Assembly: GCF_014205225.1 (NCBI RefSeq)
Contig: NZ_JACHNB010000001.1
Location: forward strand, 6,491,501-6,555,500
Source: Actinoplanes octamycinicus
GTDB taxonomy: Bacteria; Actinomycetota; Actinomycetes; Mycobacteriales; Micromonosporaceae
DNA: 64,000 nt
Direction: 5' to 3'
Shown: piece by piece, positions 1 through 64,000 of the stretch
How positions within the stretch are numbered: position 1 is the stretch's first letter
How the letters are laid out: every line of letters starts with the position of its first letter
Made by a program: the position numbers and the translations under genes
The notes under the pieces: generated by a model
What the model was told of the DNA's origin: nothing
Database searches by the model: none
Seen by the model: only the letters and a program-made list of their open reading frames with translations

Positions 1-252
1 CGCCTCAGCGAGAAGGTCGTCCAACGCTCGTAGTTCGCCCCGCCGCCCCACGATCACCCAGAAATGCTATGTGCTCGATGGGCGCCGCCGGTTCCCACGG
101 ACGGCGCGCCCAAACCAGCAACGCCTGTGATCTGCGGCATAGATGGGCGCGGTTGCGGGCGTCGCTTACTCGGACGTCGACATGGTCTTCGGCGCGCCGC
201 GAGGGCTGCCGAGTGACCTCACGGATGCCGGGATTCGGCCGAACGGGGTGGT
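1..252. other. Leader region before the histidine kinase, no gene supported
   Basis: I see no convincing gene in this stretch. Short open frames exist on both strands, but none has a recognisable domain or a clear ribosome binding site. A minus-strand frame reaching a stop at base 5 has some protein-like composition and could be a decayed or very small gene, but I cannot support it. The kinase downstream starts at 253 after a weak purine-rich stretch. Confidence 0.4.
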
Positions 253-3200
253 ATGAGTGTCGGGTTGCTGGGGCGGCTGGACGAGCTCCCGGTGGAGTTG
301 TTCGCCGACAGCCCGGTGCCGAAGGTGCTGGTCGGCCTGGCCGGTGCGCGGGCCGGGCGGCTCGTCGAGGTGAACCGGGCGTTCGCCGGCCTGCTCGGCT
401 ACGAGCGGTCCGAGCTGGTCGGCCGGACACTGCTCACGGTGACCCACCCCGACGACCGGGACGCCGGGGCGGTGCTGCTGCGGCTGGCGGACGGGGAGCA
501 GTCCTCGTGGCAGGGGCAGCGCCGATTCGTACGCAAAGATGGTCTGACGGTCTGGGGTCTGGTCACGATCAGCGTGCTGCGGTCGGCGTCGGGGGCGCCG
601 CTGGAGCTGCTCGTCGAGCTGGTCGACGTCAGTGCGGACCGGCGCAACCAGGAGCTGCTGGACGTGCTGATCGCGGCCAGCCCGGACCTGCTGGCGCTGA
701 CCACGCTCGACGGGACCGTGGTGCGGGTCAACGCGGCCTGGGAGCGGATCCTCGGCTGGAGCGAGGCGGAGCTGGCCGGCACGAAGCTGGCGGCGCTGCG
801 GCATCCCGACGACGTGGACGACGTGCGCGACGCGGTCGCCGAGGCGGTCGCCGGCAGCCGCATCCCGGTGGCCGGGCGCCGCTGGCGCTACCGGGGCCGG
901 GACGGCGGCTACCGCTGGGTGCAGTGGACCGGGGCGGTCGCCGCCGAGCACCAACTGATCGTGGCGACCGGCCGGGACGTCACCGACACCGTCGCCGCCG
1001 AGCGGGCCGCCGCCCGGGACGCGGACCGGCTGCGGATCACCATCGGGGTGCAGCGCGAGATCACCGCGGTCGCCCAGGACCGGGACGCGGTCCTGCGGCT
1101 GATGGCCGACCGGACCCTGCAGGTGCTGCCCGCCGGGGACGCCGCCACGGTGCAGACCGTCGACCGGGACAGCGGCGTGCTGCGGGTGATCGCCGGCACC
1201 GGGCGGCTTCCGGAGCATCCGGTGCCGCCGCTCCCGCTCACCGGCTCCCTGGCCGGCCTGGCGGTCACCAGCGACACGACGCTGCGCTGCGACGACGCCG
1301 CCACCGACCCGCGCGTCAGCCGGGCGCTGGCCCGCGACACCGGCACCGGTTCGCTGGTGGTGGCCCCGCTGCGGGCGCCGGGCAGCGCCCCGTTCGGTGT
1401 GCTGATGGTCGGCAGCGCCCGCCCGGGAGCCTTCGACGACGGTGACGAGCAACTGCTGACCCTGCTCGCCGACGCGCTCGGCGCGGCGCTGCGGCACGCC
1501 GAGGACAGCGCCCAGCGGCTGGAGCTGCTGCGGTGTGCCCGCGCCGCCGCGCGGGACCTGGAGCGGGAGCGAAGCCGATTCGCCGAGGTCTTCGACAACT
1601 CGCCGGTCGCCAAGCTGGTGGTCGGGCTGCGCGACGCCGACCGCGGCGTGATCCGGCTGGCCAATCCGGCGTTCTGCGAGCTGTTCGGCTACTCCGCCGC
1701 GGAGGCGGCCGGCCTGCACTTGGCCGACCTGGCCCGGCTGGACCGCGCGGCGGAGTTGGAGCAGGCGCTCAGCACGCTCGCTTCCGGGGTGCGCCGGCGT
1801 GGCCAGCGCGAGACCGAGCTGCGGCGCCGCGACGGCAGCATCGTCGCGGTCGCCGCCCGCACCTCGGTGATCACCGACGAGCACGGTCCGGCGTCCGCGG
1901 TCATCCAGCTGCTCGACATCACCGCCGACCGGGCCGCGCAGCGGGCCGCCGACCGGGAACGCGACCGGCTCACCACCACGCTCGCCGTCCAGCGCGAGGT
2001 CATCGCGGCGGCGGCCGACCGGGACGCCGCGATGCGGGTGGTCGCGCACCGTGCGGTGCCGCTGTTCGCGGCCGCCGACGGCGCGGTGGTCGAACTGCTC
2101 GACGGTGACGAGTTGCGCTACGCCGCCTGCGCCGGCACCCTGGCCCGGTTCACCGGCACCCATGTCCCGGCGGCCGGGTCGCTCAGTGGCAGCGTGGTGG
2201 CCACCGGCACGCCCGCACACTGCGCCGACACCGGGACCGATCCGCGGATCAACGGGGCGCTCTGCAAGGCGCTCGGGATCGGGTCGATGCTGATCGCGCC
2301 ACTGCACGCCGGCCGTACCGTGATCGGCGTTCTCAAGGTCTCCGCCACCCGGCCCGGCGCCTTCGACGACACCGACGAGCAGCAGCTCGCGCTGCTCGCC
2401 GACAGTTTGAGCTCCGCGCTGCGCCACGCTGACGACGCCGCCCGCAACGCCGCCCTGCTCGCCGAGCGTACCCAGGCCCTGGCCGACCTGGAGGTCACCG
2501 AGAAGCGCTTCCGGATGATCTTCGACCACAGCCCGATCGGGGTCACGCTGGCCAGCATGCAGCCGGCCGATCTCGGACGATATCTGCAGGTCAACCCGGC
2601 GATGACGGCGATCACCGGCTACTCCGCCGACGAGCTGACCGGGATGACCTTCGCCGACCTGCAGCACCCGGACGACGTCGCCGGCACCCAGGGCATGGTC
2701 CAGCGGCTGTGGGACGGCGAGATCGACTCGCTGGCCACCGAACGCCGCTACCGGCACAAGGACGGCCACACCATCTGGGCCGCGGTACGGGTCGCCGTGG
2801 TCCGGGACGATCGCGGCCGGGCCCGCTACGTGGTGAACCAGGTCGAGGACATCACCGCCCGGCGCGCCGCCGAGATCCAGCTGCGCCAGCAGGCCCGGCT
2901 GCTGGAGCTGATCCCGGCCGCGGTGATCGTCCGCGACCTGGACGGCACGATCCGCTGGTGGAACGCCGGCGCCACGCAGCTCTACGGGTGGGCGCCGACG
3001 GCCGCCGCCGGCAAGGTCACGCACCGGCTGTTCAGCACGATCTTCCCGGACGGCGAGAGCGGGGACACCCAACGCCGGGCGTTGGCGGAGACCGGCCACT
3101 GGAGCGGCCAGCTGCGGCACGTGACCGCCACCGGCCGGCTCGTCACCGTGCTCAGCGACCAGGTGATGCACCATCCCGAACCGGACACCGGCGGCGCCCA

Positions 3201-4395
3201 CCCGCCGCAGATCTTGGAGATCAACACCGATGTCACCGCCGCCCGGGCCGCCGAGCAGGCCCTCGCCGACAGCGAGCAGCGGCTGCGCGCCCAGTTCACC
3301 AACTCGGCCGCCGGGCAGGTCATCCGGGCGCTCGACGGCACCCTGATCGACGCCAATCCGGCGTACGCCGGCATGCTCGGCTACACCGTCGCCCAGCTCG
3401 CCGGGATCACCGAGCAGGACCTGCTCGACCCGGCCGAGCTGCCGGAGAACCGGCGACGGGTGGCCGGCCTGTTCGCCGGGGACGCCGACTCCTACACCCG
3501 GCAGGGCCGCCTCAAGCACGCCGACGGGCACTGGGTCGACGTCGAGGCGACCGTCTCGCTGGTCCGCGACCACGAGGGCCGGCCGCAGCACCTGATCGGG
3601 GTGGTCACCGACATCTCGGCCCGGCGTGCCGCCGAACGCGCCCGGGACGCCGCCGCCGCGGCGCTGGCCGAGCGCAACGCCGAACTGGAAGCCGCCAACC
3701 AGCTCAAGCTCGACATCATCGGGATGCTCGGCCACGAGATCGGCAATCCGCTGACCACCATTCTGGGCAACGCCGACCTGCTCGCCGACGGCTCGCCGGC
3801 GCTGTCCGAGGAGCAGCGCGGCCGGGCCGTGGAGGCGATCGCCCGGCAGGCCGACCGGCTCGACGGGATCGTCCGGGAGGTGCTGGCGCTGGTCACCATC
3901 GAGGCCGGCACGATCCGGGCCGACCGCGGCGAGCTGGCCGTCCGCGACGCGGTCGGCGAGGCCCTGGCCGCGGTCGGCCGGGACGACCTGCCGATCGAGG
4001 GTCCGGACGCGATCGTGCTCTTCCACCCGGGTCACCTGCAGCAGATCCTGGTCAACCTGCTCTCCAACGCGGCGAAGTACGGCGGCGGCGCCACCGCCGT
4101 CCGGCTCGCGCACACCACCGTCGAAGGCGAGCCCGGCCTCGACATCACCGTCGAGGACAGCGGCCCGGGCGTGCCGGACGAATTCCGTGACCGGCTCTTC
4201 GACCGGCTCACCCGCGCCGACCGGGACGCCACCACGGTCCGGGGGACCGGCCTCGGCCTCTACATCGTGCGTGGGCTGGCGCAGGCGAACCACGGCGACA
4301 TCCGGTACGAGCCGAACCCGGCCGGCGGGTCCCGGTTCGTGCTCCGCATGCACCGGGCCGCACCGTACTTGACCGATCAGTCAACCGAGTTCTAG
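253..4395 (+). CDS. Soluble multi-PAS/GAF sensor histidine kinase
   Basis: A 1380-residue sensor kinase that should autophosphorylate on histidine in response to ligands or redox state bound by its sensor domains. Approximate domain order is PAS (20-130), PAS (135-255), GAF (275-425), PAS (440-560), GAF (575-730), PAS (755-875), PAS (880-1000), PAS (1010-1130), HisKA, HATPase. The H-box reads GHEIGNPL with the phospho-acceptor His near residue 1161. The ATPase has an N-box (LLSNAAKYGGG), a G1 box (DSGPGVP) and a G2 box (GTGLGLYIV). I see no membrane segment, so it is probably cytoplasmic. No response regulator lies beside it, so the partner is elsewhere. The two PAS-GAF blocks look like an internal duplication. 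Its last codons contain a TetR-type operator belonging to the next gene. Confidence 0.95.
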   Translation: MSVGLLGRLDELPVELFADSPVPKVLVGLAGARAGRLVEVNRAFAGLLGYERSELVGRTLLTVTHPDDRDAGAVLLRLADGEQSSWQGQRRFVRKDGLTVWGLVTISVLRSASGAPLELLVELVDVSADRRNQELLDVLIAASPDLLALTTLDGTVVRVNAAWERILGWSEAELAGTKLAALRHPDDVDDVRDAVAEAVAGSRIPVAGRRWRYRGRDGGYRWVQWTGAVAAEHQLIVATGRDVTDTVAAERAAARDADRLRITIGVQREITAVAQDRDAVLRLMADRTLQVLPAGDAATVQTVDRDSGVLRVIAGTGRLPEHPVPPLPLTGSLAGLAVTSDTTLRCDDAATDPRVSRALARDTGTGSLVVAPLRAPGSAPFGVLMVGSARPGAFDDGDEQLLTLLADALGAALRHAEDSAQRLELLRCARAAARDLERERSRFAEVFDNSPVAKLVVGLRDADRGVIRLANPAFCELFGYSAAEAAGLHLADLARLDRAAELEQALSTLASGVRRRGQRETELRRRDGSIVAVAARTSVITDEHGPASAVIQLLDITADRAAQRAADRERDRLTTTLAVQREVIAAAADRDAAMRVVAHRAVPLFAAADGAVVELLDGDELRYAACAGTLARFTGTHVPAAGSLSGSVVATGTPAHCADTGTDPRINGALCKALGIGSMLIAPLHAGRTVIGVLKVSATRPGAFDDTDEQQLALLADSLSSALRHADDAARNAALLAERTQALADLEVTEKRFRMIFDHSPIGVTLASMQPADLGRYLQVNPAMTAITGYSADELTGMTFADLQHPDDVAGTQGMVQRLWDGEIDSLATERRYRHKDGHTIWAAVRVAVVRDDRGRARYVVNQVEDITARRAAEIQLRQQARLLELIPAAVIVRDLDGTIRWWNAGATQLYGWAPTAAAGKVTHRLFSTIFPDGESGDTQRRALAETGHWSGQLRHVTATGRLVTVLSDQVMHHPEPDTGGAHPPQILEINTDVTAARAAEQALADSEQRLRAQFTNSAAGQVIRALDGTLIDANPAYAGMLGYTVAQLAGITEQDLLDPAELPENRRRVAGLFAGDADSYTRQGRLKHADGHWVDVEATVSLVRDHEGRPQHLIGVVTDISARRAAERARDAAAAALAERNAELEAANQLKLDIIGMLGHEIGNPLTTILGNADLLADGSPALSEEQRGRAVEAIARQADRLDGIVREVLALVTIEAGTIRADRGELAVRDAVGEALAAVGRDDLPIEGPDAIVLFHPGHLQQILVNLLSNAAKYGGGATAVRLAHTTVEGEPGLDITVEDSGPGVPDEFRDRLFDRLTRADRDATTVRGTGLGLYIVRGLAQANHGDIRYEPNPAGGSRFVLRMHRAAPYLTDQSTEF
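4369..4384. promoter_or_regulatory. TetR-type operator, copy 1
   Basis: The palindrome TTGACCGATCAGTCAA lies inside the end of the kinase gene, 45 bases upstream of the tetR start. The same 16-mer recurs at 5042-5057 before the metallo-hydrolase, and a close relative lies at 4398. The adjacent TetR protein is the likely ligand (inference). Confidence 0.75.
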
Positions 4396-4397
4396 AT

Positions 4398-4413
4398 TTG
4401 ACCGGACGGTCAA
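4398..4413. promoter_or_regulatory. TetR-type operator, copy 2
   Basis: TTGACCGGACGGTCAA has perfect 7-base arms around GA. It lies 15 bases before the tetR start codon, where a bound repressor would block transcription of its own gene. Confidence 0.75.
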
Positions 4414-4428
4414 CTGGGAGGTCGGGGC

Positions 4429-5022
4429 ATGGCGCGGGACACGCGGGAGCGCATCGTCGCGGTGGCACGCGACCTGGTCCACGGTGCGTCGCTCGCCGAG
4501 GTGAGCACCGAGGACGTGTGCAAGGCCGCGGGCGTGCACAAGGGCAGCCTCTACCACTTCTTCCCGTCCAAGGAGGCGCTCGGCGGAGCCGTCCTGGACC
4601 ACAACTGGGACATGATGCACGCCGTGCTGGAGGAGTCGTTCGCCGACGACGTGCCGCCGCTGGAGCGCGTCGACCGGTTCGTCGACAGCTTCGTGCGGAT
4701 GCTCACCCTCATGCGGGAGCGGTTCGGCGCCACGCCCGGCTGCCCGCTCGGTGGCCTGGCCGCCGAGGTGGCCGGGCACGGCGACGAGGGGCGGGCTCGG
4801 GCCGGGCGGGTGCTGGCCGGCTGGATGGGCTATTTCGCGACGGCGATCAGCGAGGCGAAAGGGCGGGGCGACGTGCCGGCCGACGTCGACCCGCGCCTCG
4901 CCGCGACCCGGGTGCTGGCCCTGATGCAGGGGCTCACGCTGCTCGCCAAGGCGCACGACGACCCGGGGATCGTGCTGCTGGCCAAGGCCGACATCCGTTT
5001 GCTGCTGCGCGCCTCCGGGTGA
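4429..5022 (+). CDS. TetR family transcriptional regulator
   Basis: A 197-residue one-component repressor. The N-terminal 55 residues form the TetR helix-turn-helix, with the typical KGSLYHFFPSKEAL segment at the end of the DNA-binding domain. The C-terminal half contains GCPLGGLAAE, as in the LmrA/YxaF-like subgroup of TetR ligand domains. The ATG follows a GGGAGG ribosome site. Two matching palindromes precede it and a third precedes the next gene, so it probably represses itself and the metallo-hydrolase. The ligand is unknown. Confidence 0.92.
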   Translation: MARDTRERIVAVARDLVHGASLAEVSTEDVCKAAGVHKGSLYHFFPSKEALGGAVLDHNWDMMHAVLEESFADDVPPLERVDRFVDSFVRMLTLMRERFGATPGCPLGGLAAEVAGHGDEGRARAGRVLAGWMGYFATAISEAKGRGDVPADVDPRLAATRVLALMQGLTLLAKAHDDPGIVLLAKADIRLLLRASG

Positions 5023-5041
5023 GTTTTCCCTGGCCACTGAC

Positions 5042-5057
5042 TTGACCGATCAGTCAA
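5042..5057. promoter_or_regulatory. TetR-type operator, copy 3
   Basis: TTGACCGATCAGTCAA is identical to the copy at 4369. It sits between the tetR stop and the ribosome binding site of the metallo-hydrolase gene, placing that gene under the same repressor. Confidence 0.75.
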
Positions 5058-5074
5058 CTTCGTGAGGAGAGTCC

Positions 5075-5836
5075 ATGTCGACATCCGTACGTGCCATCCC
5101 GGTCGCGGGCCGGCACTCGATCAACGCCTATCTGCTGCTCGGCCGCCGGCCGATCCTGGTCGACGCCGGCGTCCCGGGCAGCGGCCGCAAGATCGTCGAC
5201 GGCATCGCCGCACACGGCGTCGACCCGGCCGACCTGGCGCTGATCGTGCTCACCCACGCGCACATCGACCACTTCGGCGCCGCGGCACACGTGCGCCGCC
5301 TGACCGGGGCGCCGATCGCCGCGCACCGCGCCGACCTGGAGCCGTACCGGGCCGGCCGGGCGCGCGAGCCGTACCTGCCGACCGGCCCGTTCGGCGCGCT
5401 GCTGAGCCGGCTGCCGGCGCTGCACCACACCACCCAGGCGGTCGAGCCGGACCTCGTCCTGGACGGCCCGCACCGGCTCGACGACCTGGGCGTCGCCGCC
5501 CGGATCATGCCGACGCCCGGGCACACCGCGGGCTCGGTCTCGGTGCTCACCGACGACGGCGACCTGGTGGCCGGTGACCTGATCGCCAGCTCGTTCCTGG
5601 GCTCGATCACCGGCCGCCCGGCCAACCCGCCGTTCCACGACGACCGGCTCGCCAACCTCGCCAGCCTGCGCGCGATGCTCGCGCTGCAGCCCGCTTCGCT
5701 GCACGTCGGTCACGGCGGGCGGCTCGACCCGGCGCGGGTGGCCCGGTGGGCCGAGCGGGAACAGCGGCGGCTCGACCGGCTCGCCGCCCGGGGCCGGGTG
5801 CGCCGGCGGACCGAGCCGCTCGAGGCTGCTGGCTGA
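5075..5836 (+). CDS. Metallo-beta-lactamase fold hydrolase
   Basis: A 253-residue MBL-fold enzyme. It has the metal-binding motif THAHIDHFG, a further ligand region PTPGHTAGSV, an aspartate in VAGDLI and a C-terminal histidine in VGHGGRLD. This is the ligand order of glyoxalase-II/lactonase-like MBL proteins that hydrolyse thioester or ester bonds using two metal ions. The substrate cannot be read from sequence. The start follows a strong GAGGAGA site. It is the likely target of the upstream TetR regulator, given the shared operator at 5042; such pairs often deal with a small toxic or signalling molecule (inference). Confidence 0.9.
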   Translation: MSTSVRAIPVAGRHSINAYLLLGRRPILVDAGVPGSGRKIVDGIAAHGVDPADLALIVLTHAHIDHFGAAAHVRRLTGAPIAAHRADLEPYRAGRAREPYLPTGPFGALLSRLPALHHTTQAVEPDLVLDGPHRLDDLGVAARIMPTPGHTAGSVSVLTDDGDLVAGDLIASSFLGSITGRPANPPFHDDRLANLASLRAMLALQPASLHVGHGGRLDPARVARWAEREQRRLDRLAARGRVRRRTEPLEAAG

Positions 5837-5873
5837 GCAAACGCCTGCGGGGCGGCCGGGGGCGTCCGTACCG

Positions 5874-5895
5874 TTCCAAGTGATCATGCTTGGAA
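5874..5895. promoter_or_regulatory. 22-bp inverted repeat over the ligase start
   Basis: Arms TTCCAAG and CTTGGAA are perfect and flank TGATCATG, which itself contains the palindrome TGATCA. The repeat straddles the TTG proposed as start of the DNA ligase gene, so it could be an operator or an RNA hairpin limiting initiation. Confidence 0.5.
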
Positions 5896-6879
5896 CGGGG
5901 ATGTCCGCTGCTCACGCCACCTGTCGAACCGATGCGGGCGGTGCCGGCCGCCGGCCTGCTGGCGCCGCACACCCGGGGCACCCCGCAGTACGAGATCAAA
6001 TGGGACGGGTGGCGGTGCCTCGCCTTCTGCGGCGACCGGATCCGGCTGCAGTCCCGGCAGCTCAACGACCTCACCGGGCACTTCCCGGAGGTGGTCGCCG
6101 CGCTCGGCGCCGCGCTGCTGCCGGACACCGTGCTCGACGGTGAACTGGTCGTCTGGGACCCGGCCAGCGGGCGGACGTCGTTCACCGCGCTGCAGCGGCG
6201 GGTCCGGTCCGCGGCGGCGCCGCCCGCCAGCTACGTGGTGTTCGACCTGCTGCAGGTGGACGGGCACGAGCTGGTCGACCGTCCGCTGCTGGAACGGCGG
6301 ATGCTGCTGGAGGAGCTGTGCGACGGGCTGGCCGGCATCACGGTGTGCCCGGCGACGCGGGACCCGGACGAGGCGCGGGGCTGGTTCGACGAGTACAGCG
6401 CAGCCGGCTGCGAGGGGATCGTCATCAAGGACCTGACCAGCCGGTACCGGGCCGGGGCGCCGGGCTGGTGGAAATGGAAGCGGCGGACCACGACGGAGGC
6501 GCTGGTCGGGGGAGTGGTCGGCAGCCCGCGCGATCCGGTGGCGTTGCTGCTCGGCCGGTACGCCGGGGACGGGACGTTGCGCTTCGTCGGGCGGACCGTG
6601 GTGCTGACGGCGGCCCAGCGCGCCGGGCTGGCGCCTGAGCTGCGACCGGCCGGGACGAGCTGGTGGCCGCAGCCGTTGCCGGCCGCCTGGACGTGGAAGA
6701 AGCCGCAGGCCTACGAACCGGTCGAGCCGGTCGTGGTGGAGATCGCCGTCGACGAGGCGTTCGAGCAGGGGAGGTGGCGGCATCCGGTCCGCTACCTGCG
6801 CGTACGAGCGGAATTGCATCCATCCCAACTGCCTCTGTGGACCCCGGATGGTGATTTGGCCAGGCCAATGGGCCACTAG
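5890..6879 (+). CDS. ATP-dependent DNA ligase
   Basis: A 329-residue ligase of the actinobacterial accessory (LigC/LigD-like) type, which seals nicks through a lysyl-AMP intermediate. Motif I is EIKWDGWR with the adenylated Lys near residue 37. Motif III lies in VVFDLLQVDG, motif IV is EGIVIKD, and motif V is the WWKWKRR region. A C-terminal OB-fold part follows. The TTG start at 5890 is chosen because it keeps the segment PPVEPM, which is conserved at the start of this family. The next in-frame ATG (5932) would cut it short. Such ligases act with Ku or in alternative repair, but no Ku gene is in the window. It is preceded by an inverted repeat. Confidence 0.88.
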   Translation: MERGCPLLTPPVEPMRAVPAAGLLAPHTRGTPQYEIKWDGWRCLAFCGDRIRLQSRQLNDLTGHFPEVVAALGAALLPDTVLDGELVVWDPASGRTSFTALQRRVRSAAAPPASYVVFDLLQVDGHELVDRPLLERRMLLEELCDGLAGITVCPATRDPDEARGWFDEYSAAGCEGIVIKDLTSRYRAGAPGWWKWKRRTTTEALVGGVVGSPRDPVALLLGRYAGDGTLRFVGRTVVLTAAQRAGLAPELRPAGTSWWPQPLPAAWTWKKPQAYEPVEPVVVEIAVDEAFEQGRWRHPVRYLRVRAELHPSQLPLWTPDGDLARPMGH

Positions 6880-7056
6880 CGTCTCACCATCAGGGGACAG
6901 ACGTCGTGCATGCCGCCCGGGAGGGGCTGTCCGGCTCGGCTGTGCCCGGTAGGCCTTCGCTACAGAAAGGACCGACAAGGCTCGCCGCGGAACTTGCTGT
7001 TCGCCAGGTGGGAGCCGCATGCGACGCACAGCAACCACGGGACTGGCTCTGCCATT

Positions 7057-7072
7057 GCCAAATCGTTTGCGC
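7057..7072. promoter_or_regulatory. LacI-type operator 1
   Basis: GCCAAATCGTTTGCGC is an imperfect palindrome with the central CG typical of LacI-family operators. It shares the half GCCAAA/TTTGGC with the site exactly 100 bases downstream. Confidence 0.65.
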
Positions 7073-7156
7073 AACTGCCGTAACGTTTCGATAACAACGG
7101 ACACCTGCGTGTTGCTCCCATCACGCAACGGAGGGACCGTCTCGGTTGTAAGCCTT

Positions 7157-7172
7157 GCCAAAACGATTTGGC
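7157..7172. promoter_or_regulatory. LacI-type operator 2
   Basis: GCCAAAACGATTTGGC has perfect 6-base arms around ACGA. It is the best LacI-type palindrome in the window and is probably bound by the regulator encoded at 7349. Confidence 0.7.
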
Positions 7173-7348
7173 GGAATGATGAGCCTCTTCGGACCGGCGG
7201 CCGGAACACCGCCACGGAATGCCATCACCCGGTCAGGGTTGCGTCTGGCCGGGCGGTACTGTAGCGGTGGCCACGCCGCATTGACCCAACGGCGGGCAGG
7301 CGGGCTACGATCTTCGGTCCCGGCGTGGAGTACTTCACCGGGGGGGAC

Positions 7349-8371
7349 ATGCCGAAGGTCGGGATGAGTGACGTGGCGGCGGCCGCGGGGGTCTCGGTTT
7401 CGACCGTGTCCGTGGTGCTGAACCGCGTCAAGTCGGCGCGTGTCCATCCGCAGACCCGCGAGCGGATCTGGAAGGCAGCCAACGACCTCGGATACATGCC
7501 GAACGGAATGGCTCGGGGGCTGCGTCTGCAGCGGTCGCATCTCATCGGGTTCGTCAGCGACTTCGTCGCGACCACGCCGTACGCCGGCAATATGATCGTC
7601 GGCGCACAGGAGGCGGCCCTGCCGACGGGCAGGCTCCTGATGGCGGTCGATACCAGCGGCGACGCCCGGTTGGAGGAGACCGCACTTACCTCTCTGCTGC
7701 AGCAGCAGGTCGATGGGGTTCTCTACGCGGCGATGTACCACCGCAGTCTCACCGTGCCGGAATTGCTCGGCGGAACTCCGACTGTGTTGGTGAACGCGGT
7801 CGCACAGAGTTCAACGGTGTCCTCGGTGGTGCCGGACGAGCAGGGCGGCGTCCGGCTCGCCGTCACCGAACTGCTCGATCACGGACACCGGCGGATCGGC
7901 TACGTCGACTGCACCGACCGCATCCTGGCCGCCCCGCTCCGCCGACGGGCCTATCGCGCGACGCTGCGCAAGGCCGGCATCGTGCCGGACCCGGCTTGGA
8001 CGGCGGTCGAGCCGCCGACCTCACGGGGCGGGTATCGAGCCGCCCTGGACATCCTGCAGCGGCCGAATCGCCCGACCGCCCTCTTCTGCTATAAGGACAC
8101 CATGGCCGTCGGTGTCTACCAGGCCGCGCACACGCTGGGGCTGCGCATCCCCGATGATCTCTCGATCATCGGGTTCGACAATCTAGAACTCCTTGCGGAC
8201 AACCAGTTCCCCGGCCTGACCACGGTGTCGCTTCCGCATCACGAGATGGGCGCCTGGGCTGTCCGGCAGTTGATCGCAGAGATCACCGATCCCGCGACCA
8301 CGCCTCAGCAAACCAAGATTCTTGGCACGTTGTACCGGCGTGACTCGGTGGCGCCCCCGTCCGGCGCCTGA
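7349..8371 (+). CDS. LacI family transcriptional regulator of the sugar operon
   Basis: A 340-residue LacI/GalR repressor. The N-terminal helix-turn-helix reads SDVAAAAGVSVSTVSVVLN, followed by the hinge helix and a periplasmic-binding-protein-like sugar domain. The ATG at 7349 is preferred over the upstream ATG at 7325 because it follows a G-rich ribosome site and places the HTH at the usual distance from the N-terminus. It is the first gene of a run continuing, 80 bases later, with an ABC importer and a GH32-like hydrolase. Two operators lie upstream of it and none is seen before the transporter. It may therefore autoregulate the whole unit, relieved by the imported sugar (inference). Confidence 0.93.
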   Translation: MPKVGMSDVAAAAGVSVSTVSVVLNRVKSARVHPQTRERIWKAANDLGYMPNGMARGLRLQRSHLIGFVSDFVATTPYAGNMIVGAQEAALPTGRLLMAVDTSGDARLEETALTSLLQQQVDGVLYAAMYHRSLTVPELLGGTPTVLVNAVAQSSTVSSVVPDEQGGVRLAVTELLDHGHRRIGYVDCTDRILAAPLRRRAYRATLRKAGIVPDPAWTAVEPPTSRGGYRAALDILQRPNRPTALFCYKDTMAVGVYQAAHTLGLRIPDDLSIIGFDNLELLADNQFPGLTTVSLPHHEMGAWAVRQLIAEITDPATTPQQTKILGTLYRRDSVAPPSGA

Positions 8372-8451
8372 CGCACGTTCAGCTCCTCCGATCACCCGCC
8401 CGCCCTGCTGATCCGGCGCGGGCCTGCGGGCTACCCAAATCGAGGTATGTC

Positions 8452-9765
8452 ATGCGCATTCGGCTATATCGGCGCCGAACGACACGCGTCGTGGCCGCTA
8501 CCACCGCCGCTCTGATGGTGGCGGCCGGCTGCGGCACGGTCAGCAACTCCGGCGGCAGCAGCGGCGGCGGCAACAGCGGTGGCGGCGACATCACCCTGTG
8601 GACGCACAACGCCGGCAACCCGGAAGAACTCGGGGTGGTCAACCAGATCGTCAAGGACTACAACGCCAGCCAGAACAAGTTCAAGGTCGTCGTGCAGGCG
8701 TTCCCGCAGGCGTCGTACAACGACGCCGTGACGGCCGCTGCGACGGCGAAGAAACTGCCGTGCATTCTCGACACCGACGGCCCCACGGTGCCCAACTGGG
8801 CCTACGCCGGCTACCTGGCACCGCTGAACCTGCCGTCCGACCTGACCAGTCAGAATCTGCCGACCACGCTCGGCAAGTGGAAGGACAAGCTCTACTCCAT
8901 CGGCTACTACGACGCGGCCCTGGGCCTGTTCGCCCACAAGGACGCCCTCACCGCCGCCGGACTGCCGGTGGCCACCATCGACAAGCCGTGGACCGCCGAC
9001 CAGTTCAACGCCGCCCTACCCAAGATCAAGGCGACCGGCAAGTACGAGAACGTGTTCGACCTCGCCACCGGCGACCCGACCACCGAGTGGTGGACGTACG
9101 GCTACTCACCCTTGTTGCAGAGCTTCGGCGGTGACCTGATCGACCGCAACACCTACAAGACCTCGGACGGCATCATCAACGGCCCGAAGGCGCTCGCGTG
9201 GGGCGCCTGGCTGCAAGGCCTCGTCAAAAACGGATACACCCCGGCCAAGTCGAGCTAGGACGCCTTCGCGGACTTCGTCAACGGCAAGTCGGCGATGGTC
9301 TGGTCAGGCATCTGGAACGCCGGCAACATCGGCAAGGTCAAGGACGGCGTGATCCTGCCGCCGCCCGACCTCGGCACCGGCCCCAAGATCGGCGGCGGGT
9401 CCTGGCAGTGGGCGATCAGCTCCAGCTGCAGCAAGTCCGACGGCGCGCTCGACTACCTCAAGTTCTCGCTCGACAAGAAGTACATCGCGATGTTCTCGGA
9501 GAAGCAAAACGTCATCCCGGCAACCGAGGCCGCGGCGGCGATCGCTCCCGGCTGGCAACCCGGCGGCCCCAAGCGGTTCTTCCTCGATCTGTCCAAGAAG
9601 TGCGCCGTCCTGCGCCCGCCGACCCCCGGCTACCCGTTCCTGACCAGCACGTTCGCCAAGGCGACACAGGACATCGTGGCCGGCGGCGACCCGAAGAAGA
9701 TCCTCGACCAGGCCGCCAAAGACATCGACGAAAACATCAAGTCCAACGACAGCTACGGATTCTGA
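8452..9765 (+). pseudogene. Sugar ABC transporter binding lipoprotein, interrupted by in-frame TAG
   Basis: Read through, this is a 437-residue extracellular solute-binding protein of the sugar (family 1) type. It has a basic N-terminus, a hydrophobic signal and a lipobox ending VAAGC, then a Gly/Ser-rich tether and the binding domain starting ITLWTHNAGNP. A TAG at 9256-9258 cuts it after KSS. The same frame continues at once with DAFADFVNGKSAMVW, the segment expected next in this family, to a TGA at 9765. There is no frameshift and coding quality is equal on both sides. This looks like one recent nonsense change (for example CAG to TAG) or a sequencing error. If real, the importer lacks a full binding protein. 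Confidence 0.9.
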
Positions 9766-9777
9766 TCCCCGGAGCGG

Positions 9778-9807
9778 GGGTGCGGGCCACCCTACGGGCT
9801 CGCACCC
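9778..9807 (+). terminator. Intercistronic stem-loop between binding protein and permease
   Basis: Arms GGGTGCGGGC and GCTCGCACCC pair with one mismatch over 10 bases around a 10-base loop. Such hairpins after the binding-protein gene of ABC operons commonly stabilise its mRNA or dampen expression of the permeases. There is no U-run, so it is more likely an attenuating or stabilising structure than a full terminator. Confidence 0.5.
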
Positions 9808-9831
9808 ACCACCGGAGGGACGGAGGGACTC

Positions 9832-10785
9832 ATGAGCATTTCCACGGCTGCCGCTGCGGCCGAACCCGCCATCGAGGCCCGGACCCGGCGCCCCCGCCGT
9901 CGTCTCAAGGCCGCCGAACGGCACGAGGCCCGCATCGGCGCGCTGATGGTCACGCCGGCGGTGATCCTGCTGTTGCTGTTCTTCTTCATCCCGGTCATCC
10001 TGTGCTTCATCCTTGCCTTCACCAACGCCCGGCTGATCGCACCCGAGCCGGCCCACTTCACCGGCCTCGACAACTTCACCCGGCTGTTCAGTGACCCCGT
10101 GTTCTGGGCGTCGCTGCGCAACACCTTCTACTTCGGCCTGGTCGTGGTGCCGGTCCAGTCCGCCTTCGCACTGCTGCTGGCGCTGCTCATCAACGTGAAG
10201 ACCCGCGGCGTCAACTTCTTCCGCACCATGTACTTCATCCCGGTGGTGACCTCCATCGTCGTTGTCTCCATCCTGTGGCGCTTCATGTACCAGCCCGACG
10301 GCCTGGTCAACTCGCTGCTGCAGACGGTCACGTTCAACGTCGTCCAGGGCACCGACTGGCTCAACAACACCAAGACCGCGATGCCGGCCATCATGTTCAT
10401 GTCGATCTGGCAGGCCGTCGGCTTCCACATGGTGATCTGGCTGTCCGGCTTGCAGACCATCCCCGAGGAACGGTACGAGGCCGCTGATCTCGACGGAGCC
10501 ACCACCTGGCAGAAGTTCCGGTACGTGACCTGGCCCGGCCTGCGGGCCACCCGCACGTTCATCCTGGTCACCATCACGATCGCTGCGCTCAGCCTGTTCG
10601 CTCAGATCAACGTGATGACTGCCGGCGGCCCGCTGAACTCCACCACCACCATGGTCTACCAGGCCGTCCGCACCGGCTACCAGCAACAGCAGACCGCGTA
10701 CGCGTCCGCGATCTCGCTCATCTTCTTCATCCTCGTGCTGACCGTGTCGCTGGTTCAGCGCTACCTCACCCGGGACAAGGACTGA
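9832..10785 (+). CDS. Sugar ABC transporter permease (MalF/UgpA type)
   Basis: A 317-residue inner-membrane permease with six predicted hydrophobic helices, the first within ALMVTPAVILLLLFFFIPV. The cytoplasmic EAA loop is visible as EERYEAADLDGATTWQKF, where the transport ATPase docks. The start follows GGAGGGACGGAGGG. The stop is 2 bases before the start of the second permease, so the two are co-translated. No ATPase gene is present. Actinomycete importers of this class usually share one MsiK-type ATPase encoded elsewhere (established knowledge). Confidence 0.95.
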   Translation: MSISTAAAAAEPAIEARTRRPRRRLKAAERHEARIGALMVTPAVILLLLFFFIPVILCFILAFTNARLIAPEPAHFTGLDNFTRLFSDPVFWASLRNTFYFGLVVVPVQSAFALLLALLINVKTRGVNFFRTMYFIPVVTSIVVVSILWRFMYQPDGLVNSLLQTVTFNVVQGTDWLNNTKTAMPAIMFMSIWQAVGFHMVIWLSGLQTIPEERYEAADLDGATTWQKFRYVTWPGLRATRTFILVTITIAALSLFAQINVMTAGGPLNSTTTMVYQAVRTGYQQQQTAYASAISLIFFILVLTVSLVQRYLTRDKD

Positions 10786-10787
10786 TC

Positions 10788-11732
10788 ATGGCCACCGACA
10801 CCAGCACCGCACCCTCGGCGATCACGCCGGCACCGGAAGCCCATCACCGCCAGCCGACCCGCGAACCGCGCTGGCAGAAGATCGGCGGATACGTCGGCCG
10901 CATCATCCTGGTCGTGTTCTTTGCCTTCCCGATCGTGTTCATGTTCGTCTCGTCGCTCAAGCCGGACGACCAGATCTTCGGCGACCTCGACTCGGTCAAG
11001 GCTTTCCTACCCGTCGGGAAGATCTCGTTCGACAACTACAGCACCGTCTTCGACACCGTCCCGGCCGGCCGGTTCCTGGTCAACTCGATCCTGTTGTCCG
11101 CCCTCACCGTCGTGATCGGACTGTTCGTCAACAGCCTGGCGGCGTTCGCGCTGTCCCGGCTCAGGTGGCGCGCACGGACAGTCGTGCTGGCGGTCATCAT
11201 CGCCACCCTGGTGGTGCCGTTCGAGACCTTCGCGCTGCCCATGGTGTGGTGGGTGAACAAGCTGCCCTGGCTCACCCTGCGCGGCGGGGTGCCCCTGTGG
11301 GAGTTCGGCTGGCTGGACAGCTACCGGGTGCAGATCATCCCGTTCATCGCCAACGCCTTCGCCATCTTCCTGTTCTACTCGTACTTCCAGAGCATCCCCA
11401 AGGACCTCGACGAGGCCGCCCGGGTCGACGGCGCCGGCTGGTTCCGCATCTACCGCAGCGTGGTGATGCCGCTGTCCGGCCCGGCCATCGCGACGGTGTC
11501 GATCCTGACCTTCCTACCCGCGTGGAACCAGTACCTGTGGCCGCTGATGGTGGTCCGAAGCGAGAACCTGCGCCCGGTGATGGTAGGCGTGTCCTATTTC
11601 TTCCAGCTCAAGGTCGCCTGGGGGCCGATGATGGCATACTCCACGCTGATCACGATCCCCGTCCTGGTGCTGTTCCTCTGCTTCCAGCGTGCGTTCATCG
11701 GCAGTATCGCCTCCAGCGGTGTCAAGGGTTGA
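10788..11732 (+). CDS. Sugar ABC transporter permease (MalG/UgpE type)
   Basis: A 314-residue partner permease forming the heterodimeric channel with the preceding gene product. It has a proline/histidine-rich cytoplasmic N-terminus, six hydrophobic helices and the EAA loop IPKDLDEAARVDGAGWFRI. The 2-base spacing before it and 3-base spacing after it show tight translational coupling. It imports an oligosaccharide, probably the substrate of the following glycoside hydrolase (inference). Confidence 0.95.
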   Translation: MATDTSTAPSAITPAPEAHHRQPTREPRWQKIGGYVGRIILVVFFAFPIVFMFVSSLKPDDQIFGDLDSVKAFLPVGKISFDNYSTVFDTVPAGRFLVNSILLSALTVVIGLFVNSLAAFALSRLRWRARTVVLAVIIATLVVPFETFALPMVWWVNKLPWLTLRGGVPLWEFGWLDSYRVQIIPFIANAFAIFLFYSYFQSIPKDLDEAARVDGAGWFRIYRSVVMPLSGPAIATVSILTFLPAWNQYLWPLMVVRSENLRPVMVGVSYFFQLKVAWGPMMAYSTLITIPVLVLFLCFQRAFIGSIASSGVKG

Positions 11733-11735
11733 CGC

Positions 11736-12680
11736 GTGTTGCGACGTGACGATCTGTGGATCTGGGACAGCTGGCCGGTCGAGGACGGGGACGACCGGCA
11801 CCTGTTCTACCTGCAAGCCCCCCGCGCTCTCGGCGACCCGATCGCCCGCCATACCCATGCGGCGGTCGGGCACGCCGTCAGCCCCGACTGGGAGCACTGG
11901 ACGATCCTGCCCGACGCGCTCACCGCCGCGCCTTCACCAGCCTGGGACGACCTGGCCATCTGGACCGGATCGATCGTGCGCGGCGACACCGGCCGGTGGC
12001 ACTTCTTCTACACCGCCCTCTCCCAGCACGAGGGCGGCCGGGTGCAACGCATCGGCCGGGCCGACTCGGACGACCTGATCACCTGGCGCCGCGCCGGCCC
12101 TCAGCCTCTGCTGTGCGCCGACCCGCGCTGGTACGAGACCATCGACCAGATGGACTGGCACGAGGAAACCTGGCGCGACCCCTGGGTTCTCCGCGACCCG
12201 GACGGCGACGGCTGGCACATGCTCATCACCGCCCGAGCCCGCACCGGACCCCGGAATGACCGGGGGGTGATCGGGCATGCCCGCTCGGCCGACTTCGACA
12301 CCTGGGAGGTACAGCCGCCGCTGACCGCCCCCGCTGGATTCGGCCATATGGAGGTACCGCAAGTCAGCCTGATCGATGGCCGCCCGGTACTGACCTTCTG
12401 TTGCCTCGCCCAGGAGCTCTCCGCCGAACGCCGCCAGGCGACCCCCCTGACCGGCATGTGGAGTGCCCCCGGCAGTTCCATCATCGGCCCCTACGACGTC
12501 GCCGCAGCAATCCCGTTCGACGACCCCTCAATCTACGCGGCGCACCTGGTCAACCTGGCCGACGGGAAGCCGGCCCTCCTCGGCTTCGCCAACGACCGAG
12601 GTGGACACGGGTTCGACGGCGCGATCCCGCCACCGATCCGCGTCATCCTCCGCCGGGACGGAACCGTTACCCAAAGTTGA
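11736..12680 (+). CDS. GH32-like glycoside hydrolase (fructan/sucrose-type)
   Basis: A 314-residue five-bladed beta-propeller hydrolase of the GH32/GH-J type, probably cleaving an imported fructosyl sugar in the cytoplasm; there is no signal peptide. The candidate catalytic triad follows GH32 order: Asp11 in WIWDSW, Asp148 in WRDPWV (the RDP motif) and Glu206 in GHMEVPQV. It lacks the C-terminal beta-sandwich of full-length invertases, which are usually over 450 residues, so it belongs to a short group of uncertain specificity. The GTG start lies 3 bases after the permease stop. GH43 or GH130-like propellers are the main alternatives. Confidence 0.8.
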   Translation: MLRRDDLWIWDSWPVEDGDDRHLFYLQAPRALGDPIARHTHAAVGHAVSPDWEHWTILPDALTAAPSPAWDDLAIWTGSIVRGDTGRWHFFYTALSQHEGGRVQRIGRADSDDLITWRRAGPQPLLCADPRWYETIDQMDWHEETWRDPWVLRDPDGDGWHMLITARARTGPRNDRGVIGHARSADFDTWEVQPPLTAPAGFGHMEVPQVSLIDGRPVLTFCCLAQELSAERRQATPLTGMWSAPGSSIIGPYDVAAAIPFDDPSIYAAHLVNLADGKPALLGFANDRGGHGFDGAIPPPIRVILRRDGTVTQS

Positions 12681-12814
12681 GCTCGGGCTTTTCGAGTGGG
12701 CAGGCCGCACGAACGAATACCGCGAAGTCCACAGCTCAGCTGCCTGGCCCATGCCCGCCGCCTCGGTGCCACGAACGCTATCAAGCTGCACGGGTTTGCC
12801 GCAGAGAACGCGCG

Positions 12815-12900
12815 CTCGATCCCGGCAATGCCCGCGGCTGGCGCGCAGGCCCGAGGGCCAAGACGGTGCTGATCGAGGTTGGCCCGGTCGAGATCACCGC
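12815..12900 (+). pseudogene. IS256-like transposase fragment
   Basis: One frame reads RAKTVLIEVGPVEIT, preceded by GNARGW. This matches the conserved segment of IS256-family (mutator) transposases, where a similar stretch precedes the zinc/DDE region. Only about 28 codons are recognisable and no terminal repeats are visible, so this is a relic. Confidence 0.5.
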
Positions 12901-12975
12901 GCCTCCGCCCGCGACTACGAACGCCTCCCCGAACACTCGGAAGCGGTAGCTGACGTTGTCCTGACTCGTGCGTCG
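12901..12975 (+). pseudogene. IS5-like transposase C-terminal fragment
   Basis: A different frame immediately after the IS256-like relic reads SARDYERLPEHSEAVADVV. It resembles the C-terminal end of IS5-family transposases, where RDYERLP.HSEA is typical. The abrupt change of frame and family suggests nested or recombined insertion scars. Confidence 0.5.
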
Positions 12976-13108
12976 GCGAACAGGCGAAGCCGAGATCACC
13001 GCTGATCGCGGGCGGCAATCCCTTCCGGACGGCGGCGGATCCAGAACAGTCCGATGAGCTGGATGACACGGCCCAGGCCCCTACGCGGCCGGTCGCGGGC
13101 TCCCTCGC

Positions 13109-13642
13109 TCAGAGCTGGTCGAAGGGGCCGGCATAGGAGAAGCGGCCGGTCCTGCCGTCGTACTGGGAAAGGGTCCGGACCTGGAAATACTCGCCCCAGG
13201 ACGGGTCCGGCGCGACTATCGCCATCGACTGGGCGGGAACGAAGCCGAAACGACGGTAGTAGGCCGGGTCGCCCAGCAACCCGACCAGAGGCTCGCCCAG
13301 CGCGTCGGCGGCGCCCAGGACGGCGTGCATCAGAGCAGTGCCGACCCCGGTTCGCTGCCGCCGCGGGAGAACGCTCAGCGGCCCGAGCCCGACAGCCGGC
13401 CGGCCGTCGACACGGGCCCGGGTGGCGACCACGTGGCCGACCACGAGGTCGTCCGCCACGGCGACCAGCGACAGCTGCGGGATCCAACCGGCATCGTCGC
13501 GCAGCCGGGAGACCAGGGCCGCTTCGCCCGGATCCCCACCCGGTTCCACCGGGGGCGCGCTGTGCGCCACGCCACGGAACGCGGCCGCCGTCACCGCACG
13601 GATCGCCTCGACATCACCGGGAACCTCGCGTCGAATCAGCAC
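13109..13642 (-). CDS. GNAT family N-acetyltransferase (YhbS-like)
   Basis: A 177-residue acetyl-CoA-dependent acetyltransferase. The N-terminus LIRREVPGDVEAIRAV is the usual GNAT beta1-alpha1, and the acetyl-CoA loop is in LPRRQRTGVGTALMHAVL. The C-terminus YYRRFGFVPAQSM is characteristic of the YhbS group. The acceptor is unknown. It is divergent from a small gene at 13717, with a 74-base shared control region. Confidence 0.92.
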   Translation of the reverse strand: MLIRREVPGDVEAIRAVTAAAFRGVAHSAPPVEPGGDPGEAALVSRLRDDAGWIPQLSLVAVADDLVVGHVVATRARVDGRPAVGLGPLSVLPRRQRTGVGTALMHAVLGAADALGEPLVGLLGDPAYYRRFGFVPAQSMAIVAPDPSWGEYFQVRTLSQYDGRTGRFSYAGPFDQL

Positions 13643-13716
13643 GAGCGAACCATCGGCTTTCCGCCGGCCCTCGTCAACGCCTTTCCGAGCGGCGCCATCG
13701 CCTACAGTCGGCCGGC

Positions 13717-14079
13717 ATGGGGATGTACGCGTCGGCTCGCGGATGGGTGGAGATCGACTTCAGTCAGCGGCGCAGCGCTGAGGAGATCATCCAGCGGCAC
13801 CACGACGGGCACTACTCCGGCGGCTGGGCCTTCCCGGCGAAGCCGTTCAACTGGACGCTGTACCTCTTCTACGGTGGTGACCTCCGCGAGGGTGAGCTGC
13901 CCTGGCTGCGTGCCCAGGTGACCGAGCTGGCCGCCCTGCCGCCGGCCGACGAGGACGGCGACCGCCCTCGCGGCCTGTTCGTCATCACCGACGAGCGCGG
14001 CAACGCTGTCGTGTGGCAGGTCCGCGACGGGGTCGTCGACGAGCTGCCCGCCCCGTCCCTGTCGTGGCTGGGCGAATGA
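13717..14079 (+). CDS. Conserved hypothetical protein, 120 residues
   Basis: A small soluble acidic protein beginning MGMYASARGWVEIDF and containing GHYSGGWAFPAKPFNWTLY. Proteins of this shape recur in actinomycetes but I know no assigned function. The ATG at 13717 is chosen because a TACAGT box ends 8 bases before it, suggesting a nearly leaderless mRNA. An open frame extends upstream but overlaps the divergent acetyltransferase. Thirty bases separate it from the HAD phosphatase gene, which has its own promoter-like box. Confidence 0.75.
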   Translation: MGMYASARGWVEIDFSQRRSAEEIIQRHHDGHYSGGWAFPAKPFNWTLYLFYGGDLREGELPWLRAQVTELAALPPADEDGDRPRGLFVITDERGNAVVWQVRDGVVDELPAPSLSWLGE

Positions 14080-14097
14080 CGGCGCGGCTCGCGTGAG

Positions 14098-14103
14098 TAG
14101 GGT
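14098..14103 (+). promoter_or_regulatory. -10 box of a leaderless HAD gene
   Basis: TAGGGT ends 6 bases before the ATG at 14110, the geometry of leaderless actinobacterial promoters. No clear -35 is seen. Confidence 0.4.
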
Positions 14104-14109
14104 CGCGCT

Positions 14110-14760
14110 ATGCGATCTTCCGATTCCCGCAACGCTCCCGTGGACGCGGTCGTGTTCGACATGGACGGCACTCTGATCGAGTCGACGACCGCGGTGAACT
14201 CGGCGTTCCGGGCCGCCGTCGCGGCCGGCGGCGGGCCGCGGTGCTCGGACACCGAGATCGTGGCCGCCTATCCTCTCGGGCCGCCCCGCCGGATCCTGGA
14301 CCATCTGCTCGGCCGCCCGGCGACCCAGGACGACCTCGACCGGTACTACACGCACCTGGGCGACGGTCAGGTCCGCGCCTACGAGGGCATCGGCGAGACG
14401 CTGGCGGCGCTGACCGAGCGCTGCCCGGTGGCGGTCTTCACCGGCGCCAGCCACCGGGCCGCGCGGATCCTGCTCGGCGCGGCCGGCCTGCTCGGGCACT
14501 TCGAGGTGATCGTCGGCGGCGACCAGGTCACCAACCCGAAGCCCGCCCCCGACGGCATCCTGCACGCCTGCGGCCGGCTGGGCGTCGAGCCCGGCTCGGT
14601 GGCCTACGTCGGGGATTCCCCGCTGGACCTGCAGGCCGCGTGGCACAGCGGCGCGGTCGCGGTGGCCGCCGCGTGGGGCCACCTCTACGACGCCGGGCAG
14701 CCGGCCGACCGTACCGCGCACCGCCCGGCCGATCTGCGGTCGCTGGTGCACGCGGGGTGA
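14110..14760 (+). CDS. HAD-superfamily phosphatase (phosphoglycolate phosphatase-like)
   Basis: A 216-residue HAD hydrolase of subfamily IA. Motif I is VFDMDGTLIES with the nucleophile and acid aspartates, motif II is the Thr in VFTGAS, the motif III Lys is in NPKPAPDG, and motif IV is YVGDSPLD. A helical cap (C1) lies between motifs I and II. It probably dephosphorylates a small phosphorylated metabolite; phosphoglycolate or beta-phosphoglucomutase-like activity are the usual possibilities. There is no ribosome site, but a -10 box lies just upstream. Confidence 0.92.
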   Translation: MRSSDSRNAPVDAVVFDMDGTLIESTTAVNSAFRAAVAAGGGPRCSDTEIVAAYPLGPPRRILDHLLGRPATQDDLDRYYTHLGDGQVRAYEGIGETLAALTERCPVAVFTGASHRAARILLGAAGLLGHFEVIVGGDQVTNPKPAPDGILHACGRLGVEPGSVAYVGDSPLDLQAAWHSGAVAVAAAWGHLYDAGQPADRTAHRPADLRSLVHAG

Positions 14761-14767
14761 GCGCGGC

Positions 14768-15013
14768 TCAGCCGCGCCGGCGGGAGGTGTCCCAGCCGCG
14801 CCGGGCGGTCAGCATCTCGCCGAGCGCGGTGTGCAACTCCTGCAGCGCGGCGACGTCCGCCCGGGTCCAGTCGCGCGGGTGACCGGGCGGCCCCGGATCG
14901 ATCGGCACCCCGCGGGCCAGGACCCCGGCGAACGCGCGGACGAACCGCCGTGCCGCGGCGACGTACCTGGTACGCGCCAGCGGCAGCTCCCGCTCCGGCC
15001 GAGTAGTGCCCAC
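14768..15013 (-). CDS. Small conserved hypothetical protein, leaderless
   Basis: An 81-residue basic protein rich in Arg and Ala, with two likely helices (RTRYVAAARRFVRAFAGVLA and VAALQELHTALGEML). No domain is recognised and the function is unknown. The GTG at 15013 is chosen because a consensus TATGAT box ends 6 bases upstream, the signature of a leaderless transcript. A longer frame with a TTG at 15082 is possible but would place the promoter inside the gene. Confidence 0.55.
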   Translation of the reverse strand: MGTTRPERELPLARTRYVAAARRFVRAFAGVLARGVPIDPGPPGHPRDWTRADVAALQELHTALGEMLTARRGWDTSRRRG

Positions 15014-15019
15014 CCCAAG

Positions 15020-15025
15020 ATCATA
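15020..15025 (-). promoter_or_regulatory. -10 box (TATGAT) for the small gene ending at 14768
   Basis: On the minus strand TATGAT is followed by CTTGGG and then the GTG start, so transcription would begin at or next to the start codon. Confidence 0.5.
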
Positions 15026-15222
15026 ACCACGCCGATTAGTACGCCTGTACGACCACTCGGGTTTGTGCGGGCGCTCGGGCAAGTCCGCGCGAGTTGGCGG
15101 ACGTCAACCCACCGATGGCGGAGGCCAGCTCGTGGATGTGCGGGGCGAGGGCGGTGGGGGCTGCAGTAGTGCTGTCCCTCGTGCGGGTGTCGCAAGGTGA
15201 GAAAGGTCCGGAGACTCCGACG

Positions 15223-16089
15223 TCAGACCTTCCGGATCCGGTCGGCGATCTCAGGCCTCGCCGTGAACCCGGCCGCCTTGTACGTCGCGACGCCGCCGAC
15301 GTTGGAGCTCGGCGTACACACGCGCACGCTCGATGAGCCCATCTCCCGCAATGCGGCCGCCCCGGCGACGGTGATTGCCCGGCCGTAGCCACGGCCGCGG
15401 TGGTCCGTGTGAACGCCCATCGGCTCGACCAGTCCTGGTTTCCCCGGGCCGGCCGACCAGACCGTCACCACCGCCGCGGGGTTGCCTTGGTCGTCGTAGG
15501 CGCCCAGGCAGCGGGCGTCGGCGTAGAACGGTGCCGCGGACATCTTGTGCCGGTACTCGCGCGTGGGCCTCGTGGTGTTGAATGATGACCGAAGGACGTT
15601 GGCGAAGTCGTGTGCCTGCTCCAGGCCGATCGGCTTGATCCGCAGGCCGGGGTCCTCCAGCGCTTCGGCGAGGTCGCGGACGAGCGGAGTCCACGGCTCG
15701 CCGACACCCCAGCCCTCCTTGGTCAACAGGTCGTGGAGCAGCAGGCCCTGCGGCGCCTCGATGGACACCGCTCCGTCCGGCAGCACGCCGCGCTCCGGCA
15801 GCGACAAGTCCTCGACGAGCCGCCGCGCCAAGTCCTCGTCCTGAAAAGCGTCGGGAGCGACTGTGATCCGCACCAGCGTCGGCGAATCCAGCATCCCGAC
15901 AGCGAGAATCAGTCCGTCCCGGCTCCAGGTCCGGACCACCGCGGCCGTCTCGGCCGTTCCCAACCGGTAGTTCCAGCCGATGTCTCCGGGATGCAGCTGC
16001 ATCGGCGCTCCGTCGTGCTGCCACTCACGCAACGCCGCCATAGCCTCGCGCACCCCGTCGGTCGTCGGCGTACTCAGCACCATCGTCAT
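15223..16089 (-). CDS. GNAT family N-acetyltransferase, two-domain
   Basis: A 288-residue protein. The C-terminal 120 residues are a clear GNAT domain with the acetyl-CoA pyrophosphate loop HRGRGYGRA and the late motif YKAAGFT. The N-terminal half looks like a degenerate second GNAT fold. The start is set at 16089 (MTMVLSTPTTDG); an open frame continues 66 codons upstream but has no domain and a different composition. An ATG at 16083 is equally possible. The substrate is unknown. Confidence 0.85.
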   Translation of the reverse strand: MTMVLSTPTTDGVREAMAALREWQHDGAPMQLHPGDIGWNYRLGTAETAAVVRTWSRDGLILAVGMLDSPTLVRITVAPDAFQDEDLARRLVEDLSLPERGVLPDGAVSIEAPQGLLLHDLLTKEGWGVGEPWTPLVRDLAEALEDPGLRIKPIGLEQAHDFANVLRSSFNTTRPTREYRHKMSAAPFYADARCLGAYDDQGNPAAVVTVWSAGPGKPGLVEPMGVHTDHRGRGYGRAITVAGAAALREMGSSSVRVCTPSSNVGGVATYKAAGFTARPEIADRIRKV

Positions 16090-16198
16090 AGCCGGGATCT
16101 GACGCTCCCGTCTCGATGGCGTGCAACCGATTAACTGACTGCTAAGCGATTCGGGGTGATGGTGCCGGGCTCGCGATCGATCCGCGGGTCCGTACCGG

Positions 16199-17101
16199 TC
16201 AATGGATGGGCGCCCGCGTGCTAGCCGACCGGAGTGCGTCGAGGACCGCGCCCAGCAGCGGCGCCAGCCGCCGGTTCCGCTGAACATAGGCGCTGATCGT
16301 CCGCGCCCCGAGCCCCGGCAGGTTCACCACGTGCGTCGCCGGGTCGAGCGCCAGATCGGGGACCAGCGCCACGGCCAGGCCGGCGTCGACGAGCGCGAGC
16401 GCCGCCGGGAACTCCAGGCAGGTGTGCGCTCCCCGCAACGGCAGCCCGGTGGCCGCGCGCAGCCGGTCCAGGACGCCGCGCACCGCCGAGCCGGGCGGCC
16501 CGTCCACCCACGGCCGGTCCGCGAGGTCACCGATGTCGCCGGGGACCGGCCAGGTCGCCGGTACCGCGAGCCGGTAGGGGTCGTCGAGCAGCCGGTGCGC
16601 CACCAGGCCCGGCGGTGGCCGGCGCAGCGCGTTCGCCTCGTCCTCCACCAGCACCAGGTCCAGGTCGCCCGCGTGCAGCGCGGCGGTCGCCGACGCCTCG
16701 TCGAGTTCGTGCACCGCCGCCCGCAGGCCCGGCGTGCTCGACTGCAGCGCGAGCACGGCCGGTACGACCAGCCGCCGCACCGCCGTCGGGAACGCCCCGA
16801 TCCGCACGTCGCCCTCCAGCCGCTGACTCCACGCGATGACGTCGGCCTCGGCGTCGGCGAGGACCGCGGCCAGCCGGTCGGCGTGCGCGGCCAGCTGCCG
16901 CCCGGCGGCGGTGAGGGTGACCGGCCGCTGCCCGCCCCGGCGGGACCGGTCCAGCAGCACCAGCCCGCTCTCCCGCTCGAGCGCCGCCAGGTGCTGCGAC
17001 ACCCCGGACGGCGCCAGGTGCAGCCGGGCGGCCGCCGCGGTCACCCCGCCGGCGTCGGCGACGGCGCGGAGCACGAGCATCCGGTACGGCGACAGCTGCA
17101 T
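16199..17101 (-). CDS. LysR family transcriptional regulator
   Basis: A 300-residue LysR regulator. The winged HTH is at residues 3-60 (GGVTAAAARLHLAPSGVSQH), followed by the periplasmic-type effector domain. The ATG at 17101 puts the HTH at the normal position; an upstream ATG at 17152 adds an atypical tail. It is divergent from the cyclase-family gene at 17173, the usual LysR arrangement, so it probably controls that gene in response to its substrate or product (inference). Confidence 0.92.
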   Translation of the reverse strand: MQLSPYRMLVLRAVADAGGVTAAAARLHLAPSGVSQHLAALERESGLVLLDRSRRGGQRPVTLTAAGRQLAAHADRLAAVLADAEADVIAWSQRLEGDVRIGAFPTAVRRLVVPAVLALQSSTPGLRAAVHELDEASATAALHAGDLDLVLVEDEANALRRPPPGLVAHRLLDDPYRLAVPATWPVPGDIGDLADRPWVDGPPGSAVRGVLDRLRAATGLPLRGAHTCLEFPAALALVDAGLAVALVPDLALDPATHVVNLPGLGARTISAYVQRNRRLAPLLGAVLDALRSASTRAPIH

Positions 17102-17172
17102 GCAGCGGGACTGTACGCCAACTTCACCAGCACTCACTTCTCCTGCATCCACCGTGACGCGAGGATGGCCTC

Positions 17173-18102
17173 ATGACCGAGTACCGCGCGGTGTTCGACG
17201 CGACAGTGACCTTCAGCAACGGCGGCGGCCTGAAAGCCGACGGCTTCCGGGTCGACCTGCCCGGCCCGGACGCAACCGAGCAGCAGGTGGGCGAGTTGTT
17301 CCTGGCCTCCCTGGGTCTGCTGCTGACCGACACCGTCGAGATCACCAACCTGGAGGTGATCGCCGAGGCGCACCGCGGCACCCGTGGCGGACCCAGCGCC
17401 GCCGCCCCCGGCCCCACGGCGCCGGCCTGGCGACATGTCGACCTCAGCCACGTCATCTCGGCCGGCATGACCACCTATCCCGGCCTGCCCGGGCCGGAGA
17501 TCACGCCACACCTGAGCCGCGAGGAGTCCAGGAAGACCTACGCGCCCGGGACCGAGTTCGCCATCGACCGGATCAGCATGGTCGGCAACACCGGCACCTA
17601 CCTGGACAGCCCCTACCACCGCTATCCCGACGGCGCCGACCTGGCCGGCCTGCCCCTGGACGGGCTCGTCGACCTGCCGGCCGTCGTCGTGCGCACCGCG
17701 GGAGCCGGCGTCCGCGGCGTCGATGTCGGCGCGCTGGCCGCGCATGACGTCACCGGCCGGGCCGTGCTGCTGCACACCGGCGGCGACGCGGGCTGGGGGA
17801 CACCCGGCTACGCGCGTCAGGCGCCCTACCTCACCGAGGCCGGCGCCCGCTGGCTCGTCGAGCACGGCGCCCGCCTGGTCGGGATCGACAGCGTCAACAT
17901 CGACGACGTCGAGGGCTCGCCGGGTGAACGGCCGGCGCACACGCTCCTGCTCGCCGCCGGCATCCCGATCGTCGAGCACCTGACCGGTCTCGATCAGGTG
18001 CCGCCGCACGGCGCGCGGTTCACCGCCCTCCCGCCGCGGGTGGCCGGCTTCGGCACCTTCCCGGTCCGCGCCTGCGCCGCCGTCCCGGTCCAGGCGGCCT
18101 GA
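17173..18102 (+). CDS. Cyclase-family (kynurenine formamidase-like) hydrolase with extra N-domain
   Basis: A 309-residue protein. Residues 85-300 are a cyclase/kynurenine-formamidase fold (PF04199 type), normally a metal-dependent amide or lactone hydrolase. The family metal motif HxGTHxDxPxH is changed here to NTGTYLDSPYH: the first two histidines are Asn and Tyr, while Asp and the last His remain. Variants of this kind form a known subgroup, but the metal site must differ. The first 75 residues (TEYRAVFDATVTFSNGGG onward) are a separate small alpha/beta module fused through a Pro/Ala linker. A divergent LysR regulator lies upstream. The next small membrane-protein gene follows 4 bases later. 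Confidence 0.82.
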   Translation: MTEYRAVFDATVTFSNGGGLKADGFRVDLPGPDATEQQVGELFLASLGLLLTDTVEITNLEVIAEAHRGTRGGPSAAAPGPTAPAWRHVDLSHVISAGMTTYPGLPGPEITPHLSREESRKTYAPGTEFAIDRISMVGNTGTYLDSPYHRYPDGADLAGLPLDGLVDLPAVVVRTAGAGVRGVDVGALAAHDVTGRAVLLHTGGDAGWGTPGYARQAPYLTEAGARWLVEHGARLVGIDSVNIDDVEGSPGERPAHTLLLAAGIPIVEHLTGLDQVPPHGARFTALPPRVAGFGTFPVRACAAVPVQAA

Positions 18103-18106
18103 TCCG

Positions 18107-18352
18107 ATGCACCTCGCCGACCTGCTCGGCTGGGCCGGCGCCGGCGCCCTGCTGCTCGCCCACGCCCTGGTCACCCACGACCCCGAGCAGGCCGCCGGCG
18201 GCCGTTACCTGCTGCTCAACCTGGCCGGCTCGGCCGGTCTGGCAGCCAGCGGGGTGGTCCACGCCGCCTGGCCGTCCGCCGTGCTCAACCTGCTCTGGCT
18301 GGTCCTCGGCCTCACCGCGTTCCGCCGACGCCGTCCCGCCGAGCCGGATTAG
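18107..18352 (+). CDS. CBU_0592-family small membrane protein
   Basis: An 81-residue integral membrane protein with two to three hydrophobic helices, starting HLADLLGWAGAGALLLAHAL and containing YLLLNLAGSAGLAASGV, the pattern of the CBU_0592 domain. The function is unknown. It is 4 bases after the cyclase stop and probably co-transcribed. Its own stop is 2 bases from that of the convergent DUF6069 gene. Confidence 0.8.
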   Translation: MHLADLLGWAGAGALLLAHALVTHDPEQAAGGRYLLLNLAGSAGLAASGVVHAAWPSAVLNLLWLVLGLTAFRRRRPAEPD

Positions 18353-18354
18353 GA

Positions 18355-18813
18355 TCACGAGCCGCTTCGCGTACGCGAAATGCTCTGTCCCCGGGTGCGC
18401 AGACTCCAGGTCAGCGCCGGGATCATCACCGCCGCCGCGACCAGGTGCAGCCCGGCGAGGGCCGCCATGGTCGCCGCGTTCGCCCCGGTCAGCACGAACG
18501 GCGCGACCAGCGACAACACGGTCAGCGACACGGCCGTCCAGAGGAAACGCCGCGCGGGCCGGGAACTCCACCGCAGAAGACCGACAGCGATCAGTACGCC
18601 CAGGCCGCAGCAGATCCCGGTCAGCACGGCGAACCCGGCCGGCGGAATGGTCTCCCCGCCGTCCGGCAGCTCGAAGTCGACCCCGGCGGCCCGGGCCAGC
18701 GCGGCGCCGAGCGTGGTGGCCGCCATCGCGCCGAGCGTGGCGATCAGGCCGACACCGACGAGCCGCCGGGTCCGGCCGGGAACAACACCTTCGGTCTCAT
18801 CCGTGATGGTCAT
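18355..18813 (-). CDS. DUF6069-family membrane protein
   Basis: A 152-residue protein with four hydrophobic helices and a short charged N-terminus, matching the DUF6069 pattern. Its function is unknown. Its ATG lies inside the last codons of the upstream sigma factor gene (17-base overlap in a different frame), so translation is coupled. This suggests a membrane partner or output of the sigma factor, perhaps an anti-sigma-like role, although no anti-sigma domain is seen. Confidence 0.75.
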   Translation of the reverse strand: MTITDETEGVVPGRTRRLVGVGLIATLGAMAATTLGAALARAAGVDFELPDGGETIPPAGFAVLTGICCGLGVLIAVGLLRWSSRPARRFLWTAVSLTVLSLVAPFVLTGANAATMAALAGLHLVAAAVMIPALTWSLRTRGQSISRTRSGS

Positions 18814-19804
18814 GACGTTCCTCCTCGCTGCCGTCCGCCGGCAGCCGCTCCGGCAGCTCCAGCCCGGCGAACCGGTCGCTGTGGAATGTGACGATCTCGG
18901 TGATCGCCCCGCCTACGACGCGCAGCACGTCGAGCGTCAGCGGCAGGTAGGCGCCCTCCGCCTCGCGCCAGTGGTAGAACGCCACGGCCGGCTGCCGGTT
19001 CACCGCGGTCGGCACCGCGCGCAGGCCGGTCATCCCCTCGAAGCCGCTCTCCACCCAGTACTTCACCACCTCGTCCCGGCCGATCTGCATTCCGGGGGTG
19101 GGCGGCATCGACGACCGGACGTCGTCCCGCACCAGCGCGGCGAGCGCCGGGATGTCGGTGGCCACGCTCGCCTCGGTGAACCGGCGCACCAGCTCCCGCG
19201 TGCCGGCGTCCTCGTCGCCACCGGTCCAGTCCTGCCGCTCGGCCGGCAGGTGCTCGCGCATCCCGGCGCGGGCCCGCTGCAGCGCGCTGTTCACCGAGTT
19301 GACCGAGTCACCGAGCAGCTCCGCGACGTCCTTCGCCGGCCAGCCGAGCACGTCCCGCAGGATCAGCACGGCCCGCGGGCGCGGCGCGAGATGCTGCACC
19401 GCGACCAGGTAGGCCAACTCGATCGTCTCCCGCGCCACCGCCAGGGTCTCCGGCTCGTCCGCGTCGCCCGCCGGAAGCTCGTCCAGCAGCCGGTCCGGGT
19501 AGGGCTGCAACCACCGCACCTCACCGCTCGCCGGTTCCGGCCGGCACTTGGCGAGCAGGTCCAGGCAGGCGTTGGTCGCGATCCGGTACAGCCACGCCCG
19601 GACCGTCGACCGCCCCTCGAACGTCTCCCGCCGCCGCCAGGCCCGCAGGAACGTCTCCTGCACGGTGTCCTCGGCGTCCTCGAACGACCCGAGCATCCGG
19701 TAGCAGTGCACATGCAGCTCCCGCCGATGCCGCTCCGTCAGCCCGGCGAACCCCGGCTCGTCCACCCCGGTCAGCCCGGCCGTCAGCTCCACATCCGCAC
19801 CCAT
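18797..19804 (-). CDS. ECF sigma factor, SigG-like, with SnoaL-like C-domain
   Basis: A 335-residue extracytoplasmic-function sigma factor. Region 2 contains HVHCYRMLGSFEDAEDTVQE and region 4 contains LRDVLGWPAKDVAELLG. An extra C-terminal SnoaL/NTF2-like domain (from about residue 210, TRELVRRFTEASVATDIPAL) is typical of the SigG/ECF56-like group, in which it regulates polymerase binding instead of a separate anti-sigma factor (family knowledge). The ATG at 19804 is chosen; upstream codons lack domain character. It overlaps the DUF6069 gene by 17 bases. Confidence 0.92.
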   Translation of the reverse strand: MGADVELTAGLTGVDEPGFAGLTERHRRELHVHCYRMLGSFEDAEDTVQETFLRAWRRRETFEGRSTVRAWLYRIATNACLDLLAKCRPEPASGEVRWLQPYPDRLLDELPAGDADEPETLAVARETIELAYLVAVQHLAPRPRAVLILRDVLGWPAKDVAELLGDSVNSVNSALQRARAGMREHLPAERQDWTGGDEDAGTRELVRRFTEASVATDIPALAALVRDDVRSSMPPTPGMQIGRDEVVKYWVESGFEGMTGLRAVPTAVNRQPAVAFYHWREAEGAYLPLTLDVLRVVGGAITEIVTFHSDRFAGLELPERLPADGSEEERHDHHG

Positions 19805-19978
19805 CACGCCATCCTTCCGCCTCGCCACGTCCCCACACCTATGTGACGGCCCCGGCGTCGAGAACTCATCACCCGGGTCAGAGCGGAACGGACGACGAAG
19901 CCTCCCAAGGTCAAGATCAAGAGCTGCATGGGCGCACGTCCGCCGGCGTACGGATCGCATGCTCCCGGCACCCCTCTG

Positions 19979-21157
19979 TCAAGGGGTTGGTGTGAGGGGT
20001 GTTTTAGGGTGGTGGTTGGCGGGTCCGGGTTGTGACTTTTCCGAAGTGTCGATCTTGGGGTTTGGGTCGGCCGCGCTGGAGTTCAGAGTCGCCCCCGTGT
20101 GTCCTCCCGGACCCGTCGCTGTCTGTTGTGCCGTGTGGTCGTCTTTGATCATTTGGCGGTAGACGGTGTCGGACAGGCGTCGTTTCAACGCTCGCATGGC
20201 TTCCATCGCGGTTTTGCCTTCGGCGCGTTTGCGCTGGTAGTAGGCGCGGCCGGGGGTGTCGAAGCGGAGCTGGGTGATGGCCATGATGTGCAGGACCCGG
20301 TTGATGCGCCGGTTCCCGGCCCGGTTGAGCCGGTGATGATGGTTGTCGCCGGAGGACACGTCGATGGGGGCGGTGCCGTTCCAGGTGGCGAAGTGCCCGC
20401 GGGTCGGGAAGCGGCTGATGTCGCCGATGTCGCCGAGCAGGCGGGCGGCGCCGGAGGGGCCGATGCCGTTGAGGCTGGTCAGCTGGGTGCCGGTGGCGGC
20501 CAGCACGGTCTTCAGCTGCCGGTTGGCTGCTTTGATCTTGGTGTCCAGGGTGGTGAGCTCGTCGGCCAGGTCGCCGGCCAGCTGATAGCGGGTGGCGGTG
20601 ACGATGTCGCCGGCCGGGACGCTGACGCGTTCGAGCAGGGTGCGGGCCTGGTCGGTGGTCAGGTTCTTCTTCGCGCCGCCGGGGATCAGTTCGAGCAGTA
20701 GCTGGTGCAGCCGGTTGATGGTCTCGGTGCGGGTGGCGCCGAGCTGGTCGCGGCGGTCGGCCAGCAGCCGCAGCGCGACGGTGGCGCCGTCGGCGTGAAC
20801 GCGGCGCAGGCCCGGGGTGCGCAGGGCGGTCACCGCGATGTGGTGCGCGTCGTGACCGTCGGTTTTACGGCCGTGCCCGGTGTCAAAGTTGCGGGCTTTC
20901 GCGGCGAGTTTCGCCGGGACGTCCAGCACGGTTTCGCCGTCGGCGACCAGCCGCTGGGCCAGGTGCCGGCCGATGCCGTTACAGCCCTCGACCGCCCACA
21001 CCCGGCCGGCGTGACGGCGGCCGGCGGCGAGCATCTGCTGGTAGCCACCGGTGTCGGTGCCGTACCTGCCACGGGCCAGCACCTGTTCACGCTCGTTGAT
21101 GATCTCGATCGTCGCGGACCGCTTGTGCGGATCGACTCCAATGATCAGCTGACCCAT
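19979..21157 (-). CDS. IS110-family transposase (DEDD recombinase)
   Basis: A 392-residue IS110 recombinase. The N-terminal RuvC-like DEDD domain shows IIGVDPHKRSATIEI (first Asp), AVEGCNGIGRHLA (Glu) and GRKTDGHDAHH (two Asp). The C-terminal Tnp20 domain has the GPSGAARLLGDIGDI and GHFATWNGTAP segments expected around the catalytic serine. The length is normal and there are no stops, so it is probably active. The ATG at 21157 (MGQLIIGVD) is chosen; an ATG 13 codons upstream is possible. The C-terminal tail is low-complexity (Thr/Pro/His-rich). Confidence 0.93.
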   Translation of the reverse strand: MGQLIIGVDPHKRSATIEIINEREQVLARGRYGTDTGGYQQMLAAGRRHAGRVWAVEGCNGIGRHLAQRLVADGETVLDVPAKLAAKARNFDTGHGRKTDGHDAHHIAVTALRTPGLRRVHADGATVALRLLADRRDQLGATRTETINRLHQLLLELIPGGAKKNLTTDQARTLLERVSVPAGDIVTATRYQLAGDLADELTTLDTKIKAANRQLKTVLAATGTQLTSLNGIGPSGAARLLGDIGDISRFPTRGHFATWNGTAPIDVSSGDNHHHRLNRAGNRRINRVLHIMAITQLRFDTPGRAYYQRKRAEGKTAMEAMRALKRRLSDTVYRQMIKDDHTAQQTATGPGGHTGATLNSSAADPNPKIDTSEKSQPGPANHHPKTPLTPTP

Positions 21158-21179
21158 GTACCCGTTGACCTTCCCGTCG

Positions 21180-21410
21180 TCGCGGCAGAACCACACCAGC
21201 GGGAGGGCAACGCTACTTACAGCTGGGCAAACCCCTCTTCAGCCACTCCGCGCCACGGTGACCGGCAGGGTCCAAGCCGGGAGAGAGCCACACCCCGCCA
21301 TATGAGTGGGCAGCGCGGGCCTGAGCACCCTACCGATCACCTCGACCAAGCCTGGCCGGGCCGCGGTCGTACACCAAATTCTCTTTAAGTAGCGCGGGCC
21401 GGGGCCGGCG
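21180..21410 (-). ncRNA. Candidate bridge RNA of the IS110 element
   Basis: The noncoding region immediately upstream of the transposase start is about 230 bases and carries no gene. In the IS110 group this position encodes the bridge RNA that guides the recombinase to donor and target DNA (established for IS621). The region contains several self-complementary G/C segments, and its sense strand carries AGAGGGGT, which also occurs just beyond the transposase stop. Exact ends and loops cannot be assigned from one copy. Confidence 0.5.
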
Positions 21411-21524
21411 ATCTGGCCGCTGCGCGTCCACAACGATCGCCGCCCCCTTCATTGCCCGTGGCCGGTCACCGTCACCCCCCGTCCCGCCCCGCGCGGCAGG
21501 AGATCGGGCCCCGTGCCCGGTCGG

Positions 21525-22157
21525 TCAGGCGCGGGCGAGGTGCAGGCCGATGCCGGCGCCGAGTCCCTGGCCGTAGGCGAGCTGGATGAGGAACTCCACG
21601 GCGGGTTCCAGGTAGCGGGCATTGGTCAGCGGGCCGGCATCGATCGCCTCGAAGCCGAGTTCGTCGCCGAGGGCGATGACGGATTGCTTGGCGTCGGCGT
21701 CGTCGCCGGCGACCGGAAGCAGCTGCTTGACGCCGCCGAGGACCGGCTTGTCGAGTGTGGCGGCGAAGACGGTGTTGAACGCCTTGACCACCCGGGAGCG
21801 GGGCAGCCGTTCGGCCACCTGCTCACCGGCCGAGGTGCTGTGCCCGATGGTCAGCGACATGTAGTCGGCGGCGAGCGGGTTGGTCGCGTCGATCACCACC
21901 TTGCCGGCCAGGGCATCGCGGACCTCATCGGTGAGCAGGGCGTCGATCGCGGCGAACGGCGCCGCGATCACGGCGTGGTCCGCCGCGGTGGCGGCGTCGG
22001 CGGCGCTGGCGGTCTCGGCGCCGGAGGCCGCCGCGGCCGCGGCCAGTCGCGGCGAGCCCGGCTCGCTGGCCGCCAGGATGACGTGGTGTCCCCGCTCGGT
22101 CAGCCGGGCGGCGAGAGCGGATCCGACGTTGCCGGCACCCAGAACGGCGATCTTCAT
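21525..22157 (-). CDS. NAD(P)-binding reductase of the F420-NADP oxidoreductase type
   Basis: A 210-residue Rossmann protein beginning KIAVLGAGNVGSALA, a dinucleotide-binding glycine motif. It continues with VVIDATNPLAADYMS and SRVVKAFNTVFAATL, as in NADPH-dependent F420 reductase-like proteins. Without F420-site knowledge the electron partner is uncertain. The ATG follows a strong AGGAG site. It is divergent from a MarR gene, and the shared 160-base region carries three copies of one palindrome, so this gene is almost certainly the MarR target. Confidence 0.9.
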   Translation of the reverse strand: MKIAVLGAGNVGSALAARLTERGHHVILAASEPGSPRLAAAAAASGAETASAADAATAADHAVIAAPFAAIDALLTDEVRDALAGKVVIDATNPLAADYMSLTIGHSTSAGEQVAERLPRSRVVKAFNTVFAATLDKPVLGGVKQLLPVAGDDADAKQSVIALGDELGFEAIDAGPLTNARYLEPAVEFLIQLAYGQGLGAGIGLHLARA

Positions 22158-22206
22158 GGCTTTCTCCTCTGATTCGTCGTGCGGCACGGCACCGCGCCGG
22201 CCGAAA

Positions 22207-22226
22207 GTAGTTCGAGTTCGAACGAC
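22207..22226. promoter_or_regulatory. MarR operator copy 1
   Basis: GTAGTTCGAGTTCGAACGAC, containing the palindromic core TTCGAA. It is repeated at 22243 and 22281. Confidence 0.75.
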
Positions 22227-22242
22227 ATGGAGGACGCTAGAG

Positions 22243-22262
22243 GTAGTTCGGATTCGAATCAA
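22243..22262. promoter_or_regulatory. MarR operator copy 2 (variant)
   Basis: GTAGTTCGGATTCGAATCAA differs from copies 1 and 3 mainly in the core, where GATTCGAATC is itself a perfect palindrome. Spacing to its neighbours is 36 and 38 bases. Confidence 0.7.
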
Positions 22263-22280
22263 CTGAGTCGTCGGTCACAG

Positions 22281-22300
22281 GTAGTTCGAGTTCGAACGAC
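22281..22300. promoter_or_regulatory. MarR operator copy 3
   Basis: GTAGTTCGAGTTCGAACGAC is identical to copy 1 and ends 16 bases before the MarR start codon, directly upstream of its TACCGT -10-like box (22305-22310). Confidence 0.75.
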
Positions 22301-22316
22301 CTGCTACCGTCGCGGC

Positions 22317-22781
22317 ATGACGGAACGGTGGCTCGACGAGGTCGAGATGCGGGCCTGGGTGGCCTTCCTCGACACCAGCAATCTCCTGCTCCAGCGCATC
22401 AACCAGCAGCTCCGCGACGACGGCGGCCTGACCCAGCCGCAGTACGAACTGCTCACCCGGCTCGCCGAGACCCCCGACCGGCGGATGCGGATGGCCGAGC
22501 TGGCCGACGCGCTGGTCGCCTCCCGCAGCGGCCTCACCTACCAGGTCAGCCAGCTGGAGAAAGCCGGCCTGGTCCGGCGCGAGACCTGCACCAGCGACGA
22601 CCGGGGCATCCTCGCCGTCCTCACCCCCCAGGGCGAGCAGGCGCTGCTCAAGGCCGCACCCGGGCATCTGCGCGTGGTCCGGGAGAACCTGATCGACCTG
22701 CTCGACCGGGATCAGCTCGTCGCCCTCGCCGACACGCTCAGCCAGGCCCGCGCCCACCTGCGGTCGGCGGGCAACGGCTGA
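22317..22781 (+). CDS. MarR family regulator
   Basis: A 154-residue MarR repressor with the winged-helix segment MAELADALVASRSGLTYQVSQL and the wing RRETCTSDDRGILAVLT. A Cys in the wing region may sense oxidants or electrophiles (inference). The start at 22317 is supported by a TACCGT box ending 6 bases earlier, a leaderless arrangement. It is divergent from the NAD(P)-dependent reductase, with three operator copies between them. A MarR regulator paired with an oxidoreductase is a common detoxification layout. Confidence 0.93.
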   Translation: MTERWLDEVEMRAWVAFLDTSNLLLQRINQQLRDDGGLTQPQYELLTRLAETPDRRMRMAELADALVASRSGLTYQVSQLEKAGLVRRETCTSDDRGILAVLTPQGEQALLKAAPGHLRVVRENLIDLLDRDQLVALADTLSQARAHLRSAGNG

Positions 22782-22935
22782 ACGCCCGCGAAGTCACCGC
22801 ACACCGTCGCAGCGTCATACCGGTGTCCACCGCGGGCTCGCCGTGGCAACGGACAGCCGGCACACCAGCTCGCGCACCCGGCCGGATCCGGCCTGGCCGG
22901 GTATGGGTTTGCCGTCGCGGTCCGGCTTCTGAACA

Positions 22936-24108
22936 ATGACCGCGATGGAAGACCGCTCGGCGCGTCCGGCCGCACTCGCCGTGGACGGGAACGGTGCGTT
23001 GCTGCGCGCGGCAACAGCCGCTGGACACGGGACGCGGGTCCGAGAGCTTCTCGCCAATGGCTGGTCCGATTCCGCTCGGAACGACACCGAGTTGATGCTC
23101 TGGGCCGCGGACTACGGCGCCTACCAGGTGATCCTCGGTCGGCTCGACCAGCACACCACGAAGCCCATGCTGCGCATCGCCCGCGCCTGGGTCGGTCTCG
23201 ACCCGGTGGCGGAGCTGAAGCGCCGGCTCGGTGATCCCGCTGCCGAAGTCGAACGCCAGATGGTTTCGGTCGACTTCCACGGGAACGCGGAATGCGTCCG
23301 GGTGACCTCGGCCGACCGGCGGTGGAGGCAGGTACAGACCGCTCACCTGGCGATCGTGACCTACATCGAGGAACTTCTCGGGATCGGGGCGCCACTCGAC
23401 GAGCTGTTGGCGCGCGCCCTGCGGGACGGCGACCCGGACTCGGTCAACTGGACCCAGGCGTGGCATGCGGCGACCAACCGGCACGACACCGTGGCGACCA
23501 CGCGCTGGGCCATGGGCGTCCTGCTGGATCCGGACACTCGTACCCGGTGGTTCGCCGCCGAAGTGCTGCACGCCCTCGCCGTCGGTCCGGCGCCGTGCCG
23601 GGACGAAGTCCTCGCCCTCCTGCGGACCCGCCTCGCCGCCGAATCGAACGCCGACGTTCTCACCCGGCTGATCACGGCCTTCGCCGAGTACCACGACCTC
23701 GGTCTCCTGCCCGAGATCGTGGCGCATGCCGAACACCCCCACCCGGTGGTGCGGCGGCAGGTCGCGGAGGAACTCTGCTCCGCGTTGATGACGTCCGCCT
23801 CCGTGCGGGAGGGCGCCGACCTCCTGGCCGCCCTGGCCGGAGACCGTGACGGGCGCGTACGTGCCAGCGCGATCCGGGTGCTGTGCACCCATGCCTTTGA
23901 TCACCCGGTGACGGCCCAGGTCATCACGGCCAGCCGCGACGACCCGGATCCGCAGGTCAGGCCAGAGGTGCTGTCCGCTCTGGCGCGCGGCGGAGACGCT
24001 GCGGCCTGTGCTGAGCTGGCGCGGCTCGCTGACGAAGCCGAACCGGGCAGCCAACTGGCCATGAGGGCCTACGACGCGGAGCACTGGGCGCTGAGAGCGC
24101 GCCACTGA
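22936..24108 (+). CDS. HEAT-like helical repeat protein
   Basis: A 390-residue soluble protein. The N-terminus (NGALLRAATAAGHGTRVRELL) looks ankyrin-like. The C-terminal half carries several HEAT/armadillo-type helical pairs (for example HPHPVVRRQVAEELCSAL and DRDGRVRASAIRVLCTHAF). Such scaffolds bind other proteins and are common among actinomycete immunity-like or regulatory proteins. No catalytic motif is visible and the partner is unknown. The next gene is 181 bases away on the same strand. Confidence 0.75.
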   Translation: MTAMEDRSARPAALAVDGNGALLRAATAAGHGTRVRELLANGWSDSARNDTELMLWAADYGAYQVILGRLDQHTTKPMLRIARAWVGLDPVAELKRRLGDPAAEVERQMVSVDFHGNAECVRVTSADRRWRQVQTAHLAIVTYIEELLGIGAPLDELLARALRDGDPDSVNWTQAWHAATNRHDTVATTRWAMGVLLDPDTRTRWFAAEVLHALAVGPAPCRDEVLALLRTRLAAESNADVLTRLITAFAEYHDLGLLPEIVAHAEHPHPVVRRQVAEELCSALMTSASVREGADLLAALAGDRDGRVRASAIRVLCTHAFDHPVTAQVITASRDDPDPQVRPEVLSALARGGDAAACAELARLADEAEPGSQLAMRAYDAEHWALRARH

Positions 24109-24289
24109 TGCGCTCACTCCCGGCAGGCGAAGGACCTCCTAGCCGACGGCGTCACGAAGGCGCTCGTCCCCGCCTCGCGAGGTCATCGACGCGAAAAGCG
24201 TGCCCGCCTACTCAGCGCCGCCACCGTTGTGGCGCAGAAGCGGATGCCGGGTCCCAGCAGCGCGTCCATCAACGATTTCGGGGTACGGC

Positions 24290-24622
24290 ATGACTTTCTC
24301 GCTTCTCTGGCGGTATGGCGCATCGTCGAGTCACGACGAGATACCGGACGAGACGCTGCGCGAGCTCGTGGCCGAACTGGATGACGGCGAAGACGTGGAG
24401 CACGGTGACGTCTGGCTGTCGGAAGACGCCACCGGGTGGGGGATCGGTGTCTTCGCTGGTGATCGCGGGTTGGTCGTCCTGGAGGACACGGAGCCGGGCG
24501 GCGAGGCGTTCCATCGGCTGGGAGTGACCCGCGAGGATGCCTTGACGCTGCTCCGGCGCGCGGCCGACGGAGAGATGAACGCCATCCGGCGCGAAACGTG
24601 GAGCCCGGGCTACGGCTCGTAG
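24290..24622 (+). CDS. Small acidic hypothetical protein, 110 residues
   Basis: A 110-residue acidic protein beginning MTFSLLWRYGASSSHDEIP. It has alternating beta-like segments (GDVWLSEDATGWGIGVFAG) and a C-terminal helix. No family is recognised with certainty; size, acidity and fold pattern resemble immunity proteins of polymorphic toxin systems, but no toxin is adjacent. The start at 24290 is preferred because the upstream frame is Arg/Pro-rich noncoding type. Confidence 0.6.
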   Translation: MTFSLLWRYGASSSHDEIPDETLRELVAELDDGEDVEHGDVWLSEDATGWGIGVFAGDRGLVVLEDTEPGGEAFHRLGVTREDALTLLRRAADGEMNAIRRETWSPGYGS

Positions 24623-24739
24623 TGAGCGGCGTCGGAGAAGGCGTTCGAGGTGACGGCGGAGCTGACGGAGCGGGACTGTCCGCGTACGGAAAATGGTTGA
24701 AGGCGCGGTTCTCGGGAGCGCCGCGCCTTCAGTGGACCG

Positions 24740-25147
24740 TCACTTGCGGTCGGTCAGGTCTTTGCGGACGTCTTGGTAGTGCTGGTTGAGCATGACGCCG
24801 AGGATGTTGCCGAAGGGGTCGAGGACTGAGGCGGTGACGAAGCCGGGGCCGCGCTCGGTGGGCTTGTCGTGGTCGGTGGCGCCCAGGTCGAGCAGGCGCT
24901 GGTAGGCGGCTTCGACGTCGTCGACCGCCCAGTAGATGATGGCGCCGGACGGGGCCAGGGTGTGCGGGTGCGGTGCGAAGCGGGCGTTCAGCAGGCCGAA
25001 CTCGTGCTGGTAGTCGCCGACCCGCCACTCCAGATAGGCGCCCTCGCGGACGAAGTACGGCTCGGCCTCGAAAACGGTGGTGTACCAGGCGCGGGCCCGG
25101 TCCAGGTCGTCGGCGAAGAACGTGACGGTGGTGAATCCGCGAAGCAT
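24740..25147 (-). CDS. VOC family protein (glyoxalase/bleomycin-resistance fold)
   Basis: A 135-residue single-gene VOC protein. Paired beta-alpha-beta-beta-beta units are visible: VTFFADDLDRARAWYTTVF, then IYWAVDDVEAAYQRLLDLG and the closing ASVLDPFGNILGVML. It may bind a metal and act on or sequester a small molecule. The ATG at 25147 follows AAGGACCCCC. It is divergent from a WYL-domain regulator, and the 85-base gap holds a perfect palindrome, so the regulator probably controls it. Confidence 0.9.
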   Translation of the reverse strand: MLRGFTTVTFFADDLDRARAWYTTVFEAEPYFVREGAYLEWRVGDYQHEFGLLNARFAPHPHTLAPSGAIIYWAVDDVEAAYQRLLDLGATDHDKPTERGPGFVTASVLDPFGNILGVMLNQHYQDVRKDLTDRK

Positions 25148-25190
25148 GACGGGGGTCCTTTCGATCGGCTCATCTCCATGCTCGCGGCAT

Positions 25191-25213
25191 AAGTGCTCAC
25201 CTTCTGAGCACTT
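25191..25213. promoter_or_regulatory. Operator palindrome between VOC and WYL-regulator genes
   Basis: Perfect 9-base arms AAGTGCTCA and TGAGCACTT flank CCTTC. It lies 44 bases upstream of the VOC start and 20 bases upstream of the regulator start, so one bound protein could govern both. Confidence 0.75.
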
Positions 25214-25232
25214 TTCCTGAGAGCCTGGGGCC

Positions 25233-26177
25233 ATGCGTGCGGACCGGCTCGTCGCCACCCTTCTGCTGATGCAGGCCCGCGGCCGGGTGACCGCCGCCGA
25301 GGTCGCCGCCGAACTGGAGGTGTCGGTGGCCACCGCGCGCCGGGACCTGGAGGCGCTGTCGGCGGCCGGCATCCCGGTGTTCCCGCAGCCCGGCCGGCAC
25401 GGCGGCTGGTCGCTGGTGGGCGGCGCGCGGACCGATCTCAGCGGGCTGTCCGCGGTCGAGGCCCGGGCGCTGTTCCTGCTGCTCGGCCCGGCCGCGGGCG
25501 CCTCCGAGCAGACCCGGTCGGCGCTGCGCAAGCTGGTCCGGGCGCTGCCGGCGCCGTTCCGGGCGGACGCCGAGGCCGCCGCCTCGGCCACCTTGGTCGA
25601 TCCGGTCGGCTGGGGGGAGCGGGGCAGCGATCGGCCGGGGCTCGTCGACCGGCTGCAGGACGCGGTGGTCCGCCGGCGCCGGGTCCGCTTCACCTACCGC
25701 GGCGAGCCGCGGACCGCCGATCCCTGGGGGATCGTCGACAAGAACGATCTCTGGTACGTCGTGGCCGGCACCGTCCGCGGCCGGCGCACGTTCCGGGTGG
25801 ACCGGATCGGTGACCTGGAGGTGACCGCGGAGACGTTCGACCGGCCGGCCGGCTTCGACCTGGACGAGGCGTGGCGCGCCGTGGTCGACGAGGTCGAGCG
25901 CAAGCGCGCCGGCACCTGGGCGGAGCTGCTGATCGAGGAGCGTTTCGTCTGGGTGCTCCGCGACCACTTCGGCCGCAACTGCGAGCAGGTCGAGGTGCTC
26001 GCCGACGGCCGCGCCCGGGTCCGGGTGGGCGCGCCGGCGCCGCGCGACCTGGCCCGCACCCTGGCCGGCTGGGGCGCGATGGTCGAAGTTCTCGGGCCGC
26101 CGGAGGTCCGCGCCGCCCTCGCCCGCATCGGCACCGAGCTGGTGGCCCGTTACGCCGGCGATCCGGCCGCCGGCTGA
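25233..26177 (+). CDS. DeoR/YafY-type regulator with WYL domain
   Basis: A 314-residue regulator. The N-terminal HTH_11 segment is RLVATLLLMQARGRVTAAEV with recognition helix VATARRDLEAL. The middle contains the WYL sensor domain (RRVRFTYRGEPRTADPWG, then NDLWYVVAGTVRGRRTFRVD), followed by a C-terminal WCX extension. WYL domains bind nucleic-acid or nucleotide ligands. It is divergent from the VOC gene and shares the palindrome at 25191. Confidence 0.93.
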   Translation: MRADRLVATLLLMQARGRVTAAEVAAELEVSVATARRDLEALSAAGIPVFPQPGRHGGWSLVGGARTDLSGLSAVEARALFLLLGPAAGASEQTRSALRKLVRALPAPFRADAEAAASATLVDPVGWGERGSDRPGLVDRLQDAVVRRRRVRFTYRGEPRTADPWGIVDKNDLWYVVAGTVRGRRTFRVDRIGDLEVTAETFDRPAGFDLDEAWRAVVDEVERKRAGTWAELLIEERFVWVLRDHFGRNCEQVEVLADGRARVRVGAPAPRDLARTLAGWGAMVEVLGPPEVRAALARIGTELVARYAGDPAAG

Positions 26178-26253
26178 TCCGCACGGCGCCGCGGCGGAGC
26201 TTCAGCGCGCCGCGCGTGCCGACATCCGGCGCGACGACCTCGCTGTCCCCCGC

Positions 26254-26712
26254 TCACGATGAGACCGGCAGGCCCTCGGTGTCGTAGCCGAGGGCCTTGA
26301 GCGACAACCGGTGCAGCGTCTCGCGTTCCGCCGGGGTCAGGCGGGCGAGCTGGACGTCGGTGGCTTCGAGGATCTTGGCGTCGGTGTCCGCGCGGAGGCG
26401 GTCGCCGGCCGCGGTGATCGCCAACCGGTACTTCCGGCGATCCTCCGGATCGCGGGTGCGGGTGACCAGGCCGGCCTTCTCCAGGCTGTCGATCAGCCGG
26501 ACGACCTCGCTGCGGTCGATCTCCATGGCGTTGGCCATCTCCTGCTGGGAGATCTCGGCGCGCTCGGCGAGATGGGTCAGCACCCAGTGCTCGCGCAGCG
26601 GCGTCGCGAGCTGCGCGTGCACCGCCTTGTGCAGCTTGCCGAAGACGTACGTCGGATAGCGCAGCAGGCCGGCGGGGTGGAAGGCGCCCGCCGCCGATGG
26701 TTCGTCGGTCAC
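26254..26712 (-). CDS. MarR family regulator of the divergent MFS exporter
   Basis: A 152-residue MarR protein with the winged helix EISQQEMANAMEIDRSEVVR and wing TRTRDPEDRRKYRLAIT. The GTG at 26712 is chosen because a perfect TATAAT box ends 6 bases before it, so the mRNA is probably leaderless; upstream ATGs would lie over the promoter. It is divergent from the drug exporter gene at 26797, the standard MarR-efflux layout, in which an exported drug releases repression of both genes. Confidence 0.9.
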   Translation of the reverse strand: MTDEPSAAGAFHPAGLLRYPTYVFGKLHKAVHAQLATPLREHWVLTHLAERAEISQQEMANAMEIDRSEVVRLIDSLEKAGLVTRTRDPEDRRKYRLAITAAGDRLRADTDAKILEATDVQLARLTPAERETLHRLSLKALGYDTEGLPVSS

Positions 26713-26718
26713 CCGCTG

Positions 26719-26724
26719 ATTATA
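26719..26724 (-). promoter_or_regulatory. -10 box (TATAAT) of the leaderless marR
   Basis: A consensus TATAAT on the minus strand, separated by CAGCGG from the GTG start. The surroundings are unusually AT-rich for this genome. Confidence 0.6.
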
Positions 26725-26796
26725 TCTATTGTTGAGCACCCCAATCATTGCTAGGCTCCGCAATTGAGTAGCTCATCGATGATGGAGGAGAGAGTC

Positions 26797-28227
26797 ATGA
26801 CGGCACCACGGCCGGGCACGCCCGCCCTCGCCGCCGACCGGATCCCCGGGCACGTCTGGCGCACCGCCGGCGTGGTCGTGTTCGGCGCGGTCATGGGCAT
26901 GCTGGACACCTCGCTGGTGACCATCGGGCTGCGCACCATCGGCACCGACCTGGGTGCCCCGCTGGCCACCGTCCAGTGGGTGGCCAGCGCCTACCTGCTG
27001 GCCCTCGGCGTCTCACTCACCGTGTGCGGCTGGTTCGCCCGGCGGGTCGTCGTGAGCCGGCTCTGGAGGGGCGCGCTGGCCGCCTTCACGCTCACCTCGG
27101 TGGCCTGCGCCTTCGCGCCGACCGCCGGGTGGCTGATCGGCACGCGCGTCCTGCAGGGCCTCGCGGCCGGGCTGATGATCCCGGCCGGGCAGACGATCCT
27201 GGGCCAGGCGGCCGGGCCGCAGCGGATGGGCCGGGTCATGGGCGTGGTCGGGATCGCGGTGGTCGGGGCGCCCGCGATCGGGCCGGCCGTCGGCGGGCTC
27301 ATGCTGGCGCACTGGAGCTGGCCGTGGCTGTTCCTGATCAATGTCCCGTTCGGGCTGGTGGCCCTGGCGCTCGGGTGGCGCTACCTGCCGCCGACGCGCG
27401 GGGTGCCGGGGCGGCGGCTCGACGTGATCGGGGTGGTGCTCGCCGGCGGTGGCGTGTCCGCGGTGGTCTACGGGCTGTCCGAGATCGGCTCGACCGGGTC
27501 GGTGACCGCGCTGCCGGTCTGGCTGCCGGTGCTGCTCGGGCTGGCCGGGCTGGCCGGGTTCCTGCTGCGCGCGGCCGGTGCCGAGCAGCCGCTGCTGGAC
27601 GTCCGGCTCTTCGGCAACCCTGCCTTCCGGGCCGCGACCAGCGCCGGGTTCTTCGCCGGTGGGGCCATGTTCGGCGGGATGGTGCTGCTGCCGCTGTACT
27701 TCCAGGTGCTGCACGGCACCGGCCTGATCCGGACCGGCGTGGACCTGCTCGCCTACGGCCTGGGCGGGATCGTCATGCTGCCCCTGGGCGGCCGGTTGAC
27801 CGACCGGTTCGGGGGCGGGCGGGTCGCGGTGCTCGGCAACCTCGCCGTCGCGGCCGCGGTGCTGCCCCTCGCCTTCCTGCCCGCCGACGCGAACGGGGTC
27901 CTGCTGCAGCTGCTGCTCTTCGCGGCCGGCCTGGCCACCGGCGTCGGGGCGATGCCGCTGGTGTCGTCCGCCTACGCCGCGGTCCGGCGCGAGCAGCTGC
28001 CCGACGCGACGGCGATCGTGAACATCATGCAGCGGGTGGGCGGCGCGGTCGCGGTGGCCCTGGTCGCCGTGATCCTGTCCCGCGCGGCAGCGTCCGGCTG
28101 GGCGCCGGTCGCCGGCTACCATCTGGCCTTCGCCGCACTGGCCGCCCTGTCACTCACCGCCTCGGCCGCGTCGATCGTCCTGCGCGGGGCGCAGCGCCGC
28201 GCTCAGGATCGCCACCCGATCGCCTAG
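26797..28227 (+). CDS. MFS drug exporter, DHA2 (EmrB/QacA) family
   Basis: A 476-residue proton-coupled efflux pump with about 14 hydrophobic helices. The first helix carries MGMLDTSLVTIGLRTIG (the family's LD..IVN.A-like motif). Motif C is GPAVGGLMLAHWSW, and the second-half motif A is GGRLTDRFGGGRV. The ATG at 26797 follows GGAGGAGAGAG; an upstream in-frame ATG at 26764 has no such site. It should export cationic or amphipathic drugs and is controlled by the divergent MarR. Confidence 0.94.
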   Translation: MTAPRPGTPALAADRIPGHVWRTAGVVVFGAVMGMLDTSLVTIGLRTIGTDLGAPLATVQWVASAYLLALGVSLTVCGWFARRVVVSRLWRGALAAFTLTSVACAFAPTAGWLIGTRVLQGLAAGLMIPAGQTILGQAAGPQRMGRVMGVVGIAVVGAPAIGPAVGGLMLAHWSWPWLFLINVPFGLVALALGWRYLPPTRGVPGRRLDVIGVVLAGGGVSAVVYGLSEIGSTGSVTALPVWLPVLLGLAGLAGFLLRAAGAEQPLLDVRLFGNPAFRAATSAGFFAGGAMFGGMVLLPLYFQVLHGTGLIRTGVDLLAYGLGGIVMLPLGGRLTDRFGGGRVAVLGNLAVAAAVLPLAFLPADANGVLLQLLLFAAGLATGVGAMPLVSSAYAAVRREQLPDATAIVNIMQRVGGAVAVALVAVILSRAAASGWAPVAGYHLAFAALAALSLTASAASIVLRGAQRRAQDRHPIA

Positions 28228-28252
28228 AGACCGGTGATGCTCAGAGACGTAT

Positions 28253-28271
28253 GCGGTCAGGAAGTGACCGC
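28253..28271. promoter_or_regulatory. Inverted repeat between exporter and VOC gene
   Basis: Perfect arms GCGGTCA and TGACCGC flank GGAAG. It sits 25 bases after the exporter stop and 21 bases before the VOC start; it could be an operator or a terminator stem, although no T-run follows. Confidence 0.5.
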
Positions 28272-28292
28272 AATCGTCGGCACGATGGGGGT

Positions 28293-28670
28293 ATGACAGC
28301 GACGTGGAAGATTGAGCTCGTGCCCGTGCCGGTGACCGACGTCGACCGGGCCATCGCGTTCTACCAGCGGATCGGGTTCCACCTCGACATGGACCACCAG
28401 GTGCGCGACGGGCTGCGGTTCGTGCAGTTCACGCCGCCCGGGTCGGCGTGCTCGATCGTGGTCGGCGAGGGGATCACCGAGAAGACCCCGGGCAGCCAGG
28501 AGATCCAGGTGGTGGTGGCCGACGCCGAGGCCGCCCGGAAACAGCTGCTGGACGCCGGCGTCGAGGCGAGCGACGTCGACGCGCAGCCGTGGGGCAACTT
28601 CGTCTACTTCCGGGACCCGGACGGCAACAGCTGGTCACTGCAGGCGATCGACCGGCGGCCGAACGGCTGA
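28293..28670 (+). CDS. VOC family protein
   Basis: A 125-residue glyoxalase/bleomycin-resistance-fold protein: KIELVPVPVTDVDRAIAFYQ at the N-terminus and NFVYFRDPDGNSWSLQ at the C-terminus, where the last Gln or Ser replaces the usual Glu metal ligand. The substrate is unknown. The ATG follows GATGGGGG. It may share the exporter's transcript or be driven from the inverted repeat just upstream. Confidence 0.9.
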   Translation: MTATWKIELVPVPVTDVDRAIAFYQRIGFHLDMDHQVRDGLRFVQFTPPGSACSIVVGEGITEKTPGSQEIQVVVADAEAARKQLLDAGVEASDVDAQPWGNFVYFRDPDGNSWSLQAIDRRPNG

Positions 28671-28731
28671 CCGAGGCTCGGTCAGGCCGGGGGGAATCGC
28701 GGTGGCCGCGGCCGGTGGGGACCGGCGCCGG

Positions 28732-29307
28732 TCAGGCCGGCGTCCAGTACGGGTCGCGGCCGATGAAGGCGATCAGCTTCGCCTGGACGTCGGCGTCGTC
28801 CGGAACCTGGACCCGCGGACCATACTGCCCCGAGGCGCGCAGCATCTCGTCGGCCGGCTCCATGCCGGCCAGCATCGTCGCGCAGTAGTCCGGGTCGAGG
28901 CGGTCGTCCTGGCCGGTGGCGCGGGCCAGGTCCCAGGTGTGCATGAAGACGTCCGAGGTGTAGAACTGGTCGATCGCCCGGTCCAGCGGCAGGCGGCCGA
29001 TGTGCGGGTTGTCCAGCTTGCGGTCGGCGGTCGCCGGGTCGTCGAGCAGCGCCTGCACGGCGGTGTGGTGGTGCTGCCAGGCCGCGACCGGGTCCTCGTC
29101 CACGCTCGGGCCGGCCGGCAGCTTCACCCCGGCGCTGGACTCCAGCAGTGCGGGCAGCCACTCGACCAGGTGACGCACCACGTCCCGGGCGGTCCAGCCG
29201 GCCACCGGGGCCGGATCATCCCAGTGCTCGGCGCCTCGCACCCGAGCGGTGAAACCGTCGGCGATCCGGCGGTGCCGCTCGGCGGGCGACAGGTCGGAGA
29301 GTGTCAT
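28732..29307 (-). CDS. TIGR03086-family metal-binding protein (mycothiol MDMPI/DinB fold)
   Basis: A 191-residue four-helix-bundle protein of the maleylpyruvate-isomerase N-domain type used by actinobacteria for mycothiol-dependent reactions. Visible family features are the N-terminal WTARDVVRHLVEW, with the first His ligand, and the late FMHTWDLARATGQ. The substrate is unknown. The ATG follows AAGGATGG. A 22-base palindrome lies immediately upstream, so it is specifically regulated, but no regulator gene is adjacent. Confidence 0.88.
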   Translation of the reverse strand: MTLSDLSPAERHRRIADGFTARVRGAEHWDDPAPVAGWTARDVVRHLVEWLPALLESSAGVKLPAGPSVDEDPVAAWQHHHTAVQALLDDPATADRKLDNPHIGRLPLDRAIDQFYTSDVFMHTWDLARATGQDDRLDPDYCATMLAGMEPADEMLRASGQYGPRVQVPDDADVQAKLIAFIGRDPYWTPA

Positions 29308-29316
29308 CGGACCATC

Positions 29317-29338
29317 CTTTCAACCATATAGTTGAAAG
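29317..29338. promoter_or_regulatory. Operator palindrome upstream of the TIGR03086 gene
   Basis: Perfect 8-base arms CTTTCAAC and GTTGAAAG flank CATATA. The AT-rich centre supplies a plausible -10 region, so a bound repressor would occlude the promoter. The pattern resembles ArsR-type operators, but this is inference. Confidence 0.65.
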
Positions 29339-29378
29339 ACAGCTTAGCCGGTCGGACGCCGAGGTCAAGGAAGAACGG

Positions 29379-30290
29379 CTACGCGACCAGCACGATCTTG
29401 CCGCGCAGGCCGGCGGACTCGGCGCGCCGGTGCGCTTCGGCGGCCTCGGCGAGCGGGAAGGTGGCGGCGACCCGGGTGCGCAGACGGCCGTCGGCCACGG
29501 CCTCGACGAGGTCGTGCAGGGCGAGACGATTCGGGCGTACCAGAACTGTCTCCTGACGCACCCGCCGGGCCGGATCGATCGGCGGCGTCGGACGCGTCGT
29601 CACCAGGATGCCGCCCGCGGCGACCGCCGCGGCGGCCGGTTCACCGATCGGTACGGCGTCGAGCACCGCGGGCACCGGCTAGATGTCGAGCTTCGACGAG
29701 CGGGGGAGCACGGTGTGCACGCCCAGCCCGCGGACCCACTCCTCGTCGTCGTGCGTGGCGGTGGCGATCACGGTGTGCCCGGCCTGCGCGGCCAGCTGGG
29801 CGGTGAACCCGCCGACCCCGCCGCTCGCGCCGGTGACCAGCATCGTGGCCGGCCCGGGCAGCGCCATGATCTCCAGCACCCGGTGCGCGGTCAGCCCGTT
29901 CAGCGGCACCGTCGCGGCGACCACCGGATCGAGACCGGCCGGCACCGGCACCAGCCAGTCGGCGTCGGCCGCGACCAGCTCCGCGTAACCGCCCGGGGTG
30001 CCCCGGGTCAGGAACCACGGGATCATCCCGGCCACCGCGTCACCGGGGGTCAGGCCGGAGACGTGCTCGCCGACCGCGGCCACCTCGCCGGCGATGTCCC
30101 AGCCGGGCAGGAACGGCGGTGGCACCGGGCCGCCCGGGATCTGTCCGACGCGCGCGGCGATGTCGGCCGGGTTCACGCAGGCGGCGCGGATCCGGACCAG
30201 CACCTGCCCGGGGCCGGGCTCCGGATCGGGCCGCTCGACCAGACGCAGGACTTCCGGCCCACCCAGGGCGGTGACTTCCACGGCACGCAT
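29379..30290 (-). pseudogene. Quinone oxidoreductase/zinc-free alcohol dehydrogenase, interrupted by in-frame TAG
   Basis: Read through, this is a 303-codon MDR-family NADPH oxidoreductase. It has an N-terminal GroES-like domain (VEVTALGGPEVLRLVERPDP) and a Rossmann motif TGASGGVGGFTAQLAAQAG; the last half resumes as PVPAVLDAVPIGEPAAAAV. A TAG at 29679-29681 follows KLDI, and the frame continues directly without shift to the natural stop at 29379. The start at 30290 follows GGAGGCAGCG. Without readthrough the protein loses the C-terminal third of its cofactor domain. It is the second gene here broken by a single amber codon. Confidence 0.88.
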
Positions 30291-30405
30291 CGCTGCCTCC
30301 CTCGTCCCCGACATATTACGAACGATGGATGTCTCAGCGCAGGGGTGGCGTGGGTCACCCGGAACTCCGCAAAGGTCGGCGGGCCGCCTGCCGACCGTTC
30401 CCGCC

Positions 30406-31827
30406 ATGGCGACAGGCAGGGTCTGGCTGTTCTTGAGCGGCGTACTGGTGGCGGTCGCGGCGTCGGTCATCACCTATGACACGACGCTGGGCAACGTGCT
30501 CTACTTCGCCACCTACGTGGTGCTGTGCGCGGTGGCGTGGCGAGCGGTCGCCCGCACCGAGCGCGGGACACAGCGCCGGCTGTGGGCGCTCTTCGCCGCC
30601 GCCCAGACGCTGTGGCTGACCGGCGACGTGATCGAGATCGTCTACTACTACCTGTCCAGCGTGCCGCCGGTCGGGGTGGCCGACGCGTGCTGGCTCGCCG
30701 GGTACCCGCTGATGGCGGTGGCGCTGACCCGGATGGCCGCCCGCCGCGCGCCGGGCCGGATGCGCGCCGCGGTGCTCGACGGGCTCACCCTGGCCGTCGC
30801 CGCCGCGCTGGCCAGCTGGCAGTTCCTGATCGCGCCGATCCTGGACGACGGGTACTCGGTCGCCGAGACGGTGGTGCCCGCGCTCTACCCGGTCGCCTCC
30901 ACGATGCTGCTGACCGCGGTCCTGTTCATCGCGCTGTCACCCGGCGACCGCCGGGCCCCGACCCGCCTGCTGCTCGCCGCGATCACGCTGTACCTGAGCA
31001 TCGACGTCGCCTACAACGTGCTGCCGTTCTTCGTCGACTACGCGCTGGTCTCCAAGATCGGCCCGCTGATCATGCTGGGCAACGCGCTGGTCACCGCCGC
31101 CTGCCTGCACCGTGACCGGTCCGAGCTGACCCGCCCCGGCCAGCAGGTGAACGTGCTGCACCCGTCCCGGGTGCTCTTCCTCGGCCTGGCCTTCCTGACC
31201 GCGCCGACGTTGAGCGTGGTGCAGTCCGGCCTCGACCAGAACGCTGTCATCGCACTCGGCGCCACCGCGCTGAGCACCGCGTTCGTGCTCAGCCGGTTCA
31301 CCATCGCGGTCCGCGAGCAGGAGAAGGCCCAGGCCCAGCTGGCCGACCAGGCGCGCCGCGACCCGCTGACCGGGCTGGCCAACCGGACCGTGCTCACCGC
31401 CGAACTGGACCGGGTCGGGTCCGGCCCGGTCGCCGTGCTCTACCTGGACCTGGACGGCTTCAAGGCGGTCAACGACCGGCACGGGCACGAGGCCGGCGAC
31501 CTGGTGCTGACCACGGTCGCGGAGCGGCTGTCCGGCGCGGTCCGCGGCACCGACCTGGTGGTCCGGCTCGGCGGCGACGAGTTCGTGCTGCTCTGCCCGG
31601 GCCTGCCGGAGCCGGACGCGATCCGGCTCGCGGAGCGGATCGTCGGCGACGTGGCCCGGCCGATCCGGTTCGGCAGCGCCACCCTGGACGTGGGCGCGAG
31701 CGTCGGCATCGCCGCCTACGGCCGCGGCGAGGCCGCCGGCGACGACCTGGTCCGGACCGCCGACCAGGCGATGTACGAGGCGAAGCGGCTCGGTCGTGGC
31801 CGCTGGGTGCTCGCCACCTCCCGCTGA
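30406..31827 (+). CDS. Membrane diguanylate cyclase (GGDEF)
   Basis: A 473-residue cyclic-di-GMP synthase. Residues 1-300 are about eight to nine hydrophobic helices forming a membrane sensor. The GGDEF domain begins at DPLTGLANRTVL, and the active-site motif GGDEF is intact at 389-393. An RxxD product-inhibition site (RGTD) lies five residues before it, so feedback control is likely. No phosphodiesterase domain is fused; a separate EAL gene lies at 52537. A longer open frame upstream is antisense to the oxidoreductase and is excluded by the start choice. Confidence 0.93.
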   Translation: MATGRVWLFLSGVLVAVAASVITYDTTLGNVLYFATYVVLCAVAWRAVARTERGTQRRLWALFAAAQTLWLTGDVIEIVYYYLSSVPPVGVADACWLAGYPLMAVALTRMAARRAPGRMRAAVLDGLTLAVAAALASWQFLIAPILDDGYSVAETVVPALYPVASTMLLTAVLFIALSPGDRRAPTRLLLAAITLYLSIDVAYNVLPFFVDYALVSKIGPLIMLGNALVTAACLHRDRSELTRPGQQVNVLHPSRVLFLGLAFLTAPTLSVVQSGLDQNAVIALGATALSTAFVLSRFTIAVREQEKAQAQLADQARRDPLTGLANRTVLTAELDRVGSGPVAVLYLDLDGFKAVNDRHGHEAGDLVLTTVAERLSGAVRGTDLVVRLGGDEFVLLCPGLPEPDAIRLAERIVGDVARPIRFGSATLDVGASVGIAAYGRGEAAGDDLVRTADQAMYEAKRLGRGRWVLATSR

Positions 31828-31911
31828 TCGGGTGGCTCGCGTCGGCGGGCCACGGCGACACGCATCGATGAACCTCGACACCCTAGGCTGGCGGGCCGTC
31901 GAGGAGTTTGG

Positions 31912-33126
31912 ATGAATGGGTACCTGACCGCACTACGCGACTACGCGAACTTCAACGGGCGCGCGCGGCGCGCCGAATACTGGTCGTTCCGGCTGGTCGA
32001 CGGGCTGATCAGCATCTTCCTGATCGGCCTGGCGATCGTGGTGGACGACCGCGCGCCGTCGATCGGCCCGGCCTTCACCGGGATCTATTTCCTGTACGCG
32101 ATCGGCACCGTCCTGCCCAGCTGGGCCGCGACCGTCCGGCGTCTGCACGACACCGACCGGTCCGGAGCGAACCTGCTGCTCGCCCTGATCCCGCTGGTCG
32201 GCGGCTTCGTCCTGCTGGTCCTGCTCTGCCTGGCGAGCACCCGCGGCCCGAACCGGTACGGCCCGGACCCGACGGGCTACGTCCCGCCCGGCTTCCCGCC
32301 GCCCGGCCCGGTCCCGCCCGGTTTCGCACCGCCCGGTTTCCCGCCGCCGGCCGCGGGGGCCGGCGTCCCGTATCCCGGCCAGCCCTACCCCTACCCGCCG
32401 CAGCCGCAGCCCTTCATCCAGTCCAAGGGCAAGTTCGCGCTGCGCCTGATCCTCGCCCCGATCCTGCTGATCGCCGTCTGCATGTTCGGCGGCCCGGCCC
32501 TGATGGACCTGGCCCGCGACGACTCCGGCGACGACAAGCCGGCCACCCCGGCCGGCACCACGTCCGCCGGCCCCCGCGACGGCGCCTCGAAGGTGCGCGG
32601 CGTCGCCACCAAGGGCTCCCGCAAGAGCACCGCGCCGCTCCGCGAGATCGACGACCTCACCCGGGTCTGCGACGGCTTCTACTACCCGGACGCCCCGCGC
32701 TACACCGGCCTGGCCCCGCACCCGATCGTCACCGCGAAACGCAACCGGTTGCTCTTCGACCACTGGACGGCGACGCCGTCGTTCCAGGTGCCGGACGGCG
32801 CCTGGCCGGGCGCCAAGGACGCGTGGCGGCCCACCGACCCGGCGAAGGTGCAGCTGGTGGCGTGCGCCGACCAGGTCGCGACCGGGCCGAAGGTGAACAC
32901 CTGTCACGTCGACAAGCCACCGTCCGACGTGACCATGAAGGAGGCCGTCTTCAGCGTCACGCTCTACGAGGTGGCCACCCGCAACCGGCTGGCCCAGGCC
33001 AAGGTGACCGGCGACGACAAGGAGTGCGGATTCATCGCCATCTTCGTCGACGAGAACGACCAGGCGTACACCGAGATCTCCGATCAGCGGATGTGGGAGA
33101 CCCTCAAGAAGTACGTCGAGGACTAG
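31912..33126 (+). CDS. DUF805 membrane protein with Pro-rich linker and C-terminal domain
   Basis: A 404-residue protein. Residues 1-110 form a DUF805 domain with three to four helices (start NGYLTALRDYANFNGRARRA, with the RRLHDTDRSG signature). A proline/glycine/tyrosine-rich linker spans about 115-165, and a further helix lies near 175-200 (LRLILAPILLIAVCMFGG). A soluble part follows, with conserved-looking Cys (TRVCDGFYYP, VACADQVAT, NTCHVDKP), probably outside the cell. The function is unknown. The ATG follows GAGGAG. A Crp/Fnr gene starts 9 bases downstream. Confidence 0.82.
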   Translation: MNGYLTALRDYANFNGRARRAEYWSFRLVDGLISIFLIGLAIVVDDRAPSIGPAFTGIYFLYAIGTVLPSWAATVRRLHDTDRSGANLLLALIPLVGGFVLLVLLCLASTRGPNRYGPDPTGYVPPGFPPPGPVPPGFAPPGFPPPAAGAGVPYPGQPYPYPPQPQPFIQSKGKFALRLILAPILLIAVCMFGGPALMDLARDDSGDDKPATPAGTTSAGPRDGASKVRGVATKGSRKSTAPLREIDDLTRVCDGFYYPDAPRYTGLAPHPIVTAKRNRLLFDHWTATPSFQVPDGAWPGAKDAWRPTDPAKVQLVACADQVATGPKVNTCHVDKPPSDVTMKEAVFSVTLYEVATRNRLAQAKVTGDDKECGFIAIFVDENDQAYTEISDQRMWETLKKYVED

Positions 33127-33129
33127 CAT
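33124..33129 (+). promoter_or_regulatory. -10 box overlapping the DUF805 stop
   Basis: TAGCAT includes the TAG stop of the upstream gene and ends 6 bases before the GTG of the Crp/Fnr gene, indicating a leaderless promoter in addition to any readthrough. Confidence 0.4.
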
Positions 33130-33135
33130 CGGCTC

Positions 33136-33711
33136 GTGCGGGACTCCTATGCGGCGCTGGCGGCCGGGCTGCGGCGGTGGGCGCCGATCCCGGACGCCGA
33201 GATGGCGCGGGCCCGGGCGGTGTTCCGGCCCCGGTTCGTTGCCGCCGGCACGGTGCTGCAGCGGGCCGGGGAGCCGTCGGCCGACCTGTCCTTCGTGGTG
33301 CGCGGGCTGACCCGGATGACGTATCCGGGTGCGGCCGGCCGTACCAAAGGCTTCCGCGCCGAAGGCGATCTCGTCTGTTCCTATGCGGCGGTGTTGCGCG
33401 GCGGGCCGTCACAGGTCGCCATCGACGCGGTGGAGGACTGTGCGCTGCTCACCGCCGGCCGGGCCGCGTTCGATCGGCTGTGTGCGGGGCATCCGGCCTG
33501 GCAGGAGATGCTGACGGCGATGACGCGGCGGCTCTTCCTGGACGAGGAGCGGCGTCAGGCGGATCTGCTCACCCTGGACGCGACGGCCCGATATCAGGGG
33601 TTCCTCCAGGACCAGCCGGGGCTCGCGGCCCGGCTCACGCAGAAACAGATCGCGGCGTACGTCGGGGTGTCCCCGGAGGCGCTGAGCCGTATCCGGCACG
33701 CCCTGCGGTGA
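33136..33711 (+). CDS. Crp/Fnr family transcriptional regulator
   Basis: A 191-residue regulator: a cyclic-nucleotide-binding-like beta-barrel (FVAAGTVLQRAGEPSADLSF onward) and a C-terminal winged helix (LTQKQIAAYVGVSPEALSRI). It is slightly shorter than classical Crp and lacks the usual RxS phosphate-cassette spacing, so the effector may not be cAMP. The GTG start is supported by the leaderless -10 box. Confidence 0.9.
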   Translation: MRDSYAALAAGLRRWAPIPDAEMARARAVFRPRFVAAGTVLQRAGEPSADLSFVVRGLTRMTYPGAAGRTKGFRAEGDLVCSYAAVLRGGPSQVAIDAVEDCALLTAGRAAFDRLCAGHPAWQEMLTAMTRRLFLDEERRQADLLTLDATARYQGFLQDQPGLAARLTQKQIAAYVGVSPEALSRIRHALR

Positions 33712-33799
33712 CGCCGAGCGGCAACGATAACCGGTGGCTTAACCGTCGGTGCGATCTTTCGCATTGTTCCGCGCCGATGCCCGCGGCGATCGTGGTGCC

Positions 33800-34267
33800 A
33801 TGAGCGATACCTTCTCCCCGCCGGTGCGGCGGCTGACGATCACGACTCTCGCGGCGACCATGGCGGTGCTCGGGCTGGCGGCGCCGGCCCGAGCGGCTGC
33901 CAACCCGTTCACCGCGGCGCAGGCCTGCACCAACGACTTCGGCGGGTCGTGGGCCTACGCCTCGGACGGGCACCGGACGATCTACGCGGGCGGCACCAAG
34001 GTCGGCGACGTCTACCTGATGTACAACGGCGCGAACGGCCACAACTGCGTGGTGACCCTGAAGGCCATCAGCGTCGGCTCCGGCAGCGGCGTCGCGGCGC
34101 TGCTGCAGGTCGAGGGCAGCAGCTGGGTCGTCCAGTCGGACAATTACAAGTACTACGCCGCCGTCGACCGCTCCGCCGTCGACAAGTGCGTCAAGTACAG
34201 CGGCGAGGTCATGTACGGCACCCAGTGGTTCACCAACGGCCGGACCAGCTGGGGCAACTGCGGGTGA
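33800..34267 (+). CDS. Secreted spore-associated protein A-like protein
   Basis: A 155-residue exported protein. It has a signal peptide (VRRLTITTLAATMAVLGLA, cleavage near PARAAA), then a compact domain with YLMYNGANGHNCVVTLK, LLQVEGSSWVVQSDNYKYY and DKCVKYSGEV. This pattern matches the SapA spore-associated protein family of sporulating actinomycetes. Conserved cysteines (four visible) probably form disulfides. It is likely found on the spore or hyphal surface (family knowledge). The ATG at 33800 gives a normal signal peptide. Confidence 0.8.
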   Translation: MSDTFSPPVRRLTITTLAATMAVLGLAAPARAAANPFTAAQACTNDFGGSWAYASDGHRTIYAGGTKVGDVYLMYNGANGHNCVVTLKAISVGSGSGVAALLQVEGSSWVVQSDNYKYYAAVDRSAVDKCVKYSGEVMYGTQWFTNGRTSWGNCG

Positions 34268-34322
34268 CCGGCGTCTCCCGGTCGCGTTGATCTGGGTCAA
34301 GGCGGCCGGGAGCCCGGATTCC

Positions 34323-34328
34323 TAGCGT
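34323..34328 (+). promoter_or_regulatory. -10 box of the leaderless oxidoreductase gene
   Basis: TAGCGT ends 7 bases before the ATG at 34336; there is no ribosome site, so a leaderless transcript is likely. Confidence 0.4.
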
Positions 34329-34335
34329 TGCGGGC

Positions 34336-35193
34336 ATGACGAACGAAGAGATGGTCGCGGTCGGCGTCACCCGGTTCGGCGAGGAGCCGCGGCCGCTGCG
34401 CGTGCCGGTCCGCGCGGCCGGCGCGGGCGAGGTGCTGGTCCGGGTGGCGGCCGCGGCGGTCAACCCGGCGGACGTGGGCATGGTCGCCGGGACCTACCCG
34501 TGGGACGAGCCGGTGCGGTTCCCGCTGGTGCCCGGCTACGACGTGGCCGGCACCGACGCGGCGACCGGGGAGCCGGTGCTGGCGTTCACCGCGCACAAGG
34601 CCACCCAGGCCGGCGGGTACGCCGAATTCGTGACGCTGCCCGCCGAGCTGGTCGTGCCGCTGCCTCCGGCGGTGGACCCGGTCGCCGCGGCGCCGCTGCC
34701 GCTGGCCGGACTGACCGCGGCGCAACTGCTCGACGCGGTCGGCGAGGCGAAGACGCTGCTGATCAACGGACCGGGCGGCGCGATCGGCAGCCTGCTGGCG
34801 CAGCTCGCCACGGAACGGGGCATCACCGTCGTGCCGGTGACGGAGCCCGGCCCGGTGGACGCCGCCGTCGACGTGGCCGGCGGGGCGGTGGCGCGGGCCG
34901 CGTTCGACCGGGTCCGCGACGGCGGCCGCTATCTGACCGTGGTCCCGGAGTTCTGGGTGCCGGGCGGCCCGTTCACCGGGGAGCGCGGGATCACCCCCGA
35001 GGTGCTTGCGGTTTCGTACGACCGGGAGCAGTTGGCCGGGCTGGTCGCCCGTCTCGCCGCGGGGGAGCTGGTCGCCCGGGTCGGCGCGGTGCTGCCGCTG
35101 CACGAGGCGGCCCGGGCCCACCGGATCGTCGGCCGCGCGGCCGGCGCCCCGCGGGTGTCCGGCAAGGTGGTCCTGGTCCCCGGCGACCGGTGA
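34336..35193 (+). CDS. NADP-dependent oxidoreductase (MDR/quinone oxidoreductase type)
   Basis: A 285-residue medium-chain reductase without zinc ligands. The GroES-like N-domain includes VRVAAAAVNPADVGMVAG and the nucleotide fold has INGPGGAIGSLLAQLA. The C-terminus HRIVGRAAGAPRVSGKVVL is typical. It reduces quinones or enones with NADPH (family knowledge). It is shorter than the usual 305-330 residues, with a compact Rossmann region. It is paralogous to the broken gene at 29379 and could compensate for it. Confidence 0.9.
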   Translation: MTNEEMVAVGVTRFGEEPRPLRVPVRAAGAGEVLVRVAAAAVNPADVGMVAGTYPWDEPVRFPLVPGYDVAGTDAATGEPVLAFTAHKATQAGGYAEFVTLPAELVVPLPPAVDPVAAAPLPLAGLTAAQLLDAVGEAKTLLINGPGGAIGSLLAQLATERGITVVPVTEPGPVDAAVDVAGGAVARAAFDRVRDGGRYLTVVPEFWVPGGPFTGERGITPEVLAVSYDREQLAGLVARLAAGELVARVGAVLPLHEAARAHRIVGRAAGAPRVSGKVVLVPGDR

Positions 35194-35397
35194 CCCTGGA
35201 AGTCACGGGCCGGCGTGCCGGTGCGCGGCCCACCGGCCGGGCGCTGCGGATACCGGTCCCGCAGCGCCCGCGCCGCGCGGTGCACGGCCTCCGCCGGGTC
35301 GCCGACTTACTTGCGGATTCAACTAAAGTCGAGCTACCGTCACTTAAGGCTTGAAGTCATGAAGCCGCCGCGAGCAGCCCGACACTGAGGTGAGACC

Positions 35398-36258
35398 ATG
35401 GACCCGTTCCGCCCCGACACCCCGGCCGGTGCCTATGACGCGCTGCTGGCCCGGGTGCTGCCGCAGGCGCGATCCCAGCAGCGGTGGACGCCGGCCGACG
35501 GTGCCTTGCCCGCCCTCTTCGTCAGCCACGGCGCGCCACCGACCCTGGACGACCCGCGATGGCTGGACGACCTTTACACCTGGGGGCAGTCGATGCCCAA
35601 GCCCCGGGCCATCGTCGTCGTCTCGGCCCACTGGGAGAGCGCGCCGGCCGCCCTGTCCGCCTCCGCCGCCGGCACCCCGCTCCACTACGACTTCGGCGGC
35701 TTCCACCCGCGCTACTACACCCTGCCCTATGCCACCCCGGACGCCACCGACCTGGCCCGCCGGGTCGCCGGCGTGCTCCCCGGCGACGGGCCGGTTCATC
35801 AGTACGTCGACCGCGGCCTCGACCACGGCGCGTTCATCCCGCTGATGGCGATGTACCCGGCCGCCGACGTGCCGGTCGTGCAGCTGTCCATGCCGAGCCT
35901 CGAGCCGGAGGCGCTGCTGGCGCTCGGGCAGCGTCTGCGGGTGCTGCGCCAGGAGGGGATCCTGGTCATCGGCTCCGGCTTCATGACGCACAGCTTCGCC
36001 GCGATGCGCGATCCGCGCCTGGCCGGGCACACCGCGGCGTTCGACGAGTGGGCCGTCGACGCGGTCGTGCGCGGCGACGTCGACGCGCTGGCCGACTACC
36101 GCGCCAAGGCACCCGGCGCCGACGTCGCCCACCCGACCGCCGACCACTACGTCCCGCTCCTGCTCGCGGTCGGCGCCGCCGACGACCCGACCACCGCGGT
36201 CTCGGCGATCGAGCGCTTCACCATCGGCAACTCCATCCGCTCGCTGCGCATCGACTGA
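35398..36258 (+). CDS. Class III extradiol ring-cleavage dioxygenase (DODA/LigB type)
   Basis: A 286-residue dioxygenase of the 4,5-DOPA-dioxygenase type. Visible metal-ligand regions are FVSHGAPPTL, VVSAHWES and GSGFMTHSF, with a conserved DHGAFIPLMAMYP segment. It should open catechol-type rings using Fe(II) or Zn(II). The physiological substrate is unknown. The ATG follows GAGGTGAGACC. The 200-base gap upstream is AT-richer near 35310-35360 and may hold its promoter; no regulator is adjacent. Confidence 0.92.
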   Translation: MDPFRPDTPAGAYDALLARVLPQARSQQRWTPADGALPALFVSHGAPPTLDDPRWLDDLYTWGQSMPKPRAIVVVSAHWESAPAALSASAAGTPLHYDFGGFHPRYYTLPYATPDATDLARRVAGVLPGDGPVHQYVDRGLDHGAFIPLMAMYPAADVPVVQLSMPSLEPEALLALGQRLRVLRQEGILVIGSGFMTHSFAAMRDPRLAGHTAAFDEWAVDAVVRGDVDALADYRAKAPGADVAHPTADHYVPLLLAVGAADDPTTAVSAIERFTIGNSIRSLRID

Positions 36259-36304
36259 TCCGCGCGGGTAAAGCGCTGGTCCGAAGGCCCGGATCTGCCG
36301 GATC

Positions 36305-36850
36305 ATGCGTGTCGTGATCACGAAGGCGCGTGCCGTGGAGCTGGTCGAAGCCCACCTCGTCCGGGAGCGGCAGGAGCAGCCGACCCTGCCCGAGCTGGCC
36401 GTCGTCGACGTGGAGGAACACGCCCTGGGCTGGCTGGTCTACTGGAACTCCGCCGAGTACGCCCGCACCCGGGAATTCGGCGCGTGCCTGATCGGTCAGG
36501 GCCCCTATCTCGTCGACCGGAGCGACGGCAGCATCCACCACATCCCGGTCACCACGTTCATCGGCGAGGCGTGGCCCGAGCTGTACCGGGAGCAGGTCCA
36601 GGGGATCGCCCCGCCGGACCCGTTGCTGGACGCGATCCGTGACGTCGCTCGGCGCGAGGGCCGCCTTGCCGCGCTGCGCCTGCTGCGCCGGACGGCTCCG
36701 CAGTTCTCGATCGCGGAGGCGGTCGCCTACGTGGATGCCGTTCTGGACGGCGGCGAGCCCGCCGAGGAACTCACCAGCCGCACCCGGGACCCGGACCGGC
36801 GGTCCTTCTTCCCGATCGAGAGGCTGACCGGCCCGGCCGCCGACGCCTGA
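36305..36850 (+). CDS. YrhB/Imm35-like domain protein
   Basis: A 181-residue cytoplasmic protein. Residues 1-95 match the YrhB/immunity-protein-35 pattern: GWLVYWNSAEYARTREF, then LIGQGPYLVDRSDGSIHHIP. Imm35 proteins neutralise toxins in polymorphic toxin systems, while YrhB itself is a small chaperone (family knowledge). The C-terminal 80 residues form an extra helical part (GRLAALRLLRRTAPQFSIAE). Its stop is 38 bases from the end of the convergent TPR-CHAT gene, and no obvious toxin gene is adjacent. Confidence 0.75.
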   Translation: MRVVITKARAVELVEAHLVRERQEQPTLPELAVVDVEEHALGWLVYWNSAEYARTREFGACLIGQGPYLVDRSDGSIHHIPVTTFIGEAWPELYREQVQGIAPPDPLLDAIRDVARREGRLAALRLLRRTAPQFSIAEAVAYVDAVLDGGEPAEELTSRTRDPDRRSFFPIERLTGPAADA

Positions 36851-36888
36851 CGCTCAGGAGCCCGGCGACGCCCACCCCTCGGCGTCCA

Positions 36889-39800
36889 TCAGGGACCGAA
36901 GTGCAGGTGAGCGGCCCACCGGTCCGGATACTGGCGGCGTCGCTCGCGCAGCGCGCGGACCGCCAGGTGCACTGCCGTCGCCGGATCCGCGCCCCGCGCC
37001 AGGTGGCCGTAGACCGCCTGGCTCAACCGCCACGAGACCCGGTCCTGGACCGGCCACAGCGTGCCGATCACGTGGGTGAAGCCGGCCAGTTGCAGGGCCG
37101 AGGCGATGTGGATCGACTCGTCCGGGACGCGGGCCCCGGCGTCCGCGGTCATGCACGCCGACAGGTAGGCGAGGTGGCCGCGGCTCAGGTCGAGGCCGGT
37201 CAGCTCGCGGGCGGTCAGCGGCCCGTCGTGCAGCGCGAGGTAGCCGGCCGCCGGGTCGGTCGCGGTGGTGGCGTGGCAGGCCAAGTGCACCCATCGGGCG
37301 CGGGGCAGCCATTCGCGTACGGCGTCGCGGGTGGCCTGCTCGTCCCGCAGCAGCACGGCGTCACCGCCGAGCAGTGCCGCGGCCTCCTCGGCTTCGCCGC
37401 GCGCCCAGGGCAGTGCCTCCATGCCGGCTGCCGCGCCGACCCCGATCGCCAGGATCCGGCTGTCGTGCCGGTCCCGGCCGGGACGGGCGGCGTGGTCGAG
37501 GATCCGGGCGGTCGGCGCGTACGACGAGATCACCAGGTCGAGCACGCCGGTCTCCCGGCCGGCGGCGTGCAGCGGCAGCGCGGCGAACGGCCCGGTGGGG
37601 ATCCACCACACCCGGGGCCATCGTCCGTCCGGCCCGGGTGGCGCGGTGTGCCCGAGGTGCTCCAGGATCGGGCCGGTCACCGTGTCCCACAGCCAGCCGA
37701 GCACGTCGCGGACCGTGTCCGACTCGCCCGCCGCGATCGCCTTGCGCAGCAGGTTCGCGCCCTCGATCGCGTCGTCGTAGGTCAGGTGCGGCAGCGGCAC
37801 CGTACCCGGTCCGCGCCCGGTCATGGTCAGCGCGTGGCAGCCCTCGTCGCTGGCGAGCACCGCGACCACCGTGCCGCCGCGGGCCGCCCGGCGCAGCTCG
37901 GCCGGGCTGGGCGGCAGCCCGAACCGGTCGAGGCCCGGCACCCGGCGGATCTCGTCGAGCAGGCGCTGCCAGCCGGCGGCCTGCGCGGCCCGGTCGGTGA
38001 TCTGCCGGCGGCTGCGCACCCCGGCCGCGTCCGGGGTCGGGTCGGCGTCCAGCGCGGCCCGGGCCTCGACCACCCGGTCGGCCAGGTCGGGACGGACGCG
38101 ACGCAGCTCGCCGAGGCCGGCGCGGCCCTCCAGGGACTGTCCGAGCAGCACGCCCCGGCCCTGCTCCAGCCAGGCCCAGGCCTGCTCGGCGTCGCCGAGG
38201 GTGAGCGCGGTGACCGCGGCCTCGGCGCCGAGGTTGCCGACCAGGCTCAGGTGGTGCTGCCGGTCGGCGCGGCCGAGGCCGTGGTCGGTGACTTCCGGGA
38301 GCCGGGCGAAGACCGTCGCCCAGGCGCGGGCGGCCTCGTCCGGGCGGCCCGCCTCGGCGGCCAGCCGGGCCCACGAGTGGCCCATCTGGGTGCCGAGCGA
38401 CGGCGCGATCCCGGGGGCCAGCGTCGCCTCCCGCAGCACGTCCAGGGCCCGGTCGCGAGCCGGGCCCGGCCGGCCGCCGGCCAGCGCGCGCAGCGCCAGG
38501 CCGAGGTTGCCGAGGTAGCCGCCGCGGTCCGGATGGCCGGCGGGCAGCCCGTCCAGGGCGGTGGTCGCGGCCTCGATCGCCTCGTGCAGGGCGGGTTCGT
38601 CGCCGGTGGCCTCGTGCCAGGCCCGGCCGACGATCGCCAGGTTCGTCAGCACCTGCCGGCGGTCGGGATGGTCGGCCGGCAGGGCGTCCCGGGCCGCGCG
38701 CAGGTGGCGCAGCGCCTCCTCCAGGTCGTCCGGATCGCCGCCGTGCTCGAAACGGGTCCAGAGCGCCGAGCCCAGGTTCGCCCGGCTGGCCGTGCCGCGC
38801 GGTGCGCGCCGCCCGGCGGCGATGGCCTCGTCCAGGTCGGCCGGATCGCCGGTCCGTTCGAAGCGGGCGCGCAGGGCGACGCAGAGCTGCGACCACGCCC
38901 GCGCCTGGGTCCGTGCCGGTGGCATGGCGAGCACCTGCCGCAGCAGGTCGATGGCCGCGTCCAGGTCGACGCCGCTGCCGGTGTGGCCGGATCGGATGGT
39001 GAGGACCACGGCCAGGTTGTGCCGGGCGTCGAGCAGGTCGGGGTGGTCGTCCGGCAGCGACGCCAGGTCGTCCCGGTGCAGGTCGACCGCTTCGTCCAGG
39101 TCGGCGATGTCGCCGGTCCGCTCGAATCGCTCGACCAGCGCGGCGGCGAGCAGGTCGGGCGCGCCGGTCCGGGCCAGCGCCACGAACTCGTCCAGGTCGG
39201 CGTCGTCGCCGTACCGTTCGAACCGGGCGTGCACCGCGTTGGCCAGGCACTCCACCCGGCGGCCGCGGTCCGGGTGGTCGTCCGGGACGGCGTCCAGCGC
39301 CCAGCGGAGGATCCGCAGCGCCTCGTCCAGGTCGGTGTCGTCGCCGAACGCCTCGAACCGCTGCCGCAGCGCGCCGCCGACATTGGAGAGGAATCCGGAG
39401 CGGTCCGGATCGTCCGGGTCGGCCAGGCTGACCGCGCGGCGGCTCAGGTCGATCGCCTCGTCCAGGTCGGCGCGCGCGCCGGTACGGCCGAACCGGCTGA
39501 GCACCGCCGACGCCAGATTGGCGTGGAAGAGCGCGTTCCCGGGCGTCCGGGCGACCGCCTCCCGATGCACGCGCAGCGCCTCGTCCAGATCGCCGGGGTC
39601 ACCGGTCCGCTCGTAGCGGGCGTGCCGCGCCAGCCCGAGGTTGGACAGCAGTCCGGCCCGGTCCGGGAAGCCGGCCGGCGCCTCGGCCACCGCAGCCTCC
39701 ATCAGGTCGACCGCCCGGTCCAGCACCTCACGGCACTCCGCGGCGGCCGACGAGTCGAGCAGAACGGTCGCCTCCAGGCTCCACTCCTCAGGCGTGTCGC

Positions 39801-40119
39801 CGATCCGCGGTGCGACCCGGGCCAGCGCCGGCACGAGGACGCCGGGCAGCTCGTCCACGTACGCGAGAAAGCATTTCTCCCACCAGATCAGCGCGGCCTG
39901 CACCTCCCGCGCCCGCTCGTCGTCGCCGACGAGCGGACCGCGCACCCAGTGCCAGGCGCCCAGCAGATAGGCCGCGTCGACGTCGTGGTCGGCGTGCTCG
40001 GCCAGCTCGGCCACGGCGGCGAAGGCCTCGGCCCCGAGAACGGCGTCCGGATCCTCGCCCGCCCGCGAGACGATCTCGAGAAGGACATCCTTGAGGTGGT
40101 CGGCGCGGGGGAGGGACAC
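36889..40119 (-). CDS. TPR-CHAT protein (caspase-like protease with helical repeats)
   Basis: A 1076-residue protein. Residues about 1-720 are tetratricopeptide-type repeats of 35-45 residues with a recurring GDxxDLDEA turn. The C-terminal 300 residues are a CHAT domain, a caspase-fold cysteine protease. The candidate dyad is His949 in HLACHAT and Cys989 in YLSACMT, both intact, and the conserved GTLWPV follows. TPR-CHAT proteins act as signal-activated proteases in bacterial conflict systems, Craspase being one example (family knowledge). The repeats would bind an activator or substrate. GTG start. It is convergent with the YrhB/Imm35-like gene and divergent from a glucosidase. Confidence 0.93.
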   Translation of the reverse strand: MSLPRADHLKDVLLEIVSRAGEDPDAVLGAEAFAAVAELAEHADHDVDAAYLLGAWHWVRGPLVGDDERAREVQAALIWWEKCFLAYVDELPGVLVPALARVAPRIGDTPEEWSLEATVLLDSSAAAECREVLDRAVDLMEAAVAEAPAGFPDRAGLLSNLGLARHARYERTGDPGDLDEALRVHREAVARTPGNALFHANLASAVLSRFGRTGARADLDEAIDLSRRAVSLADPDDPDRSGFLSNVGGALRQRFEAFGDDTDLDEALRILRWALDAVPDDHPDRGRRVECLANAVHARFERYGDDADLDEFVALARTGAPDLLAAALVERFERTGDIADLDEAVDLHRDDLASLPDDHPDLLDARHNLAVVLTIRSGHTGSGVDLDAAIDLLRQVLAMPPARTQARAWSQLCVALRARFERTGDPADLDEAIAAGRRAPRGTASRANLGSALWTRFEHGGDPDDLEEALRHLRAARDALPADHPDRRQVLTNLAIVGRAWHEATGDEPALHEAIEAATTALDGLPAGHPDRGGYLGNLGLALRALAGGRPGPARDRALDVLREATLAPGIAPSLGTQMGHSWARLAAEAGRPDEAARAWATVFARLPEVTDHGLGRADRQHHLSLVGNLGAEAAVTALTLGDAEQAWAWLEQGRGVLLGQSLEGRAGLGELRRVRPDLADRVVEARAALDADPTPDAAGVRSRRQITDRAAQAAGWQRLLDEIRRVPGLDRFGLPPSPAELRRAARGGTVVAVLASDEGCHALTMTGRGPGTVPLPHLTYDDAIEGANLLRKAIAAGESDTVRDVLGWLWDTVTGPILEHLGHTAPPGPDGRWPRVWWIPTGPFAALPLHAAGRETGVLDLVISSYAPTARILDHAARPGRDRHDSRILAIGVGAAAGMEALPWARGEAEEAAALLGGDAVLLRDEQATRDAVREWLPRARWVHLACHATTATDPAAGYLALHDGPLTARELTGLDLSRGHLAYLSACMTADAGARVPDESIHIASALQLAGFTHVIGTLWPVQDRVSWRLSQAVYGHLARGADPATAVHLAVRALRERRRQYPDRWAAHLHFGP

Positions 40120-40199
40120 GAAGAGGGAGTTTCCCAGCCATGCTTGTTGATCGCCATGACCGGAGTGGATTTTCCCCGAACGGGCACGAGAGGAACCCC

Positions 40200-41858
40200 A
40201 TGGACATCCCGTTCAGTCACCGCGGCTCGTGGTTCGGCATCTCGCCGGTGGTGGCCGAGAACACCTGGGCCGACGACCTGCACCTGGTCTCGCACCGGCA
40301 CGGCATGCACGCGATCCTGCGGTTCACCGTGCCCGGCGCCGCCGTCACCGCCACGCCGGCGCTGCTCAGCTGGCAGCGCGGCGACGGGCGGATCGACCTG
40401 GTCTATCAGGACCCGGACACGGTACGCCTGCGCGGCCACCGGCTCGGCCTCCGGATCGCCGCGGCCGCCGGCACGCTCACCCCGTTCAGCGGCACCTACC
40501 TCTACCGCGATCCGGTCGACGGCTCGCACGTGTTCACCTCCTACGAGACCGGCCGCCGGTACCGCGTCACGGTGGTCGCCGGGGAACTGGCCTCGGCCCG
40601 CGGCGCGGAAGCCCTCGGCACCGCCGAGCGGTTCCTCGACCTGCCCGCCGACCGGGACTGGGAGCTGGCGATCGAGGAGTTCGGCACCGCCCGCCGTCCC
40701 TACCGCGGCGCGGCGCCCTTCGACCGGTTGCACGACACGGCCCGGGCCACCTTCGCGGCGTTCGCCGACGCGGTCGCGCCGTGGCGATCCCCCGCGACAC
40801 CGGCCGCCGAGCGCGCCGCCTCGGTGCTCTGGTCGGCCACCGTCGACCCGGCCGGCTTCGTCACCCGCCCGGCCGTGCTGATGTCCAAGCACTGGATGAA
40901 CAAGGTGTGGAGCTGGGATCACTGCTTCAACGCCCTGGCCCTGGCCGCCGGCGAGCCCGAGCTGGCCCGGCACCAGTTCCTGCTGCCGTTCGACCACCAG
41001 GACGACAGCGGCGCGCTCCCGGACTCGGTCACTCACGCCGAGGTGCTGCACAACTTCGTCAAACCACCGATCCACGGGTGGGCCTGGCAGCGGCTGCGGC
41101 GGCTCGGACCGCCGATCTCCCGCCTCGACCCGGCGACCATCTATCGGCGGCTGGCCGCCTGGACCCGCTTCTGGCTGGACTTCCGGCGGGCGCCCGGCCA
41201 CGAGCTGCCGCACTACCAGCACGGCAACGACAGCGGCTGGGACAACGCCACCACGTTCGACGGCGAGCGGGTCGTCGAGAGCGCGGACCTCGCCGCCTTC
41301 CTGATCCTGCAGCTGCGCTGCCTGGCCGAGCTGGCCACCGAACTGGGCGAGACCGGCGCCGGGTGGACGCCGATCGCCGACCGGATCCGCGACGCCATGC
41401 TGGACGAGCTGTGGACCGGCGAACGGTTCGAGGCCCGCGGCGCGTTCTCCGGCCGGCGCCGCCCGAGCACCAGCCTGCTCGACCTGATGCCGATCGTGCT
41501 GGGTGACGACCTGCCGGCCCCGATCGCGGCGGCGCTCGCCCGCGGCATCGAGCGGCACCTGACTCCGCACGGCCCGGCGACCGAACCGGTGACCTCCGCC
41601 GACTACGCCGCCGACGGGTACTGGCAGGGCCCGATCTGGGCGCCGTCCACCGTCCTGATCGAGGACGGCCTGCGCCGGGCCGGGCAGACCGGCTTGGCCG
41701 ACGAGATCAGCCGGCGTTTCCGGGCCCTCTGCGAGCGGTCCGGCTTCGCGGAGAACTTCGACGCCCGGACCGGCGCCGGCCTGCGCGACCGCGCCTACAC
41801 CTGGACCGCGAGCAGCTATCTGATCCTGGCCGCCGCCCACGAGCAGCGTCGCGGCTGA
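40200..41858 (+). CDS. GH63/MGH1-like (alpha/alpha)6 glucosidase
   Basis: A 552-residue cytoplasmic glycoside hydrolase. Residues 1-190 form a beta-rich N-domain and 200-550 an (alpha/alpha)6 barrel. The signature SKHWMNKVWSWDHCFNALA and the acidic segment HGNDSGWDNATTF are those of the mannosylglycerate/glucosylglycerate hydrolase and trehalase-like group, which act on short alpha-glucosides by inversion. The late GYWQGPIWAPST is also typical. The substrate may be a compatible solute, but this is uncertain. The ATG at 40200 follows AGAGGAACCCC. Confidence 0.88.
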   Translation: MDIPFSHRGSWFGISPVVAENTWADDLHLVSHRHGMHAILRFTVPGAAVTATPALLSWQRGDGRIDLVYQDPDTVRLRGHRLGLRIAAAAGTLTPFSGTYLYRDPVDGSHVFTSYETGRRYRVTVVAGELASARGAEALGTAERFLDLPADRDWELAIEEFGTARRPYRGAAPFDRLHDTARATFAAFADAVAPWRSPATPAAERAASVLWSATVDPAGFVTRPAVLMSKHWMNKVWSWDHCFNALALAAGEPELARHQFLLPFDHQDDSGALPDSVTHAEVLHNFVKPPIHGWAWQRLRRLGPPISRLDPATIYRRLAAWTRFWLDFRRAPGHELPHYQHGNDSGWDNATTFDGERVVESADLAAFLILQLRCLAELATELGETGAGWTPIADRIRDAMLDELWTGERFEARGAFSGRRRPSTSLLDLMPIVLGDDLPAPIAAALARGIERHLTPHGPATEPVTSADYAADGYWQGPIWAPSTVLIEDGLRRAGQTGLADEISRRFRALCERSGFAENFDARTGAGLRDRAYTWTASSYLILAAAHEQRRG

Positions 41859-41905
41859 TTCCTTCGTTGCCGAATCATCTCCGTCGACCTACAGTCGTAG
41901 TTAAG

Positions 41906-41922
41906 TGAACGGTTGGCGTTCA
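41906..41922. promoter_or_regulatory. Inverted repeat upstream of the Usp gene
   Basis: TGAACGGTTGGCGTTCA has perfect 6-base arms around GTTGG and lies about 30 bases before the start codon of the universal stress protein. Confidence 0.4.
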
Positions 41923-41953
41923 GTATGGTGGCGGCGCGTCGGAGGTGGCTGCT

Positions 41954-42385
41954 GTGCGTCAGCGAGTGATGGTTGTCGGCATCGACGGCTCCGAGTCCTC
42001 CCGGCGGGCCGCCGCCTACGCCGTCGGCCTGGCCGGGCGAGAGGGCGCCAGGCTGATCGGCGTCTATGTCCGCCCGCTGCCGAGCAGCATGGTGTCGATG
42101 GCCGACACGTCCGGTGCGGCCGCCGCGTCGGTCGTCGCCTCGCAGGACGAGGTGGTCACCGAGTTCCACGACACGCTGCGGCGCGAGCGGACCCGGTCCG
42201 GCGTCGACATGGAGATCGTCGTGCGGCAGGGCGACCCGTTCACCGAGCTGTGCCAGGCCGCCAACGAGACCTGGGCGGACGCGGTCATCGTCGGCCGCTC
42301 GGAGAGCCTGCTGCACCGGATCGCCGGCTCGGTCGCCCAGCGCCTGGTCCGTTGCGGCCGCTGGCCGGTCACGGTCGTCCCCTGA
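41954..42385 (+). CDS. Universal stress protein (UspA family)
   Basis: A 143-residue Usp with the N-terminal strand VMVVGIDGSESSRRAAAYA and C-terminal WADAVIVGRSES. The usual ATP-binding motif G-2x-G-9x-G-S is only partly kept (GRSESLLHRIAGS), so nucleotide binding is doubtful. The GTG at 41954 follows GGAGG at the proper spacing; an upstream GTG is too close to that site. It probably takes part in dormancy or redox stress responses. A hairpin element follows its stop. Confidence 0.88.
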   Translation: MRQRVMVVGIDGSESSRRAAAYAVGLAGREGARLIGVYVRPLPSSMVSMADTSGAAAASVVASQDEVVTEFHDTLRRERTRSGVDMEIVVRQGDPFTELCQAANETWADAVIVGRSESLLHRIAGSVAQRLVRCGRWPVTVVP

Positions 42386-42393
42386 AAACCCCA

Positions 42394-42428
42394 GATCAAG
42401 ACCGGTTTGCGGTACGGCCGGAGCACCC
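42394..42428 (+). repeat. 3'-end hairpin element, copy A
   Basis: GATCAAGACC, then 7 variable bases, then GGTACGGCCGGAGCACCC. It starts 8 bases after the Usp stop. The variable core forms the stem ACCG/CGGT. Outside the core it is identical over 28 positions to copy E at 52497 (reverse strand). It pairs with copy B as an inverted repeat. Confidence 0.7.
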
Positions 42429-42511
42429 GCCCAGGGTTGCCCACGGCCGATGTCGCGTATGGCCGATGTCTCGTGGCGGGCACTCCGGACTGACGTGGCC
42501 GGTGGTGGGCC

Positions 42512-42542
42512 GCTGCGGTCGTACCGGAAATCGGTCTTGATC
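42512..42542 (-). repeat. 3'-end hairpin element, copy B
   Basis: On the minus strand GATCAAGACC, then GATTTCC, then GGTACGACCGCAGC. It lies 7 bases after the stop of the tetR gene ending at 42549. The stem is ACCG/CGGT. About 26 of 31 bases match copy A, in inverted orientation. Confidence 0.7.
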
Positions 42543-42548
42543 TCGGGG

Positions 42549-43193
42549 TCAGACCGGCGGGCGGAACAGCGGCGTCACGCGGGCCCGCGGATCGGGGGCG
42601 ACCACCGCGTGCAGCAGGAAGTCGACCAGCTGCCGGGCGTGCCCGGCGGCCTCGGCGGCCAGCGCGGCGCGCCGCTCCGGCGGGGTGGTCAGCGCGTGCA
42701 TCATCGCCCCGCCGAGCAGGGTGTTGAGCAGCAGGGTGACCGAGGTCGCGGCCGGCAGCTCGCCCCGGTCGATGCCGCGGCGCACGATGGCCCGGGCCGC
42801 CTCGATCTGCGAATTGCGCAGCTGCACGTAGTGCTCGGCGACGCCCGGAATGCTCGCCGCCTCCAGGTTCAGCCGCAGCGCCGCCCGCCCGGCCGGCCCG
42901 GTGTAGATCTCGATGATCTGGGTCGCCAGCTGCACCAGGTCGCCGCGGAGCGTGCCGGTGTCGACATCGCTGACCGTGGCCAGCCTGCCGGTCAGCGCGT
43001 CGGTGAGCAGCTCCTCCTTGCTGGTCCAGCGCAGGTAGAGGGTGGCCTTCCCGATCCCGGCGCGGCGCGCGACCGTCTCCATCGCGAACCCGGCCCACCC
43101 GCCGTCCCCGAACACGTCCAGGGCGGCCTGGCTGATCCGGCGGTCCACCTCCGGGTCACGCGGCCGTCCCGGGCCCGCTGCCGTAGCGCTCAT
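42549..43193 (-). CDS. TetR family regulator
   Basis: A 214-residue TetR protein. The HTH is RISQAALDVFGDGGWAGFAM with KATLYLRWTSKEELL at the end of the DNA-binding domain. The helical ligand domain is of unknown specificity. The ATG at 43193 is preferred; a long upstream frame is antisense to the next gene. Upstream (43213-43234) TGCTGA and TCAGCA form an inverted repeat with a 10-base centre that may be its operator. The neighbour at 43235 is in the same direction, with only 41 bases between them. Confidence 0.92.
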   Translation of the reverse strand: MSATAAGPGRPRDPEVDRRISQAALDVFGDGGWAGFAMETVARRAGIGKATLYLRWTSKEELLTDALTGRLATVSDVDTGTLRGDLVQLATQIIEIYTGPAGRAALRLNLEAASIPGVAEHYVQLRNSQIEAARAIVRRGIDRGELPAATSVTLLLNTLLGGAMMHALTTPPERRAALAAEAAGHARQLVDFLLHAVVAPDPRARVTPLFRPPV

Positions 43194-43212
43194 GGCGAAT
43201 ACTCTCGCACAT

Positions 43213-43234
43213 TGCTGAACGTTCCTCGTCAGCA
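43213..43234. promoter_or_regulatory. Possible operator upstream of tetR
   Basis: Arms TGCTGA and TCAGCA around a 10-base centre, 20 bases before the TetR start. The repeat abuts the end of the HAD-domain gene. Confidence 0.35.
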
Positions 43235-43744
43235 TTAAACCGCGCCGAGGAACGCCGCTATCCGCCTGATGTCCCTGGGCCGGAGCCCGCAACTGCCGCT
43301 GGGCGCGACCAGCAGCGCCCGCCCGTCCCGCTCCGCGTCGCCGAGCCGCGGGTGCCGCTCGCGCGCCGCGCCGATCTCCTCGTCGTCCGTCCACACCAGC
43401 GGCCGTCCGCTGCCCAGCACCTCCAGCGCGGCGCGCGCCTTCATCTCGGCCCAGCTCAGATCGTTCGCCCGCGCCGGGAACGCGGTCCGGAACGGCCCGG
43501 CTGCCAGCGCGTCCTGAAGGTTCTGGATGTCGGTGCACCAGGTGCTGCACCACCGCACCTCAGCGAGCCGATCGTGGTGGATGCGGTTGATCGCGTCGAC
43601 GACACGAGGCTCCCACCGGATCCGATAGGAGTATTGATCGGCCGCCGACCACACCTGCACGACATGCGGTTCCCGCCGCCAGCCCGCGTAGTAGGCGTTG
43701 ACCACCCCGTCCACGTCGAGAAGCCACACCGGACGCCCGCTCAT
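43235..43744 (-). CDS. HAD-domain protein (Swiss-Army-Knife RNA-repair type)
   Basis: A 169-residue HAD-fold protein starting SGRPVWLLDVDGVVNAYY, with the two motif-I aspartates. It contains CSTWCTDIQNLQDAL and a late acidic motif VWTDDEEIGAA. The pattern resembles the stand-alone HAD domain found in Swiss-Army-Knife RNA-repair proteins and many actinomycete homologues; the substrate is not known. The ATG at 43744 is chosen over an upstream start with a charged tail. Confidence 0.75.
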   Translation of the reverse strand: MSGRPVWLLDVDGVVNAYYAGWRREPHVVQVWSAADQYSYRIRWEPRVVDAINRIHHDRLAEVRWCSTWCTDIQNLQDALAAGPFRTAFPARANDLSWAEMKARAALEVLGSGRPLVWTDDEEIGAARERHPRLGDAERDGRALLVAPSGSCGLRPRDIRRIAAFLGAV

Positions 43745-43824
43745 GTACGCCTCTTCATCCCTCCGCCGCATCGGTTCCGCTGAAGATCAAGGCGGTGACG
43801 CCATTCGCTAAACCACGATGTCGG

Positions 43825-43839
43825 TGAATGCAACATTCA
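43825..43839. promoter_or_regulatory. Palindrome in an AT-richer control region
   Basis: TGAATG-CAA-CATTCA has perfect 6-base arms. It lies in a 286-base region (43745-44030) of markedly lower GC than the rest of the window. A second weaker repeat, GTGAA/TTCAC, lies at 43920-43938. Both are upstream of the small membrane protein gene. Confidence 0.4.
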
Positions 43840-44030
43840 TCCCTACTCCTTCGTCTTTCTTTCCGTCCCGCCATGCTGTTTCGGACCCTGTCGGCTCCGT
43901 ACCGTGGAGACGTCGGTCGGTGAATGAAACAAGTTCACGCACAAACGAAACGGCACCCGCCTTGCCCGCGGATGCCGCCTTTCGTCCACCCACCCGCGGA
44001 CCCGCTGAGAGCCGAAGGGAAGGTAGCCCC

Positions 44031-44297
44031 ATGACCGTAACAAGAGGTCCCGACTCCAACAACGACAACTCTGCCGCCCGAACACATCCGGCAGTGCCGG
44101 GCGTTCCCCGTGCGGTCTGGATCGGCTTCGCTCTGATCACGGGTTTGCTGGTCGGCGTGGCCGCCGGCGTGTTGTCGGCAGCCGGCGGTGTCGCCGTCCC
44201 GCTGGCCGTCCTTGCCGGTGGCGGAGCCTGCGGAAGTGCCATTCTGCTCGTGCTGGCGATCGTCCGATATGCCACCGAAGGGTGGCAGTCCTCCTGA
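44031..44297 (+). CDS. Small membrane protein, 88 residues
   Basis: A short protein with a polar N-terminus of about 25 residues and two hydrophobic helices (VWIGFALITGLLVGVAAGV and VPLAVLAGGGACGSAILLVL). No family is recognised. The ATG at 44031 follows AAGGGAAGG. The long AT-rich leader upstream, with palindromes, suggests specific regulation. Confidence 0.65.
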   Translation: MTVTRGPDSNNDNSAARTHPAVPGVPRAVWIGFALITGLLVGVAAGVLSAAGGVAVPLAVLAGGGACGSAILLVLAIVRYATEGWQSS

Positions 44298-44642
44298 TCA
44301 CGATGCGGTATTCCGACGCGACTGTGGATGGGTGCGCCGCGCGGTGGTTCTCGCGGATCATGCGCAGTTCTATGTTCAGGATGTTGCTGGGCAAGGGGGG
44401 ACTGAGCAGAGCGAGGATTACGACTGGCCCGAGGTGTGGTCTCGCACCGGCCGGCAAGCCCGCCGACGCCGGCGCGTCCCGTCGAGCCCGGGGCGTATCG
44501 CGCCTACCACCTGGACCTGTGGCCGAGCGCCGCAGTGACCGGCGTCGCGGTCATCCAGCGCGGAGACCGGGACGACGCGGCCCCTGGGTCGATGAGCCCG
44601 ATGACAGATGCGCAGTGGACGCTCGACCCGCCGGACGCACAG
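44298..44642 (+). pseudogene. Possible decayed gene
   Basis: This 345-base interval has no intact gene. Two neighbouring frames give protein-like segments, VVLADHAQFYVQDV in one and VEPGAYRAYHLDLWPSAAV in the other, as expected if one gene had suffered a frameshift between about 44430 and 44470. No family can be named. Confidence 0.3.
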
Positions 44643-45467
44643 TCATTCGTGGCCGAACCCGGCGACCAGCTGGGCGAGCGAGGCGGAATCGGTCAGCGGC
44701 ATCAGGTGGCCGGCGCCGTCGATCGTGGCGACCGTGGCGCCCGGGATCAGGCCGGCGAGGTGGGTGATCAGCCGGTGGACCGGGGGAGGGCTGGCGTCGC
44801 CCTGGACCAGCAGGACCGGAGGGCGCACCTTTCCCAGGTCGGCCGGCTCGACGGTCCAGGCGTCGACGGCGGGCATCTCCTCGGCGAAGAAGTACCGGCT
44901 GCGGGCGACCGCGTCGGCGACCGGCGCGACGCCGAGCGTCTCGGTCATCACCCGGCGGTGGCCGGGACCGCAGACCAGCGTCATGAACGTGTCGAAGGCG
45001 GCCGGCAGATCACCCCGTGCGGCGGCCGCCATCACCGAGCCGATCGCCGGACCGAACGCGGCCCGCAGCAACTCGTGGTCGACGGGGTCGACGAGCGGCG
45101 CGACCAGCGGCGGCTCGCACAGGGTGAGGGTGCGGACCGCCTCCGGGTGGTCGAGGGCCAGTTGGAGCGCCACTGTGGCTCCCGACGAGTGGGCGACCAC
45201 GTGCGCGGGTGCGGCGCCCAGGTGGTCGAGCAGTGCGGCGGCGTGCTCGCTGTGGCCGGCGACGGTCAGTCCGGCGGGTGCCGGGACACCGGTGTACCCG
45301 GCGCGCACCATCCGGATGACGCGGTGGTCCCGCAGTGCCGGCTCGGCGGCCAGCGGCGTGAACCAGTCGGCCAGCCCGCCGCCGTGGATCAGCAGCACGG
45401 GCTCGCCGTCGCCGCCGGAGTCGGTGTAGGCGACGGCGCGCCACCGGGTCAGAGTCGTCTGAGTCAT
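44643..45467 (-). CDS. Alpha/beta hydrolase
   Basis: A 274-residue alpha/beta-fold hydrolase. The oxyanion segment is LLIHGGGLADWFTPL, the nucleophile elbow is VVAHSSGATVALQLA, and the late histidine is in IDGAGHLMPL. The elbow reads AHSSG instead of GxSxG, which is still compatible with a serine nucleophile. Substrate unknown. It lies 24 bases after the VOC gene and is probably co-transcribed with it under the divergent TetR. Confidence 0.9.
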   Translation of the reverse strand: MTQTTLTRWRAVAYTDSGGDGEPVLLIHGGGLADWFTPLAAEPALRDHRVIRMVRAGYTGVPAPAGLTVAGHSEHAAALLDHLGAAPAHVVAHSSGATVALQLALDHPEAVRTLTLCEPPLVAPLVDPVDHELLRAAFGPAIGSVMAAAARGDLPAAFDTFMTLVCGPGHRRVMTETLGVAPVADAVARSRYFFAEEMPAVDAWTVEPADLGKVRPPVLLVQGDASPPPVHRLITHLAGLIPGATVATIDGAGHLMPLTDSASLAQLVAGFGHE

Positions 45468-45491
45468 GGTTCGTTCCTTCCGCGATGAGGA

Positions 45492-45875
45492 TCAGTCGGC
45501 GTAGAGGCGGATCTCGATGCCGTCCGGGTCGTGCAGGCCGACCAGCACCGATCCGCCCCGGTGCCCGGTGAGCACCCCGCCGTGCGGCTGGCCCAGCTCG
45601 TCCAGCCGCCGGCGCCACTGCTGGACGCCGTCCCGGGTCGGCACCCGGAGAGTGAGCAGGTCGAAGCCGGCCACCGCCGCGGCCCGAGCCGGGTCGTGGC
45701 GCAGCGCCAGGCCGAGCGAGCCACCGGCATCGCTGAGCGCCAGCCCCTTGACCACGCCGTCCTCGGTGAACTCGATGTCCACCCGCAGGCCGAGCACGGA
45801 CGTGTACCACCGGCGGCTGCGGTCGAGGTCGGCGACCGGGAGTTTGACGTGATGAACGCCGGACAGGTCGGGCAT
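45492..45875 (-). CDS. VOC family protein
   Basis: A 127-residue VOC protein with HHVKLPVADLDRSRRWYTSV at the N-terminus and VGLHDPDGIEIRLY at the C-terminus, where the Glu is the likely metal ligand. It is the first gene of a two-gene operon with the alpha/beta hydrolase, divergent from a TetR regulator. Two CTAG-armed palindromes lie in the shared region, so it is the likely regulated target. Confidence 0.9.
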   Translation of the reverse strand: MPDLSGVHHVKLPVADLDRSRRWYTSVLGLRVDIEFTEDGVVKGLALSDAGGSLGLALRHDPARAAAVAGFDLLTLRVPTRDGVQQWRRRLDELGQPHGGVLTGHRGGSVLVGLHDPDGIEIRLYAD

Positions 45876-45889
45876 CGGGCCACCCTTCG

Positions 45890-45905
45890 CTAGAAGCGCC
45901 TCTAG
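45890..45905. promoter_or_regulatory. TetR operator copy 1 (CTAG-armed)
   Basis: CTAGAAGCGCCTCTAG is a 16-base palindrome with CTAGA/TCTAG arms. It is repeated in improved form at 45913; together they fill the VOC/tetR divergent region. Confidence 0.7.
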
Positions 45906-45912
45906 TGAGTTA

Positions 45913-45928
45913 CTAGAGTAGGCTCTAG
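45913..45928. promoter_or_regulatory. TetR operator copy 2 (CTAG-armed)
   Basis: CTAGAGTAGGCTCTAG has perfect 6-base arms. It ends 3 bases before the tetR ATG and contains the TAGGCT -10-like box, so binding would silence tetR itself. Confidence 0.7.
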
Positions 45929-45931
45929 CGA

Positions 45932-46606
45932 ATGACGGACGGCGTCAAGCGAGCGACGAAACCCGACAGCGCCCCCGGCCCCCGCCGCACCCGGGCGGAG
46001 CAGGCCCGGGCCACCCGCCGGCGGATCGTGGCCGCGGCCGCCGAGCAGTTCCTCGCCCACGGCTACGGGGCGACGCTGCTGGACCAGGTCGCCGAGCGGG
46101 CCGGCGTCGCCGTGCAGACCGTGTATTTCCACTTCGGCAACAAGCGCACCCTGCTCAAACACGTGATGGACGTGGCGGCGGTCGGCGACGACGAGCCGTT
46201 GCCGCTGCTCGACCGGCCGTGGATCCAGCGGATCCGGCAGGAGCCCGACCCGCGGCGGATCATCGAGCTGTGGGTGGCCAACGGCCGGGAGATCCTGCAC
46301 CGGGTGGCCCCGCTGATGCGGGTGATGCGCGGCGCCACCGGCACCGACCCGGAGCTGGCCGCCCAGTGGCAGGTCAACCAGCAGCAGACCCGCGCCGCGC
46401 ACGGCCTGCTCGCCGAGCTGCTGGCGGCGCGCGGCGCGTTGCGCCCGGGGCTCGACGTCGACCAGGCTCGCGACATCGCCTTCGCGATCGGCAACGTCGA
46501 GACCTACCTGCAGTTCGCCGACGTCTGCGGCTGGACACCGGAGCAGTGGCAGGAGCGGATCACCGGCACGCTCGCCGCCGCACTGCTCCACGGAGCCGGC
46601 TGTTGA
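45932..46606 (+). CDS. TetR family regulator of the VOC/hydrolase operon
   Basis: A 224-residue TetR repressor with a basic 25-residue N-terminal extension. The HTH is RRRIVAAAAEQFLAHGYGAT, ending AVQTVYFHFGNKRTLL. The ligand domain is undefined. The likely leaderless mRNA and two adjacent palindromes indicate autoregulation and control of the divergent VOC and hydrolase genes. Confidence 0.92.
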   Translation: MTDGVKRATKPDSAPGPRRTRAEQARATRRRIVAAAAEQFLAHGYGATLLDQVAERAGVAVQTVYFHFGNKRTLLKHVMDVAAVGDDEPLPLLDRPWIQRIRQEPDPRRIIELWVANGREILHRVAPLMRVMRGATGTDPELAAQWQVNQQQTRAAHGLLAELLAARGALRPGLDVDQARDIAFAIGNVETYLQFADVCGWTPEQWQERITGTLAAALLHGAGC

Positions 46607-46632
46607 CCTTGCCGAGTCGCGGTGCCTAGTGT
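46603..46632 (+). promoter_or_regulatory. Promoter of the CBM2-like gene
   Basis: TTGACC (46603-46608, overlapping the tetR stop) and TAGTGT (46627-46632) are separated by 18 bases, a good sigma-70-type match. Transcription would start about 35 bases before the ATG at 46675. Confidence 0.45.
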
Positions 46633-46674
46633 GTGCTCGTTCACATATATCGACACAGGACGGTACTTCTTCCT

Positions 46675-47337
46675 ATGGCGCGTTCCGGGTTCCGGGAGGG
46701 CGGCTTCCGCGACGGCGTACGGGATCTGCTGCCCTGGGCGCCCACCGTCGTGGGTGTCAGCGTCCTGCTGTCGATGCTGGTCCTGACCTTGATCCGGCTG
46801 TCCCCGGCCGAGCACCGCGACGACCTCACGCTCGACCCGGTCCCGCCGCCATCGCCGCCGTTGAAGACCGCGATCGTCGCGCCGTCCCCGGCCGCCACGA
46901 CGCCGTCGTCCGCGCGGCCCCCGGTCACGCGGTCCGCCTACTCCCGGCGGCCGGTCACCTGGTCGCCGTCGACCGCCACCCCGTCGCCGCGGCCCACCAC
47001 GACCCGCCCCGCACCCCCGGCGGTCACCGGCCGTTACGGCGTCGTCGGCACCTATGACGCCGAGTTCATCGGCGAAGTCACCATCAGCAACGTCACCGGC
47101 GAGCCCCGGGACTGGACGGTCACGCTGCGCTTCCCGGCCAACGTCGGCGACCTGCGCACCTCGTGGGTCGAGTCCGCCCCGCAGGCCACCCTGAGCCGCT
47201 CCGGCGACACCTTCGTCTGGCGGTCCGGCGTGCCGGTCGAGCCGAGGTCCAGCGTGGTGCTCCGCTTCCAGTTCGCCCGAACCGGCACCGGCGACCGCCC
47301 CGCCACCTGCACGGTCAACGCCACGCGCTGCACCTGA
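46675..47337 (+). CDS. Membrane-anchored protein with CBM2-like domain
   Basis: A 220-residue exported protein. It has a basic N-terminus, a single hydrophobic anchor (PTVVGVSVLLSMLVLTLI) and a Pro/Ser/Thr-rich linker (about 60-120). The C-terminal beta-sandwich resembles a bacterial cellulose-binding module of family 2 (EVTISNVTGEPRDWTVTLRF; end TCTVNATRCT). The aromatic surface residues of true CBM2 are sparse, so carbohydrate binding is not assured. It probably sits on the outer face of the membrane. Confidence 0.78.
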   Translation: MARSGFREGGFRDGVRDLLPWAPTVVGVSVLLSMLVLTLIRLSPAEHRDDLTLDPVPPPSPPLKTAIVAPSPAATTPSSARPPVTRSAYSRRPVTWSPSTATPSPRPTTTRPAPPAVTGRYGVVGTYDAEFIGEVTISNVTGEPRDWTVTLRFPANVGDLRTSWVESAPQATLSRSGDTFVWRSGVPVEPRSSVVLRFQFARTGTGDRPATCTVNATRCT

Positions 47338-47434
47338 CCGGCGACCGGAGCACGCGGAACGGTCAGGTCCGCTCGGGCTCCGCCGATCATGCCGTCTCGG
47401 CTACTCTCCAGGCACTCGATCGCAGGAGGCACCA

Positions 47435-47638
47435 ATGGGTCTGTCGGGCCGGGACTGTCCGGACTGCCGCCGCAGCGTCCGCGAGCCGTTCGAGAAGACG
47501 GTCACCGGACGTGAGGTCTGTCCGGACTGCGCCAACGCCCTGTTCATGGGCTCAGCCGCCGGCGCGATCACCGGCGACGCCGGTTCCGGCTACGGCGTGT
47601 GGGCCATGCTCATGCGCAAGATCCGCCGCAACAGCTGA
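47435..47638 (+). CDS. Small zinc-ribbon protein
   Basis: A 67-residue protein with two CPDC knuckles (DCPDCRRSV and VCPDCANAL) that should bind one zinc, followed by a Gly/Ala-rich tail. The ATG follows a strong GGAGG. The function is unknown; such ribbons bind nucleic acid or other proteins. A 3'-end hairpin element lies just after its stop. Confidence 0.75.
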   Translation: MGLSGRDCPDCRRSVREPFEKTVTGREVCPDCANALFMGSAAGAITGDAGSGYGVWAMLMRKIRRNS

Positions 47639-47644
47639 CCGCCA

Positions 47645-47671
47645 GGACAAGACCCATTTCCGGTACGAGGT
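47645..47671 (+). repeat. 3'-end hairpin element, copy C
   Basis: GGACAAGACCCATTTCCGGT followed by ACGAGG, starting 6 bases after the zinc-ribbon stop, in the same orientation as the gene. The left arm has one change that weakens the stem. Confidence 0.65.
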
Positions 47672-47748
47672 AAGCGGGTGTGCGCGGTCCGTTCCGCGCG
47701 CCCGGAAAGCGCGGGGAAGGGCAACTGCTTCGACAGGCGGCGGCGAGA

Positions 47749-47820
47749 AGCGGCGGCGGTGGGGAGCGGCGGCTTCGGCAAGCGGCGGTGGACAGCGGCT
47801 GCTCCGAAAGGCAGCGGCCG
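47749..47820. repeat. Short GC-rich tandem-like repeats
   Basis: AGCGGCGG or close variants recur at 47749, 47765, 47781, 47794 and 47813, about every 16 bases, in an intergenic stretch between the zinc-ribbon gene and a convergent GAF-like gene. No gene is seen here. Confidence 0.4.
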
Positions 47821-47861
47821 TGGGCGTCCGCCCCGGAACGCGCGCTCGGTGGCCCTGCGGA

Positions 47862-48290
47862 TCACGCCGGTCGGCCGAGGATGGTGAGGTCGCGGCGGCG
47901 GATGGTCCGGGACAGTGCGGCCATCGTCTCGTAGAACGGCTCGTCGGCCGGCTCGCCCAGCCGGACCAGCCGCCCGATCTGCGCCCCGACCCGGGGCAGC
48001 AGCTCGGCCACCGGCGCGGACTGCCGGAACGGCCGGTCGTGGTGCAGGCACAGCACCCCGCTCCGATGCTCGTCGACCGGCAGCGGGACGCTGACCGACG
48101 CCGTCGGGCACTCGAGGCCCGTTCGCGGGCACTCGGGCCGGCCGAAGCTCGCCGCGGCGATGACTCGCTCGCCGGCGGCGATCCGGATCGTGGCGGCCGC
48201 CGACATGCTCTCGCCCACCATCCGGGCGATCACCCGCAGGTCGCCGGCCAGGACCCGGTCGGCGTCGGAATCGGCGCGGCTGCTGATCAC
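47862..48290 (-). CDS. GAF-like domain protein
   Basis: A 142-residue soluble protein. Its pattern (IARMVGESMSAAATIRIAAG, then VSVPLPVDEHRSGVLCLHHD) resembles a compact GAF sensor domain with two cysteine-bearing loops (ECPRTGLECPTA). There is no output domain, so it may act on a partner. The GTG at 48290 follows a strong GAGGAG. It lies 106 bases after the acyl-CoA ligase gene on the same strand. Confidence 0.55.
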   Translation of the reverse strand: MISSRADSDADRVLAGDLRVIARMVGESMSAAATIRIAAGERVIAAASFGRPECPRTGLECPTASVSVPLPVDEHRSGVLCLHHDRPFRQSAPVAELLPRVGAQIGRLVRLGEPADEPFYETMAALSRTIRRRDLTILGRPA

Positions 48291-48396
48291 GGATTCTCCT
48301 CGGGCTGCGGGGACGGTGGACTGGCCCGACCATCGCCCCGCGCCCGGGTTTCCTGAAGCCTTCCGGCCAGGACGGGACCAAGGTCCCGAACCGCCC

Positions 48397-50019
48397 TCAG
48401 TCCGGCAGCCGGTACCCGGCGAACCGGTCGCGCAGCGCCTTCTTGGAGAACTTGCCGACGCTGGTCTTCGGCACCTCGTCGATGAACTCGATCGCGTCCG
48501 GCAGCCACCACTTGGCGACCCGCGGCGTCAGGAACTCCAGCAGCTCGTCCGCGGTCACCGCCGCGCCCGGCTTGCGCACCACGCAGGCGAGGGGCCGCTC
48601 CGACCACTTCTCGTGCGGGACGCCGATCACCGCCGCCTCGGCGACCGCCGGGTGCGCCATCAGCTCGTTCTCCAGCTCCACCGAGCTGATCCACTCGCCG
48701 CCGGACTTGACCAGGTCCTTGGTCCGGTCGACCAGGCGCACCGAGCCGTACCGGTCGATCGCGGCGACGTCGCCGGTCTTCAGCCAGCCGTCCGCGGTGA
48801 ACTGGGCGTCGCCCTCGCCCCGGTAGTAGTCCCGGGCGATCCACGGGCCGGCCGCCTGCAGCTCACCGGTCGCCGTGTCGTCCCAGGGCAGTTCCTCCCC
48901 GGTGTCCGGGTCGGTGATCCGCAGCTCGACCAGCGGCGCGGCGACGCCCTGCCGGGCCCGGGCGTCGGCCTGCTCGTCCTCGGTGCGGCCGTCCAGGTGC
49001 GAGCGCGGGCTGCCCACCGTGGCGACCGGGGACGTCTCGGTCATGCCCCAGGCGTGCAGCAGCGGGAGCCCGATCGCGGCGCGGTACGCCTCGGACAGCG
49101 CGCGCGGAGCGGCCGAGCCGCCGCAGGCGACCACCCGCAGCGCGGACAGGTCGTGCGCGCCGAGCAGCGGCAGCATGCCCATCCAGATGGTCGGGACGCC
49201 GCCGGTGACCGTGACCCGGTGCCGGGCGAGCTGGGCGGCGATCGCCTCCGGCTGCATGTTCGGGCCGGGGAAGATCAGGTCGCTGCCGGCCAGCACCGCG
49301 CCGTACGGGATCCCCCAGGCGTTGGCGTGGAACATCGGCACGACCGGGAGCACCACGTCCCGCTCGGACAGCCCGAACGCGTCGGCGGTCAGCGTGAACA
49401 GCGAGTGCAGCACCGCCGACCGGTGGCTGTAGACCACGCCTTTCGGGTTGCCGGTGGTCCCGGAGGTGTAACACATCGCCGCGGCCCGGTTCTCGTCGGC
49501 GACCTCGAACCGGCCGGTGACCGGGTCCGCGGCGGCGAGCAGCGTCTCGTAGTCGTGCACCCGCGGATCGTCCGGGATCTCGCAGGCCGCCCCGTCGTCG
49601 ATCACCACGATCGCCCGGACCGTGGCCAGCTGGTCCATCAGCGGCCGGAACACCGGCAGCAACGACCGGTCGACGAAGACCACCTCGTCCTCGGCGTGGT
49701 TCACGATGTAGACCAACTGCTCGGCGAAGAGCCGGATGTTCAGTGTGTGCAGCACCCGCCCGGTGCACGGCGCGGCCAGGTAGAGCTCCAGATGCCGGTC
49801 GGTGTTCCAGCAGAAGGTGCCGACCCGCCCGCCGGCGGAGACGCCGAGGGTGTCGAGCATGGTGGCGAGCCGCCGCACCCGGCCGGCCCACTCGGCGATC
49901 GTGGTGTCCCGTTCCCGGCCGACCTCGGCGGTGACCAGGCGTTTGTGCCCGAAGAGCTGCTCCGCCCGGTGGAACAGGTGGGGCAGGGTGAGCGGCCGGT
50001 CCTGCATCAATCCGAGCAC
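48397..50019 (-). CDS. Long-chain fatty-acid-CoA ligase family (AMP-forming)
   Basis: A 540-residue acyl-adenylate-forming enzyme of the FadD type. The P-loop-like motif is MCYTSGTTGNPKGV, the core A5 region contains WGMTETSP, and the C-terminal catalytic lysine is in KTSVGKFSKKALR. It activates a carboxylate with ATP and transfers it to CoA. The GTG at 50019 follows GGGAGG; an upstream ATG gives a tail without family similarity. It is divergent from a second, paralogous ligase across a 74-base gap containing GTTA/TAAC arms around ATGGGGTC. Confidence 0.92.
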   Translation of the reverse strand: MLGLMQDRPLTLPHLFHRAEQLFGHKRLVTAEVGRERDTTIAEWAGRVRRLATMLDTLGVSAGGRVGTFCWNTDRHLELYLAAPCTGRVLHTLNIRLFAEQLVYIVNHAEDEVVFVDRSLLPVFRPLMDQLATVRAIVVIDDGAACEIPDDPRVHDYETLLAAADPVTGRFEVADENRAAAMCYTSGTTGNPKGVVYSHRSAVLHSLFTLTADAFGLSERDVVLPVVPMFHANAWGIPYGAVLAGSDLIFPGPNMQPEAIAAQLARHRVTVTGGVPTIWMGMLPLLGAHDLSALRVVACGGSAAPRALSEAYRAAIGLPLLHAWGMTETSPVATVGSPRSHLDGRTEDEQADARARQGVAAPLVELRITDPDTGEELPWDDTATGELQAAGPWIARDYYRGEGDAQFTADGWLKTGDVAAIDRYGSVRLVDRTKDLVKSGGEWISSVELENELMAHPAVAEAAVIGVPHEKWSERPLACVVRKPGAAVTADELLEFLTPRVAKWWLPDAIEFIDEVPKTSVGKFSKKALRDRFAGYRLPD

Positions 50020-50093
50020 GTGCGCCTCCCGACATCGATCGCCACCGTTAATGGGGTCTAACAATCCGGTGCCGGGCGGGTCAAGATGGGGTC

Positions 50094-51707
50094 GTGGACT
50101 CGCAGCTCAGCATCAGTACCGGCCCGGCCGAGCCGCCGCTGCTGGATCGCACCATCGGCGCCGACCTGCTGGCCACCGTGGCCCGGCACGGCGAGCGCGA
50201 GGCGCTGGTCGACTGCGCCTCCGGCCGCCGCTGGAGCTATCTCCAGCTCCGCGCGATCGTCGACGAGGTGGCGCTCGGCCTGCGCCGGCTCGGCGTGGCA
50301 AAGGGTGACCGGGTCGGGATCTGGGCGCCGAACTGCCCGGAGTGGGTCTTCATGCAGTACGCGACGGCCCGCCTCGGCGCGATCCTGGTGACCATCAACC
50401 CGGCGTACCGCACCCACGAGCTGCGGTACGTGCTGCAGCAGTCCGGTATCCGTACCCTGGTCGCCGTCCCGGCCTTCAAGACCTCGGACTACGCCGCGAT
50501 GATCGGCGAGACCCGCGACGAGTGCCCGCAGCTGCGTGACGTGGTGCTGATCGGCGAGCCGTCCTGGGCCGCGCTGACCGCCGGCGGCGACGACCCGGCG
50601 GTGCTCGACGAGATCGAGGCGACCCTGCACCCGGACGACCCGATCAACATCCAGTACACCTCCGGCACCACCGGGTTCCCGAAGGGCGCGACGCTCTCGC
50701 ACCGCAACATCCTGAACAACGGCTACCTGGTCGGCGAGCTGATCGACTACACCGAGGCGGACCGGGTCTGCATCCCGGTGCCGTTCTACCACTGCTTCGG
50801 CATGGTGATGGGCAACCTGGCGGCGACCAGCCACGGCGCGGCGATGGTGATCCCGGCGCCCGGGTTCGACCCCGGCCTGACCCTGCGGGCCGTCGCGGGG
50901 GAGCGTTGCACCTCGCTCTACGGTGTGCCGACCATGTTCATCGCGATGCTCCACCATCCGGACTTCGCCGGCTTCGACCTGTCCTCGCTGCGCACCGGGA
51001 TCATGGCCGGCTCGCCCTGCCCGGTCGAGACGATGAAGCAGGTCATCGACCGGATGGGAATGACCGAGGTGTCGATCTGCTACGGCATGACCGAGACCTC
51101 GCCGGTGTCCTGCCAGACCCGCACCGACGACAGCCTGGAGCGCCGGGTGGCCACGGTCGGCCGGGTCGGCCCGCACCTGGAGGTGAAGGTGGTCGACTCG
51201 CACGGCGCGACCGTCCCGGTCGGCGAGACCGGTGAGCTGTGCACCCGCGGCTACTCGGTGATGCTCGGTTACTGGGAGCAGCCGGACAGGACCGCCGAGG
51301 CGGTCGACGCGGACGGCTGGATGCACACCGGCGACCTGGCCGTGATGGACGCCGACGGCTACTTGCGGATCACCGGCCGGATCAAGGACCTGGTGATCCG
51401 GGGCGGGGAGAACGTCTACCCCCGCGAGATCGAGGAGTTCCTGCTCACCCATCCGGACATTCTGGACGCCCAGGTGATCGGTGTCCCCGACGAGAAGTAC
51501 GGCGAGGAGGTGATGGCCTGGATCCGGATGAAACCGTCCGCCACCCCCCTCGACGCCACCACCCTGCGCGCCTACTGCTCGGGCAAGCTGGCCCACTACA
51601 AGATCCCGCGCTACGTCCGCATCGTCGACGACTTCCCGATGACGGTCACCGGCAAGGTCCGCAAGGTCGAGATGCGCGAGATCGCCACCCGCGACCTGAC
51701 CACTTGA
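50094..51707 (+). CDS. Fatty-acyl-CoA synthetase family (AMP-forming)
   Basis: A 537-residue second acyl-CoA ligase. It has [32 protein letters not shown] and the C-terminal hinge/lysine region [18 protein letters not shown]...[12 protein letters not shown]. It is only moderately similar to its divergent neighbour, so probably of different chain-length or acid specificity. The GTG at 50094 begins VDSQLSIS. Adjacent divergent ligases may share one control site. Confidence 0.93.
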
Positions 51708-51708
51708 C

Positions 51709-51730
51709 GGGGACCCCTTTCCGGTACGAA
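51709..51730 (+). repeat. 3'-end hairpin element, copy D
   Basis: GGGGACCCCTTTCCGGTACG, starting 1 base after the acyl-CoA synthetase stop, in gene orientation. The left half (GATCAAG) is replaced here by GACGGGG, while the stem and right half are kept. Confidence 0.6.
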
Positions 51731-51734
51731 CCGG

Positions 51735-52472
51735 TCACACGCAATCCCAGCAGAACCGGCCCTCCCGCCGGTCGACGCTGAGGAACGCGTAGCCGGTGCC
51801 CCCGCCGAAGTTCAGTGCGAACGGGTCGTCGTCCGCTCCCTCGGCGCCGTCCAGCTGGAAGAAGAACCGCCACGAGGCGTCCAGCTCCGGCGGTGTCCAC
51901 GGCTGCCAGAACAGCGGCTCGCCCCCGGCATAGCTGCGGCAGTCGACGTCGCCGCGCTCGTCCACCGGCTCCCCACGGCGGGCCGCCTCCTGATAGGCGA
52001 CCTCCCGCTCGAACTCCTGCACCGCCGGCTCGGCGGGTTCGCGCAGGTCGAGGTGCAGCTCCACCGGCACTCGCTGAAACCAGTCGGCGCCGCGCCGCCA
52101 CAGTGCCGGCCCGGTGCGCCTGGGCACGCCCGTCACGAACGGCGGCACCCGGCCGTCCGGCTGCACCAGCAGCGCGTTCTCCCCGCCGTCCAGGTCGTAG
52201 GTGCCGTCCTCGTCGCTGACGAAGAGGTAGGCCAGCGCCAGCTCGGGCCCCGGCAGCGGGAACTGGCCGACGAAGGTCATCGGCTCCGCGGAGGAGCGCG
52301 AGACCGGCCAGAGCGGCTCGGCCAGCCAGTGCGGCTGCCCGCCGAGCTTCGCGACCGGGCCGGTGACCGGCTCGGTGGCGGGCCGCCACGACATCTCCCG
52401 GCGGGGCGTCAGCCAGCGGCTGAACGGTCCGTCTGCCGACGTCACCAGTGCGGACTGTGCCAACCACGCCAT
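51735..52472 (-). CDS. DUF1963 (YwqG-like) protein
   Basis: A 245-residue soluble protein with KLGGQPHWLAEPLWP and PMTFVGQFPLPGPELALAYL, the signature of DUF1963/YwqG proteins. The C-terminus reads NFGGGTGYAFLS...FCWDCV. The function is unknown. It is convergent with the acyl-CoA synthetase gene. It lies downstream of the EAL gene with a hairpin element filling the gap. Confidence 0.8.
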   Translation of the reverse strand: MAWLAQSALVTSADGPFSRWLTPRREMSWRPATEPVTGPVAKLGGQPHWLAEPLWPVSRSSAEPMTFVGQFPLPGPELALAYLFVSDEDGTYDLDGGENALLVQPDGRVPPFVTGVPRRTGPALWRRGADWFQRVPVELHLDLREPAEPAVQEFEREVAYQEAARRGEPVDERGDVDCRSYAGGEPLFWQPWTPPELDASWRFFFQLDGAEGADDDPFALNFGGGTGYAFLSVDRREGRFCWDCV

Positions 52473-52496
52473 GGCCGGTGAGCCTACGACACGAGG

Positions 52497-52531
52497 GGGT
52501 GCTCCGGCCGTACCCGAAGCGGGTCTTGATC
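52497..52531 (-). repeat. 3'-end hairpin element, copy E
   Basis: On the minus strand GATCAAGACC, then CGCTTCG, then GGTACGGCCGGAGCACCC. It starts 5 bases after the EAL-gene stop. The stem is ACCCG/CGGGT, a compensated change relative to ACCG/CGGT in copies A and B. Confidence 0.7.
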
Positions 52532-52536
52532 TTGAG

Positions 52537-53649
52537 CTATTTGTAGCGGGTGAGGAGGGCCCGGGCCACGGCGGCGACGGTGGGGACGTCGTCGCAGGTG
52601 ATCAGGCCGGTGCCGGGGCGGACGGCGAGGGCGCGGCCGTGGCCCGCGCCGAGCGCCACCACGGTCAGCTCGCCGGGGACCGGCTCGTCGACGCTGATCA
52701 GGCTGCGGGCGCGGGCGGCCAGCTCGGGCAGCGGACGGCCTGGATCGCCGGCCACGATGATCAAAGCGGTGTCGGTCAGGCCGTCGAGGAAGGCGGTGAC
52801 CGTCGCGTCGTCGGCCGGGACGACCGGACCGTGCCCGGCGGCGGTCGCGAACGGTGTGCCCGGCGGCTGGTGGAAGCCGGGCCGCGGCGCCCGCAGCTCG
52901 GCGGGCTGATACCGGTGATCGGCCTGCTCGATCGGCCCGGGCCGGCCGAACAGCCAGCCCTGCCCCCAGTGCGCGCCCAGATCGAGGGCCGCGCGCAGGT
53001 GCTGCTCGGTCTCGATCCCCTCGGCGATCACCCGCGCGCCGGTCCGCAGCGCCTCGGCCCGGACCACCGCGGCCACCTGCCGGGCGTGCGCCGAGTCCGG
53101 GTCGCGGACCACGCTCATATCCAGCTTGATCACCTCCGGCTCGACGAGCGGCAGGAAGGCGAGCGACATCGGGTCGACCCCGACGTCGTCGAGGGCCAGG
53201 CCGTTGCCCCAGCCGTGGACCATCCCGGCGAGGCGCAACAGACTTCCCGGTACGGCCGGCAGCGCCCGCTCGGTGAACTCCAGGACCATCCGGAACGGCA
53301 GCCCGCCGTCCAGAATCTCCAGCAGCCGCGCGGACAGCGGCTGGTCGAGCACGCTCGGCTCGGCGTTGACGAACAGCAGCGGCGGCGGGACGGCGGCCGT
53401 GACGGCGCTCTCCAGGGCCCGCTCGCAGCACAGCATGTCCAGGGCGCCGAGGCGGGCGGCCTGGTGCGCGGCGGCGAAGAGCCGGTCCGGGAACTCCAGG
53501 GCGGTGCCGGCCGGGCCGCGTGCCAGCGCCTCCAGGCCGACCACGCCGCCGGTGGCGAGGTCGACGATCGGCTGGAAGACCGGGAACACCAGCCGGTCCC
53601 GCAGGACTTCGCTGATCGACCGGTCGGCGGTTCGCACCATGCTGCTCAC
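52537..53649 (-). CDS. EAL-domain protein (c-di-GMP phosphodiesterase or receptor)
   Basis: A 370-residue protein. Residues 10-245 are an EAL domain. The signature EAL is at 40-42 (VVGLEALARGP), with LVFVNAEPS-like, LALDDVG (loop 6), IKLDM and AEGIET motifs present. The metal and catalytic residues look intact, but loop 6 lacks the standard DFGTG ending (DDVGVDP here), which often lowers activity. The C-terminal 110 residues form another sensor-like domain of unknown type. No membrane segment. It may oppose the diguanylate cyclase at 30406 (inference). Confidence 0.88.
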   Translation of the reverse strand: MSSMVRTADRSISEVLRDRLVFPVFQPIVDLATGGVVGLEALARGPAGTALEFPDRLFAAAHQAARLGALDMLCCERALESAVTAAVPPPLLFVNAEPSVLDQPLSARLLEILDGGLPFRMVLEFTERALPAVPGSLLRLAGMVHGWGNGLALDDVGVDPMSLAFLPLVEPEVIKLDMSVVRDPDSAHARQVAAVVRAEALRTGARVIAEGIETEQHLRAALDLGAHWGQGWLFGRPGPIEQADHRYQPAELRAPRPGFHQPPGTPFATAAGHGPVVPADDATVTAFLDGLTDTALIIVAGDPGRPLPELAARARSLISVDEPVPGELTVVALGAGHGRALAVRPGTGLITCDDVPTVAAVARALLTRYK

Positions 53650-53791
53650 GTCCGCTGCTATCGACCGGCGGCGCGCGTGCCTGAGGTCCGGGGCGGCACT
53701 GATTCGCCGGCGCCGGGTGAACGACGATGCGAGCGGGACCTGGATCGTCCCGGTTGGCCACGGTGCCGGCCAACCGGGACGTCACCGCGGC

Positions 53792-54349
53792 TCAGACAGG
53801 CAGCGGGGCACGGGCGAACTCGTGCACGATGCGTTCGCAGAACGCCGGTAGGTCGTCGGGTGACCGGCTCGTGGTGATGTTGCCGTCGGTCACCACCGGC
53901 TCGTCCACCACCTCCGCGCCGGCGTTGCGCAGGTCGGTGCGCACACTCGGCCACGAGGTCAGCCGGCGCCCGCGTGCGACGTCGGCCTCGACGAAGTTCC
54001 ACGGGCCGTGGCAGATGGCGGCGACCGGCTTGCCAGACTGGACGAACTCCCGGACGAACCGCACCGCGGCGGGTTCCATCCGCAATTTGTCCGGATTCAC
54101 CGTCCCGCCGGGCAGCAGCAGCGCCTCGTAGTCGTCGACCGACGCCGCACCGATCAGCTGGTCGACCGGGAAGGTGCCGGCGTCCTCCAAATCGTGGTCG
54201 CGCGCCTGGATCTCGCCGCCGGCGATGGAGACCACGGCGGTACGGGCTCCGGCGTCGTGGAGGGCCTGCCGCGGCCGCTCCAGTTCGACTCGCTCCACCC
54301 CGTCCGCGGCCAGGATGGCGATCCGGCGGCCATGCAGCTCTCCGGCCAT
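53792..54349 (-). CDS. DJ-1/PfpI family protein (type 1 glutamine amidotransferase fold)
   Basis: A 185-residue PfpI protein with RRIAILAADGVERVELERP at the N-terminus and the nucleophile elbow PVAAICHGPWNFVEADV carrying Cys and His. The acidic partner lies in the GVERVELE region. It may be a chaperone, a glyoxalase III-like enzyme or a protease-like stress protein. The ATG is 1 base after the stop of the upstream dehydrogenase, so the two form an operon; a GTG at 54358 is an alternative start. Confidence 0.9.
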   Translation of the reverse strand: MAGELHGRRIAILAADGVERVELERPRQALHDAGARTAVVSIAGGEIQARDHDLEDAGTFPVDQLIGAASVDDYEALLLPGGTVNPDKLRMEPAAVRFVREFVQSGKPVAAICHGPWNFVEADVARGRRLTSWPSVRTDLRNAGAEVVDEPVVTDGNITTSRSPDDLPAFCERIVHEFARAPLPV

Positions 54350-54350
54350 C

Positions 54351-55505
54351 TCAGGCACCCGCCATCGCCGGGTGCAGGACGACCTTCGTCCAGCCGTCGT
54401 CGCGCTTGTCGAAATGGTCGTAGGCCTCCGGCGCCCGGTCGAGCGGTAGCTCGTGACTGACGATGAACGACGGTTCGGCCTTGCCCCCGGCGATCAGGTC
54501 GCGCAGCTGCCGGTTGTACTTCTTGACCGGAGCCTGGCCGGTGCCGACGTGCTGGCCCTTGAACCAGAACATGCCGTAGTCGAAGGCGAGTTTGCCCTGC
54601 TTGGCCAGCTCGTCGCTCGCTCCGGGGTCCTGGGGCACGAAGACGCCGACGTTGCCGATCGAGCCGGTGAAGCGCACCGAGGCGACCAGCCGGTTCATCG
54701 TCAGGTTGGCCTGTTCCTGGCCATCGGGCTCGTGCGCCTGGTAGCCGACGCACTCGCAACCGTTGTCCGCTCCCAATCCCATCGTCTCGTCCAGGACGGC
54801 CTGCACCGGATCGACTTTCGAGTCGTCGATGGCGATCGCGCCGATCGACTCGGCCAGGCGCAGCCGGTCGGGGTGCCGGTCGACGACCATCACCTTGCTC
54901 GCCCCTCGGATGGTCGCCGAGAGGGCGGCCATCAGACCGACCGGGCCCGCGCCGTAGATCACCGTCTGGTCGCCGGGCTTCACGCCGGCCATCTCGGTGG
55001 CGTGGTAACCGGTCGGGAAGATGTCGGCGAGCATCACATAGTCGGTCTGGCGCTGCTCGGCGTCCTCGCCCAGCCGCAGACAGTTGAAGTCACCCCAGGG
55101 CACGCGTAACAGCTCGGCCTGCCCACCGCCGTACGGGCCCATGTCGGCGAAGCCGTACGCGGCGCCGGCCATCTTCGGCTCCGGCTGGGCGGTCAGGCAG
55201 TAGTTCGTCAGCTGACGTTCACAGTTCTTGCAATGCCCGCACGAGATGTTGAACGGCAGAACGACCCAGTCGCCCACCCGCACCTTGTCGACCCCGTCGC
55301 CGACCTCGGCCACCTGGCCCAGGTTCTCGTGCCCGAACCATCGGCCCGGCTCGAAGTCGGTTCGGCCCTCGTACATGTGCAGGTCCGAGCCACAGATGTT
55401 CGCGGACGTGATCCGCACCAGCACGTCGGTCGGCCGCTCGATCCGCGCGTCCGGTACATCCTTGACGCTGACCTGTCGCGGTCCCTCGTAAACCACTGCC
55501 TTCAT
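54351..55505 (-). CDS. Zinc-dependent formaldehyde dehydrogenase-like ADH
   Basis: A 384-residue medium-chain zinc dehydrogenase of the glutathione-independent formaldehyde dehydrogenase type. The catalytic zinc region is NICGSDLHMYEGR...WFGHENLG. The structural zinc cluster is SCGHCKNCERQLTNYC (four Cys). The NAD site is IYGAGPVGLMAALSA. The start at 55505 follows AAGGAGGCAG. It probably oxidises formaldehyde or another small aldehyde or alcohol. It is followed by PfpI in one operon. Confidence 0.93.
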   Translation of the reverse strand: MKAVVYEGPRQVSVKDVPDARIERPTDVLVRITSANICGSDLHMYEGRTDFEPGRWFGHENLGQVAEVGDGVDKVRVGDWVVLPFNISCGHCKNCERQLTNYCLTAQPEPKMAGAAYGFADMGPYGGGQAELLRVPWGDFNCLRLGEDAEQRQTDYVMLADIFPTGYHATEMAGVKPGDQTVIYGAGPVGLMAALSATIRGASKVMVVDRHPDRLRLAESIGAIAIDDSKVDPVQAVLDETMGLGADNGCECVGYQAHEPDGQEQANLTMNRLVASVRFTGSIGNVGVFVPQDPGASDELAKQGKLAFDYGMFWFKGQHVGTGQAPVKKYNRQLRDLIAGGKAEPSFIVSHELPLDRAPEAYDHFDKRDDGWTKVVLHPAMAGA

Positions 55506-55750
55506 TTCTGCCTCCTTCGTTGTGGACACCTCCCTCCGCCCGGGTCCGGGCCGGGGCTTTCATTACATACACGCGACAGACAGTCGCGGGCGGGTATCCA
55601 TGTCTGCGCTGTTACCGGCCGGGATTTCGATCCGGTGCCGGGGCGGGCCGTCCGAGAACGGGGGAGAAGACTCGGTACCCGGCGCATATGTCGCCGAAGT
55701 GCGGGTAGTCGGGCCCGGCATCTCGTCCCCGTTACCGCCGAGGAGCCTCA

Positions 55751-56860
55751 GTGGCCATCAGAGACCGAGAACGGCCCGAGATCGTCGTCGGCCTGGTGGC
55801 GACCCCGCCGGACTACCCGGCCCAGGTGGTGGCGCGGCTCGCCGCCGAGCTGGCCGATCGGCTCGCCGACCGGGTGGACACCACTGTGCTGTGGACGGTC
55901 CGGGAAGACTGGGGTGCGGTGGCGCCGCGCCGTGACGGCGGCGCCGAAGCCCTGCTCGATGATCTCGCCGACCGGCGCGGCCAGGGCCGGTGGGACGTCG
56001 CGATCTGCCTGACCGACCTACCGCTGCACACCGGCCGCGTCCCGCTGGTCGCGCACGTCTCGGCGCGGCGCCGCGTCGCGCTGGTGTCGCTGCCCGCGCT
56101 GGGACTACGGCAGCTGCGAACGCTCCGCGCAGCGATCCCGGATCTGGTGAGCCGGCTGCTCACCGACACCGACGACGAGCGGGTGCCGCCGGCCGGCTGG
56201 GCACCGGCTCAGCTTCCTGACCGGGTCGCCGCCATCCGCCGCATGGTCGGCGAGGCGGACGCGGGCGAACTGGCCTACGTCGCCTCGCGGCTGCTCGGCC
56301 GGATGCGGCTGGTGACCGGAATGGTCCGGGCGAACCGCCCAGGGCGTGCCCTGCTGGGCCTGTCCAAGCTGCTGGTCGGCGCGTTCGGCACGGCTGCGAT
56401 CGCGCTGACCACGAGCACCATCTGGCAGATCGGCGACGCGCTCGGCGGGGTACGCCTCACCGTGATCATGCTGCTCGGACTGACCGCGCTGGTGACCTGG
56501 CTGATCGTCGCGCACGACTTGTGGGAGAAGCCCGACCGGCAGACACCGGCCGAGGTGGCCCGGCTGTTCAACGTGGGGACGATTCTCACCCTCGTCCTGG
56601 CCACCACGGTGTCCTATCTGGTGCTGTTCGCCGGAACGGTGCTTGTCGCGACGTTGCTGATCGACACCTCGGTGCTGGGGCAGACCCTGCAACGGCCGGT
56701 CGGCTTCACCGACTATCTGGTGCTCGCCTGGATCATCAGTTCGCTGGCCACCGTCGGCGGCGCGATCGGCTCCGGGCTGGAGGACGAGGACAGCGTGCGG
56801 GCCGCCGCGTACGGCTATCACCCCGAACCCGGTGGGTGGCAGGACGAAAAGGACGCGTAG
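55751..56860 (+). CDS. Hypothetical membrane protein, 369 residues
   Basis: Residues 1-190 are a soluble alpha/beta-like domain (PEIVVGLVATPPDYPAQVVA; VAICLTDLPLHTGRVPLVAH). Four hydrophobic helices follow (LLVGAFGTAAIALTTSTI; LTVIMLLGLTALVTWLIVA; and two after 270). No family is recognised with certainty. The GTG follows GAGGAG. It lies between two zinc-dehydrogenase genes on the opposite strand and may have a related stress role (inference). Confidence 0.75.
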   Translation: MAIRDRERPEIVVGLVATPPDYPAQVVARLAAELADRLADRVDTTVLWTVREDWGAVAPRRDGGAEALLDDLADRRGQGRWDVAICLTDLPLHTGRVPLVAHVSARRRVALVSLPALGLRQLRTLRAAIPDLVSRLLTDTDDERVPPAGWAPAQLPDRVAAIRRMVGEADAGELAYVASRLLGRMRLVTGMVRANRPGRALLGLSKLLVGAFGTAAIALTTSTIWQIGDALGGVRLTVIMLLGLTALVTWLIVAHDLWEKPDRQTPAEVARLFNVGTILTLVLATTVSYLVLFAGTVLVATLLIDTSVLGQTLQRPVGFTDYLVLAWIISSLATVGGAIGSGLEDEDSVRAAAYGYHPEPGGWQDEKDA

Positions 56861-56916
56861 ACGTACTCCGCATGGAGCCGCCGCGCTCGGCAACGGCGCC
56901 CCCATGCGAGTGAGCG

Positions 56917-58092
56917 TCAGGGCTTGAGGACAACCTTCTCGCAGTTGTCCTGCTTGTTCTTGAAAATGTCGAAGCCGCGTTCGGCCTCGTCCAACGGCAG
57001 GGTGTGGGTGATGATCCGGGTGGGGTCGAGTTCTCCGCGTTCGATGCGCTGCAGCAGCGGCTTCATGTAGCGCTGCACGTGGCATTGCCCGGTGCGCAGG
57101 GTCAGGGACCGGTTCATCCAGGCGCCGGCCGGGAACTTGTCGAGGAAGCCGCCGTACACGCCGATGACGGAGACCACGCCGCCGCTGCGGCACGACATGA
57201 TGGCCTGACGCAGGGCGTGCGGCCGTTCGGTCTCCGACCGGACGGCCTGCTTGATCCGGTCGTACGCGGCGATGTGCGCGCTGCCGTGGGTGGCCTCCAT
57301 GCCGACCGCGTCGATGCACTTGTCCGGCCCTCGGCCGCCGGTCAGTTCCAGCAGCCGCGACCGCACGTCGACTTCGTCGAAGTTCACCGGGATGTGGCCG
57401 GCCTGTTCGGCCATCCGCAGCCGGTACGGCTCCTTGTCGATGGCGATGACCTTCGCGGCGCCCAGCACCCGGGCACTGTCCATGGCGAACTGCCCGACCG
57501 GGCCGGCGCCCCACACCGCCACCACGTCGGAGGGCTGGATGTCGCACATCTCGGCGCCCATGTAGCCGGTGGGCAGGATGTCGGACAGGAACAGCACCTG
57601 CTCGTCAGTCAGATCCGACTCGATCTTCAGCGGGCCGACGTCAGCGAACGGCACCCGCGCGTACTGCGCCTGACCGCCCGCGAAACCACCGGTCAGATGC
57701 GAATAGCCGAAGATCCCCGCGACCGGGTGACCGAACATCTTCTCCGCGATACCGGCGTTCGGATTGGTGTTCTCGCAACAGGAGTACATCTCGGCGGCAC
57801 ACGCGGCACAGGCGCCGCACGCGATCGGGAACGGCACGACCACCCGGTCCCCGACACGCAGCCGGTCCGCGGGCACCCCTGATCCGACCTCGATCACCTC
57901 TCCCATGAACTCGTGGCCCATGATGTCGCCGTCCTGCATCGTGGGCACGTACCCGTCGACCAGGTGCAGATCCGAGCCGCAGATCGCGGTGGAGGTGATC
58001 CGTACGATGGCATCGCGCTTGTTCAGGATCTTCGGGTCCGGCACCTCGCGGACCTCGACCTTGTTGCGTCCCGCCCAGGTGTTCGCCCTCAC
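56917..58092 (-). CDS. Zinc-dependent alcohol dehydrogenase
   Basis: A 391-residue zinc dehydrogenase. The catalytic zinc region is AICGSDLHLVDGYVP...IMGHEFMGEV. The structural zinc cluster is CGACAACAAEMYSCC, and the cofactor site is VWGAGPVGQFAMDSARVLG. It resembles the glutathione-dependent formaldehyde dehydrogenase side group common in soil actinomycetes. The GTG start overlaps the stop of the upstream SRPBCC gene by 4 bases, so they are translationally coupled. It is only a moderate paralogue of the gene at 54351. Confidence 0.93.
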   Translation of the reverse strand: MRANTWAGRNKVEVREVPDPKILNKRDAIVRITSTAICGSDLHLVDGYVPTMQDGDIMGHEFMGEVIEVGSGVPADRLRVGDRVVVPFPIACGACAACAAEMYSCCENTNPNAGIAEKMFGHPVAGIFGYSHLTGGFAGGQAQYARVPFADVGPLKIESDLTDEQVLFLSDILPTGYMGAEMCDIQPSDVVAVWGAGPVGQFAMDSARVLGAAKVIAIDKEPYRLRMAEQAGHIPVNFDEVDVRSRLLELTGGRGPDKCIDAVGMEATHGSAHIAAYDRIKQAVRSETERPHALRQAIMSCRSGGVVSVIGVYGGFLDKFPAGAWMNRSLTLRTGQCHVQRYMKPLLQRIERGELDPTRIITHTLPLDEAERGFDIFKNKQDNCEKVVLKP

Positions 58093-58631
58093 GCGTCCGC
58101 TCCCTTCGCCAGCTCGTCGTCCGACAGCGGCTGCGCCGGACGCTGCGGGAACTCCTTACGCGCCCGCTTGCCCCACGGAGCTCCGTCGGACCGGACCACC
58201 TCACCGGTCTCCAGCACCTGCTTGAACCGGCGCAGGTCGTCGTCGAGCTGCTGATGCGGCTCCTCGCCGAAGTACTTCGCGACCGCCTTGCCGATCGTGC
58301 CACCCGGAATGTCGTACGTCAGGGCGACGTGCACCTCGGTGCTCACGCCGTCGGGCGCCGGCAGGAAGCGCACAGTGCCGGCGTTCGGCACGTCGGCGTT
58401 CCCGGTCGAGCGCCACGCGATCCTCTCGCCGGGCACCTCCTCGACGATCTCCGCGTCCCACTCGACGTCCTTGCCGAACGGAGCGCCGGCCACCCAATGG
58501 CTGGTCCGGTCACCGGTGCCGCGAACCTGCTCGAGATGCGCCATGAACGTCGGAAGGTTCTCCAGATCGCGCCAGTACCCGTACACCTCCGGCGGCGATC
58601 TACGAACTGTCGTCGTTGCTGTCAGCTCCAC
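58089..58631 (-). CDS. SRPBCC/START-like (polyketide-cyclase fold) protein
   Basis: A 180-residue SRPBCC-fold protein that binds a hydrophobic ligand. The start VELTATTTVRRSPPEVYGYW is the usual first strand and helix; GERIAWRSTGNADVPNAG and TEVHVALTYDIPGG are typical later strands. It is probably a carrier or accessory protein. The GTG at 58631 follows GGAGGATT. It is the first gene of an operon with the zinc dehydrogenase and divergent from an AraC regulator. Confidence 0.88.
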   Translation of the reverse strand: MELTATTTVRRSPPEVYGYWRDLENLPTFMAHLEQVRGTGDRTSHWVAGAPFGKDVEWDAEIVEEVPGERIAWRSTGNADVPNAGTVRFLPAPDGVSTEVHVALTYDIPGGTIGKAVAKYFGEEPHQQLDDDLRRFKQVLETGEVVRSDGAPWGKRARKEFPQRPAQPLSDDELAKGADA

Positions 58632-58647
58632 GAATCCTCCTCCATGT

Positions 58648-58684
58648 ATGGGGTCCGCCCGCCGCATACCCGTGGAATGGGGTC
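58648..58684. promoter_or_regulatory. Direct repeat ATGGGGTC, possible AraC site
   Basis: ATGGGGTC occurs at 58648-58655 and 58677-58684 (29 bases apart) in the SRPBCC/AraC divergent region. AraC proteins bind direct repeats, so this is a candidate operator. AATGGGGTCT also occurs at 50050 between the acyl-CoA ligases. Confidence 0.4.
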
Positions 58685-58725
58685 TGAACCACCAACTGGT
58701 CACGTCGCGAGGAAAACACCGCCTG

Positions 58726-59733
58726 ATGCCCGTGTTGGCGGACGACGGATCCCGGTGTCATGCTGTCCGCGTGCCGGTCGTGACTCATGCCTCTGGTGTC
58801 GTGGACGAGGCGCGTGGGTTCCTGAGCCGGTACTACTACGCGAATTTCGTCGATGTCCTCACCTGGGAGCACCCATGGCGGACGCGTTTCGACGTCACTC
58901 CGTCGGACACGGTCACGCTCGGCGATCTGCGATTCGGCACCGATGTGCGGATCCGATTCGGTGAACTCGGCGCGTACCACGTGAATCTGCCCTTGACCGG
59001 CTCGTTGACCTGGCGACAAGGAAGCGATGCGCCCAGGCGGGCCACGGCCAGGACCGCGGCGGTCTTCCAGCCGGTCGGTGACACCAGCCTGGAGAAATGG
59101 GACGGCGACTGCCGCCTGCTGGCCGTCAAGATCGACCGGGCGGCGCTGGAAGAGGAACTCGCCCACCAGCTCGACACTCCAATCCGTTCCCCCGTCCCGC
59201 TCGCTGCGACCCTCGACCTCACCCGTGGCCCGGGCGCCAGCTGGCTACGCCTCGTCCGGCTGATGGCCGCCGACATCACCGACCGTCGAGGGCTCCTCCA
59301 CCATCCCGTCACGGGTGCCCGGCTGCGGGAAGCCCTCATCGCGGGACTGCTGAGCGCCACGGATCATCCGTACCGTGATCGCCTGGAGCGGCTGAGCCCG
59401 GCACCGGCGGCTCCCGGCGCGATCCGGCGGGTCGTCGAAGCCATGCGCGCGCAACCGGGTAGGCCGTTCACCGTCGCCGACCTCGCTGGGATCGCCGGCG
59501 TCAGTGTCCGGAGCCTGCAAGAAAGTTTCCGGCGGTACCTCGGGATGCCACCGATGGCCTACCTGCGGCAGGTCCGGCTCGCCGCGGTACACGAGGAGCT
59601 CTGCCAGGGTGATCCGGCGCAGCACACCGTGGCCGGCATCGCCTACCGCTACGGCTTCACCCACATGGGCCGCTTCGCCGCCGAGTACCGCACCCGATAC
59701 GGCACCTCTCCCCGCGACACCTTGCGGGCATAG
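58726..59733 (+). CDS. AraC family regulator
   Basis: A 335-residue AraC protein. The N-terminal cupin-like domain (GELGAYHVNLPLTGSLTW is the usual segment) is followed by two C-terminal HTH motifs (FTVADLAGIAGVSVRSLQ and IAYRYGFTHMGRFAAEYR). The ATG at 58726 is used; a GTG at 58771 is a good alternative, as family members often begin there. It probably activates the divergent SRPBCC-dehydrogenase operon. Confidence 0.9.
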   Translation: MPVLADDGSRCHAVRVPVVTHASGVVDEARGFLSRYYYANFVDVLTWEHPWRTRFDVTPSDTVTLGDLRFGTDVRIRFGELGAYHVNLPLTGSLTWRQGSDAPRRATARTAAVFQPVGDTSLEKWDGDCRLLAVKIDRAALEEELAHQLDTPIRSPVPLAATLDLTRGPGASWLRLVRLMAADITDRRGLLHHPVTGARLREALIAGLLSATDHPYRDRLERLSPAPAAPGAIRRVVEAMRAQPGRPFTVADLAGIAGVSVRSLQESFRRYLGMPPMAYLRQVRLAAVHEELCQGDPAQHTVAGIAYRYGFTHMGRFAAEYRTRYGTSPRDTLRA

Positions 59734-59790
59734 CCGCCGCTGCCGAGGCCAGGCCCCGCTCAGCAGGTGTCCACCGCCGGCCGGTAGCGG

Positions 59791-61329
59791 TCAGCGGATC
59801 AGGGCGGCCGGCAGCTGGTCCAGGCCCAGCGAACCGACCTCCATCGCCCGGCGGTGGAAGGCCCGCTGGTCCCCGCGGAACGACGAACGCGCGGCCAGCC
59901 AGACGCGCTCGCCGACCTTGTAGGTGAGTGCCTGCCCCGGCCGGCCCAGGTAGCGCGCCAGCTCCCCGGCCGCGTAGCCACCCTGGTGACACCGGTCCCG
60001 CAGGAGTTCCAGCGCCGCCTCCGGGGTCCACGACGGCTGCACGTGCAGGCCGATGTCGAGAACGACCCGGGCCGCCCGCAGCAGCTGCGAGGACAGGTAG
60101 CCGAACCGGGCGCCCGGCTGCTCGTAGAGCCCGAGCTCGTCCATGAACCGCTCGGCGTAGAGCGCCCAGCCCTCCTGGCAGCCGGACAGCCCGCCGAGCA
60201 GGTTGAGCCGCTGCCCGAGCCCGCCCCGGCAGGCCTCCGACCCGATCTGCAGGTGGTGGCCGGGCACGCCCTCGTGGTAGGCGATGCTGTAGGCGTACCA
60301 GGTGGGGAAGCCGGTCTGCCCCTCGGGCAGCAGCCACCAGACACGGCCCGGCCGGCTCAGGTCCCGCGACGGCCCGGTGTAGGCGGTCCCGCCGGACACG
60401 GTCACCCGCGACTCGATCCGCCGCAGCGCCGCCGGGATGTCGAAGTGCACGCCGTCCAGCCGCGCGGTGGTGGTCTCCAGCAGCTCCTGCAGCCAGCCGC
60501 CGAACTCGGCCCGGCTGTGCGGGGTGCCCGGCGCGTCCGGCCGGTCGAGCCGCTCGCGCACCTCCGGGACGGTCCCGCCCAGCGCTCTGGCCTCGGCGGC
60601 CAGTTCCGCCTCGATCGCGGTGAACTCGTCCCAGCCCCAGTCGTAGAGGTCGCGCAGGTCCGGCTCGCCGCCGAGGAAGGTGCGCACCCAGAGCGCGTAC
60701 CGCCGCGGCCCGAAGGCCTCGTCCGAGCGGGCCCGCGGGGCCAGCTCCGCGGTCAGCATCGCGGCGAATTTCCGGTACGCCTCGCCCGCCTCCCGCGCCG
60801 CCGCCAGCAGCGCCTCCCGCTGCGGGCCGGCACCGTACCGGTCCACCAGGGCCAGGTCGTCGTCGATCCAGTTCCGGCAGCGCTCCACCACCAGGTCCAC
60901 CTGGCGCCGGGCCGGCCGGTGACCGCGCCCGGCGGCCAGCACCAGGCTGCGACCGTACCCGTCCAGCGCGGCCGGGATCGCGGCCTGCCGCGCGCCGACC
61001 CGGGCCCAGCCCTCCTCGCGGGCCGCGCCGTCGGCGTCCCGGCCGGGCACCGCGGCCTCGACCGCCTGCCGGATCAGCTGCAGCGGGCCGGTCGCCGCCG
61101 CGTGCAGCTCGCGCAGGTCCTCCCCGGCCTCGTGGACGGCGAGCCGGGTGCGCAGCCGCTCGGCGAGATGCGCGTGCAGCGGGTCGCTCCCGGGCAGCGC
61201 GGTCAGCTCCCGCAGGGCGCGGGCGGCGAGGTCGGCGCGCGCCTGGTGACCCTCCGGGCTGTAGTCGGTGAGCCGGTCGGCGTCCTCGCCGATCTCGACC
61301 ACCGCCGCGCACGGGTCCAGGCGGGCCAC
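59791..61329 (-). CDS. DUF885 family protein
   Basis: A protein of about 512 residues. DUF885 proteins are predicted zinc metalloproteins with the HEGVPGHHLQ motif, seen here as YHEGVPGHHLQIGSE, plus QEGWALYAERF. The N-terminus is uncertain: the family's first helix (FADRLLSDVARLDP) lies over the end of a small upstream gene in another frame, and the only start codon nearby in this frame is a GTG at 61329, which cuts into that helix. An ATG at 61506 would overlap the whole small gene. Carboxypeptidase-like activity is suspected for the family but not proven. Confidence 0.82.
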   Translation of the reverse strand: MARLDPCAAVVEIGEDADRLTDYSPEGHQARADLAARALRELTALPGSDPLHAHLAERLRTRLAVHEAGEDLRELHAAATGPLQLIRQAVEAAVPGRDADGAAREEGWARVGARQAAIPAALDGYGRSLVLAAGRGHRPARRQVDLVVERCRNWIDDDLALVDRYGAGPQREALLAAAREAGEAYRKFAAMLTAELAPRARSDEAFGPRRYALWVRTFLGGEPDLRDLYDWGWDEFTAIEAELAAEARALGGTVPEVRERLDRPDAPGTPHSRAEFGGWLQELLETTTARLDGVHFDIPAALRRIESRVTVSGGTAYTGPSRDLSRPGRVWWLLPEGQTGFPTWYAYSIAYHEGVPGHHLQIGSEACRGGLGQRLNLLGGLSGCQEGWALYAERFMDELGLYEQPGARFGYLSSQLLRAARVVLDIGLHVQPSWTPEAALELLRDRCHQGGYAAGELARYLGRPGQALTYKVGERVWLAARSSFRGDQRAFHRRAMEVGSLGLDQLPAALIR

Positions 61330-61334
61330 GTCGC

Positions 61335-61568
61335 TCAGGAGGCGGTCGGCGAACTCCTCGACAGCTGGCCGGCCAGACCGAGAAGGGTCAGCGCCGCGCC
61401 GGTCACCGTGATCCCGGCCGGCAGCTCCGGCGGGATGTCCAGATAGGTCACGATGCCGAGAATCCGGTGCAGGCCCCAGGGCAGCAGCGCCGTCTGATCG
61501 TTCCACACCGTGAGGCTAGCCTCCAGGCCGGCCGACCAGAGCAGGACACCGAGGGCCAGCACCGGCAC
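61335..61568 (-). CDS. Small membrane protein, 77 residues
   Basis: A short hydrophobic protein with two to three helices (VPVLALGVLLWSAGLEASL; ITVTGAALTLLGLAGQL). No family is recognised. The start at 61568 (GTG) is the first plausible one after the MocR gene. Its stop is 5 bases before the DUF885 GTG, so the two are probably coupled. Confidence 0.55.
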   Translation of the reverse strand: MPVLALGVLLWSAGLEASLTVWNDQTALLPWGLHRILGIVTYLDIPPELPAGITVTGAALTLLGLAGQLSRSSPTAS

Positions 61569-61626
61569 CCGGGGCCGCGAGCAGCACCGCGCCGGTCGCG
61601 GCGTCCTCGAACCGCCGGAGAGCTGA

Positions 61627-62991
61627 CTAGGCCAGCAGGTCAGCGATCGCGGCGATGCCGGTCTCGATCTCACTACGGGAGGTGTTGCCGAAGCCGAGGA
61701 TCAGTCGGGCCGGCGGGTGCCCCATGCCGTACAGGCCGACGCCCCGCCGGGCGGCCGCCTCGACCACGGCGGTCTCGTCGGCGCCGGGCGGCAGGTGCAG
61801 GATCGCGTGGAAGCCGGCCGCCAGCCCGGTGACCGGCAGCTGCGGGGCGTGCCGGGCCAGCGCCGCGACCAGGGTCTCCCGGCGGGCCGCGTACTCGGCG
61901 CGGACCCGGCGCAGGTGACGGTCGTAGCGGCCGGACTCGATCAGCAGGGCCAGGGCGAGCTGGTCGATGGCCGGGCTGCCCCGGTCGGCCAGCCACTTCG
62001 CCTCGGCCAGAGCCGGGCGCAGCCGGGGCGGGGCGATGATCCAGCCCAGCCGCAGCGCCGGAGCGAGGGACTTGCTGACCGTGCCGAGCGAGACCACGTG
62101 GTCCGGGGCCAGGCCCTGCAACGAGCCGACCGGGTCGCGGTCGTAGCGGAACTCGGCGTCGTAGTCGTCCTCGACGATGATCCCGTCGCGCTCCCGGGCC
62201 CAGGCGATCAGGTCGAGGCGGCGCGGGCCGGTGAGCACCACCCCGGTCGGCCACTGGTGGGCCGGGCTGACGACGACCGCGGTCAGCTCGGTGCGGCGCA
62301 GCGCGGCCACGTCCAAGCCGTCGTCGTCGACTGGGATCGGCACGGTGGCCATCCCCGGCATCGCGCTGCCCGGGTGCTCCACGGCCAGCGCGCCGGACCC
62401 GGCCGCGCTCAGCGTCTCCACCACCAGGTGCAGGGACTGCCGCATGCCGGTGCAGACGATCAGGTCGTCCGGGCCGGCGGCGACCGCGCGGACCCGGGAC
62501 AAGTAGGACGCCAGCACCTGGCGCAGCCGGGGGTGCCCGGCCGCGTCGCCGTAGTCGAAGTCGGCGTCCGGGGCGCTGCGGCACACCTCCCGAACCGCCC
62601 ACGCCCACGCCTCCCGGGGCACCATGCCGAGGTCCGGAACGCCGTGCGCGAAGTCGGCGACCGGGTGCCGGCTGACCGGCGGCGGGACCGGCACGGGCGG
62701 CGGCGCGGTGGGCCGGGCCGCGGCGGCCGCCACCCGGGTCGCCGAGCCGGGACGGCTGGTCAGATAGCCCTCGGCCTGCAACTGGGCGTAGCAGTCCTGG
62801 ACCAGGCCGCGGGACAGGCCGAGGGCGCGGGCCAGCTCCCGGGAGGACGGCAACGGCTCGCCGGCGGTGAGCCGGCCACCGCGGATCGCGGTGCGCAACT
62901 GCTCCTCCAGCTGGCTGCGCAGGCCGGTGGTGCTGTCCCGATCGATGGTCACCAGCAGCTCCGGACCGGAACCGGCCCACTCCACACGCAT
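61627..62991 (-). CDS. MocR family regulator (GntR-HTH plus aminotransferase domain)
   Basis: A 454-residue protein. The GntR winged helix is at 20-95 (RTAIRGGRLTAGEPLPSSRE). From about 110 it has a fold-type-I aminotransferase domain with the PLP lysine in GTVSKSLAPALRLGW and the EDDYDAEFRYDR segment. MocR proteins bind PLP or an amine ligand and regulate adjacent genes, usually without catalysis. It is divergent from an MFS transporter across 48 bases, which is its likely target. Confidence 0.94.
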   Translation of the reverse strand: MRVEWAGSGPELLVTIDRDSTTGLRSQLEEQLRTAIRGGRLTAGEPLPSSRELARALGLSRGLVQDCYAQLQAEGYLTSRPGSATRVAAAAARPTAPPPVPVPPPVSRHPVADFAHGVPDLGMVPREAWAWAVREVCRSAPDADFDYGDAAGHPRLRQVLASYLSRVRAVAAGPDDLIVCTGMRQSLHLVVETLSAAGSGALAVEHPGSAMPGMATVPIPVDDDGLDVAALRRTELTAVVVSPAHQWPTGVVLTGPRRLDLIAWARERDGIIVEDDYDAEFRYDRDPVGSLQGLAPDHVVSLGTVSKSLAPALRLGWIIAPPRLRPALAEAKWLADRGSPAIDQLALALLIESGRYDRHLRRVRAEYAARRETLVAALARHAPQLPVTGLAAGFHAILHLPPGADETAVVEAAARRGVGLYGMGHPPARLILGFGNTSRSEIETGIAAIADLLA

Positions 62992-63039
62992 GGAACTGGA
63001 CCTTATCAGGGTGCCGGTTGCGCCCCTACCGTCATCGAT

Positions 63040-64000
63040 ATGGCGAATGACCTGCTCACCCGGCCCCTGATGGTGCGGTCCGTGTCGATCCTCGGCGCGT
63101 CGATCGGATTCTGGCTGCCGCTGTCCGTGGTGCCGCTGTTCGCGAAGGAGTCCGGGTCGGCCGGGCTGGCCACCGTCGCGCTGCTGCTCGCCACCGTGCT
63201 GGGTGAGCTGCTGACCCCGCGGCTGGCCGCGCGTCTCGGGTACCGGTGGTCGCTCGGCCTCGGGCTCACCCTGCTCGGCGCGCCGACCGCGCTGCTGATC
63301 GTCAGCTCCGGCACGGCCACGATCGTCGCGGTCAGCGTCGTACGCGGCATCGGCTTCGCGATCTGCGTGGTCGCCGGCGGCGCCCTGACCGCCGAGATGA
63401 TCCCGGCCGAGCGGCGCGGCGAGGGCCTGGCGCTGATCGGCATGGTCGGCGGGGTGTCCGGGCTGATCGCGCTGCCCGCGGGCGTGTGGGCGGCGGACCG
63501 CTGGGGATTCTCGGCGGTGTTCGCGGCCACCGCGGTGCTGACCCTGGCCGCGCTGGTGTCGCTGCCGGGACTGCCGCACACCACCGCGGCCTGGGAACCG
63601 GGCACCCGGCTGCGGCTGCACCCGGCGCTGCGCCGGCCGGCGGCGGTCTTCGCGTTCGCCACCGCCGCCGTCGGGGTGCTGGTCACCTTCCTGCCGCTGG
63701 CCGTCGCCGGCAGCCCGGCCTGGGTGGCGTCGGCCGCGCTGCTCGCCCAGCCGTCGGCGGCGACCGCGTTCCGCTGGATCGCCGGGCGGCTCGGCGACCG
63801 CACCGGCTCGCAGCGCCTGCTGGTGCCCGGCGTGCTGCTGACCGCCGCCGGGATGGCCGGCCTGGCCTGGACCGGCAGCCCGGCCGCGGTGATCGGCGGG
63901 GCGCTGGTCTTCGGCGCCGGCTTCGGCCTGCTGCAGAACGCGACGCTGGCCCTGATGTACGACCGCGCCCCGGCCGGCGCGGCCCTCACCGTCAGCGCGA
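63040..64000 (+). CDS. MFS transporter, partial at window edge
   Basis: The first 320 codons of an MFS transporter; the gene runs off the window. About ten hydrophobic helices are visible, starting SVSILGASIGFWLPLSVVPL. A motif-A-like loop occurs as LAARLGYRWS in the first half and AGRLGDRTGSQRL in the second. The regulator at 61627 is divergent and probably controls it, so the substrate may be an amine or amino-acid-like compound sensed by the MocR protein (inference). Confidence 0.9.
   Translation, partial: MANDLLTRPLMVRSVSILGASIGFWLPLSVVPLFAKESGSAGLATVALLLATVLGELLTPRLAARLGYRWSLGLGLTLLGAPTALLIVSSGTATIVAVSVVRGIGFAICVVAGGALTAEMIPAERRGEGLALIGMVGGVSGLIALPAGVWAADRWGFSAVFAATAVLTLAALVSLPGLPHTTAAWEPGTRLRLHPALRRPAAVFAFATAAVGVLVTFLPLAVAGSPAWVASAALLAQPSAATAFRWIAGRLGDRTGSQRLLVPGVLLTAAGMAGLAWTGSPAAVIGGALVFGAGFGLLQNATLALMYDRAPAGAALTVSA

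Follow-up and report, generated by a model that had tools for sequence, protein, structure and literature searches.

An oriented 11-base word behind stop codons and within genes of Actinoplanes, a possible DNA-level signal

A first-pass annotation of a 64,000-nucleotide stretch of the Actinoplanes octamycinicus genome (the window) proposed that five short hairpin elements lie just 3′ of stop codons and point the same way as their genes, which raised the question of whether such elements are RNA structures of transcript ends or something else. All five sites exist. Copy A (GATCAAGACCGGTTTGCGGTACGGCCGGAGCACCC, 42394..42428, plus strand, R1 score 44.3 bits), a TTTGC variant of the word described below, lies 8 nt 3′ of the stop of a universal-stress-protein gene (41966-42385) and forms a facing pair with copy B (core GACCGATTTCCGGTACG, 42508..42542, minus strand, 45.6 bits), itself 6 nt 3′ of the stop of a minus-strand TetR-type gene (3′ end 42549). 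Copy C (core GACCCATTTCCGGTACG, 47645..47679, plus strand, 33.8 bits) follows by 6 nt an in-frame TGA (47636-47638, read by eye) of a short open frame without a gene call. The core of copy D (GACCCCTTTCCGGTACG, start 51712, plus strand, 29.3 bits) is found 4 nt 3′ of the stop of an AMP-binding, acyl-CoA synthetase-like gene (50094-51707), and the model span of this copy (51706..51740) includes part of the stop. Copy E (GATCAAGACCCGCTTCGGGTACG, 52497..52531, minus strand, 39.0 bits) lies 5 nt 3′ of the stop of an EAL-domain gene (3′ end 52537). Placement behind a called stop in the direction of the gene was borne out at A, B and E (5-8 nt) and for the core of D (4 nt), and it was correctly noted that none of the five is followed by a U-run.

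The long pattern by which the elements had been defined, GATCAAGACC-N7-GGTACG, is exact only at A, B and E; C has two mismatches, and D, which is without the GATCAA half, was unmatched even at three. Allowing up to three mismatches, 8 matches were found in the window against 0.49 expected from shuffles, four of them at places other than the five sites and with 2-3 mismatches. The conserved part of the sites is an oriented 11-base word, TTTYCGGTACG, which in intergenic copies is extended more loosely over about 30 bp, in the approximate form (GATCAA)RACCNN-TTTYCGGTACG-CCCGGAGCNCCC. The statement that the remaining 50 kb held no copies is true of the exact long pattern but not of the word, since an exact TTTCCGGTACG without the extended flanks is present at 60769..60779 (plus strand), in the coding sequence of a minus-strand DUF885 gene (59791-61329).

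In the whole genome TTTCCGGTACG was counted 393 times and GACCNNTTNNCGGTACG 70 times, against 1 and 0 for the reversed controls, an overall density of about one word per 26 kb. Counts of TTTCCGGTACG varied strongly within the genus, from 5 to 403 per genome across 60 Actinoplanes genomes, and reached at most 15 words per genome in other genera of the family (113 genomes) and 9 in the rest of the phylum (197 other genomes). Among the genomes sampled, a raised copy number is confined to this genus.

Further statistics for the own genome (G000) were taken from a sample of 1.93 Mb (18.7%) drawn around covariance-model matches, and its densities are inflated because it was chosen in this way; that of the sister species (G348) was likewise drawn mostly around its copies. 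Comparisons of orientation, pairing and codon shuffling are internal to the sample. The whole-genome covariance-model search scored 150 of 13524 candidates, and genes were called by a codon-usage caller made for the analysis rather than taken from annotation. Of the 9-mers with 30 or more occurrences in that 1.93 Mb of own sequence, TTTCCGGTA was the most over-represented under an order-2 model (147 versus 3.4); under a maximal-order Markov model it fell outside the top 15 because its own sub-words are enriched. A replication-oriented word of the KOPS or Chi-like kind was rejected for want of strand bias along the chromosome: for the 182 sampled words no origin gave a replichore bias, the largest imbalance (18) being reached in 402 of 500 shuffles. 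Clusters of DnaA boxes did not locate oriC in the sample. No description of the word was found in the open-access literature of one library, where the word strings retrieved unrelated papers only, nor in the portions of the Actinoplanes terminator and repeat literature available there, and it is absent from passages of the Actinoplanes SE50/110 genome paper on repeats, terminators or intergenic regions.

The proposal of a repeated family that prefers, and is oriented at, the 3′ side of stops was supported by the 144 intergenic copies whose two neighbours were known. Among 101 copies whose 5′ side holds a sense stop, 46 lay no more than 12 nt from it, compared with 10 of 94 for antisense stops (p = 4e-8), and the spacing behind stops peaked at 5-6 nt (19 copies). 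Intergenic copies preferred 3′ ends and, most of all, convergent gene pairs, with 0.24 copies per convergent gap, 0.07 per tandem gap and 0.05 per divergent gap (gaps in overlapping stretches were counted twice); copies in convergent gaps lay closer to their own sense stop by 53:15. Tandem-antisense copies numbered 25 and divergent copies 18. Pairs within 400 bp in the sample were facing in 19 cases (11 within 60 bp) and diverging in none. The shorter GGTACG followed stops in sense and antisense, respectively, 107 and 60 times at 1667 stops in the own genome, 23 and 15 times at 468 in G348, and 1 and 3 times at 81 in G332, which together with G348 is the closest high-copy relative; at loci of other Actinoplanes species it was not enriched (2 sense and 2 antisense at 268 stops).

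The words are not confined to intergenic DNA. In 1.35 Mb of confident coding sequence, 24 exact words were found (10 sense, 14 antisense) where synonymous-codon shuffling predicted 0.6-1.1, and the neighbouring words CTTCCGGTACG (9 versus 7.3) and GTTCCGGTACG (9 versus 8.1) occurred at expectation. The G348 sample held 8 exact words in coding sequence against 0.0 expected, and in a 120-kb sample of G332 the 2 exact words were both intergenic. A looser count gave 26 words in genes, 21 of which lay away from the centre of the sampled stretch, and called genes contained 34 of the 182 sampled words. The 10 word-bearing proteins checked all had a Pfam domain above cut-off, and in 8 of them the word fell within a Pfam match (one of these 8 matches being below cut-off). 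Word density was nonetheless about 20-fold lower in coding (0.018 per kb) than in intergenic sequence (0.36 per kb). The annotation had named copies found equally inside genes and in both orientations as evidence against its proposal; enrichment within genes on both strands was indeed observed, yet alongside the preference for 3′ ends.

The hairpin itself fared less well. It had been claimed that the core varies while keeping a stem, and copy E, with ACCCG/CGGGT, does so, as does its G348 ortholog ACCCGATTTGGGTACG (ACCC...GGGT). Among 125 intergenic ACC-N7-GGTACG copies from the own and G348 samples, however, 56 were pairable against 53.4 expected, and the next inward pair was C:C in 50, G:C in 49 and C:G in 7. 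Pairing at the two informative stem pairs equalled the expectation of independence, giving no covariation (n=125), and the outer three pairs, with scarcely any variation on the 3′ side, carry little information. A hairpin in the single copy is therefore unsupported as a conserved feature, its pairing being no better than chance. No U-run follows the five sites and single copies are without a covarying hairpin, so they do not read as intrinsic terminators, and the Rfam matches in 41000-54000, three in all, were sub-threshold and lay away from the five sites.

Downstream folds of stop-adjacent copies were somewhat more stable than random intergenic DNA (p=0.0003) and not significantly different from those of other 3′ ends, a strong downstream hairpin being present at 14 of 39 near-stop copies and 36 of 150 control 3′ ends (MWU p=0.11). 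Antisense or divergent copies had a strong downstream fold in 5 of 40 cases and a strong upstream fold in 1 of 40. When 60-70 nt on each side were folded, hairpins appeared to go with stops and not with the word, and the idea of the motif as a constant element of a terminator hairpin was rejected. A purely 3′-end RNA element is unsupported because copies occur in genes on both strands, because others are divergent or antisense, and because strong folds track the stop codon and not the word. At one 3′ end (L040) the order stop-GGTACG-hairpin was widespread: of 15 relatives fetched, 12 had GGTACG close to the stop, and it was followed by a strong hairpin in 11 of 13 carriers, the own genome included. 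RNAalifold, run on those 11 of the 13 GGTACG-bearing ends that had a strong fold (A3), returned no consensus structure. Long hairpins between convergent stops can form where two copies face each other. Among 18 relaxed facing pairs, arm-to-arm covariation was clear only at the C/T position (14 the same versus 8.4 expected, reached in 2 of 500 shuffles), and overall arm identity was weakly raised, with a mean of 7.1/10 versus 6.5 when shuffled (shuffled maximum 7.3).

Comparison with relatives showed both retention and turnover. At ten sites selected for keeping the word in both species, the word was 95% identical, compared with 79% and 62% for the flanks. Since the search pattern lets only C/T vary, agreement at the remaining ten letters of kept sites is in part built in. 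The word of copy D reads TTTTCGGTACG in G348, with differing flanks. Thirteen exact own sites in stretches collinear with G348, between genes or at their edge (one, L043, at the 3′ edge of a called gene), were kept in 10 cases, degenerate in 1, absent in 1 and unclear in 1, as read by eye from the alignments. Copies within genes differ from their orthologs by substitution. At the junction of two conserved convergent genes, by comparison, G000, G348 and G332 carry a facing pair, the distance between the first stop and a shared anchor being 61, 74 and 87 bp; the same junction spans 10-24 bp in 16 of 19 other syntenic species and has fillers lacking the word in the other 3, indicating an insertion of 50-75 bp rather than point substitution. 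Two G348 copies have no counterpart in the own genome, where gaps of about 40 and 10 nt take their place.

A candidate mobilizing enzyme gave a mixed result. Matches to a Y1 (RAYT-type) transposase were found in the own genome (5), one of the genes about 650 bp from a word. Of the 6 genomes with the highest copy number 4 had such a match, compared with 11 of the other 54 (p = 0.03, post hoc). None was found in G332 or G348, and the word was absent from 12 of 12 fetched Y1 loci (mostly about 1.5 kb each side). The suggestion of a REP-like element is weakened by the two relatives without a match and by substitution within genes, though the distribution among the highest-copy genomes and the one insertion junction speak for it. 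A ComEC domain was present in 60 of 60 Actinoplanes genomes and therefore does not discriminate among them; the controls E. coli and C. glutamicum had it too, and in G332, the genome with most copies, it is split.

Taken together, TTTYCGGTACG looks like a word amplified and maintained at the nucleotide level in a clade of Actinoplanes, with hundreds of copies in the own genome and its closest relatives. Our tentative preference, possible rather than probable on these comparisons, is that it is a DNA-level signal behaving like a DNA uptake sequence and in part recruited to form hairpins where convergent genes meet. A sequence-specific protein would read the word on DNA, and the word would be kept by selection or by a biased transfer or recombination process, as DNA uptake sequences are. 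Copies would then build up in the most permissive places, just behind stops and between convergent genes, where the long hairpin of facing copies could serve as a bidirectional terminator-like end. Low density, rarity in genes and the G332 sample without in-gene words count against the uptake-like reading, as do the insertion junction and the commoner Y1 matches among the highest-copy genomes. An uptake-like process does not account for the sense orientation behind stops or for the 5-6 nt spacing, both of which point to a role at gene ends.

Such a role would follow if a factor bound the word, in RNA or DNA, and ended or processed transcripts or blocked polymerase from one side, facing pairs stopping both transcripts between convergent genes. 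The excess of sense stops, the greater nearness to them in convergent gaps, the excess in those gaps, the spacing peak, the exclusively facing pairs and the order kept at L040 all argue for this protein-dependent 3′-end signal. We consider it somewhat unlikely, given the enrichment in genes on both strands, the tandem-antisense and divergent copies, and near-stop copies that do not replace hairpins. A non-autonomous REP/MITE-like repeat with a stop-codon preference, moved by a transposase and paired into BIME-like units, would fit the inserted facing pair, the two copies missing by gaps, the variable copy number, the conserved flanks of about 30 bp and the Y1 matches in the highest-copy genomes; since G332 and G348 have no such match, the fetched Y1 loci lack the word (though one own Y1 gene is near a copy), in-gene copies differ by substitution, and the word is kept where flanks diverged, this origin appears unlikely. 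Very improbable is the explanation first favoured, a 3′-end RNA hairpin (ACC-N7-GGT) or atypical intrinsic terminator: the stem shared by copy E and its ortholog and the near-stop folds that beat random intergenic DNA are outweighed by absent covariation, C:C as common as G:C, folds like those of other 3′ ends and few in antisense or divergent copies, and the lack of an Rfam match.

Hundreds of kept copies, in and behind genes of one clade, imply a reading protein and a favouring process. To our knowledge, DNA uptake sequences have not been established in this phylum. A bolder version of the uptake-like reading, by analogy and rather unlikely as a whole, makes the word the first DNA sequence of an actinobacterium to drive uptake or recombination, by which Actinoplanes would recognize kin DNA, with species dialects in copy number and perhaps in form (TTTCC or TTTTC) and copies behind genes doubling as gene ends. 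Kin-DNA recognition in high-GC Gram-positives, or else a sequence-specific actinobacterial transcript-end factor, would if true be new as far as we know, and both readings are directly testable in Actinoplanes, whose species differ many-fold in copy number.

REP/BIME elements with RAYT are intergenic repeats near stops that form facing pairs and have lineage-specific copy number, all of which the word shares; it differs in that its single unit has no conserved palindrome, it is not strictly extragenic, in-gene copies arose via substitution, and the two closest high-copy relatives lack a Y1 match. Bidirectional intrinsic terminators resemble the facing pairs, with their long hairpins between convergent stops, but no U-run is present and most copies are single, without the hairpin. 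HIP1 of cyanobacteria is a palindrome linked to methyltransferases, whereas the Actinoplanes word is non-palindromic and oriented to gene ends. According to PMC4390886, HIP1 is a very over-represented short word, as the present one is, and is of low frequency in exceptional relatives. The DNA uptake sequences of Neisseria (DUS) and Pasteurellaceae (USS) are, like the present word, short, oriented and present in hundreds of copies. As described in PMC2397512 and PMC2346458, they are found within and between genes, often as inverted gene-end pairs that form terminators, and are kept while neighbours diverge; the spacing of Neisseria DUS is given in the former as about 1.1-1.5 kb. The Actinoplanes word is far sparser and far rarer in genes, and differs in its strong sense orientation, near-fixed spacing behind stops and actinobacterial host. 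It shares with DUS and USS genome-wide over-representation, presence in genes on both strands, close inverted pairs at gene ends and, at the ten sites compared, retention of the word next to changed flanks.

The 10.28-Mb genome of A. octamycinicus (G000, one contig) contained 393 copies of the 11-mer TTTCCGGTACG, a form of the oriented word TTTYCGGTACG (208 on the plus and 185 on the minus strand), against a single reversed control, and 70 copies of GACCNNTTNNCGGTACG against no reversed controls. No strand bias along the chromosome was seen for any choice of replication origin (182 sampled words). The covariance model R1 gave at least 149 matches in the genome, with 150 of 13524 candidates scored; 95 stretches of 20 kb were fetched around the best matches and, with the window (C1, positions 6491501-6555500), made up an own-genome sample of 1.93 Mb of unique sequence. 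Among 9-mers seen at least 30 times in this sample, TTTCCGGTA was the most over-represented (147 versus 3.4 under an order-2 model). A DnaA-box-like 9-mer, TTGTCCACA, occurred 41 times in the same sample, 26-fold over order-2 expectation, and was dispersed, not clustered.

All 60 sampled genomes of the genus carried at least five words. Counts were highest in G332 (403), G000 (393), G348 (247), G310 (234), G317 (160) and G315 (138), followed by G312 (113), G352 (104) and G328 (101), with fewer than 100 in each of the remaining 51; at the locus tested, G348 and G332 were the closest sampled relatives (90-91% identity). Words per genome numbered at most 15 in the family outside the genus (113 genomes of other genera) and at most 9 among 197 other genomes of the phylum, and a longer core exceeded three copies in G000 alone in an order-level sample of 298 genomes that included it. 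When named genomes were searched for exact matches to a motif version, seven stretches were returned, four of them from Actinoplanes; this search may have excluded the own genome and those very close to it.

At the five window sites (A to E) where the first-pass annotation had described a long pattern, that pattern was exact at three, carried two mismatches at C and was reduced to its core at D. With up to three mismatches allowed, eight matches were found in the window versus 0.49 expected from shuffles. The described placement beside stop codons, in the sense of the gene, was borne out: A, B, D and E lay 4-8 nt behind the stops of called genes (encoding a universal stress protein, a TetR-type regulator, an AMP-binding enzyme and an EAL-domain protein, respectively) and ran in the same direction, and C lay 3′ of an in-frame TGA ending a short open frame uncalled by the gene caller used. 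The word at D was kept in G348, and the segment displayed 3′ of the orthologous gene lacked it in G332, G319, G312, G310 and G344; the element at E was common to G000 and G348, in a form other than the exact word.

The own-genome sample held 182 words, 148 intergenic and 34 inside called genes. Both neighbours were known for 144 intergenic copies, of which 69 lay in convergent gaps (0.24 per gap), 57 in tandem gaps (0.074 per gap; 32 copies in sense and 25 in antisense orientation) and 18 in divergent gaps (0.052 per gap). A sense stop lay no more than 12 nt from the 5′ edge in 46 of 101 copies, and an antisense stop equally close to the 3′ edge in 10 of 94 (Fisher p = 4e-8), and convergent copies were closer to their own sense stop by 53 to 15 (p = 4e-6; 40 to 10 among unpaired copies). 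The first T most often stood 5-6 nt behind the stop (19 copies), so that the preceding ACCNN often abuts the stop codon. Word pairs within 400 bp comprised 19 facing pairs (11 within 60 bp), one tandem pair and no diverging pair.

Some own copies were embedded in more extended sequences that resemble one another (roughly 100 nt, with ...CGTGTCGTGCGGG or a close form at the end; e.g. 3296378, 3397615, 6852436, 7764615 and 10124949), apparently a distinct repeat class containing the word. About 20-30 nt upstream of many own copies away from stops stood GGTCCGCT or a close form (e.g. 919104, 7572720, 9255308 and 10124949), possibly a second conserved half. A second 3′-flank repeat, around AGGGGTGTCTC, was enriched in own 3′ flanks (e.g. 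downstream of 3449743 and 10010973).

The proposal that the variable core keeps a stem was not upheld, as pairable combinations equalled the expectation under independence when each pair was varied in turn. The pair inside ACC/GGT was C:C in 50, G:C in 49, A:C in 14, C:G in 7, G:G in 4 and T:C in 1 of 125 intergenic copies from the own and G348 samples, which places copy E, with C:G, in a minority; the outer pairs were almost invariant on the 3′ side and hence uninformative on covariation. Strong folds (z below -2) followed 14 of 39 stop-adjacent copies versus 36 of 150 control 3′ ends without GGTACG, and 13 of 24 paired copies. Sense copies farther from a stop had a strong fold upstream in 13 of 41 and downstream in 3 of 41, and the 40 antisense or divergent copies in 1 and 5, respectively. 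Hairpins accompany gene ends and word pairs rather than the single word; a single-copy hairpin as a conserved feature is not supported by the pair counts and the fold distribution.

Facing pairs can form hairpins. The convergent junction of L050, a locus compared across species, carried a palindromic pair in the three closest species, with arms covarying at one position (TTTCCGG/CCGGAAA in G000, TTTTCGG/CCGAAAA in G348 and TTTACGG/CCGTAAA in G332). Measured from the first stop to a shared anchor within the opposing gene, the distance was 61-87 bp in these three. Of 19 other species with synteny there, 16 had 10-24 bp, with stops almost in contact, and G355, G324 and G311 had 59-88 bp, where the word was missing; eight further fetched loci were non-syntenic there and fall outside the 19. 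Over 18 facing pairs from G000, G348 and G332, the arms agreed at the C/T position in 14 versus 8.4 shuffled (2 of 500 shuffles), and whole-arm identity was weakly raised relative to shuffled arms.

Words inside genes were counted in confident coding sequence (1.35 Mb, ends trimmed) and compared with synonymous-codon shuffling. The exact word occurred 24 times (10 sense, 14 antisense) versus 0.6-1.1 shuffled, and one-mismatch words, pooled, 64 times versus 25.5; the exact word gave 8 versus 0.0 in the G348 sample and 0 versus 0.0 in the small G332 sample. Two neighbour words made frequent by codon usage were at expectation (CTTCCGGTACG, 9 versus 7.25; GTTCCGGTACG, 9 versus 8.1), supporting the null model. 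One other neighbour, TTCCCGGTACG, was also raised (13 versus 0.6) and may be another form in which the word is accepted. By a looser count there were 26 words inside genes, 21 of them not central to the drawn stretch. All ten searched proteins of word-bearing genes had a Pfam domain above cut-off, indicating that the genes are real, and the word fell within a Pfam match in eight of the ten, one match (TetR_C_33) being below its own cut-off.

Across the stretches where G000 and G348 are collinear, intragenic words showed substitutions relative to the ortholog or were kept (L040:19888), and intergenic words were kept with altered flanks, decayed, or were gained or lost by gaps. Thirteen exact own sites fell in these stretches: by eye, ten were kept, one was degenerate, one absent and one unclear. 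Across the ten, selected as kept, identity was 95% in the word, 79% in the upstream and 62% in the downstream flank. At the 3′ end of L040, 12 of 15 fetched relatives had GGTACG close to the aligned stop and 3 lacked it.

Given its enrichment on both gene strands, nucleotide-level retention and orientation at gene ends, the preferred interpretation of the word is a DNA signal that a putative protein reads. The strongest rival, a protein-dependent gene-end signal, is compatible with DNA-level reading, and both could hold together. It is also possible that a transposase spreads the word as a repeat, as the insertion at L050 and the higher frequency of Y1 (RAYT-type) transposase genes among the six genomes with most copies (4 of 6 versus 11 of 54 others) would suggest; against this, G332 and G348 are without Y1, and the words inside genes arose by substitution.

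Natural transformation is reported in an actinobacterium, Micrococcus luteus. The competence protein ComEC was present in 60 of 60 genomes of the genus but split in G332, the genome with most words. In four of the 60, namely G332, G350, G330 and G323, interruptions of roughly 35, 38, 10 and 20 kb, respectively, divided the domain at one common point, near model positions 26-34; comEC looks like a recurrent integration site for mobile elements.

Passages of two reports (PMC2397512, PMC2346458) describe DNA uptake sequences as present in hundreds of copies, also inside genes, as forming inverted pairs that act as terminators, and as conserved amid more divergent flanks. The word, read as a DNA signal, is like them in its similar copy number, intragenic copies, inverted pairs and retention amid diverging flanks, but differs in density, gene-end orientation and actinobacterial host. 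Because of these differences, because an uptake role would be drawn by analogy and because ComEC is split in G332, no membership is claimed, and the word is described as acting somewhat like DNA uptake sequences.
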